IMG/VR virus record: IMGVR_UViG_3300025846_000034
Location: 1-29,548 of that record
From: a virus
DNA: 29,548 nucleotides
Reading direction: 5' to 3' (one strand)
Of the stretch, positions 1 to 29,548 are shown one piece after another. The notes under the pieces were generated by a model. That model saw only the letters and a list, made by a program, of their open reading frames with translations, was not told the origin of the DNA and searched no databases. The position numbers were made by a program, and so were the translations under genes. The number at the start of each line of letters is the position of its first letter. The first letter of the stretch is position 1.

Positions 1-44
1 AGCGACTTGGCCTTGACGGCTGCGACCGCGGTATTCTCGCTCAT
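1..44 (-). CDS. Partial gene, N-terminus only (first 14 codons)
   Basis: An ATG on the minus strand at 44 opens a frame (MSENTAVAAVKAKS...) that stays open to the window edge. It overlaps the stop of the preceding gene as ATGA, the coupling arrangement used throughout this phage, which is the main reason to believe it. It lies downstream of the coat gene, where head-completion or neck genes are usually found. Too little is visible to assign a function. Confidence 0.55.
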   Translation of the reverse strand, partial: MSENTAVAAVKAKS

Positions 45-382
45 TTCTTCGTCGCCATGAGCAGTTCCTTGCACCGCTGCTTGATGGCAGGGTCACGGTA
101 GAGCGACGCAGCCCACTCGATGTAGGTCCGGTCGGTCTTGATGACTTCCTCAGGGGTCTTGCCTGGATATGCCTTGCCACCAAAGACTAGCGTGACAGGA
201 GCCCCAGGCTGAACGTCCGGCTCAGTCACCGTCGCCACAGTCGGGCTCTTCTGGTTTGGGTCGCCGCTCTCCGTCCCCTTGACCTTCCCGTTTGCAGGGT
301 TCTGATCACACAGGGCCTCGTGACCATTCCTGGCCTCGACGTCCCAGCAGTCGGTTCCGCAATACTGACACTTCACGTGCAT
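41..382 (-). CDS. Small zinc-finger-like protein downstream of the coat gene
   Basis: This 113-residue protein has no recognised family. Its N-terminus carries a CxxC pair (C5, C8) followed by further Cys and His residues, the pattern of a small zinc-binding knuckle. The middle is rich in Pro, Thr and Lys and probably flexible. The C-terminal part (AYPGKTPEEVIKTDRTYIEW and following) looks helical. The ATG at 382 is chosen because GGGAGG sits 5 bases upstream; a longer reading would need a TTG start inside the hairpin after the coat gene. Position suggests a head-associated or head-completion role, but that is inference only. Confidence 0.7.
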   Translation of the reverse strand: MHVKCQYCGTDCWDVEARNGHEALCDQNPANGKVKGTESGDPNQKSPTVATVTEPDVQPGAPVTLVFGGKAYPGKTPEEVIKTDRTYIEWAASLYRDPAIKQRCKELLMATKK

Positions 383-402
383 AGATACCTCCCATTCATT
401 CA

Positions 403-422
403 AGGGGGCCCGAAGGCCCCCT
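403..422 (-). terminator. GC-rich hairpin with UUCG tetraloop after the coat gene
   Basis: On the minus strand an 8-bp perfect stem, AGGGGGCC with GGCCCCCT, is closed by a TTCG loop, giving the very stable C(UUCG)G tetraloop. It starts 11 bases after the coat stop codon. No uridine run follows, so it may be a weak terminator or a 3' stabiliser of the coat message rather than a full intrinsic terminator. Confidence 0.6.
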
Positions 423-433
423 CATTCTTAGAG

Positions 434-1552
434 CTAGTCAGAGATGAAGCGCTCCGCCATGCGAGGATCGAGAACCTTGACGCCGTACAGGATCTCGAAG
501 AGCATGGTGTCGATGTGGTTCGTGGTGTCGCGCTCATAGGTGAGCATCACGTTCAGCCCGTTGGAGAACAGGACCTTGCTGGGGCAAGCCTGTGAGGGAG
601 CTTCGGGAACCGAGACCATGGCGATGGCGTTCTTGTGGAAGGCCAGGGAGGTCGTCTTGCCCGAGGTCACGACGGTTTCGCCGGTGATGGCCTTCGCGCC
701 GGAGATGGCAATCTGGATGCCGGGGGCGAAGTAGATAGTCTGACCGTTCGCGGTCTGGGTGGCATCGGCGGTCAGTGTGTAGACCTGGGTGTCGCCCGCA
801 ATGGTGAATGTGTACCCATGGGGCAGAAGCCCGACGGTCGCGTCCGTGTCGGTGACGGCCATGGAGGTAGCGCCGAGAGCGACAGGAGTGGGCGTCGAGG
901 CGCCGGTCAGAGAACCTGCCAGCGTGCCTTCGGTCGCGACCTGCTGCGACATGGCGATGTCGAAGCCCATAGCCCGTTCGAAGAGGCCATTGGCGACGGC
1001 GTCCGTGTTCCCGCGGTTGGCCAGCGAGGCAATCGCGTCGATGGACATGTACTTCGCGTAGGACATGGGGTCAAGGACAAGCGCCCGCTGAGACGTGGGC
1101 ACCTTGCGGGTCGAGAGATCCGCGCTCAGGAGAGCGAGGTCGGCAAGCACAGCGGTCGCGCTCTGTTCCCGGACGTACGGGATGTCGCGGGCGAGTGCCA
1201 TGAGGTTGGTGTCGACCTTCTCCGCAATGGCACGGACGGCGGGAATGATGATCTGCTCGTTGAAGTCCTTGATCTTCAGCGAGGCGTCTTCGGCGGTGTA
1301 GGCGACCAGGACGCCATCGCGGTGGTCGATCTTGAGCGAGATACTGGATTCGGTCACGCCCTGAACGGTCATGCCCGCCTGAACAGGCTCGGCGGTGAAC
1401 GTGGCCGGGCGCTTCACCGTGATGGTGTCGCCGACCTTGACGAACTCCTTGCTGAACCCGCGGTGGACAAGGTTGCCCATGACCAGAGCGGACTCCAGCT
1501 GCATCAGGAACTCGTTTGCTACAACAGTAGGGGTAATGAACACATTAGGCAT
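434..1552 (-). CDS. Major capsid (coat) protein, P22 gene 5 type
   Basis: This 372-residue protein is the likely major coat protein, HK97-fold, of the phage P22 coat family. Support: an N-terminal MPNVFITPTVVANEFLMQLE segment typical of these coats, then a GDTITVKRPATF strand region, a long helical stretch around 95-150, and a C-terminus ending in LYGVKVLDPRMAERF, the usual last strand of the family. Residues about 205-300 form a Thr/Gly/Ala-rich beta insertion that could play the part of the P22 I-domain, though placement is uncertain. AGGAGG lies 10 bases upstream of the ATG and overlaps the scaffold stop. Gene order portal, head protein, scaffold, coat agrees. Confidence 0.88.
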   Translation of the reverse strand: MPNVFITPTVVANEFLMQLESALVMGNLVHRGFSKEFVKVGDTITVKRPATFTAEPVQAGMTVQGVTESSISLKIDHRDGVLVAYTAEDASLKIKDFNEQIIIPAVRAIAEKVDTNLMALARDIPYVREQSATAVLADLALLSADLSTRKVPTSQRALVLDPMSYAKYMSIDAIASLANRGNTDAVANGLFERAMGFDIAMSQQVATEGTLAGSLTGASTPTPVALGATSMAVTDTDATVGLLPHGYTFTIAGDTQVYTLTADATQTANGQTIYFAPGIQIAISGAKAITGETVVTSGKTTSLAFHKNAIAMVSVPEAPSQACPSKVLFSNGLNVMLTYERDTTNHIDTMLFEILYGVKVLDPRMAERFISD

Positions 1553-1566
1553 AGTTTAGACGCCTC

Positions 1567-2172
1567 CTAAGCGTCAGGGTGTGCTGTCCTCCATGCGCGG
1601 TACTGCTCTGGGGTCATACCGTCGACCTCAGCCGCGGAAGGATTGGTAATACCTCCACCGGCTCCCATACGGTATCCGGAACCGGTCGGTGCTACGAGAT
1701 ACGCTTTGGCTTTGAGTAGTTCGTCGACAGCCTCTTTGGCCCCGGTCACTTTGCCGTCTGCTTCGATCTTGACCTTGGACTTGTCGATCAAGGCAACGAC
1801 CGCCTCAGGATCGACAGCCCCAGCAGTGTGAGCTGCTGCGAGGACGGCATTGGTGATCTGTGCCTGCTGCACGGCGGTCTTGAGGCTCGTCAGCTCGGCG
1901 TCCTTGGTAGCAGCAAGCTCTTTGAACTTGCCTTGCTCTGCCAGGGCTGCTTCGTCGGCTGTCTTCTTGTCGCTGGCGATCTTGTCGAGCTGTGCCTGCC
2001 TCTCGTCTGCCTTCTTCTCGGCAGCTACAGCTCTCACATCCATCTCGTGAAAGCGCTCGTAGGGGATCGTCGCCTCATGCTGCTTCTCTTCGACGCCTGT
2101 CTCCGTTTTTACGACCGTCGTCGTGGTGTCGGCTGCTTTCTCTTCGCCTGGTGCAAAGTTCCTTACCATCAT
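1567..2172 (-). CDS. Phage scaffolding protein (coiled coil)
   Basis: A 201-residue, highly charged protein directly before the coat gene, the classic place for a scaffold. Residues about 37-105 are a predicted coiled coil rich in Ala, Lys, Glu and Gln (DERQAQLDKIASDKKTADEA and onward). A second helical part (about 125-160) follows, and a Gly-rich linker leads to a short C-terminal tail (MTPEQYRAWRTAHPDA) that could contact coat. The start is the first of two ATG codons, with AAGGAG 6 bases upstream. Scaffolds guide procapsid assembly and then leave or are cleaved. The family is assigned by composition and position, not by a sharp motif. Confidence 0.78.
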   Translation of the reverse strand: MMVRNFAPGEEKAADTTTTVVKTETGVEEKQHEATIPYERFHEMDVRAVAAEKKADERQAQLDKIASDKKTADEAALAEQGKFKELAATKDAELTSLKTAVQQAQITNAVLAAAHTAGAVDPEAVVALIDKSKVKIEADGKVTGAKEAVDELLKAKAYLVAPTGSGYRMGAGGGITNPSAAEVDGMTPEQYRAWRTAHPDA

Positions 2173-2213
2173 GTCAGTCTCCTTTTACGTCTTAACGCCG
2201 ACGCGGCGAAGTC

Positions 2214-2465
2214 TTACGAACGGTTGTTTGCATTGCTTGATCCCTTCAGTAAATCGAGTCTGCCTTCCCCCAGGACGTCGCCCGACCTGCACAGGCGGGC
2301 CTCTGCGTCGAACGCTCGGTTGCGCCACGTATTCAGTTCGTCCGAGAGCTTCAGATAGGCAGCCATCGGAACGCTTCCCTGCGGTGGCGGCAGCAGGCCC
2401 TTCGCCTGATTCTGCTTCGCCTGCTCTGCTTGCCGGGCGCGGAAGGCGATCATCTTCTCGGTCAT
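2214..2465 (-). CDS. Small hypothetical protein between head protein and scaffold
   Basis: An 83-residue protein not recognised by family. The first 20 residues are a basic, Gln/Ala-rich helix (MTEKMIAFRARQAEQAKQNQ), followed by a Pro-rich turn and a second helix with a probable amphipathic face (AAYLKLSDELNTWRNRAFDA). Its start overlaps the stop of the head morphogenesis gene as ATGA, so it is probably coupled to it. Its location in the head cluster suggests a minor capsid or assembly factor, by position only. Confidence 0.65.
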   Translation of the reverse strand: MTEKMIAFRARQAEQAKQNQAKGLLPPPQGSVPMAAYLKLSDELNTWRNRAFDAEARLCRSGDVLGEGRLDLLKGSSNANNRS

Positions 2466-3265
2466 AGTTGCTTCAATGCCGCGATCATCTCGTCGGCGCT
2501 CGGTAATACGTCATTCCAGCTGTCCACGCAGAAGGGGTGATACGGTGGCAAATCTGCGCCTTCCTTGTCCACGATGATCCTTGTCCCCGGAGCTCCGATG
2601 GCAGCGGCACAGATCTCACACGTCGGGTCGCCGTCGTCGCCACGCACGAGCTCCACCTTCGAGATGAAGGGCATGGCATCCGTGATGGCCTTGCGGTCAC
2701 AGGTCCACGCCGTGTTGACCTCGTTGACATACAGCCTCTTGACGTTGAAGGCCAGGTTGTCCGTTCCCTTCTGGGTGAGTGACGCGGCGAGCTTGTCCTC
2801 AACCTGCTTGAACGACCAGCCCTCGTTGACGGACTGTGTGATCACGTCCGTGATGGTGTGCTGCGCCCCGTCGGCATAGTTCCAGAGGGCCTTCGAGAGC
2901 GAGAACCCTTCCGTCTCTCTCCACTTCTTGACTTCGGCCAGGGCGACGGAATCGAACCCGCCGCCGAGGATATAGCCAAGCGCCTGCTGCCACGGGGCAG
3001 GAAGGGCGATAGGATACTGGGCGAGATACACCTTGTAGCTCTCTGCCTGGTACTTGTCGGCCAGGGCGAGCACCTGCTTGACGAGGCTGTCGCACATCCG
3101 GACGCCCTGAATGGCAGCCCACGAGGTGAGCGCGTCCAAGGCGGTCCGGCCCGTCTTCGTGGTCAGCAGCGCGCCACCTTGCTTCGCCAGCGCAGAGGCC
3201 TGCTCCACGTAGGCGTTCACGTAGGCTTGTGTATGCTGTTCAGCGATGTTGGCGAGTTCGTTCAC
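2462..3265 (-). CDS. Head morphogenesis / minor head protein (SPP1 gp7, Mu gpF-like)
   Basis: A 267-residue protein of the SPP1 gp7/Mu F group, which binds the portal and enters the procapsid. The C-terminal domain shows the family pattern: a helical region with NVKRLYVNEVNTAWTCDR, then DPTCEICAAAIG and LPPYHPFCVDSW, whose Cys and His residues resemble the metal-binding site of this family. The N-terminal half is helical. The start is GTG at 3265, overlapping the portal TAG stop, with GGAG 4 bases upstream. The order terminase, portal, this gene, scaffold, coat is conserved among SPP1-like head modules. Confidence 0.85.
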   Translation of the reverse strand: MNELANIAEQHTQAYVNAYVEQASALAKQGGALLTTKTGRTALDALTSWAAIQGVRMCDSLVKQVLALADKYQAESYKVYLAQYPIALPAPWQQALGYILGGGFDSVALAEVKKWRETEGFSLSKALWNYADGAQHTITDVITQSVNEGWSFKQVEDKLAASLTQKGTDNLAFNVKRLYVNEVNTAWTCDRKAITDAMPFISKVELVRGDDGDPTCEICAAAIGAPGTRIIVDKEGADLPPYHPFCVDSWNDVLPSADEMIAALKQL

Positions 3266-4623
3266 TAGGCTCCGATGTTCGGCAGCTTGAAGATGGACGT
3301 CGCTGCCTGCCGCTGTTCTTCCTGCCGCTCAGCGATGATCTGGTCGATCTGCGTCTGGTTCATGCCCTGCCTGCGCAGGAGCTCAGCCTGCGAGATGGCA
3401 CCGGCGGCATAGAGCTTGAGGTCGGTGTCGATGTTACTCTGGACAAACGGCTCTTCCCACTCGACGTGCACCGGGATGATGTTCTGGGTTCGCACGAGTA
3501 GGATGAGTTGGAACACCCGCGCCCAGGCAGAACCGAGGGTGGTCTGTGCCTCATAGACCTTGTCGATGAGTGGCCCGCTCATTTCCTGCATTGCGACGCC
3601 GGAGGGGGCCGCTTTCGGGTCCAGGTAACTCATGGGAGTAGCCGTCACGCGTGCCAGGTGGTCGATACGCTTGTCCACGGAAAGCCACATGTCGGCCATG
3701 ATCTGCGGCGGGATAACGGTGAGCGATGCCTTCTCGTTGTCTAGCATCCACGCGCCCCACACTTCCCGGGAGAGGCCGTCTGGGTTCTTCTTCAGGAACT
3801 CGTCACTGTCGATGCCAAAAACCGCCACTTGCTGTCCGCCGTTGAAGTACGAGCGGATCATCGCGTCCTGGACCAGGCGGTTGATGTCGTTCTGGATAGG
3901 CAGCGCGTTCTCCAGTTCACTGGTCCCGAAGGCCGACAAGCCGATCTTGTTGCGGAAGTGGACGACCGGGATGACGTCGAGGTCGTTCTTGACGATGCCT
4001 TCCAGGCCGTCGAACATCCAGTCATGCCAGGCGTTGCCTTCACCTGATACGCTGTATTCCCGATGGACGGTCTTGGCGGTCATGGTATCGCGACGAACGA
4101 CGGGCTTCCCCACGAACATCTTGCCGAGTTCCTCTTCGTTCCACTGATGCACACACCGAATCGGCTTGAGCTTGTCGGCGGGCGAGTAGGTCATGTCGAT
4201 GTCCTGAGATGCCAGCACGCGCACAAAGGCATGCCCCGTCTTCTTGCCGAGCTCGTCATATTCCGGCCAGACGACCATGAAGCCGTCGCCATCAATGCCC
4301 GTCGTGCGGTGGATCTCCGTGCTCTGCAGTTCCAGCTGGTTGTACTCGTATTCTTCGGTCAGGATCGCCTGATCGGCGTCTGTCCCGCCTGTATAGCTCT
4401 TCAGGTCCAGCTTGGCAACCATCGCGTCGACCACCGCCGCGCAGAGGTTGGTCCGGATGCCCAGCCGGCCGGCGAGTTCCGCCTGAATCTTGAGTGGCAG
4501 ATAAACCCGATACATGCCCTCATAGGCGTTCTCGTAGAGGGCAATGCGGGACTTGCCGCGCTGAACGGCCAGGGCTTCGCTGCGACTAAACGACTGCTCG
4601 ATGACGTCGACTGTCTCAAACAT
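3265..4623 (-). CDS. Portal protein, SPP1 gp6-like
   Basis: A 452-residue portal protein, forming the ring at one capsid vertex through which DNA is packaged and leaves. The N-terminal region (RLGIRTNLCAAVVDAMVAKL), the following GIDGDGFMVVW segment, and the later GTSELENALPIQNDINRLVQ and AAPSGVAMQEMSGPLIDKV stretches match the gp6-type portal family; length is also usual. The ATG at 4623 is chosen because GGAGGG lies just upstream; the frame is open further, but that would extend far into the terminase gene. With this start it overlaps the terminase stop by only 8 bases. Confidence 0.9.
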   Translation of the reverse strand: MFETVDVIEQSFSRSEALAVQRGKSRIALYENAYEGMYRVYLPLKIQAELAGRLGIRTNLCAAVVDAMVAKLDLKSYTGGTDADQAILTEEYEYNQLELQSTEIHRTTGIDGDGFMVVWPEYDELGKKTGHAFVRVLASQDIDMTYSPADKLKPIRCVHQWNEEELGKMFVGKPVVRRDTMTAKTVHREYSVSGEGNAWHDWMFDGLEGIVKNDLDVIPVVHFRNKIGLSAFGTSELENALPIQNDINRLVQDAMIRSYFNGGQQVAVFGIDSDEFLKKNPDGLSREVWGAWMLDNEKASLTVIPPQIMADMWLSVDKRIDHLARVTATPMSYLDPKAAPSGVAMQEMSGPLIDKVYEAQTTLGSAWARVFQLILLVRTQNIIPVHVEWEEPFVQSNIDTDLKLYAAGAISQAELLRRQGMNQTQIDQIIAERQEEQRQAATSIFKLPNIGA

Positions 4624-6199
4624 TCCGCCCTCCATGGCTCTGTCTCTGTGCGTTGGCCTGGGTGTAGCACCCGTCGGCAGTGTCGTACAGGTCGTCATGC
4701 GCTCCGACACCGAGCACGCTCATCTCGTCGAGGAAGGCCTCGTTCCACGGCCCTTCGACGATGCAGACGTTCCCCATCTCGGCGGCAGCCAGGAACGCAG
4801 CACCGCGCTCGAACTTGTTGCCCGTGACCTTGTCGCCGTGGAAGTCATAGCCAGGGAGAACATGGCGGGCGTAGTTGTCGATGGTGTTCACACCCGATGA
4901 CCCAGGCTCCTGCTCCATCCAGATGGCGAGGTGCGTCTTCCGCGCCAGGACATACTCCGTGTCCAGCTGGGCGCACTGCTTGACCAAGGCCTCGACATAC
5001 ATGGGGCTCAGGCGATCGCGCGTCATATGCAGGATGTAGAACACGCCCTCGAGCATGCCACCCAGGCACGACGCGGTGTAGTCCGGGTCCTTGCCGGGCC
5101 GCACTTCGGTGGCAGCGAGATCCCAGCGGCGAATGAGCTGCTTCACGGCAGCGGGCGCAGCGGGCACGATCTTGAACCACTCGCGCTTCGCCAGGGCCCC
5201 TTCACGCGGGACCGGGTTCTGCTGGTACTGAGCTGAATAGCCATAGGAACCGAGACGTTCCTTCGCGGCAGCCAGTTCGTCAGGGCCTTCGCGTTCCGGC
5301 CAGAGCAGGTCGCCTTCCTTACGCTCAACGACGTCGCCGGACAGCGGGAAGATCATGCGCTCGTCGTGTTCGGCGGTCGTGGGGATGGTCAGGAACGTCC
5401 AGTCGTCGTGTTGGCGCGTTGCTTGGATATGGCCAATGAGGTCCTGGGTATGAAGCCGCTGCATGATGACGACAATGGCGTCCTCCTTCTTGTTGTCGAG
5501 GCGGTCGTAGAAGCTGCGGTCGAAGAAGGTGTTGGCAGCGTCGCGGTAGGCCTCGCTGTCTCCATGGACGGCAGCGACAAGATCGTCCGCTACGAGGAAG
5601 TTGCCACCGAAACCGGTCACGTTCGACGCAACGGTCATAGCGCGCATGACGCCCATTGCCGTGTTGGAGTATTCCGTCTTGAGGTTGTTGTCGCCCGCCA
5701 GCTGGACCTTGTCGCCCCAGCGCTCTGTGTACCAAGGCGAGCTGAGGATGGCACGGCGGTCAAGGGAGTGCTTCGTGCTCAGCGTCTCAGAATGACTCGC
5801 GAACAGGAAGCGTGCGCCGGGCTTCTGTGTCCAGTGCCAGGTCGGCCACATGATGGACACGAGGGTGGACTTCATGCAACGTGGCTCGATCTCGATTGCA
5901 AGGCGCCTGATCTGATGCATGCTGACTGCCTGCAGATGTTCGCAGATATAGCCGATGTGCCAGTTGTCGATATAGTCGGTGCTCGGATTGATGATCGGCC
6001 AGGCGCGGGCAGTGAACTCGGACAGCGACCGTCCGCAGAGTTCGGCTTCGATCGCCGGGGCATTCTCGACGAGGAACTTCAGAGCCGCAGAGTTATCAAT
6101 CTCCGGTAACTTCCGTTTGCGGAGGTTCAGCGTCGGCTGCACCCCGCTCTGCAAGCGTGTTCCATTTTTCGCAGCATAAATATTCGGGGCGGGTATCAT
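4616..6199 (-). CDS. terL: Terminase large subunit (ATPase and nuclease)
   Basis: A 527-residue DNA-packaging motor. The ATPase half has a deviant Walker A (EPRCMKST, about 105-112), a Walker B (FLVADDL, about 201-207) and a motif III-like MQRLH (246-250). The nuclease half has RWDLAAT with a metal-binding Asp at 360, an acidic region near 428-432, and DDLYDTADG (502-510) supplying the last acidic residues. It docks on the portal encoded next. The Walker A lacks the usual glycines, as seen in several phage terminases. The start has only a weak AGG nearby; about 70 bases separate it from the small subunit gene. Confidence 0.95.
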   Translation of the reverse strand: MIPAPNIYAAKNGTRLQSGVQPTLNLRKRKLPEIDNSAALKFLVENAPAIEAELCGRSLSEFTARAWPIINPSTDYIDNWHIGYICEHLQAVSMHQIRRLAIEIEPRCMKSTLVSIMWPTWHWTQKPGARFLFASHSETLSTKHSLDRRAILSSPWYTERWGDKVQLAGDNNLKTEYSNTAMGVMRAMTVASNVTGFGGNFLVADDLVAAVHGDSEAYRDAANTFFDRSFYDRLDNKKEDAIVVIMQRLHTQDLIGHIQATRQHDDWTFLTIPTTAEHDERMIFPLSGDVVERKEGDLLWPEREGPDELAAAKERLGSYGYSAQYQQNPVPREGALAKREWFKIVPAAPAAVKQLIRRWDLAATEVRPGKDPDYTASCLGGMLEGVFYILHMTRDRLSPMYVEALVKQCAQLDTEYVLARKTHLAIWMEQEPGSSGVNTIDNYARHVLPGYDFHGDKVTGNKFERGAAFLAAAEMGNVCIVEGPWNEAFLDEMSVLGVGAHDDLYDTADGCYTQANAQRQSHGGRNV

Positions 6200-6269
6200 A
6201 ACGCGACCTGCAGACCGCTATCCATGCGGCGTACTCCTGCGGAATACGAACATCGGAACACGAAGGGCG

Positions 6270-6836
6270 TCACGATTTCCCCGTCACTTTGGCAACTAAT
6301 CCGAGAGCAGACGCCAGGTCGGACATGGACGCCTTGCTGAGGTCGACCTTGAGGTTCCCCTCCGGAGGCTTGTCACCGAGTGCCACTTTGCCAACGTCCT
6401 GGGCGATGCGAACCGCCTGTGCAATGTCCTTGGCAGCCCGCTGGAGTACCACTTGCTTTCCTTCCCTGTCTAGGGTGATCTGCCCCTTCAGCTCGTCGTC
6501 GACCAACGTAAGGATTTTGTGTGCATATTCCAGCAAGGTCGTGTCAAAGGACGCACCTTCGCTGGCAACGAGTTCCGACTTCTTTTCGGTCGTCTGCTCG
6601 TCGACACGGGCGAGGAACCGCTCACGCTTGATGTCCCATTGCTCCTTGGTCGCCTGCCGGCTCACGACCTCGCGGGCGGTGCCATAACTGAGGGCAAGCT
6701 GGGTCAAGGTTACGGCAGGTGCCGCCGTGATGAATTCGTGACTCATCCGTGACCAATCGATGGTATTGCGAGTATGCTTGACAGGCGCTCTCTGCGCCTT
6801 GGTTGACTTCTTCGGGCTGATCGGGAGCTTAGACAT
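6270..6836 (-). CDS. terS: Probable terminase small subunit
   Basis: A 188-residue protein placed directly before the large terminase. After a basic N-terminal tail, residues about 40-75 (VTLTQLALSYGTAREVVSRQ and following) form a helix-turn-helix typical of small terminases, which bind the packaging site. The middle is helical and acidic, suited to oligomerisation, and the C-terminus (SMSDLASALGLVAKVTGKS) may contact the large subunit. The family was recognised from the helix-turn-helix plus gene order. A purine-rich AAGGGG lies about 10 bases before the ATG. Confidence 0.8.
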   Translation of the reverse strand: MSKLPISPKKSTKAQRAPVKHTRNTIDWSRMSHEFITAAPAVTLTQLALSYGTAREVVSRQATKEQWDIKRERFLARVDEQTTEKKSELVASEGASFDTTLLEYAHKILTLVDDELKGQITLDREGKQVVLQRAAKDIAQAVRIAQDVGKVALGDKPPEGNLKVDLSKASMSDLASALGLVAKVTGKS

Positions 6837-6857
6837 CGCAAGCCCCTTGCTTCGACA

Positions 6858-6983
6858 TCACGGGACGATAACCGGCCGAACCGTGAGCATCTGTGACAAG
6901 GGGCCTGCAGTAGAAGGAGGGCATGTGATGGCACGTAAACCACGCGACATCATATCAGTGTCTGTGCCGTACCCTCGTTTCAT
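6858..6983 (-). CDS. Possible 41-residue peptide gene heading the packaging block
   Basis: An ATG at 6983 lies 10 bases after the GGAGG of the block-start element and opens a 41-codon frame ending in TGA at 6858, shortly before the small terminase. The product (MKRGYGTDTDMMSRGLRAIT...) is basic and has no recognised domain. It may be a real small protein or a translated leader that carries ribosomes toward the terminase genes. The strong initiation signal is the only real support; the composition is not clearly that of a protein. Confidence 0.4.
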   Translation of the reverse strand: MKRGYGTDTDMMSRGLRAITCPPSTAGPLSQMLTVRPVIVP

Positions 6984-6993
6984 CGCGCTGCGA

Positions 6994-7016
6994 CCTCCTA
7001 GATCGGTTGTGCACCC
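6994..7016 (-). promoter_or_regulatory. Block-start element, copy 1 (packaging/head block)
   Basis: The minus strand reads GGGTGCACAACCGATCTAGGAGG, sharing a core (CACAACCGATCTAGGAGG) with five other places in the window, each at the head of a gene block. It contains a perfect AGGAGG ribosome binding site. The extension GGGTGCAC is shared only with the copy at 20785-20807. Confidence 0.75.
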
Positions 7017-7018
7017 TC

Positions 7019-7046
7019 ATGTTATGTTGTTGTAGTTGTTGTTCAA
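7019..7046 (-). promoter_or_regulatory. Candidate sigma70-type promoter for the packaging/head genes
   Basis: The minus strand has TTGAAC (7041-7046), a 16-base spacer and TAACAT (7019-7024), each matching 4 of 6 consensus bases. The start site would fall near the GTGCAC of the block-start element. The spacer and leader are rich in CAA repeats and so should be unstructured. The -35 overlaps the AP2 gene stop codon. Moderate fit only. Confidence 0.4.
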
Positions 7047-7567
7047 CTTTCAGCGACTGTTACTAATCCTGCAGGGAAGTTCAGGTGGACACGGCTGCCA
7101 ACCATGCCCTTGTTCGCGTACTCGCGGGCGATGCGGTCGTGCTCCCTGGCCGCGGTCTCCGGGTCGTTCACGTAGCGGCTGGTGACGACATGCGTCTTAT
7201 GAGTCTTCGGGTTCGTCGTATTGACCACTGCCCGCCACTTGCCCTTGCCAACGGGCGCGATGCCAAAATAGGTATGCTTCGGCGCCAATGGCTGAATGGG
7301 GCGGACATACTTGGCGTGAGCAGACGGCAGACACTCTATCCTCTCGAGGACCGTCCCATTCCATAAGCGGTACATGCTCCGGGTACCATCGGCCGTCTGT
7401 AGAATGACCTTGCCCTCCATGATGCGCAGATCGGCTACGACATCCGTGAGCAGATTCAAGAATCCGAGGACCGGTCCCGACAGTTCGCATAACGTGTGTG
7501 ACGCGCTCAATATGACATATCCTCCAGCCGCGAGCGCTGCGGCCACATGCTCTCCAGTGTTTGTCAT
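7043..7567 (-). CDS. AP2-domain DNA-binding protein without a nuclease domain
   Basis: A 174-residue protein whose C-terminal part, about residues 98-167, is an AP2 domain: YFGIAPVGKGKWRAVV, then a strand pair, then AAREHDRIAREYANKG and a terminal LNFP. In phages this DNA-binding fold is usually joined to an HNH nuclease in homing endonucleases. Here residues 1-95 show no HNH motif and are of unknown role, with a hydrophobic N-terminus (VAAALAAGGYVILSAS). It may be a homing endonuclease remnant or a domesticated transcription factor. GGAAGGA lies upstream of the ATG. It sits between early and packaging genes, where a late-gene switch could act. The 127 bases beyond it (7568-7694) hold no clear gene. 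Confidence 0.8.
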   Translation of the reverse strand: MTNTGEHVAAALAAGGYVILSASHTLCELSGPVLGFLNLLTDVVADLRIMEGKVILQTADGTRSMYRLWNGTVLERIECLPSAHAKYVRPIQPLAPKHTYFGIAPVGKGKWRAVVNTTNPKTHKTHVVTSRYVNDPETAAREHDRIAREYANKGMVGSRVHLNFPAGLVTVAES

Positions 7568-7694
7568 GTGCTGTTCCTTCCCGGCGCCAAACGCCAGCGT
7601 TCCTCGTAGTGCCCTTTTTATCCTTCCTTCGGCGCAGCGCCTTTCATTGGCCGGTTTTCCATTGCGTGGCGCTGCGGTCGTACTGCCCTGCCTT

Positions 7695-10019
7695 CTATTT
7701 TATGCGGATGGGCGAAACCCCCGCTCGAGGAACGTACTGATCTCCTTCAGACATCCGGCGTCGTAAAGGGTGTCTGGGCTTGGGAAAAAGGCGTAGCGTC
7801 ACCAGGTCGCCCACCTTGACCAGATCCGGGACGTCCCAATACTTTGGACCGTGCTTCGGCCGGAGCGCTTCCGGAAGGGCGAGCTCGGCAGTCTGGCGCT
7901 TTTTCATCATCTGTACGTCCAGTTCGGCAGCCAGTTCATCGAGCTCAGGAGTCGGCCCGTCGGGTGTGGCCACCTTCGGTGCGTACCATTCGCAAGCATA
8001 CTGCCCCGTCTCCATCGGGTAGCCGGGGACACCGCACGTGCTGTCGCAATCGGGCGTTCCATGCTTGCAGCTCTGACAGAGACAAGGCCCGCCTTCGCCA
8101 TTGTATCGGAGCTCGCATGCTGTCTCAGGGCATGGGCCTTGACCAGGTGCGTAGATGTCCGCGGGGAAGGTGGCTTTGTCGATCCAGTGTTCGCAGTCCT
8201 TGATGATCGCCGGGTAGGGCTTGTGGTGATGCGCATGCTCGAGGGTACAGATGGAGCAGATGTGGTAGGGCTCGTCACCGTTCATCGCACAATTCTGATA
8301 GGCTCGGCCACAGGTAAGACACTTGCACTCACCACAGAATTGCCGCACGTACCGCTGAAGAGTGACCAGGTGCTGTTGTTCTGCGGGCAACTGACTCTCT
8401 GTATTCCCCAGGACGTCGACCGTGAGAGCAGCCTTGCGCCCACAGAGAGTTGTCGGCTGGAGCTCGTCCTTTCCCAGGCATTGGTCACATCCGCAAGGAG
8501 GACAGTGCGCCCACTCCTTGTCAGTATAGTTCAGATGCGCCTGATTCAGTCCGCAGGTCTCGCAGTCACAGTGGCTGCAGATATCGGCGTTGCTCCCAGG
8601 GAGAGGATTGTTGTCATAGTCTGCGCGGGTGAGCTTCGGCTGCTTCTTTGCCTTGACGGGCTTCGGTGACTCAGAAGTTGGTTCTGTTTTCTTCGCCTTG
8701 GTCGATCTTGCGACTTTTGCCTCTGCGTCGTCCTTTGCACGGTCATCCAGCAGATCGGCTGGCATGTCTCCCTGTCGAACGCAGCTTTTCAGGAAGTCGA
8801 GTCCAATCAGCCAGGGACAGAGTGCGCCACTACGAAGACCAGCACAGTCATCGCGACAGGAGTGATGCTTTCCGCAATTTGCCAACTGCCATTTATCCAG
8901 AGGATCAAGCTCGAGCTGATCTGGAGACATGAGTTGGCATGATCTGTCCTTAACCATTGCAGCTTTTTTCCCATACTCAGCCCAGGTGACATGGATAGAC
9001 AAATCACGAGGACCGCCATGGCTGATACCTGTGACGTATCCAAAACCGACACCGCCGGGTGCAAGGTCATCACGGAACTTCACGCGGTCACCTCTGTGCA
9101 GCGCCGGTGTGGCTGGCTTCTTCGCCTTGGCAGGCTTCGCGGGTACTACAGCAGGCTCAGGTGACGTATGCTCAGCAGGCCGTGAGTAGGAGCAGGGAGT
9201 GCCACGTTGGTCTGAACAGCCAGTACAGAGACCACCGTTCTGCTTGCTCACAACCAGATGACAGCAGAGAGTACCGCCTTCTTGCAGCGCAGGATCCTCG
9301 TAGACACGTATTCCACGCGCTCCTTTCTCTATGAAGCTTCGCGCCAACGGCAAGTCTCCTGCCGCCTTCCGCGCCGCGTCGACCGCTACCATGTCAGCGG
9401 CGAATTCTGACTCTTTGCGGACCGGCTTGTCTGTCGATATGAACTCTTCAACAAGACGTCCCTCCAACTCATATCGTCCCCATGTTTCGTGTCCATAACG
9501 GATCAGCGTTGGGTGTTCGACTGTGGGTTTGCCATCCAGTTGTACGACACTGGGTTCCTCGGTTGGCTTCTTTGTAGGTTCAATAGGATTCAGATCGCAT
9601 CGAACCCTGGGCGCCCACACCCACTCCTTTCGGAGATCGCAGACGTGATCACATTTCTTGCAAGCAGCCTCCGATTTCCACGAGACAGGCCCGCTGTAGT
9701 CAGGACAGCCAGTGATGCTGATGGGTCGATTGCACAAGCGGTAGCGAACGCCTCCGCGTAGATCCGTCTCACCGTCCTTGCATTCGTCGTAACGGTCGCA
9801 GGCCATACACATGCAATTGACGCAGGCCGGGAACTTGCCTTTTACACAGCGGAGGAGGTAATAGACCTTGCTGTTCTTGTCGAGAGCCTCCGTCTCACAG
9901 GTTTCGTACTGCGGGCAATCCTGATGACAGACGCAACGGTCCGAAGGTACCTTGACCTGGTCAATAGGTTCAGGGAACAGACTGCCCGCCCAGCCATCCG
10001 CGACAGGACCGCGTCTCAT
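7695..10019 (-). CDS. Large cysteine-rich protein of unknown function (774 residues, 52 Cys)
   Basis: This is not a family I recognise. Its 52 cysteines fall in three clusters: residues 29-141, 252-413 and 481-676. The exact pattern C-x2-C-x-C-x2-C occurs four times (starting at 66, 481, 506 and 562), with a fifth partial copy at 646-658, implying multiple zinc or Fe-S sites. A basic Ala/Lys/Pro linker (about 293-307) leads to a probable SH3-like or KOW-like barrel (308-370, HRGDRVKFRDDLAPGGVGFG), and another such linker covers 441-462. The C-terminus has a second short VKVGDLVTLRLF strand motif. There is no signal peptide or membrane segment. Its start overlaps the Sm-like gene as ATGA, the last gene of the VRR-NUC/3D/MazG block. 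Confidence 0.85.
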   Translation of the reverse strand: MRRGPVADGWAGSLFPEPIDQVKVPSDRCVCHQDCPQYETCETEALDKNSKVYYLLRCVKGKFPACVNCMCMACDRYDECKDGETDLRGGVRYRLCNRPISITGCPDYSGPVSWKSEAACKKCDHVCDLRKEWVWAPRVRCDLNPIEPTKKPTEEPSVVQLDGKPTVEHPTLIRYGHETWGRYELEGRLVEEFISTDKPVRKESEFAADMVAVDAARKAAGDLPLARSFIEKGARGIRVYEDPALQEGGTLCCHLVVSKQNGGLCTGCSDQRGTPCSYSRPAEHTSPEPAVVPAKPAKAKKPATPALHRGDRVKFRDDLAPGGVGFGYVTGISHGGPRDLSIHVTWAEYGKKAAMVKDRSCQLMSPDQLELDPLDKWQLANCGKHHSCRDDCAGLRSGALCPWLIGLDFLKSCVRQGDMPADLLDDRAKDDAEAKVARSTKAKKTEPTSESPKPVKAKKQPKLTRADYDNNPLPGSNADICSHCDCETCGLNQAHLNYTDKEWAHCPPCGCDQCLGKDELQPTTLCGRKAALTVDVLGNTESQLPAEQQHLVTLQRYVRQFCGECKCLTCGRAYQNCAMNGDEPYHICSICTLEHAHHHKPYPAIIKDCEHWIDKATFPADIYAPGQGPCPETACELRYNGEGGPCLCQSCKHGTPDCDSTCGVPGYPMETGQYACEWYAPKVATPDGPTPELDELAAELDVQMMKKRQTAELALPEALRPKHGPKYWDVPDLVKVGDLVTLRLFPKPRHPLRRRMSEGDQYVPRAGVSPIRIK

Positions 10020-10219
10020 TCCACAACCTCAAGCGTCCCAAGGCAGCGGGCGAGACGGCTTGTCTGGATCGTGAACTGGTCGCCGTTGTTCGCCGTCAGC
10101 TCGACCCATTGCTGCATCCCGTTGCCGACGACCACGCCCTTGAAGATGCGACCGTCGACGAGAACGAGCTCCACTTTCTGACCGGGATTCAGAGTGCGGA
10201 TGACTGTGTTGTTGGTCAT
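10016..10219 (-). CDS. Small Sm-like/SH3-like barrel protein
   Basis: A 67-residue protein whose strand pattern (GQKVELVLVDGRIFKGVVVG, then WVELTANNGDQFTIQTSRLA) fits a single small beta barrel of the Sm/Hfq or SH3-like type; the DGR-F-G turn is typical of the Sm1 motif. Such proteins bind RNA or act as assembly adaptors. No Hfq-specific RNA-binding motif is seen, so this is a fold-level guess. The ATG at 10219 overlaps the previous stop as ATGA; an upstream GTG is also possible. Its own stop overlaps the start of the cysteine-rich protein, so the two are coupled. Confidence 0.65.
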   Translation of the reverse strand: MTNNTVIRTLNPGQKVELVLVDGRIFKGVVVGNGMQQWVELTANNGDQFTIQTSRLARCLGTLEVVE

Positions 10220-10386
10220 GGCTGCCCCCACCACAAACGTGTACGCGCAATGTTTTCTTCCTTCGTGAACGCGGCTTGGAACTTCTCATCTATCTCTCGC
10301 TGTTCTGTCGTCCGCCTTTTCTTCTTCTCCGCTGTGACGGCTCTCCTCTGACTGTTACGGATTGCCCTGCTTTCTGCGGTCGTCAT
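10216..10386 (-). CDS. Small basic 56-residue protein
   Basis: A 56-codon frame fits exactly between its neighbours: its ATG overlaps the MazG-like stop as ATGA and its stop overlaps the Sm-like start as ATGA. The product is very basic and helical (MTTAESRAIRNSQRRA, then AEKKKRRTTEQREIDEKF) and ends in WWGQP. No family is recognised; the charge suggests nucleic-acid binding. Double coupling makes it a likely real gene despite its size. Confidence 0.65.
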   Translation of the reverse strand: MTTAESRAIRNSQRRAVTAEKKKRRTTEQREIDEKFQAAFTKEENIARTRLWWGQP

Positions 10387-10679
10387 GGCTTTGCCTCAGC
10401 GCATGCAGCGTTCACCCTCATTCGTTGCTCTAACCGCTCGAGCTTGGCAAGTCTGGCTGCGTAAATCTCAGGCCCCCACCGCAGCCGCATCTGGTCGACC
10501 ATAAGGCTCACGTCTGCAAGTTCCTCTATGAGACTCTTGGGAGACTGTTCGCGCCCACCAAGGAACTTTGCAGCAGCTTGGACGAGCTCTCCACTCTCTT
10601 CAATCACCATCATCAGCTGAGCATCGAAGCCCCAAGTGTCGAGGGCTTCCTGCAAGACTGCCTGCTCCAAGGGGGTCAT
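10383..10679 (-). CDS. MazG-like nucleotide pyrophosphohydrolase
   Basis: A 98-residue all-alpha NTP pyrophosphatase of the MazG-like group. The metal-binding helices are visible: EESGE at 27-31, with a following Lys/Phe-rich helix, and EELAD at 52-56. Such enzymes hydrolyse (d)NTPs to monophosphates; phage versions are proposed to clean nucleotide pools or lower ppGpp. The size fits single-domain MazG-like proteins. Its ATG overlaps the stop of the 3D-domain gene as ATGA. Substrate cannot be told from the sequence. Confidence 0.85.
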   Translation of the reverse strand: MTPLEQAVLQEALDTWGFDAQLMMVIEESGELVQAAAKFLGGREQSPKSLIEELADVSLMVDQMRLRWGPEIYAARLAKLERLEQRMRVNAACAEAKP

Positions 10680-11230
10680 TTCTTCACCCCGGGAACATAT
10701 AGCACTTCCACGCGCACGTTACGTCTACGACCCCAGTGCGCGGCCTCATGTGTCGACCAGAGGAACACGTCCAGCTTGTTGCCTTTGATGGCGCCCCCGG
10801 TGTCGATGACGGTGCAGGGGTCTCCGTTGTTGTAGTTTGGGATGATGACGATGGACCCGAACGGGAGCACGCGAAGGTCTGCAGCAATGCCGCCGACATA
10901 GACGCGCTTGCCGCTGGCCGTTGTCATGGGGTCGCCATCGCACTCGGCAACGGTCGGACTATAGGCCGTGATCTCCATGGAGAGAACCATGACGGGTTCT
11001 GAGTATCGCGTCGTTACCTTGTCGATGGGAAGGGCTACGGCTGCCAGTCGACGAGCACTACGGAAGTTCGTGATGTCGCCCGCAGATGCCGTCTTTGGTG
11101 CCATCAACATCACCATCGCCCACACCGCAAGAGCAACAAGGCAACAAGTCAGAATGGCTATGAATATTGCGGCAAACAAGTCTGGTTCATCGTAGAAAAC
11201 ATTGCGAGTCCTGCGAGACGCCCACTTCAT
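10676..11230 (-). CDS. Membrane-anchored 3D-domain protein
   Basis: A 184-residue protein with one transmembrane segment at about 19-44 (LFAAIFIAILTCCLVALAVW), then a linker and a C-terminal 3D domain (about 84-178), a double-psi beta-barrel related to RlpA and the lytic transglycosylase MltA. The three aspartates are D118, D143 (VIDTGGAIKG) and D154 (LDVF). Host relatives act on or bind the cell wall. Finding it with early rather than lysis genes is unusual; it may alter the envelope during infection. The ATG at 11230 overlaps the nuclease stop as ATGA; a GTG 24 bases upstream is less likely. Confidence 0.85.
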   Translation of the reverse strand: MKWASRRTRNVFYDEPDLFAAIFIAILTCCLVALAVWAMVMLMAPKTASAGDITNFRSARRLAAVALPIDKVTTRYSEPVMVLSMEITAYSPTVAECDGDPMTTASGKRVYVGGIAADLRVLPFGSIVIIPNYNNGDPCTVIDTGGAIKGNKLDVFLWSTHEAAHWGRRRNVRVEVLYVPGVKK

Positions 11231-11661
11231 GGTGTCACCTGCCGAGCGTGCCACCAGGCTTCGAGTTCTTCCACCTCACGGATGACCAGATAGATAGCGC
11301 CGGCTGATTCGAAGCGTTCCTGCCATTCCTTTTGTGGATCACTCTGGTCGGTTGTCGGACGCTTCATTTCGATGCCAATGAGGCGGCCGGTACCCGGTTC
11401 GATTGCCAGGATGTCGGGCAGACCCTTGACGCCGTAGCGGATGAACGATCTGCCGATCGTGCCGTTTTTCCGGGTGTATTCGTGCGTGGCTGCGCCGGTA
11501 TTCTGCCTCCAGAATACGAAATCTTGCATAGCGAGCCATGCGAGGACAGCTGCCTGTCGTGGGGTTTCCTTGCGGGTCTTGCGAGCGTACGCTTCCGGGT
11601 CAAGAACCTCGTTCGAACAATCTGATACCGGCTTGCGCCGTCGTTCTGCTGCGATAGTCAT
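11227..11661 (-). CDS. VRR-NUC domain nuclease
   Basis: A 144-residue PD-(D/E)XK nuclease of the VRR-NUC family. The core is GVKGLPDILAIEPGTGRLIG, with D83, then IEMKR giving E98 and K100, and Q110 in the following helix. The preceding FWRQNTGA and the arginine-rich IGRSFIRYG are also typical. Phage members process replication or recombination intermediates such as branched DNA. It heads a coupled block and starts 7 bases after the GGAGG of a block-start element. A Cys/Lys-rich N-terminal tail of about 30 residues precedes the domain. Confidence 0.88.
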   Translation of the reverse strand: MTIAAERRRKPVSDCSNEVLDPEAYARKTRKETPRQAAVLAWLAMQDFVFWRQNTGAATHEYTRKNGTIGRSFIRYGVKGLPDILAIEPGTGRLIGIEMKRPTTDQSDPQKEWQERFESAGAIYLVIREVEELEAWWHARQVTP

Positions 11662-11668
11662 ATGCGAT

Positions 11669-11686
11669 CCTCCTAGATCGATTGTG
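11669..11686 (-). promoter_or_regulatory. Block-start element, copy 2 (VRR-NUC block)
   Basis: The minus strand reads CACAATCGATCTAGGAGG, followed by ATCGCAT and the ATG. CGATC and GATCG on either side of TAGGAG could form a small stem with the ribosome binding site in the loop. The HNH gene stops a few bases upstream, leaving no room for a separate promoter. Confidence 0.75.
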
Positions 11687-11691
11687 TGCTG

Positions 11692-11930
11692 CTAGTTACT
11701 CGCTTGTGTCAGTCTCTTCGCGTTCCATTCTTCCAGCGTCTTGTTGCCCTTGGAACTGTTACAGTGGCCGCACGCCGGCACGACGTTGTCCTTCGAGTGT
11801 TTTCCTCCTTTCGACAGCGGGATGACGTGATCTAGAGTGAGCTTTGCTTCCTTGTCGCAGTAGGCACAATGCCCGTCAGCCTGGGCGAGGATCGCAAGCC
11901 ACTCCGTGGACGTCAGCATTTCATCGAGAG
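11692..11930 (+). repeat. Direct repeat shared with 19507-19745 (HNH gene 3' ends)
   Basis: The 3' ends of the two HNH genes are nearly the same at DNA level, differing by scattered single-base changes; the first 60 bases of each can be aligned without gaps. Both copies run in the same direction, about 7.8 kb apart, and could recombine. The extents are estimated by eye. Confidence 0.8.
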
Positions 11931-12303
11931 GCGTGTTGGCGTATTTGAGGGAACGACGCCTCACGTCCTTCAACCTAGACACCATTGGATGAGAACGCCC
12001 GTATTCTGCCTGGCTCTCTGCCCTCTTTTCTGGATGAGTCTTACGGTATATTGCGCCGTACTCTGCGTCCTTTCCGGGATGAGTCTTACGGTATTTAGCC
12101 AAAGACTCGATGATTTTGACTGAGTTGGCTTCATAGTATTTAGCGCGATCCTTGCGGCGTTTCTCTGGGTTGGCTTTGTTCCATTTAGCGTGAGCCTCGC
12201 GTCGAATGATCTGTCCACATTCAACGCAATACTTCTGACGGTTGTTTGTCGGCTGGTATTCCTTCCCGCATCGCTGACAGACCTTCGTTTTGTAGTTGCC
12301 CAT
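11692..12303 (-). CDS. Free-standing HNH homing endonuclease A
   Basis: A 203-residue protein of homing-endonuclease type. It begins with a zinc knuckle (VCQRCGKEYQPT, then KYCVECG), continues with about four repeats of an HPEK/Y-rich helix of about 16 residues (KYRKTHPGK, IYRKTHPEK), and ends with an HNH domain: CAYC, LTLDHVIPLSKGG, then NVVPACGHCNSSKGN. It is a paralogue of the HNH gene at 19507-20190. ATG at 12303 is preferred; a GTG 9 bases upstream is possible, since AAGGA is badly spaced for either. It has its own candidate promoter and interrupts the early gene blocks, so it is probably a mobile insertion. Confidence 0.88.
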   Translation of the reverse strand: MGNYKTKVCQRCGKEYQPTNNRQKYCVECGQIIRREAHAKWNKANPEKRRKDRAKYYEANSVKIIESLAKYRKTHPGKDAEYGAIYRKTHPEKRAESQAEYGRSHPMVSRLKDVRRRSLKYANTPLDEMLTSTEWLAILAQADGHCAYCDKEAKLTLDHVIPLSKGGKHSKDNVVPACGHCNSSKGNKTLEEWNAKRLTQASN

Positions 12304-12341
12304 GTCTCGCACTTATCCTTTCTTATCCTGTTTGACCTGTT

Positions 12342-12399
12342 GGCAGCGGGCGGGGATAAGACCGTTGTTCGTGCGGGTTATAGGGCCGCACTAGCTGCC
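12342..12399 (-). ncRNA. Structured 5' leader of HNH endonuclease A
   Basis: Between the candidate promoter and the HNH start, the minus strand can form an outer stem of GGCAGC (12394-12399) with GCTGCC (12342-12347), enclosing a hairpin of GTGCGG (12386-12391) with CCGCAC (12371-12376). This may be a regulatory leader or a small RNA. No known riboswitch class was recognised. Confidence 0.35.
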
Positions 12400-12404
12400 A
12401 TTGA

Positions 12405-12432
12405 AGTATACCACAACGACGCTGACAATCAA
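12405..12432 (-). promoter_or_regulatory. Extended -10 promoter upstream of HNH endonuclease A
   Basis: The minus strand carries TTGATT (12427-12432), a 16-base spacer and TATACT (12405-12410) preceded by TGG, giving an extended -10. An inverted repeat TGACA-6-TGTCA (12423-12438) covers the -35 and is a candidate operator. This is the best sigma70-like promoter seen in the window. Confidence 0.6.
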
Positions 12433-12443
12433 GTGTCAAGAGA

Positions 12444-12635
12444 CTATTTAACTGACGAACTCTTGACCTGAAAGTCCACGCGGTCTGCCCATTCCGCCTT
12501 CTTCCCCTTGTTCCATTGGCGCACCGGTCTCAGATAACCCACGACCCTGCTGTACACTTCGCAGGGCTGACGTTTCGCCGCCGGGATGATGACGCCGTTG
12601 TCCAGGACAAGATCGCCATTGTCGAGCTCTTTCAT
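12444..12635 (-). CDS. Stand-alone NrdD C-terminal (glycyl radical) fragment
   Basis: A 63-residue protein matching the extreme C-terminus of class III anaerobic ribonucleotide reductase NrdD: CEVYSRVVGYLRPV followed by WNKGKKAEWADRVDF. In NrdD the glycine of the RVxGY motif carries the catalytic radical; here that is G33. The rest of the enzyme, including the ATP cone and the active-site cysteines, is absent and no other nrd gene is seen. It may be a spare glycyl-radical part for a host enzyme, comparable in idea to GrcA for pyruvate formate-lyase, or a decayed remnant. AGGAGG lies 4 bases before the ATG and overlaps the previous stop region. Confidence 0.75.
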   Translation of the reverse strand: MKELDNGDLVLDNGVIIPAAKRQPCEVYSRVVGYLRPVRQWNKGKKAEWADRVDFQVKSSSVK

Positions 12636-12647
12636 GTGTCCTCCTAT

Positions 12648-13313
12648 TTAGTCGAACGGCAACGTATCGTCAAGAACATCGGTGGTCAGTCCTGCATAGG
12701 CCAGGGCCAGGGCGTTGATCTGCTCCATGCCGCGTCCGGTGTTGTGATCGTGGCTAACACTTTGGTGCAGTGTATTGGGAATGAACACCCCGTGGTCTAT
12801 GTCCAGGTGGTGAAAATCGCTTCCGGGGAAGTATTGGTTCAGGGGCAAGAAGCCAAGTTCACGGCGCTTGGCCCTCATCTTACGATTGGTCACCATAGTG
12901 CCACCCTTCCATTGCTTTGCACGCTGTTCAGGTGACCAAACGCGCCCCGTCATGATGGCAGACATTTTTGTCCGTGTTTCGAGAGATACCGGACGGCCCA
13001 TTCCCGCTGCAGAGAGTTTTGCACGCCACTCAGGAGAGAACACATGATCCCACGCCACAATAGGCTTTCGGTTAGTTACATACCACGCGGCTGCCAGTTT
13101 TGCGTCGTGCTCTCGGTTCGCCTCATGCCTAAGCCTATTGGTTTCTCTCTTTCTTTCCGGCCCACATTCTGTGCAGTATTGCTGCGTGGGGCCAGCCGGT
13201 TGGTACTCTTTCCCGCAATGCAGGCAGACCTTCGTTTTATAGGTCACATCTGAAAGGTTTGCCACAGAACATCTTGCCCGCTGTTCGTCGGTCATATGGC
13301 TTCCGAGTTTCAT
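12648..13313 (-). CDS. Homing-endonuclease-like protein (zinc knuckle, NUMOD3, His-rich domain)
   Basis: A 221-residue protein. Residues about 25-51 are a zinc knuckle (VCLHCGKEYQPA, then YCTECG) like that of the HNH genes. Two NUMOD3-type repeats follow (SPEWRAKLSAAGMGRP, SLETRTKMSAIMTGR), DNA-binding modules of homing endonucleases. The C-terminus (GFLPLNQYF, FHHLDIDHGVFIPNTLHQS, HDHNTGRGMEQINA) is a His-rich domain shared with two other genes here and is probably a nuclease domain of the His-Me/HNH type. ATG at 13313 overlaps the previous stop as ATGA, with AAAGGA nearby. Confidence 0.78.
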   Translation of the reverse strand: MKLGSHMTDEQRARCSVANLSDVTYKTKVCLHCGKEYQPAGPTQQYCTECGPERKRETNRLRHEANREHDAKLAAAWYVTNRKPIVAWDHVFSPEWRAKLSAAGMGRPVSLETRTKMSAIMTGRVWSPEQRAKQWKGGTMVTNRKMRAKRRELGFLPLNQYFPGSDFHHLDIDHGVFIPNTLHQSVSHDHNTGRGMEQINALALAYAGLTTDVLDDTLPFD

Positions 13314-13558
13314 GGCTTTTCCTTTGGGTCAAGAACCGACGTCCGAATCATCATGTACGTGCCGTCACCCATCCCGAACTGAAAGAGAGAGGCGTCCAGT
13401 ATCCGCCTGCGCTCTGCCTGAATGACGGCGGCTTTGAAGTCTGCAACGTCTTCCTTCGCGGCCTGAGCTGCCAACAGTGGGGTACCATAGTTACAGAGAG
13501 CCTCGTAGTCTTCTCGCAGCGAATCCTCAATCTCTATCGCTATTTCATCAACGGTCAT
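13310..13558 (-). CDS. Small hypothetical helical protein
   Basis: An 82-residue protein of unknown family. The first half is acidic and helical (MTVDEIAIEIEDSLREDYEA), followed by an Ala/Lys helix and a C-terminal stretch (FGMGDGTYMMIRTSVLD) that looks like beta structure. It is coupled on both sides by ATGA overlaps, first in line after the 188-residue unknown protein. No motif suggests a role. Confidence 0.7.
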   Translation of the reverse strand: MTVDEIAIEIEDSLREDYEALCNYGTPLLAAQAAKEDVADFKAAVIQAERRRILDASLFQFGMGDGTYMMIRTSVLDPKEKP

Positions 13559-14121
13559 GTCTGCCTTCGTTCTTGTGCCACGGCAACGCCAACCTCGTCG
13601 AAGTCGGCTGCTGAGTCAGCGTCGCTCACGTCATCGCTATGCGCCAATACTCTTGCCGCTGCGGCCTGATGATCCGGATACTGCCCTTCCTGGTACTGGA
13701 CGGTCGCCAGATACTCTGTGCCGTCTTTGTTCCAGCGCTTCACCGGGAAGTGCATGCCAGCGTCAAAGCCGATCTCGACGAACTGGTTGGGGTACGTCTC
13801 TAAGGACTCCACCAGCGGGCGCCACTTGGCAGCCAAGCCCATGAAACGGAGCATCACGGCCGTGGTGCCTTGGAGTCTGAGCCGCGTTTCCTTGAGGGCA
13901 TGAGCATAGCCACCGGCTGCATGGAACTTGCCAGCCAGGAAGGCACGCTTGCGCTCAGCCCGGCGGGCCTTCTGCATCCTGTCCAGTTCTTCGGCGAAGT
14001 CGTCGGCGTGCTCTCTGGCGTCGTCCCTGGCCGCGATAAGTATCGCAGTGACCCCCTCGGCAAATACCAGTGCTTTGTATTCCGTGTCCGTCATGATCAC
14101 GAGCTTGCCGAGACGTCTCAT
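13555..14121 (-). CDS. Hypothetical protein, coiled-coil N-terminus
   Basis: A 188-residue protein of unknown family. Residues about 25-65 form a charged helix (DDAREHADDFAEELDRMQKA) that is probably a coiled coil. The C-terminal half holds a possible beta region (FVEIGFDAGMHFPVKRWNKD, TEYLATVQYQEGQYPDHQAA). The first ATG at 14121 is used because it overlaps the previous stop as ATGA; an internal ATG nine codons later is possible. It belongs to the block led by the Bro protein, whose members are largely uncharacterised. Confidence 0.7.
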   Translation of the reverse strand: MRRLGKLVIMTDTEYKALVFAEGVTAILIAARDDAREHADDFAEELDRMQKARRAERKRAFLAGKFHAAGGYAHALKETRLRLQGTTAVMLRFMGLAAKWRPLVESLETYPNQFVEIGFDAGMHFPVKRWNKDGTEYLATVQYQEGQYPDHQAAAARVLAHSDDVSDADSAADFDEVGVAVAQERRQT

Positions 14122-14306
14122 TTTGCCACCGCCTTCTGTGCACCGGCACCGCTCGCTACCAGGGAACGCTCATCGAATGCGCGGCAAATCACTTGTTCGG
14201 CTATCACGCCAGGACGGACCAAACACATCATGGTCTTGCGATGCAGCAGAAAGTTGAAAGTACAGGCCTGATGCTTGCAGACTTCGCAGAGGATGACGCG
14301 CTTCAT
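14118..14306 (-). CDS. Small Cys-containing hypothetical protein
   Basis: A 62-residue protein starting MKRVILCEVCKHQACTF, with a CxxC pair and another Cys five residues on, likely binding zinc. The central part (HRKTMMCLVRPGVIAEQVI) is mildly hydrophobic and the tail is Ala-rich. ATG at 14306 overlaps the stop of the preceding endonuclease-like gene as ATGA, and its own stop overlaps the next start the same way. Function unknown. Confidence 0.7.
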   Translation of the reverse strand: MKRVILCEVCKHQACTFNFLLHRKTMMCLVRPGVIAEQVICRAFDERSLVASGAGAQKAVAK

Positions 14307-14869
14307 GACTGCACCTGACTGAGCCACTGATAGGCGGCTGCGTTGATCTTGTCCATGTTATGCCCCGTGAAGACGTTATGGTAGATACTTCGGTGCACTT
14401 CTTTCGGCACGTAAAGAACGTGCTCCTTATCTAGGTGATGAGCCTCTGCACCATCGAACGGTGCGTTCATCGGCACAAAGCCAAGGACACGACGCTTGGA
14501 CGCATGCTTCCTGAGAGACTCATGGACTTTGTCGGGGTTCTCTGCTCTCCACCGGGCGCAGAGTTCGTTCATCCGTTCTGGATGAGCTAGAGCCCATGCA
14601 CTGGTCTTAGCAAGAACCTTGTCCGGATGTGCATCCGACCACTTCTTGCCCGACGCTTGAGCTTCCTTTCGATGAGTCTCGTGATATGCCTTTCTCGACG
14701 CTCGCGCCTGCTCGTGGTGCTCGTAGTACCATGCCTTCGCTAGAGCTCTCTTCTTCTCGGCATGCTCCGTGGAATACTTCTTGAAATAGGCTCTCATCCC
14801 TTCTCGATGAGCGGCGCGATACTTCTCTTGGTATGCAGCATTGTGAGCATTGACTTCCTCTGTGGTCAT
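14303..14869 (-). CDS. Homing-endonuclease-like protein (HPEK repeats, His-rich domain)
   Basis: A 188-residue protein. Residues about 8-115 are made of Ala/Lys/His-rich helical repeats with an HP(E/D)K flavour (AHPERMNELCARWRAENPDK), like the middle of the HNH genes. The C-terminal 65 residues (RRVLGFVPMNAPF, AHHLDKEHVLYVPKEVHRS, YHNVFTGHNMDKINAAA) are the same His-rich domain found at 12648-13313 and 17629-18333. It lacks both the zinc knuckle and the NUMOD3 repeats. It is coupled to the Bro gene by ATGA. A homing role is inferred from its relatives. Confidence 0.75.
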   Translation of the reverse strand: MTTEEVNAHNAAYQEKYRAAHREGMRAYFKKYSTEHAEKKRALAKAWYYEHHEQARASRKAYHETHRKEAQASGKKWSDAHPDKVLAKTSAWALAHPERMNELCARWRAENPDKVHESLRKHASKRRVLGFVPMNAPFDGAEAHHLDKEHVLYVPKEVHRSIYHNVFTGHNMDKINAAAYQWLSQVQS

Positions 14870-15621
14870 ACCTGCGCTCCTTGAACTAATTGCCGGATGA
14901 AGTCAAGACCACGAGTGAATACAACTGTTTTGAAATAGATATGTGCGTTTCCGTCCGGATCCGTCCAGGACGTCTCAATGACACGGAAGTATTCAGCATC
15001 GACGTACCGCTGGTATGGTCGGTTGTTCTCCATGAGGATACCCTTCGATCGCAGGAGCTCGAACAGTTTTGTCCTACCCAGTCCGGGAACGGCCAGCGTT
15101 TTGGCGACCGTGCCGATGTCGGTAGTGTCACTCGAGCTCGCTACCTGGTCAAAGAACGCGACCTTGGGCGCGGCGAGTGCCAGCTGCGCCTCCTGTACCT
15201 CAATCAACTTAGCCTGCGTCGCTGCCAAGAATAGCGCCTGACTGAACGAGGTCGGGACCGCGGGGACCTGGACGGACGGGATGCTGTAGGTGCCGGTGGT
15301 ACGGAGAGAAGGCAGGACGTCCCACGTGACCCACTTTCGGAACACATCCATCTGTGGTTTCCGGGACTGCATGATGAGCGTGTAGAGTCCGGATTCGGAG
15401 ACGGCCGTCATCGACTGGCGCCCGCCAGGGGTTGCCACAATAATGGTAGCCCTTTCGTCAGCGGCCAGCTTGTTCACGCGGTCGTGGTACTTGCTGATGC
15501 CGAGAATTCTGCAAACGTCCTGGGCGACGAACCAGATCTTGCCCTCAATGACCGACGTCCGCACCGGTTCATGTCCGGCGAACTGAAACGTCGTGATGCT
15601 GCTTTCCTTTGTTGTTTCCAT
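14866..15621 (-). CDS. Bro-N/KilAC-type antirepressor-like protein
   Basis: A 251-residue protein. Residues about 10-105 are a Bro-N domain (IWFVAQDVCRILGISKYHD, then SGLYTLIMQSRKPQMDVFRK and WVTWDVLPSLRTTGTY). Residues about 165-245 are a KilAC/antirepressor C-terminal domain (IGTVAKTLAVPGLGRTKLFE, LLRSKGILM). Such proteins bind DNA and in temperate phages can counteract repressors. The ATG at 15621 is chosen because a block-start element puts GGAGG 7 bases upstream; the open frame extends 82 codons further but into the helicase loader gene. It leads a coupled block of unknown genes. Confidence 0.9.
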   Translation of the reverse strand: METTKESSITTFQFAGHEPVRTSVIEGKIWFVAQDVCRILGISKYHDRVNKLAADERATIIVATPGGRQSMTAVSESGLYTLIMQSRKPQMDVFRKWVTWDVLPSLRTTGTYSIPSVQVPAVPTSFSQALFLAATQAKLIEVQEAQLALAAPKVAFFDQVASSSDTTDIGTVAKTLAVPGLGRTKLFELLRSKGILMENNRPYQRYVDAEYFRVIETSWTDPDGNAHIYFKTVVFTRGLDFIRQLVQGAQV

Positions 15622-15628
15622 GTGCGAT

Positions 15629-15646
15629 CCTCCTAGATCGATTGTG
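15629..15646 (-). promoter_or_regulatory. Block-start element, copy 3 (Bro block)
   Basis: The minus strand reads CACAATCGATCTAGGAGG, identical over 18 bases to copy 2, followed by ATCGCAC and the ATG. It fills the space after the helicase-loader stop codon. Confidence 0.75.
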
Positions 15647-15655
15647 ACTACTGTT

Positions 15656-16357
15656 CTAACGCATAGATGGGCCTGTGTAGGTGATCCATTCGCATTGCGC
15701 CCGCCACCGGTCGGCGATACAGGCCAGCTCGCCGCCTTTGTAGCCAGGCACCACAATTGTCTGTCCGTTCTCACCCTGAACCTCGCGCGTGTCCCAGCCA
15801 TCAGGCGGCACGTTGGACGTGACGAAGATAGGGCGTCGTTTCTGATACCTCGAATTGGCGATTTCATAGAAGGCTGCTACGGCCGCTTTACCACCAGCTT
15901 CATGCCCGAGGTCATCCACGACCAGGACCTTCGCCGCCTTGGCATCCCGGACAACAGCGCGCGCCTCTTCGCCCTGCTTGCCGTAGATGCAGTCCAGAAC
16001 GCTGAACAGATGTGGCGCGGTCCAGATTGACAGCGCGTGCTCCGGGAGAGGCAGGTCACCTTTTTCCAGCAGGTCCTGCCAGCAGCGCCAATGGAGATAT
16101 TCGAGGGCGCAGTGCACGGCCGACGTCGTCTTGCCGGTGCCCTTTGGTCCCATGAAGACGATGCCCGTTTTCTCGACGGTGGCGAACTGCAGCGCGGCTT
16201 CGACCTGGGGGAGCGCGCGGCATAACCGTGGATCCCAGACAAGACAGTCACTCCCGAAGTCGTCGCTCAGCCGGATGCCGCGGACAATGAGACGCATCCA
16301 TTCGGCGAACCGCTCGCGGTAGAGGTTAATCATTTCTTCCGACAATGTACCAGCCAT
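15656..16357 (-). CDS. DnaC/IstB-type helicase loader ATPase
   Basis: A 233-residue AAA+ ATPase. Walker A is GPKGTGKT (70-77), Walker B VLVVDDLGHE (144-153), sensor 1 FVTSN (178-182), and IADRWR near 214-219 supplies the arginine-finger region typical of DnaC. Host and phage relatives load the replicative helicase onto origin DNA. It follows directly after the O-like initiator and overlaps it by ATGA, the same order as O and P in lambda-like phages, though this loader is of the DnaC type. No helicase gene is seen, so it presumably recruits the host helicase. Confidence 0.9.
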   Translation of the reverse strand: MAGTLSEEMINLYRERFAEWMRLIVRGIRLSDDFGSDCLVWDPRLCRALPQVEAALQFATVEKTGIVFMGPKGTGKTTSAVHCALEYLHWRCWQDLLEKGDLPLPEHALSIWTAPHLFSVLDCIYGKQGEEARAVVRDAKAAKVLVVDDLGHEAGGKAAVAAFYEIANSRYQKRRPIFVTSNVPPDGWDTREVQGENGQTIVVPGYKGGELACIADRWRAQCEWITYTGPSMR

Positions 16358-16932
16358 CAGCGTTCCTCTTCCTTGTCGTTGTCCGGGTTGAACGTGGGTT
16401 GGTGGTAGCGGTCCTTGTGCGGGTCATAGTTGCCCGAAGAGATTCCGGCCCAGGTCTTATCCTCGAGGGTCTGTGGCTTGGTTTGGTCTTGGGTTTTGGA
16501 ACCATTTAAGGAAGGCCCTCTTGTTGTTGTATCCCTTCTTGTTATTGTGGGTGCCGATTTCGGTAACGGTTTCGTTACGGATTTCGGTAACGTTACGGAT
16601 TTCGGTAACTCCTGCCACTCTCCGTAATGCTTGTTAAATTCATACCTACAGAGACGAGTGTTACCGATTTCGGTAAAGGTTTTGATGACAATGTTCCGTT
16701 CTGCCAGGCGCTTAAGCGTGTTGGCGACATGCGTTTTGTCAATTCCGGTCCCGTCGACGAACTGTGCCAGACTGATCAGGTCAGACTTCTTCGACCACCC
16801 GTAGGTCTTGCGGAGAAGGAAATGCAAAACGCGCCCCTCGTACCCGGATAACTGGGTGCGTGCGAGCGCGTCCATGATTGGATTGGCAACCGGCGTATAG
16901 CCGTCAGTGAGCTGTGGATTGACCTTGCTCAT
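16357..16932 (-). CDS. O-like replication initiator (winged helix)
   Basis: A 191-residue protein. Residues about 5-100 match the phage replication protein O N-terminal domain: NPQLTDGYTPVANPIMDAL, LRKTYGWSKKSDLISLAQF, then a winged-helix part ending in RLAERNIVIKTF. The C-terminal half is a hydrophilic, disordered tail that should reach the loader. Inside the gene lies a set of iterons encoding the repeated LPKSVT residues, as lambda carries its origin inside O. Its ATG overlaps the previous stop as ATGA. Confidence 0.88.
   Translation of the reverse strand: MSKVNPQLTDGYTPVANPIMDALARTQLSGYEGRVLHFLLRKTYGWSKKSDLISLAQFVDGTGIDKTHVANTLKRLAERNIVIKTFTEIGNTRLCRYEFNKHYGEWQELPKSVTLPKSVTKPLPKSAPTITRRDTTTRGPSLNGSKTQDQTKPQTLEDKTWAGISSGNYDPHKDRYHQPTFNPDNDKEEER
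16551..16677 (-). other. Probable replication origin: iterons within the O-like gene
   Basis: Four copies of a near-palindromic repeat occur at 16551-16567, 16574-16591, 16592-16609 and 16660-16677. The best is TTACCGATTTCGGTAA, a 7-base inverted repeat with a two-base centre. Two copies are exactly tandem at 18-base spacing. Placement within the initiator gene mirrors lambda ori. AT-rich stretches flank the set at about 16497-16550 and 16631-16650. Confidence 0.7.
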
Positions 16933-17141
16933 GACGTTAGCCGTCGGAGGGATGCTGCTGAGGTGGTACTGTCGCAGTGCGAGTCATCGTCGCGATCCTT
17001 TTCCACATCCAAATAAAAAAAGGAGGGGCGGGCCGGGATCGTGGAAGCGGCGGGAGTAACCTCCCTCAGCACACGGATCAGGTGGCTGCCGTTCCCCTCT
17101 ATAAGCATCGTACACGAATCCAAAACGGTGTCAAGTACCAT
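16929..17141 (-). CDS. Small hypothetical protein leading the replication block
   Basis: A 70-residue protein (MVLDTVLDSCTMLIEGNGSH and on) of unknown family, with an acidic C-terminal half (DVEKDRDDDSHCDSTTSAAS). It starts after the divergent block-start element; the ATG at 17141 leaves 9 bases after GGAGG, whereas the one at 17147 leaves only 3. It overlaps the O-like gene as ATGA, so it is probably co-translated with the replication proteins. Confidence 0.6.
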   Translation of the reverse strand: MVLDTVLDSCTMLIEGNGSHLIRVLREVTPAASTIPARPSFFYLDVEKDRDDDSHCDSTTSAASLRRLTS

Positions 17142-17150
17142 AGCCATAAT

Positions 17151-17168
17151 CCTCCCAGGTCGATTGTA
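17151..17168 (-). promoter_or_regulatory. Block-start element, copy 4 (replication block), diverged
   Basis: The minus strand reads TACAATCGACCTGGGAGG, differing from the common core at three or four positions but keeping ACAATCGA and GGGAGG. It is the most diverged copy. Confidence 0.6.
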
Positions 17169-17174
17169 CATAGC

Positions 17175-17220
17175 AAAGTGCCGGCACTGACCACCTTAGA
17201 CAACACCGGCATTTTGTCAA
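17175..17220 (-). promoter_or_regulatory. Candidate control site before the replication block
   Basis: The minus strand has a perfect -35 TTGACA (17215-17220), though the -10 (TAAGGT) is poor. A perfect 10-base palindrome GTGCCGGCAC (17178-17187) and a half-like CACCGGCA (17204-17211) follow, and the two arms 17175-17184 and 17206-17215 can form a 10-bp stem. A similar ACACCGGCA occurs near 20910, so it could be a repressor operator. Confidence 0.35.
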
Positions 17221-17402
17221 GCATGTGCCTGTTCATGGATCTGCACTGGGCGCTGACAGTATCTGCGGTACAACTGCCACAGCTCTTCCGTCTCCTGGAC
17301 GCGCCCGCTGCGACGAGCTGCCGGGGCACGCTGCCTGATAACCGCCTCGAGTGCTGCAGGCGACTTCCACATCTGCTGATGCTGTTCGTATGTGAGTACC
17401 AT
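17217..17402 (-). CDS. Small basic hypothetical protein
   Basis: A 61-residue protein (MVLTYEQHQQMWKSPAALEA...), basic and helical, with many Arg and Gln residues (RVQETEELWQLYRRYCQRPV). Unknown family. It lies just before the candidate control site of the replication block and shows only a weak GGGTGA before its ATG. Composition and position support a real gene, but less strongly than its neighbours. Confidence 0.5.
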   Translation of the reverse strand: MVLTYEQHQQMWKSPAALEAVIRQRAPAARRSGRVQETEELWQLYRRYCQRPVQIHEQAHA

Positions 17403-17416
17403 GGCGTCACCCGGCC

Positions 17417-17632
17417 CTAGTGGTTTACCCGCGGCCCGACGAGGATACGCCAGTCAGCGATAGCATCGATCCCGGGAGGGCCACCATGTGCACAGGTCCA
17501 CTTGATCCACAGGTCGTTGCCTTGACCAATGATGAGGCCGGTCCAAATCTTGTCGAAAGGCTCTCGTATCAGAGGACAGAGATGAATAATGATGTCGCCA
17601 GGCTTCAACAAATGGGCGACGAGGGGGATCAT
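17417..17632 (-). CDS. Small hypothetical protein, beta-rich
   Basis: A 71-residue protein (MIPLVAHLLKPGDIIIHLCP...), with alternating hydrophobic residues and a WTGLIIGQGNDLWIKWTCAH stretch that looks like paired strands of a small barrel. Unknown family. Its ATG overlaps the stop of the NUMOD3 endonuclease gene as ATGA. Similar short beta proteins are common in phage early regions. Confidence 0.6.
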   Translation of the reverse strand: MIPLVAHLLKPGDIIIHLCPLIREPFDKIWTGLIIGQGNDLWIKWTCAHGGPPGIDAIADWRILVGPRVNH

Positions 17633-18333
17633 GCGAGCACCTTCGTCATTGCGGCTTCTACTTCTTGTTTGAACAGGAAGTTGAAGGCAACGGCATTCAT
17701 CTGCGCTACTCCCTTGCCTGTCCAGTGATTGTGACCGTGACCTTTGCCTTGATGCATCTGACGGGGTATATGGATCACTCGCTCATCGTCGACGTGGTGC
17801 CCCTCACAACCAACAAATGGCTCATTCAATGGAACAAAGCCAAGAACGCGACGCTTAGCATGCTTCCGATGGTCCCTCATTTGTTTGCCACCTTTCCAAC
17901 GCGCCGCATTCGCCGCAGATAGTATTGCTATTACCTTAGGAGATATGGAATGTCCCATTTGCGCAGCAGACATATGCATGCGGGTTTCGGCAGATGCGGG
18001 AATTCCTTTGTTCGGATTGCAGCGTCCCCTGCTCGCCGTACCTATTTTCATGCGAGTGTCAGGAGATTGGGAGAGTCCCGTGTGCGCAGCAGACATCTTC
18101 ATGCGGGTTTCGGGAGATGGGGAGTGTCCCGGGATACCTTTGTTCCAAGCGCAGCGTCCTTTAAGTAACCCAGACATCTTTGCTCGCGTCTCAGGAGATA
18201 CGGAGTGGGAATGTCCCGTGTGCGCAGCAGACATCTTTGCTCGTGTCTCAGGAGATGGAGAGCGTCCCATTCCTACTGCAGATAGTTTTGCACAAGTTTC
18301 ACTAGATACCTCATGTCCCATTTGGTAGCTCAT
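17629..18333 (-). CDS. Homing-endonuclease-like protein with seven NUMOD3 repeats
   Basis: A 234-residue protein. Residues about 8-145 hold seven NUMOD3-like repeats of 18-27 residues (SPSPETRAKMSAAHTGHSH is the clearest), DNA-binding modules known from homing endonucleases. The C-terminus (RRVLGFVPLNEPF, GHHVDDERVIHIPRQMHQG, HNHWTGKGVAQMNAVA) is the His-rich domain shared with the genes at 12648 and 14303. It lacks the zinc knuckle and an HNH motif. It is inserted between small early genes. Initiation signal is weak (GGTGTG upstream). Confidence 0.8.
   Translation of the reverse strand: MSYQMGHEVSSETCAKLSAVGMGRSPSPETRAKMSAAHTGHSHSVSPETRAKMSGLLKGRCAWNKGIPGHSPSPETRMKMSAAHTGLSQSPDTRMKIGTASRGRCNPNKGIPASAETRMHMSAAQMGHSISPKVIAILSAANAARWKGGKQMRDHRKHAKRRVLGFVPLNEPFVGCEGHHVDDERVIHIPRQMHQGKGHGHNHWTGKGVAQMNAVAFNFLFKQEVEAAMTKVLA
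17950..18320 (+). repeat. Internal direct repeats encoding NUMOD3 modules
   Basis: The gene contains several near-copies about 45-75 bases long, built on gcagcagacat followed by gcgtgtttc or gcgggtttc and gagat; clear copies begin near 17966, 18087, 18171 and 18226. They are codon repeats within one gene, not CRISPR, as the spacing is irregular and coding phase is kept. Confidence 0.75.
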
Positions 18334-18343
18334 GGCACACCGG

Positions 18344-18568
18344 TCACTTGGTCACGGGGAACATGTGTGCCGCTGTCGCAAGTGACTGCGGTCGCTCGGT
18401 GCCGGTGAACTCATTGAGTAGTTCCTGGACACGCTCACGGTCTCGCAAGCAGACGTTATAGAGCCCTCTCAGGTCGCCAATGTCATCGAGCAGGACCTTG
18501 TTCTCGCGGCGAAGGCGGGCGACCTCCACGCCCGCCGCAAACGCCGCTTCCCTGTATTGATCACGCAT
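18344..18568 (-). CDS. Small coiled-coil hypothetical protein
   Basis: A 74-residue protein beginning MRDQYREAAFAAGVEVARLR, with heptads of Leu/Val over most of its length (ENKVLLDDIGDLRGLYNVCL), predicted to be a coiled coil. Unknown family. The ATG at 18568 overlaps the previous stop by 8 bases (ATGCGTGA); a GTG at 18583 is an alternative. It is a member of the Erf block. Confidence 0.6.
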   Translation of the reverse strand: MRDQYREAAFAAGVEVARLRRENKVLLDDIGDLRGLYNVCLRDRERVQELLNEFTGTERPQSLATAAHMFPVTK

Positions 18569-18755
18569 GGCATGCCAGCGCACGGGACACCTGGTGGGTG
18601 ACTATATCAGCCATCTCCTGAGCCTGGTCCGTTGTCACATAGATAACGAACACCATCCGTGACAATGGATAAGTATCCCAACCAGAACCGCGCACGTCCT
18701 GGACCGGCAGCTCTCCAACGCTTTTCCCGTCGACGATCAGCGCGAGGGTCTTCAT
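18561..18755 (-). CDS. Small hypothetical protein in the Erf block
   Basis: A 64-residue protein (MKTLALIVDGKSVGELPVQD...) with alternating strand-like segments (MVFVIYVTTDQAQEMADIVT) suggesting a small alpha/beta fold. Unknown family. The ATG at 18755 has GGAGG 5 bases upstream and overlaps the stop of the 27-residue peptide gene as ATGA, which favours it over longer in-frame readings that run into the Erf gene. Confidence 0.65.
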   Translation of the reverse strand: MKTLALIVDGKSVGELPVQDVRGSGWDTYPLSRMVFVIYVTTDQAQEMADIVTHQVSRALACHA

Positions 18756-18835
18756 TGTGCCCTCCCGCCACAGATCGGGCACATGCGAGACTGCACGCCG
18801 CGGTCGTTTCTCCATGGACACTGTGCGCAGTTCAT
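18752..18835 (-). CDS. 27-residue zinc-ribbon peptide
   Basis: A tiny frame (MNCAQCPWRNDRGVQSRMCP ICGGRAQ) with CxxC near the start and CxxCGG near the end, a classic zinc-ribbon arrangement. It sits exactly between two ATGA overlaps: with the Erf stop at its start and with the next gene at its end. Very short, but double coupling and the paired CxxC knuckles support it. Confidence 0.6.
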   Translation of the reverse strand: MNCAQCPWRNDRGVQSRMCPICGGRAQ

Positions 18836-19473
18836 GCGCTCGCCTTCTTGTCGTGTGCTTTGCCGAGAACAGCCGTTCCATAAGCCTGCAAATCGACATG
18901 ACTCATCTTCGCGAGCTCTTCCTTGTACATGCACTCGATGCTGTACTTGCTCGCGACGGCACCGATGAAGTGGATCCACTCGGGCTTCTTGTACGTGGTC
19001 GTGCCCGCCCGGTACTCCAACTCTTCGCCCGTCACTTTCTCGATCGTCGCGTCCATGGCAGGGCTGTTCACGTCGGCTTCCTTACGCCCGACTGATGCCT
19101 CGCCGTCGTCGTCGCCTGCGATGATACCGACCATAGCGCACAAGGCGAAACGACGTGCATAGGTGAGTGCACTGCCAAGCGACTGGGGGTCGGGCTTGAT
19201 TGGGTTCACGGGATAACGGCCGGTGATCCATTGGCCGCTCGTGTGCATGAGTGTTGTTTCGAGGACGACGCCCTCGGGATCGATGTCGGTTGTCTGTGTC
19301 ACGGCGAACCCGTGCGACGTTAGTGCCTTCCTGCACGCGCCCCACACACTCGCCAAATCGGCATACTTTGAGTGGAATTGAGGGTTGACGCTGTTTTCCG
19401 CAGCGAGCAGCGCCTCCTTCTGGACTTCGGACAATGCTTTTGCGAATTCGTTCAGTTCTGGACTATGATTCAT
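18832..19473 (-). CDS. erf: ERF-family single-strand annealing protein
   Basis: A 213-residue single-strand annealing recombinase of the P22 Erf superfamily. The hallmark block QSLGSALTYARRFALCAMVG (97-116) followed by DDDG (121-124) is present, and the N-terminal SVNPQFHSKYADLASVWGAC is also typical. It promotes pairing of complementary strands, for genome circularisation or recombination-dependent replication, probably with a nuclease such as the VRR-NUC protein. It starts after a block-start element, GGAGG 6 bases upstream of the ATG. Length agrees with the family. Confidence 0.92.
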   Translation of the reverse strand: MNHSPELNEFAKALSEVQKEALLAAENSVNPQFHSKYADLASVWGACRKALTSHGFAVTQTTDIDPEGVVLETTLMHTSGQWITGRYPVNPIKPDPQSLGSALTYARRFALCAMVGIIAGDDDGEASVGRKEADVNSPAMDATIEKVTGEELEYRAGTTTYKKPEWIHFIGAVASKYSIECMYKEELAKMSHVDLQAYGTAVLGKAHDKKASA

Positions 19474-19479
19474 GTCGAT

Positions 19480-19497
19480 CCTCCTAGATCGGTTGTG
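19480..19497 (-). promoter_or_regulatory. Block-start element, copy 5 (Erf block)
   Basis: The minus strand reads CACAACCGATCTAGGAGG, followed by ATCGAC and the ATG. The HNH gene B stop lies 9 bases upstream, so no separate promoter fits between them. Confidence 0.75.
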
Positions 19498-19506
19498 AAT
19501 GTGGTG

Positions 19507-19745
19507 CTACTGAGTCGCTTGTATCAGTCTCTTCGCGTTCCATTCTTCGAGTGTCTTGTTGCCCTTCGAGCTGTTGCAATGACCGCATGCTGGCACGACG
19601 TTATCCTTTGAGTGCCTGCCTCCTTTCGATAATGGGATGACGTGATCCAGGGTGAGCTTTGCTTCCTTATCACAGTAGGCACAATGACCGTCAGCTTCGG
19701 CAAGGATCGCCAGCCATTCCGTCGACGTCAGCATGTCGCTGATGG
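19507..19745 (+). repeat. Direct repeat shared with 11692-11930 (HNH gene 3' ends)
   Basis: Second copy of the near-identical HNH gene 3' end. In both places the copy ends just upstream of a block-start element, so gene and element are linked as a unit. Extents estimated by eye. Confidence 0.8.
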
Positions 19746-20190
19746 GAGTGTTGGAGTACTTGAAAGCACGGCGGTTGCTGTTCTGAACGACAGCTTTCTC
19801 GGGGTGAGAGTGTTTGTACACCGCTTCCTTCAGGCGTACTTTCTCAGAGTGAGAGTGCTTGTACTCCGCGACCCGCAGACGCTCTTTCTCAGGGTTGGCC
19901 TTTCTCCGCGCTGCACCCCATAGACGTTGTTTCTCAGGGTGGGCTGCTCCATACCTAGCCGTTCTTGCCCTCCCCTTCTCAGGATGTTCCTTGGCATACT
20001 TCACATCGTATGCACTACGTTTGTCGCGGTGATCAATGCAATAGGCCGCTATGCGGGTTCTATTTGCTGCTGGCCTACACTCTGCGCAGTATTTCTGGTT
20101 AGGGTTTGTCGGTTGGTATTCCTTCCCACACCGCTGACAGAGCTTCGTCGAGCATGCGTGCCACTGCCGACGTTTTTCTTCAGTCAGCAC
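19507..20190 (-). CDS. Free-standing HNH homing endonuclease B
   Basis: A 227-residue paralogue of HNH endonuclease A. It has the same zinc knuckle (LCQRCGKEYQPT, KYCAEC), more HPEK-type repeats (about seven, for example EYKHSHSEK, VYKHSHPEK), and an almost identical HNH domain (CAYC, LTLDHVIPLSKGG, NVVPACGHCNSSKGN). The start is GTG at 20190 with GGAG 6 bases upstream, overlapping the Cro-like gene stop region. The extra repeats relative to copy A show expansion or loss of the repeat unit. Confidence 0.9.
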   Translation of the reverse strand: MLTEEKRRQWHACSTKLCQRCGKEYQPTNPNQKYCAECRPAANRTRIAAYCIDHRDKRSAYDVKYAKEHPEKGRARTARYGAAHPEKQRLWGAARRKANPEKERLRVAEYKHSHSEKVRLKEAVYKHSHPEKAVVQNSNRRAFKYSNTPISDMLTSTEWLAILAEADGHCAYCDKEAKLTLDHVIPLSKGGRHSKDNVVPACGHCNSSKGNKTLEEWNAKRLIQATQ

Positions 20191-20779
20191 GGGTTTCTCC
20201 TACTGGGTCAGTTGTTCCAGGGTGAGATTCGTGAGCTCCATGATCCGCAGGGCATGCTTCAACGTCGGAGACGTCAGTCCCTGTACCCACGAGTGGGCTG
20301 ACGTGTACGACACATCCACTTGGAGCGCCAACCACCGCGTCGTCTTGTGGTGTTTCTTCAGCCAAAGTGCAATCGGCTTTGGTTCGATCTTCCTTTCCAT
20401 TCGCTTCCTCCTTTCGGCCAACTTCGGCCAAGAACGCTGCCCAAGCTGCGCCAGATGTGCCATAACCAATACCGTGAACACCATTGCAGTCAAAGACATA
20501 CCACAACGCGTCAAAGCGCGAACGGTGACATCTTACCACCGAGTCGCGCTGTCTTCCTTCGCTGAATACGCCAGGCACGATTTCAAGGTCCTGCGCCTGG
20601 TAAAAGTTCACATGTTGAACTGGTCCAACCTGATAGAACATCACGCTGATTGGTTCTGCCGAACGTGCCGTAACTCCAATGACTAGACCATACTCGCCGT
20701 CTTCGTCACTGGATCCATCGACTACTTTGACTTGTCGGTGCAAGAACCTTGCTCGCAGTTCCATGATGTCTTCTTCCAT
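20180..20779 (-). CDS. First early gene, unknown, with overprinted C-terminus
   Basis: A 199-codon frame starting after a block-start element with GGAGG 5 bases upstream. Residues 1-125 look protein-like (MELRARFLHRQVKVVDGSSD, then FDALWYVFDCNGVHGIGYGT), but no family is recognised. The last 70 or so residues (SDVEACPADHGAHESHPGTT and others) have a composition typical of an out-of-phase reading, and this part contains the entire Cro-like gene in another frame. Either the two genes truly nest, or a frameshift removed an earlier stop. Confidence 0.6.
   Translation of the reverse strand: MEEDIMELRARFLHRQVKVVDGSSDEDGEYGLVIGVTARSAEPISVMFYQVGPVQHVNFYQAQDLEIVPGVFSEGRQRDSVVRCHRSRFDALWYVFDCNGVHGIGYGTSGAAWAAFLAEVGRKEEANGKEDRTKADCTLAEETPQDDAVVGAPSGCVVHVSPLVGTGTDVSDVEACPADHGAHESHPGTTDPVGETRAD
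20200..20400 (-). CDS. Cro/XRE-like helix-turn-helix regulator
   Basis: A 66-residue protein with a Cro/C1-type helix-turn-helix: WLALQVDVSYTSAHSWVQGL followed by LKHALRIMELTNLTLEQLTQ. The ATG at 20400 has AGGAGG 6 bases upstream, better than the earlier ATG codons in the frame. It probably controls early transcription, binding candidate operators near 17178 or 20880. The gene lies wholly inside the 3' part of the preceding frame, a notable overlap. No divergent CI-type repressor is seen nearby. Confidence 0.75.
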   Translation of the reverse strand: MERKIEPKPIALWLKKHHKTTRWLALQVDVSYTSAHSWVQGLTSPTLKHALRIMELTNLTLEQLTQ

Positions 20780-20784
20780 CGCGA

Positions 20785-20807
20785 CCTCCTAGATCGGTTG
20801 TGCACCC
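20785..20807 (-). promoter_or_regulatory. Block-start element, copy 6 (first early block)
   Basis: The minus strand reads GGGTGCACAACCGATCTAGGAGG, identical over 23 bases to copy 1 at 6994-7016, and sits at the head of the early region. The leader upstream is also CAA-rich (ACAAACAAACACG). Confidence 0.75.
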
Positions 20808-21154
20808 ATACAATAACGTGTTTGTTTGTTTCATCATGAAGATATTGTGAAGGTCAGCACGTCATCACCGTGTCCCGTTGTGCCGCGGTCACATGGTACC
20901 GTAGCACACCGGCACACAAGTAACAGTCGCTCAAAGTTGCACGGCAGCCAGGTCATCGTATGGTACAGGTGGCTACTTCTTCAGATATCCTCCTTGGTCA
21001 ACGGGCGCCAGCCACGCCCGTCCATATGGTGCGTACCGACCCTCGCAGGGAACTGGCGCACCAACCTATGCCCCGAACACATCTCACCCATGCGCCGGGG
21101 CCTTTTCATTTTATGACGTAAGGATATGCTATCGAATCATAGGGAGGCAAGGAT
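20808..21154. other. Structured intergenic region with no confident gene
   Basis: About 350 bases separate the early genes from a plus-strand gene. It holds an 11-base palindrome TTCATCATGAA (20830-20840) and four potential stem-loops: GTGCCG with CGGCAC (20880-20915, containing CGGT with ACCG), ACGGGCG with CGCCCGT (21001-21021), TGGTGCG with CGCACCA (21027-21063, containing CCCT with AGGG), and GCCCCG with CGGGGC (21070-21101). It may contain early promoters, operators or a structured RNA. No tRNA was recognised. Confidence 0.6.
21070..21113 (+). terminator. Possible plus-strand terminator
   Basis: GCCCCG and CGGGGC (21070-21075 and 21096-21101) enclose a 20-base loop, followed by CTTTTCATTTTA. 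The T-rich tail fits an intrinsic terminator, although the long loop is unusual. It precedes the plus-strand gene at 21155, so it could act as an attenuator. Confidence 0.4.
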
Positions 21155-21286
21155 ATGGAAGAAGAGAAGTCACCTGAACAGTTGAAGAAGGAGAAGCTCG
21201 CCGTCGTGAGCGCCTTGGCCAATGTCTTGCTTTGGCTCGGGGCGACCGCGATCGGGATTGGTCTCCTGGTGGCGTTCCTGAAATAG
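21155..21286 (+). CDS. 43-residue membrane peptide, the only plus-strand gene
   Basis: The only convincing plus-strand gene. The product begins with a charged helix (MEEEKSPEQLKKEKLAVVSA) and ends in one hydrophobic segment (about 15-42, with LLWLGATAIGIGLLVAFLK). GGGAGG lies 8 bases before the ATG. It could be a tiny holin-like or superinfection-related membrane peptide; no family is known. Its isolated position between two minus-strand gene groups, after structured DNA, suggests separate control, perhaps in the lysogenic or pre-early state. Confidence 0.6.
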   Translation: MEEEKSPEQLKKEKLAVVSALANVLLWLGATAIGIGLLVAFLK

Positions 21287-21535
21287 GGAGATCCTTGCCC
21301 GCCGTCTGCAGGGCGCCTATCCTGTACGCATAAACCATAGCCGGACGTACAAACCACGTCTCTCTCCGCGAGATCTCTTCCTAGGGCCTCTTTTCGATGT
21401 GCCGGTCTGCACAGGGAGCAATCTGACGCCAAACTGCGACGGCCGACCTAAACAAAAGCATCGGCCGAGGATCTCTTCCTGCTCCTGGCAGGTGAGGCTA
21501 CTCGAGTGCCACGACTTTCACCCACGTCGGGAACC
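21287..21535. other. Intergenic region between the 43-residue gene and the tail adhesin
   Basis: No gene is seen in these 249 bases, which lie between two convergent genes. An inverted repeat CGGCCGA/TCGGCCG with a 14-base loop occupies 21440-21467, and gatctcttcct occurs twice (near 21371 and 21470). No uridine run follows the stem, so termination is unproven. Confidence 0.5.
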
Positions 21536-24109
21536 TCATATGACCTGCTTGACCTTGCATAATGCCCTGAACTGCTTCCACCAAGGGAAGGAGTGGATGG
21601 TCACAAAAGTATGAGCCACGTTAACCTCGAAAATCCAGTCATGCTGCACATCCACGAACGTATAAGTACCTTTGGGAAGAGGAAGAATCTGCTCTCTTTC
21701 AGAAGTATCGACGTTGGTCACCCATACCTTGCCAATGTAGTAAGAGGCAGGGGGATATCCCGCGCCCAATTCGAACGTAATTATCTGGTCTGCTCCTGTG
21801 TCAACGCTGATGGGACTCTCACTAGGGTTGAAGTCGATTGTGTCTGGATTCTCTTCATAGGTATCCGGCGGAGTGAATAAATAAGCAATCGTTTCTATGG
21901 AACAGGTAGCAACAACTGAAACCGTTATCAGCAATTCTCCGTAATACAACTTGGAATCGTAATTGTATACGAGAGTAAGATGCTTTTCGTCGGTCGGTTT
22001 GTTCAGCAAGTTCCACGTAAGGTTTTCGAGACTAGCGATCGCATCTCCGGTAATGATTGCGACATCCGTCCACACGCCGTTGAAACACCCGATATACTGA
22101 CGTACGCCCGTTGTCCCCACCTTTCCGTCAAAAACAATGTGAATAGCGTTATGCGCGTCAACCGTTATCGTTACTCCGAGATTCCCAGTAAGAATTCCGT
22201 TCGTCACAAGCACCGTTTCTGTCCATGCGCTACCGCCGTATTGTGCATAGTAGAGATTATTCCCCACTATATATGCAATGTGAACCTTGTTTGTGGTATC
22301 GACTGCGGGTATAGATAAACCATAGTTCGAGTTGGTTGAACCACCGATTCTGATGGTTGACGGAGTACCCCATGAGCCGTTATGCTTTTTGATGTATTTG
22401 AAATCAGTACACATCCACGTGACATATATATCTCCGTCATAAGTTGATGCAATTGAAAGGCAATAGGCAAAGGTATCTGAAGCATTCGTGTCATCTACTA
22501 TCTGTGTAGCCGCATCAGTATCCATCGAATAGTAGATGAGTTTGTAGACCAGTTGGTAGTTGCTATAATGCCACCGCTCAAAAATCACGTGTGTATGCCC
22601 CATGGAATCAACACAAATATCGGTTCTGACAAGCGTATAGTTAGTGTCGTCGGGTTCATAATAGAGATTGACTACTATCCAAGAACTTCCATTGAATTGT
22701 GCTCGTTTTACAATTCTTCCCCATGGAAGATATTGATTTGTTGCTACAATATAGGCAACATATACATTGTCATTTGCGTCTATGGCAATTGATGGGTCGG
22801 TAATACTCCAGTAACCGGTTGCGATAAGGCTTTGCGTCCAATTCAGCCCGCCATCTGTTGAAATATTGCAATATACGCCGTGATTCCCGTCAGCATCAGA
22901 ATCATCGAGGTATACAACGTACAGATGTCCGAGCGAATCTTTTACAACCTTGTGTTCATTTGCTGACGCAGGTTCTATCCATCCGACATTGGATTGCGCT
23001 ATATACCCAGTTAGAACAGCAGTTGTCGGAGCCGCATGAACCTCGCCGCACTCTACAAAATACCAGTCGCAATAGGTGGGTTGTCCGACGGCCGCACCGC
23101 GAGGATAGATGTCGACTGTTGCGGAATCATAGATGTCAATGCCAATCCAATTGCTTGCATCTCCCCCAGTACATACTAAGGACATTGTATAGACCGTGCC
23201 AGCCAATAGAACGGGATTTGTCGTAAAGGTAAATGTGTAGATAGTGTCCACGGCTGCAATGGAAGCCATTGCTATTGGATTAGAAACACAGAGGACGCCC
23301 TGATTCACGTCAAGGATCGACATAGTAATATCTCCAGTTGGAGAACCCGTTTTTGTCAGTCTTAATCGTACCTTGAAAATAGTATGAAACGCTTGAGGCG
23401 TGAATGTCTGCCCCTGTGAATCTCCAACATACGTGGCTAAGCCCCAATTGTTTTCTGTGGTATTGCTTTCGAATACCGTTCCGCCAACTTCTGCGTCCGT
23501 TGTTTCAACATCTGTTGCAGCCGATGACTCTACGCCATTGTTCGTTGCTTTGACTGTGAAGGTATACTGCGTACTTGGAGACAGACCAATGAAGGTATAG
23601 GTGACGATATTCGCGCCAACCGTCCCCGCTAGAACACCGCCTACATAACAGTTGAACCCCGTCTCATTGTTCGAATTGTCTGTCCAGCTTGTGACAACCT
23701 GAACATCGGTCTTTGAAACAGTAACCATATCCGTGGGGGCAGCAGGAGCAACATCAACCGTTGTTGTCGGTTGATTAGTCGAATCTACTGTTGTCGGCGT
23801 TGATGAAATGCCCCTTGCCCGAATGACATAGGCTCCCGCTGACTTGCACGTTATAGTTCTGCTATAGGTTGTAGTGGCAGTTGCATTTGCCTGCGAACCA
23901 CTATCGGCAACAAGGCCCGTCGCCCCTGACGTAGGAATGTCAATCCACGTTCCGTTTCCTTGGTCGTATTGCCAATAAAGAGTTACTGTTGGTGAACCGC
24001 CAGAACCAGAGAGCGTGTAGTTCTCAGACATCGTGAACGTCGCATCAACGGCATAAGAACCACTTGCAGCAGGAACAGTAAGTGGAACAGTAGAGAGTCT
24101 TTTCGCCAT
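21536..24109 (-). CDS. Large tail adhesin with FN3 and beta-propeller-like domains
   Basis: An 857-residue probable receptor-binding or tail-fibre protein. Domains in order: an Ig-like N-terminal region (about 1-118); a fibronectin type III domain (about 122-205, with GLSPSTQYTFTVKATNNGVE); a jelly-roll type region (about 212-345, QGQTFTPQAFHTIFKVRLRL, LLAGTVYTMSLVCTGGDASN); then a repeat-rich, probably beta-propeller part (about 380-720, with an NISTDGGLNWTQ BNR-like loop) and an uncharacterised C-terminus. It is visibly richer in A+T than its neighbours, hinting at recent acquisition of the variable part. It ends the tail-tip cluster. Confidence 0.7.
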   Translation of the reverse strand: MAKRLSTVPLTVPAASGSYAVDATFTMSENYTLSGSGGSPTVTLYWQYDQGNGTWIDIPTSGATGLVADSGSQANATATTTYSRTITCKSAGAYVIRARGISSTPTTVDSTNQPTTTVDVAPAAPTDMVTVSKTDVQVVTSWTDNSNNETGFNCYVGGVLAGTVGANIVTYTFIGLSPSTQYTFTVKATNNGVESSAATDVETTDAEVGGTVFESNTTENNWGLATYVGDSQGQTFTPQAFHTIFKVRLRLTKTGSPTGDITMSILDVNQGVLCVSNPIAMASIAAVDTIYTFTFTTNPVLLAGTVYTMSLVCTGGDASNWIGIDIYDSATVDIYPRGAAVGQPTYCDWYFVECGEVHAAPTTAVLTGYIAQSNVGWIEPASANEHKVVKDSLGHLYVVYLDDSDADGNHGVYCNISTDGGLNWTQSLIATGYWSITDPSIAIDANDNVYVAYIVATNQYLPWGRIVKRAQFNGSSWIVVNLYYEPDDTNYTLVRTDICVDSMGHTHVIFERWHYSNYQLVYKLIYYSMDTDAATQIVDDTNASDTFAYCLSIASTYDGDIYVTWMCTDFKYIKKHNGSWGTPSTIRIGGSTNSNYGLSIPAVDTTNKVHIAYIVGNNLYYAQYGGSAWTETVLVTNGILTGNLGVTITVDAHNAIHIVFDGKVGTTGVRQYIGCFNGVWTDVAIITGDAIASLENLTWNLLNKPTDEKHLTLVYNYDSKLYYGELLITVSVVATCSIETIAYLFTPPDTYEENPDTIDFNPSESPISVDTGADQIITFELGAGYPPASYYIGKVWVTNVDTSEREQILPLPKGTYTFVDVQHDWIFEVNVAHTFVTIHSFPWWKQFRALCKVKQVI

Positions 24110-24118
24110 ACTACGTCC

Positions 24119-24787
24119 CTACGCTAGTCCGTCCCATGACTTGATACTTGCAATTGCCAACCCGTTTCTCGTCTTTACCGATGCCTTCGCTAGACCGTTG
24201 ACGGTTTGGACGGCGGACGGCCATGACCCCCCCGTATACTCAATGTAGAGTTTAGGGCGCCGGGCGGTGGTACCATACGTGCGAGAAGCATAGGCATTAG
24301 AGCCAGTGGCAGTTGCTCCAACATCTGCCACACAAAAGTGTGCCACTCCAGCAACAGAATCCAATGCTGTCTGGACTTGTGCCGTTACGGTCTCGTTCAG
24401 CCATTGAGTCGCCGCAACGGAAGCGGCGGTTGCGGCATCGGTTGTTGTAATGTCTGTGGTTGTATTAAGGGCTCCCGCCGTTCCCCAGTTAGAACCCGTC
24501 TTGTAAATAGTCCACGTTGCTTGGGTTGTTCCCCAATTAGTGCGGAGCAAACGATAGACCGTGATGGTGCGAGATGCCAGAGTGGAACTGCAATAGAGAC
24601 TCAATGTAGCCAGAGTTATCGTTGCCCCCGGCGGAACCATCGCAGAAAAATCAAACGCGACAAGGGAACGCTTACGAGAGCCAGTAAGAGGGGAAACGCC
24701 AATCGAACCGTTATAGTTAGCGGTAGGGAAAGCCTCTTGCAGCATGGTGTCTGCCGTTGACGGTTGTATTGTCTGTGGGCTCGCCAT
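24119..24787 (-). CDS. DNRLRE-type tail adhesin
   Basis: A 222-residue protein. Residues about 10-185 resemble the DNRLRE jelly-roll domain of secreted adhesins: ADTMLQEAFPTANYNGSIGV, FDFSAMVPPGATITLATLSL, then TNWGTTQATWTIY and PKLYIEYTGG near the end. After it, three short repeats of a (N/W)GLAxAS(V/I)K motif form a tail, possibly a trimerisation or attachment element. Start overlaps the preceding TAA stop. Tail-tip proteins with this fold bind host surface structures. Confidence 0.65.
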   Translation of the reverse strand: MASPQTIQPSTADTMLQEAFPTANYNGSIGVSPLTGSRKRSLVAFDFSAMVPPGATITLATLSLYCSSTLASRTITVYRLLRTNWGTTQATWTIYKTGSNWGTAGALNTTTDITTTDAATAASVAATQWLNETVTAQVQTALDSVAGVAHFCVADVGATATGSNAYASRTYGTTARRPKLYIEYTGGSWPSAVQTVNGLAKASVKTRNGLAIASIKSWDGLA

Positions 24788-25419
24788 TATGCCGTCCTCG
24801 TGATGAAGTCAGAACTAGGGTTGAAGTAGATGGTATTCGGCTCGGTCGTGATAGCCCATCCGATTACTCGTATCACGTCATCCACTCCTGTCGGTTGAGC
24901 ATCGTCCATATCGCCCGCGGTTGTAGAAACGTAGAGTTGCGCCCCACCAGTGATACTCGCGTGGAATGCGGCAGACCTCATCGTCCCCATGAGCAGCATA
25001 TTCGTTGCGGCGGTATCGCCTGCGGCGGCAAGGATACAAATACCGAGACAGACTGAACCAGCACTTGCGGCGGCATTTGCATCGGTAAGTACCCATTTCC
25101 ACGCAGAGTTCAGGTAGCACAGATCTCCAACCGCAAGCGTTGCGCCTGCCGTTCCCGCTACGGTGATCCCTGACCACTTCTCGTCTGCGGAACCGGCAGG
25201 GTCGAGAGCAACGGCGGTAAGTTCTCCCAAGGTGATGTCACCAGACATCGTACCGCCAGCAAAGGGCAAGTATGCTCCGCCATTGACCTTGTGGTTCGTC
25301 GCACCATCGCCAACATAGACATCATAGGTATCGGTCTCGAACCCTAGCTCACCAGCAGCTAGGGTTCCAATGTTGGCGTGTGTTCCACGTTTCAGTTGGA
25401 GGTGCTTTCCTTCAGCCAT
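24787..25419 (-). CDS. Tail-tip protein with N-terminal attachment domain
   Basis: A 210-residue protein. Residues 8-45 (LQLKRGTHANIGTLAAGELG, then TDTYDVYVGDGATN) match the N-terminal baseplate-attachment domain found in tail-fibre and Mtd-type proteins. The following Gly/Ala/Thr-rich beta region resembles a trimeric fibre. The same N-terminal domain occurs in the 306-residue gene at 25860. GGAGG lies 5 bases before the ATG. The receptor target is unknown. Confidence 0.75.
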   Translation of the reverse strand: MAEGKHLQLKRGTHANIGTLAAGELGFETDTYDVYVGDGATNHKVNGGAYLPFAGGTMSGDITLGELTAVALDPAGSADEKWSGITVAGTAGATLAVGDLCYLNSAWKWVLTDANAAASAGSVCLGICILAAAGDTAATNMLLMGTMRSAAFHASITGGAQLYVSTTAGDMDDAQPTGVDDVIRVIGWAITTEPNTIYFNPSSDFITRTA

Positions 25420-25431
25420 GACAGCCTCCTT

Positions 25432-25860
25432 CTATTTCTTCTTCGTCTTCTTCGGGATTGCGTCAACCTTCTTCTGGAGGTCATCACAGACATACTGGAG
25501 AGTCAGGTAGTCTTCCCGCGACTTCTGCAACTCTGCCGCGACCTCAACCTTCCCAGCCTTGAAGCCGTCACGTTCAAGAGCCACTTCGTGGACTTGGTCT
25601 TCCAGTTGTTTGATACGCGCATCATCCGACGTCTTCACCTTCCGTGACTGCTCAAGTTCGGGTGAAACAGGAACCGGTTCTGGCTTCTTGGACTTCAATG
25701 CTGATAGTTCAGCAGCCATAGCAGCAGCCTGTTCCTGCATCTTCTTGATACCTTGGTCACGGACAAACCCCTCCACGTCACGAAGACCGATGACCTGTAA
25801 CAACGTGTCAATTGAGACACCCTGATTGACCTCATTCTCATTCATATCCATGTCCGGCAT
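25432..25860 (-). CDS. Coiled-coil protein between fibre genes
   Basis: A 142-residue protein, mostly helical. After an acidic start (MPDMDMNENEVNQGVSIDTL), residues about 35-60 and 75-130 form long heptad-rich helices (RIKQLEDQVHEVALERDGFK), and the end is a Lys-rich tail. Unknown family. Its position between two fibre genes suggests a fibre chaperone or baseplate accessory, a weak inference. It starts within the TAATG overlap with the upstream gene. Confidence 0.65.
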   Translation of the reverse strand: MPDMDMNENEVNQGVSIDTLLQVIGLRDVEGFVRDQGIKKMQEQAAAMAAELSALKSKKPEPVPVSPELEQSRKVKTSDDARIKQLEDQVHEVALERDGFKAGKVEVAAELQKSREDYLTLQYVCDDLQKKVDAIPKKTKKK

Positions 25861-26780
25861 TAGACGAAGGCTCCGAAGTCCATGTCATTGGCGACCGTGT
25901 GGAGAACACCTGCTGCGTGAGCGAGTCCTGCTCCAGCAAGACTTGAAACATCTGTCTCCGCATAGTCAAACGGAGTGCCGCCCGACATGAGGAACTTGTA
26001 CTGTGCGGATGCCGCCTTGAGTTTCAGACCACTTGCGCCCATAGCAAGGGTCGTGCCGTCCAGTTTGATACCGATTTCGTTACCCGTGAGAGCAAGACCC
26101 GCACTGGCAAGGATGTCCAGACGGAAGTCTGAGCCAGAGAGTTCTACACCCAGTGACCCTGTATAGGATTGACCGCCACCGTTGAACTGTGCGAACGTGA
26201 GCGCATCCGTTCCGATGTTGACCGCGTTTTCATTCGTCATAATCCAGCCCGTGTGATGCAACGTGCCTTCCTCGACGAACATGTACGCGCCAGTTGAGAA
26301 TCCTGCGCCAACGGGCATGTCTACTGCTCTGGTAGGCGCACCAGTGGCGTTGACCGTGTATATACCGTTCTCAGAACCAGTCGCCTGATTCTTGATGAGG
26401 ATGCGGTCTCCCGTAGCCAGTGTGACACCATCAACCACTGAACCGTTGGCAAAACCCGTTGCCAGCGTTCCCGCCGCTATGGTCGCGACGACAACAGACC
26501 CCTTGACGTCCAGACCCATGCGAGCAGCATCAACATAGGCTTTCGTTGCCGCCATGTTGTCGGTCGTCGGCAGACCCTTCAACGTCAGGTCAGCGTTGGC
26601 AAGGGTGATACCTGCTGCCACATCCCTCAGGACACCAATACCTGCAACGAGGTCATTTGTTGAGCCGTTACCCACATACAACAGTTTCGTGTCAGTCGTG
26701 AATCCAAGTTCACCCGCAGCCAGCGTCACAAGACTTGCCGCTGTTCCACGTTTGATTTTGAGAATAGGTCCTGCTGCCAT
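25860..26780 (-). CDS. Tail-fibre protein, Mtd-type N-terminus
   Basis: A 306-residue fibre protein. The N-terminus (KIKRGTAASLVTLAAGELGF, then LLYVGNGSTNDLVAGIG) is the attachment domain shared with the 210-residue gene. Then come repeats of beta structure, including a region (KAYVDAARMGLDVKGSVVVA, then GDRILIKNQATGSENGIYTV) typical of bacteriophage T4-like or lambdoid fibre shafts, and C-terminal Gly/Leu-rich strands. A good ribosome binding site lies 6 bases before the ATG. No DGR variable region was recognised. Confidence 0.75.
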   Translation of the reverse strand: MAAGPILKIKRGTAASLVTLAAGELGFTTDTKLLYVGNGSTNDLVAGIGVLRDVAAGITLANADLTLKGLPTTDNMAATKAYVDAARMGLDVKGSVVVATIAAGTLATGFANGSVVDGVTLATGDRILIKNQATGSENGIYTVNATGAPTRAVDMPVGAGFSTGAYMFVEEGTLHHTGWIMTNENAVNIGTDALTFAQFNGGGQSYTGSLGVELSGSDFRLDILASAGLALTGNEIGIKLDGTTLAMGASGLKLKAASAQYKFLMSGGTPFDYAETDVSSLAGAGLAHAAGVLHTVANDMDFGAFV

Positions 26781-26790
26781 TTAAGGCCTC

Positions 26791-26979
26791 CTAGGCAAAT
26801 GAGCCCAAATCGATCACGTCTGGTATGACCGGGATCCCATCAGTGCCAGCGTGACCTCGCGGTCCTGGGGTACCGATGGTGATCTGTTCCTGCGTTTCCT
26901 GCGCCACCTGGATAGTAATGTTGTTGTCAATCACCGTCTGTGTCTCGACATTCTGACTGAGGCTATTGCCGTCACTCAT
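26791..26979 (-). CDS. Small tail-associated protein
   Basis: A 62-residue protein with a Thr/Gln/Ile-rich beta-like middle (NNITIQVAQETQEQITIGTP) and one collagen-like GPRGHAG stretch. Unknown family. It overlaps the previous gene by 8 bases and has GGAGG before its ATG. Its short collagen-like run suggests a trimeric spacer, as in some phage fibre connectors, though this is speculative. Confidence 0.6.
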   Translation of the reverse strand: MSDGNSLSQNVETQTVIDNNITIQVAQETQEQITIGTPGPRGHAGTDGIPVIPDVIDLGSFA

Positions 26980-27313
26980 AGGTTGCCTCCGGCTCGAGCT
27001 TCACCCATCCTTTGGCGATCTTGTGAGTTTCCTCTGCATCCTCAGGCACCACCTCGACATCGAAGCGGGCTGCCCCGAAGGTCCAGGTCGCCGTTGTGGT
27101 AGCGCCGATGGTCACGGTCACAAGCGTGGTGTTCGTCACTGGATCATAGCCGTCAAGGCTGATGCCGGCGGTTGTGTCCACGTGCTTGACAAGCGTACCT
27201 CCCGCCCGGACGTCACATCGCACCAGGAGGTCAGTCAGGTCCTCATGTGCCAGGACCGTGAACCGGAACACGTCGCCCTGGATCGCCTTGAGTTCAACGT
27301 CGTTGATCAGCAT
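26972..27313 (-). CDS. Baseplate upper protein-like Ig domain
   Basis: A 113-residue all-beta protein (IQGDVFRFTVLAHEDLTDLL, then TWTFGAARFDVEVVPEDAEE). The start and strand pattern recall the N-terminal domain of baseplate upper proteins of Gram-positive phages, which hold receptor-binding proteins. The assignment is by fold impression. GGAGG lies 5 bases before the ATG. Confidence 0.55.
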   Translation of the reverse strand: MLINDVELKAIQGDVFRFTVLAHEDLTDLLVRCDVRAGGTLVKHVDTTAGISLDGYDPVTNTTLVTVTIGATTTATWTFGAARFDVEVVPEDAEETHKIAKGWVKLEPEATYE

Positions 27314-27334
27314 GGATGCCTCCTGTCAATCTGT

Positions 27335-27368
27335 TCCCGGCTCCCGCGGGCTAGGCAGGAGACCGGGA
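27335..27368 (-). terminator. Intercistronic hairpin after the holin gene
   Basis: The minus strand forms TCCCGG-CTCC (with a bulge) against GGAG-CCGGGA over 27335-27368. The following sequence has no uridine run. It could reduce read-through from the lysis genes or protect message ends. Confidence 0.45.
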
Positions 27369-27375
27369 CGTTCAG

Positions 27376-27777
27376 TTACGCTAATGGCAGTTCTGTCGGC
27401 GTCGCAGGCGGGACGATCGGCTTGCCAGCATCAATAATCGGGACCGCCTTGTCGACGTAAAGAACCTGTTTGACGTCTGCTGTCGCTTGTTTCTCGACTG
27501 GGGTGGTCAAGATGACCGGGGCCCAGAACTGACGGTATGCCAACTCGGAGACAGCAAAGACTGAACCGAGAACGACTGACAGAGTCTCAAACGATAACTT
27601 CACGAGTGATCCGTCCACCCACATGATGAGGACGGCAAGAAGGATGCTGAGGCCGACAGCGATGAGCTGCTTGATACGGTCGTCCCAACCCTTCTTGATA
27701 ATCGCACCGCCAATGAGCGGAGCGAACAGAGTGACAATCCAGAGCCATCCTGACGGTAACTGAATGGTAGTAGGCAT
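27376..27777 (-). CDS. Putative holin
   Basis: A 133-residue protein with a hydrophobic N-terminal half: transmembrane segments at about 10-27 (LWIVTLFAPLIGGAIIK), 35-53 (KQLIAVGLSILLAVLIMWV) and about 60-78. The C-terminal half is soluble and Pro-rich. This topology and its place just after the endolysin fit a holin, which forms the membrane lesion for lysis. AGGAGG lies 4 bases before the ATG at 27777; a longer reading would overlap the endolysin extensively. Confidence 0.7.
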   Translation of the reverse strand: MPTTIQLPSGWLWIVTLFAPLIGGAIIKKGWDDRIKQLIAVGLSILLAVLIMWVDGSLVKLSFETLSVVLGSVFAVSELAYRQFWAPVILTTPVEKQATADVKQVLYVDKAVPIIDAGKPIVPPATPTELPLA

Positions 27778-27785
27778 GGTTCCTC

Positions 27786-28532
27786 CTATGCCTTTCCACG
27801 GGCGCGGTAAAGCGTCCACACAAGTGAGTTCCACGTAACAGGCCCAGCTGGATTAAGCCCGGGGTCCACAATCTTGTTGTCGATCGCCCACTGCATCGCC
27901 TCGTTTGGCTTTGCTGCTGGCGTTACAACTGGCGTTGGTGTAGTCACTTCAACCTCCCAAGCTCCGAAATCGGCCTGCTTTGATTCGTTCAGATCCACTG
28001 ATGCCCCGCCAACTGTCTGACCATTCAGGTACTGGTAGAAATGCGTATGAGTGGACACCTGACCACTGCTCCATCCCCGCGTCTGCCAGAACCACTGAGC
28101 GGTTTGATTGGCAAAGCACCGCTCCACGACATAGTATGAACCATACACGCCCACCCTGGCGGCCCCGATGACACTCGCGGCGCCTTTCAGGTAGAGGTCA
28201 ATCGCGGGCTGTTGTGCCGATGTGCCAGCGAAGTCCACAGCAAAGTACAGCGGCCTGCTGTCCGGGAAGCCGATAGCCCGAGCAAAGGCAAGAGCGGTTT
28301 TACCATCTGCTACGCCCGCCGCTTGCCCTTCAAGCGCACGGCCAGCATAGGATTCATAGATGAGAACCAGTCCAAGCCCTGCCGCTCTGATTGCTGTAGC
28401 TTCGGCCTTGCTGATTCCTTTCCCGCCTGGAGCCGGAGCAAACAGGTAGCGAGCTACGGCGCCATACCCAGCAGCCTTGACCTTCTTCGGGTCAGGACGC
28501 GAACCGGAGTAGTCGACTATTTTCATGTTCAT
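27786..28532 (-). CDS. Endolysin with DUF1906-type glycoside-hydrolase-like domain
   Basis: A 248-residue probable endolysin. Residues about 5-195 match the DUF1906 (Rv2525c-like) TIM-barrel domain: VKAAGYGAVARYLF, GKGISKAEATAIRAAGLGLV, YESYAGRALEG, PLYFAVDFAG, ARVGVYGSY and QTRGWSSGQ with WFWQ. Residues about 210-245 (NEAMQWAIDNKIVDPG, TWNSLVWTLYRARGK) resemble SLH-type or other cell-wall modules. It sits between the membrane helper gene and the holin. Start at 28532 has AAGGAG 8 bases upstream. Confidence 0.85.
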   Translation of the reverse strand: MNMKIVDYSGSRPDPKKVKAAGYGAVARYLFAPAPGGKGISKAEATAIRAAGLGLVLIYESYAGRALEGQAAGVADGKTALAFARAIGFPDSRPLYFAVDFAGTSAQQPAIDLYLKGAASVIGAARVGVYGSYYVVERCFANQTAQWFWQTRGWSSGQVSTHTHFYQYLNGQTVGGASVDLNESKQADFGAWEVEVTTPTPVVTPAAKPNEAMQWAIDNKIVDPGLNPAGPVTWNSLVWTLYRARGKA

Positions 28533-28544
28533 GGCATCGTCTCC

Positions 28545-28943
28545 TTACTTTTGTAATACCTGCCCGATATACGGCAGCAATCGCGTCAGAACGTAAACAA
28601 CAGCACCACCAATAACCCAGTCCATGTACTTCCGAGTCTGTTTGGAGGACTCAACCAACGGAGCAAGGACATCCTGAAATTCGCCCAAGATCTTCGCCAT
28701 CGTTTTCTGGGTATCATCGAGCGCATTGAGCCTATCAGAAAGCCCGAGTTGCGGCGTATCCATCCGAAACGTTATCTGGTCAAGAACCTTGACCACGTTA
28801 TTGAGGATGACGGTCATCCCATTCAATTTGGATTCTCGCTTTTCCTCAGAAGCCGCCATGTCCTGTCTGAACATCTTTATGGCTTCCGCATTTGCCTCTA
28901 CCAGTTCTGCGTTGTGTTGGCACTTCTCGTCATCTTTGCCCAT
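28545..28943 (-). CDS. Lysis-associated membrane coiled-coil protein (XhlA-like)
   Basis: A 132-residue protein: a long helical region (about 10-105, with KRESKLNGMTVILNNVVKVL) ending in a single transmembrane segment (about 110-128, WVIGGAVVYVLTRLLPYIG). It resembles XhlA or BhlA-type holin accessory proteins that precede the endolysin in Gram-positive phages. It could equally be an inhibitor. GGAGG lies 5 bases before the ATG. Confidence 0.65.
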   Translation of the reverse strand: MGKDDEKCQHNAELVEANAEAIKMFRQDMAASEEKRESKLNGMTVILNNVVKVLDQITFRMDTPQLGLSDRLNALDDTQKTMAKILGEFQDVLAPLVESSKQTRKYMDWVIGGAVVYVLTRLLPYIGQVLQK

Positions 28944-28958
28944 TTCGACCTCCGTGTC

Positions 28959-29240
28959 TCATGCCACAATTCCCAAGCCTGTCGCGTGCCACGTGACAAA
29001 GTCCGCACTCATCTCAATGGTCGCGCTAATGTAGAAGCCGTCCTCGTCCTGGTTCAGCGAGATACCGCCGCACGTCGCGCCACCGGCAGCAGCCCATGGC
29101 GTGAGCAGCACTTCCGGAGCTTCCGTGAACTTGTGCTTGAACGTGATGGTCGTGCCCGTCACCGTGCCACGCTCGAACTGGACGGCGATCGCGCCGACGT
29201 AGCTCTTGATAGCGCCGTTGATGATCTCGCCTGGTCTCAT
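28959..29240 (-). CDS. H-type lectin-like tail protein
   Basis: A 93-residue beta protein: YVGAIAVQFERGTVTGTTIT, FKHKFTEAPEVLLTPWAAAG, then SATIEMSADFVTWHATGLGI. The pattern of a strand, F-tract, EAP-turn and WxATG end resembles small H-type lectin-like or tail-tip domains in phages. Its start overlaps the preceding stop as ATGA. Binding target unknown. Confidence 0.6.
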   Translation of the reverse strand: MRPGEIINGAIKSYVGAIAVQFERGTVTGTTITFKHKFTEAPEVLLTPWAAAGGATCGGISLNQDEDGFYISATIEMSADFVTWHATGLGIVA

Positions 29241-29542
29241 ACGATCATCGCCTCAAGCGTCGTGGTCACGGCAGTCGGCGTAATGTCGATGACCGACGAT
29301 GACACCTTGTAATGCCCCAGCTGGTCATTGACGTCATGCCAGTCGAACTGTTTCCAGAGCGTGTTCATCAGGAGTCCCGCCCGCTGCACGGTGAGATCTT
29401 GCGCCGCCTGCCGGTCAAGCTTGTAGAGTTCATCTGCCATGTCCTGCAACTTGGTATCCTTGAGCTGCCAGACTTCGGCAAGGAACGGGTTGACCTTCTT
29501 GCTCAGGTTATAGTTCGTGAGATCCGGTGTTGTGCCGCTCAT
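29237..29542 (-). CDS. Hypothetical tail protein
   Basis: A 101-residue protein (MSGTTPDLTNYNLSKKVNPF...), with helical parts (LAEVWQLKDTKLQDMADELY) and a C-terminal stretch ending TTTLEAMIV. Unknown family. It is the first gene read into this window and its upstream ribosome binding site is cut by the window edge, so the start at 29542 is not confirmed. It is coupled to the lectin-like gene by ATGA. Tail context by position only. Confidence 0.55.
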   Translation of the reverse strand: MSGTTPDLTNYNLSKKVNPFLAEVWQLKDTKLQDMADELYKLDRQAAQDLTVQRAGLLMNTLWKQFDWHDVNDQLGHYKVSSSVIDITPTAVTTTLEAMIV

Positions 29543-29548
29543 GCCCGC

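Follow-up and report, generated by a model that had tools for sequence, protein, structure and literature searches.

What does a phage do with a protein of 774 residues, 52 of them cysteines? The gene that raises this question lies in a fragment of a tailed-phage genome, a virus record of 29,548 bases from IMG/VR (IMGVR_UViG_3300025846_000034) that we refer to in full as the window, and that also encodes a terminase, major head protein, portal, ERF, an IstB/DnaC-like ATPase, and an Rv2525c-like lysin. We designated the gene CRP (mosaic Cys-rich protein); relatives on other IMG/VR contigs carry L-numbers.

7695–10019, minus strand: CRP, defined by its open reading frame, its translation, and its relatives.

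A Cys-rich protein of a new family

The CRP reading frame runs on the minus strand from an ATG at 10019 to its end at 7695, and its translation confirms the length and Cys count given by a first-pass annotation of the locus, together with the exact C-x2-C-x-C-x2-C motifs at residues 66, 481, 506, and 562 and a partial C-x-C-x2-C at residue 646. Cysteine makes up 6.7% of CRP against 1.05% (53 of 5026 residues) in 17 other window genes, an enrichment of ~6-fold over the window background (binomial P about 3e-25), and the four CxxCxCxxC motifs compare with a mean of 0.013 and a maximum of 1 in 2000 shuffles of the protein's own residues. As the cysteines fall in residue ranges 29–141, 252–276, 361–413, and 481–676, they form four groups rather than the three clusters described at first. 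The two basic linkers described alongside them are present, as a K/A/P linker at about residues 292–305 and a basic stretch at residues 440–470. The gene had also been called early; what its position shows is a location between replication/recombination genes and terminase genes.

The earlier annotation recognized no family, and this holds: the whole protein, its relatives, and profiles of its modules gave nothing significant in Pfam, PHROGs, NCBIfam, PADLOC, or the PDB, with no confident match to a characterized family. Judged by these searches, CRP is a new family, without a match in the databases searched. Using tblastn, relatives were absent from 50,697 phage records (one chance-level match only) and from plasmids, and two scans of 84,980 species genomes returned none, so that this genome collection offers no host assignment. 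Relatives are found solely on about 16 IMG/VR contigs besides the window, all from one group of uncultured phages. A search of the viral contigs with module profile A3 added a single contig (L021), and rescans with leader DNA gave mostly known contigs; the family therefore appears nearly exhausted in this collection. The best matches of the structural genes indicate no firm host, as the terminase points to a Methanomicrobiales virus (36%) and the portal and lysin point to actinobacterial phages. Elsewhere in the window (12444–12635, minus strand), the C-terminal, glycyl-radical-like end of NrdD is encoded as a stand-alone 63-aa protein (Pfam NRDD, E 5.8e-10), which suggests an anaerobic host; short stand-alone copies likewise occur in L003, L006, and L123.

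A constant leader followed by exchangeable modules

Comparison of all CRP members shows that the protein is a mosaic, in which a conserved leader is followed by exchangeable modules whose arrangement differs between phages. This goes beyond the first-pass annotation, because one sequence cannot show domain shuffling between close relatives. In the window, the parts of the mosaic are the following:

9963–10019, minus strand: leader, residues 1–19 (MRRGPVADGWAGSLFPEPI), present in all relatives with an N-terminus.
9585–9941, minus strand: modules B and C, residues 27–145, 16 Cys, shared with L006 and L007.
9279–9509, minus strand: modules D and E, residues 171–247, Cys-free, both in L017 and D only in L015.
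9105–9146, minus strand: K/A/P linker (core KPAKAKK), residues 292–305.
8895–9113, minus strand: module G, residues 303–375, SH3/KOW-like by eye, a fold without support.
8715–8885, minus strand: module H, residues 379–435 (CGKHHSCRDDCAG...), shared with L007 and L021.
7968–8606, minus strand: module I, residues 472–684, 25 Cys, with three exact CxxCxCxxC motifs and a partial one.

A pool of ~20 recurring modules accounts for the members compared, and 13 proteins, with open frames of 219–774 aa, arrange them in 11 different orders:

Window: A-B-C-D-E-F-G-H-I
L003 joined with L002: A-L-M-N-O-P-I-J-K
L005, L013, and L014: A-T-N-I-J-K
L015: A-B-D-I-J-K
L017: A-D-E-I-J-K
L006: A-B-C-T-U-P-Q
L007: A-B-C-O-P-R-L-H-M-U-P-Q
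L011: A-M-U-P-Q
L012: A-L-S-R-U-P-Q
L021: A-L-S-H-G-U-P-Q
L123 (read by eye): A-B-C-T

Modules G and H stand in opposite order in the window and in L021. Module G had been read as an SH3/KOW-like barrel (about residues 303–375); it does recur as a unit in L021 (82% identical), while the fold itself finds no support in Pfam or the PDB. Modules B and C of the window are about 90% identical to those of L006, a phage with a different terminase type, and B is also found in L015; the Cys array, in turn, is closest to that of L002/L004. Proteins ending in I-J-K occur with type 1 terminases (L002/L003, L004) as well as type 2 (L013–L015, L017, L018), and the same is true for P-Q ends (type 1 in L011; type 2 in L006, L007, and L012). 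The module set is thus independent of terminase type. Several contigs end inside CRP (L002, L003/L019, L004, and L018), which would be consistent with mixed alleles in the sampled populations. A diversity-generating retroelement was considered as the source of variation and dropped, as whole modules are exchanged rather than single positions changed.

The leader, a stretch of 19 residues (MRRGPEVSGWAGSLFPEPI), opens every CRP that has its N-terminus, following the consensus M-R-R-G-P-x-x-x-G-W-x-G-S-L-F-x-E-P-I or a close variant, and scans with it found it confined to the CRP gene neighbourhood. A variant, G-Y-V-x-E-L-F-P, starts small Cys proteins (68–100 aa) encoded in tandem with CRP (L012:5798–6004 and 6996–7295; L123:5096–5356, minus strand), two of which end in VVRVTDRFANGC, resembling the end of the L004 CRP (VVRVVDRSADGC). 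Sliding-clamp-binding motifs contain a Gln; this residue is missing from the leader, and such a role was dropped.

Up to four K/A/P linkers per protein lie between modules. The window linker DNA is up to 94% identical to that of linkers joining different modules in relatives, and this conservation includes wobble positions: the Ala codons GCC and GCG hardly vary among linkers that join different modules, compared with 33% and 25% usage across the window.

Upstream of the leader lies the following gene:

10016–10234, minus strand: "Sm-like" gene, 72 aa from a GTG or 67 aa from an internal ATG.

This gene overlaps the CRP ATG by 4 nt, and an overlap of exactly 4 nt between the CRP start and the stop codon of the preceding gene recurs in 12 of the 13 phages (L123 has a 1-nt gap instead). 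Five kinds of genes provide the overlap: the Sm-like gene (6), a 98-aa gene (2), a 3D-domain gene (2), a C5 cytosine methylase (1), and a small leader protein (1). A constant overlap with varied upstream genes indicates that CRP is a cassette joined at its start codon. The first-pass annotation had coupled CRP to an Sm-like protein. The 4-nt overlap in the window is real; there is, however, no stable partnership, as other kinds of genes take this place in several relatives, and the coupling is thus incidental to the CRP family. The Sm-like gene is conserved in seven contigs, including the window, and lies immediately upstream of CRP in six. Its identity as an Sm protein finds no significant support: neither the window gene nor its relatives matched LSM or Hfq, with no significant match to Sm/LSM/Hfq families, and a profile search of the PDB gave a protease as best match (E 0.05) and an archaeal Sm protein at E 0.95. 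Away from CRP, L006 encodes an 81-aa protein (L006:665–910) whose Hfq match is weak (E 0.0015) and misses the Pfam cut-off. The cytosine methylase lies in L011 (5129–5956; Pfam E 1.3e-19) between the Sm-like gene and CRP, where it provides the 4-nt overlap with the CRP start.

A replaced gene between conserved flanks

The nearest phage to that of the window is L011/L029/L035 (one contig). Their DNA is about 87–92% identical over window positions 1–6290 and 6772–7806, 89% over 10026–10388, and 83% over 10684–11685. Between these flanks, L011 encodes a CRP of 318 aa with other modules, without a nucleotide match to the window CRP upstream of a junction at about 7806. The terminase small subunit (window 6270–6836, minus strand) is mostly different in L011 as well, with 6290–6772 replaced and surrounding genes about 90% identical; CRP is thus not the sole variable gene, and as mosaicism is widespread among phages, an arms race does not follow from variability by itself. 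Unlike the swapped terminase small subunit, CRP has parts that are re-used in new orders. Where both flanks are present, CRP lies between the gene for a 3D-domain protein and the terminase genes, of which there are two types. In L038, about 78% identical to the window in the DNA of the terminase–portal region, the 3D and AP2-like genes are kept and CRP is absent, making CRP dispensable at least there; CRP is an accessory gene.

The 3′ end of the window copy differs from that of its relatives:

7695–7806, minus strand: deletion junction and tail, from about residue 738.
7700–7798, minus strand: remnant (RYAFFPSPDTLYDAGCLKEISTFLERGFRPSA) of a ~70-aa gene, complete in L002, L004, and L011.
7043–7567, minus strand: downstream gene, 174 aa, with a C-terminal half that is AP2-like by eye.

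The proteins of relatives continue after module I with J, about 180 aa long, and end in another Cys module, K. In the window copy, VGDLVT is the last stretch of J; beyond it, the reading frame passes out of register into the remnant of the small downstream gene, so that the last ~36 residues are not a native domain. By this comparison, the window CRP has lost the rest of J and all of K through a deletion. The truncated copy may be in decay, even though the modules it retains appear intact. The 174-aa downstream gene, which has no significant Pfam match, is kept in L011, L004, and the CRP-less L038.

Conserved cysteines and probable metal binding

Within shared modules, dN/dS ranges from 0.08 to 0.20, indicating purifying selection. 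Modules B and C (dN/dS 0.08–0.11) keep 16 of 16 cysteines in two relatives, the module I array keeps 25 of 25 in seven relatives, and module H keeps four of five in L007. An alignment of 24 CxCxxC modules, many of them divergent and each with 7–8 cysteines, contains five invariant Cys columns and two nearly invariant ones, a regular spacing across homologs as found in zinc-finger proteins. Conservation extends to many of the other residues, with a mean column identity of 84% in alignment A2. Invariant cysteines together with purifying selection mark the modules as functional domains that probably ligate metal. The metal binding proposed in the first-pass annotation is supported as far as sequence goes; CRP likely binds metal, and Zn2+ is the most likely candidate. 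AlphaFold2 reached a pLDDT of 30.6 for the Cys array (8 sequences) and 50.2 for a single module (24 sequences), values too low for either model to bear on fold or metal sites.

TGT-type zinc sites consist of CxCxxC plus a distal ligand. As a tentative parallel, all 24 aligned modules have the three invariant cysteines of CxCxxC and one distal Cys; they differ from the TGT type in lacking a family match and in their further cysteines, which suggest a second site per module.

A multivalent adaptor as a possible function

With some hesitation, we favour a reading of CRP as a non-enzymatic, multivalent adaptor, built of metal-binding modules, whose set of targets in the host or in rival elements is changed by module swapping. 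Tandem Cys-ligated (most likely Zn2+) modules and small non-Cys domains, often separated by flexible K/A/P linkers, would hang on a fixed N-terminal docking leader that tethers CRP to one constant partner. Each module would bind as a stable unit that purifying selection maintains, while the set and order of modules would change by recombination, partly at the leader/start-codon overlap and, presumably, at repeated linker DNA. If the modules bind different proteins, of the host or of a competing element, a phage could change its target set by swapping modules, with a role in host takeover or, should host defences be among the targets, in counter-defence. The 11 module orders in 13 proteins, the G/H inversion, and the replaced CRP between conserved flanks argue for the adaptor, as do the restriction of the leader to the CRP neighbourhood, the low dN/dS with retained cysteines, the near-fixed linker codons, the independence of the module set from terminase type, and the CRP-less L038. 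In line with a non-enzymatic role, no catalytic domain was detected in the CRP members scanned (Pfam, PHROG, NCBIfam, PADLOC). Speaking against the adaptor, no module matched a known anti-defence family, PADLOC consisting mostly of defence proteins. More speculatively, CRP may act as a combinatorial plug-board, in which a constant docking leader and exchangeable Cys modules are reshuffled within populations to yield phage-specific sets of host or defence targets.

If the adaptor reading is true, these phages diversify compactly through swaps of whole modules that are themselves under strong purifying selection, rather than through point mutation, and CRP may be a rapidly evolving means by which they act on their hosts. 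The modules would be ready-made small binders, and their targets could reveal the host proteins or defences that these uncultured phages face. Even with a more mundane function, CRP displays clear intragenic mosaicism between phages that are about 90% identical on either side of it.

Alternative explanations

An unlikely alternative is a zinc-finger regulator that binds nucleic acids, either to control late genes or to act on RNA with the Sm-like protein. Late regulators often sit just before terminase genes, and in every relative that has both flanks CRP is found between the replication and terminase genes; in six phages, it overlaps a small beta-barrel-like gene by 4 nt. Phage Mu Com, a zinc finger that acts on RNA, sets a precedent (PMC6483171). 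A module profile also showed weak similarity to retroviral zinc knuckles (E 0.3); this match is non-significant and expected from Cys composition, and was rejected. The earlier annotation, too, had offered a nucleic-acid-bound protein as one reading. However, the Cys array (residues 481–680, 200 residues) contains 25 D/E and 13 K/R, and its net charge of -12 speaks against direct binding of nucleic acids, for which the linkers and Cys-free domains may nevertheless leave room. The upstream partner is not conserved across relatives, CRP is absent from the close relative L038, and the loss and reordering of most of a regulator's domains would be unexpected between phages about 90% identical elsewhere.

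Improbable, in our estimate, is a head-internal or ejected protein, with the leader as a packaging or targeting signal and the variable body entering the cell along with the DNA and acting against host defences. The short fixed N-terminus, the variable body, and the leader on small Cys proteins adjoining CRP would fit, and T4 provides a precedent, with a 10-residue capsid targeting sequence (CTS) on divergent internal proteins, among them IPI, which inhibits type IV restriction (PMC9026906). On the other hand, CRP is encoded apart from the structural genes, the general searches of the window identified no prohead protease, and the acidic array does not resemble the basic T4 internal proteins. 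The leader is, moreover, unrelated to the T4 signal sequence.

We consider it doubtful that CRP serves as a metal store, a metallothionein-like buffer, or a redox/Fe–S carrier for an anaerobic host. The 52 cysteines with their CxC and CxxC motifs, and the stand-alone NrdD protein nearby with its hint of anaerobic life, speak for such a role; storage would, however, need neither ordered modules nor shuffling. Metallothioneins are small, with a very high Cys content and little other conservation, whereas CRP has 774 aa, 6.7% Cys, long Cys-free domains, and many conserved non-Cys residues.

Just as doubtful is a decaying or selfish by-product of recombination, a remnant hotspot fusing small Cys-protein genes without an important function, since the out-of-frame truncation in the window, the absence of CRP from L038, and the HNH genes nearby are set against open frames in 13 phages, low dN/dS throughout the shared modules, and fully kept cysteines in modules B, C, and I.

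Comparison with known systems

By analogy, the putative adaptor is best described as a mosaic kind of phage effector, which would work most like polyvalent proteins in its shuffled architecture and most like T4 internal proteins in its fixed N-terminus and variable body. In phages and conjugative elements, polyvalent proteins unite disparate domains, largely enzymatic and often including a zincin-like peptidase; delivery together with the DNA and a role in host conflict have been proposed for them (Iyer et al. 2017, PMC5512222). CRP resembles them as a multidomain protein of mobile elements with highly variable architectures among related elements and many domains of unknown fold. It differs in that its modules are mostly small Cys units, and several disparate biochemical activities, as in polyvalent proteins, were not found in the members scanned. 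With T4 internal proteins such as IPI, CRP shares a short conserved N-terminus and a divergent body (PMC9026906); these proteins are small, basic, and processed by the prohead protease, whereas CRP is larger, acidic, and Cys-rich. Like Mu Com, CRP would be a phage protein with Cys-ligated zinc, which in CRP is presumed (PMC6483171); as described there, Com is one small finger that binds one mRNA, while CRP has several modules with a different Cys spacing and no sequence match.

Other features of the window

The relative L034 (IMGVR_UViG_3300002179_000015) is 100% identical to window positions 1–7369 and ends at the same base, window position 1, past which other relatives continue. Two HNH endonuclease genes (11692–12312 and 19507–20190, minus strand) have near-identical ends and variable, repeat-like middles, and further HNH/NUMOD-like genes were recognized by eye at 12648–13313, 14303–14869, and 17629–18333. 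Finally, an 857-aa protein with a borderline fn3 match (21536–24109, minus strand) is encoded in the stretch of lowest GC content (44–49% GC in part) and was perhaps recently acquired.
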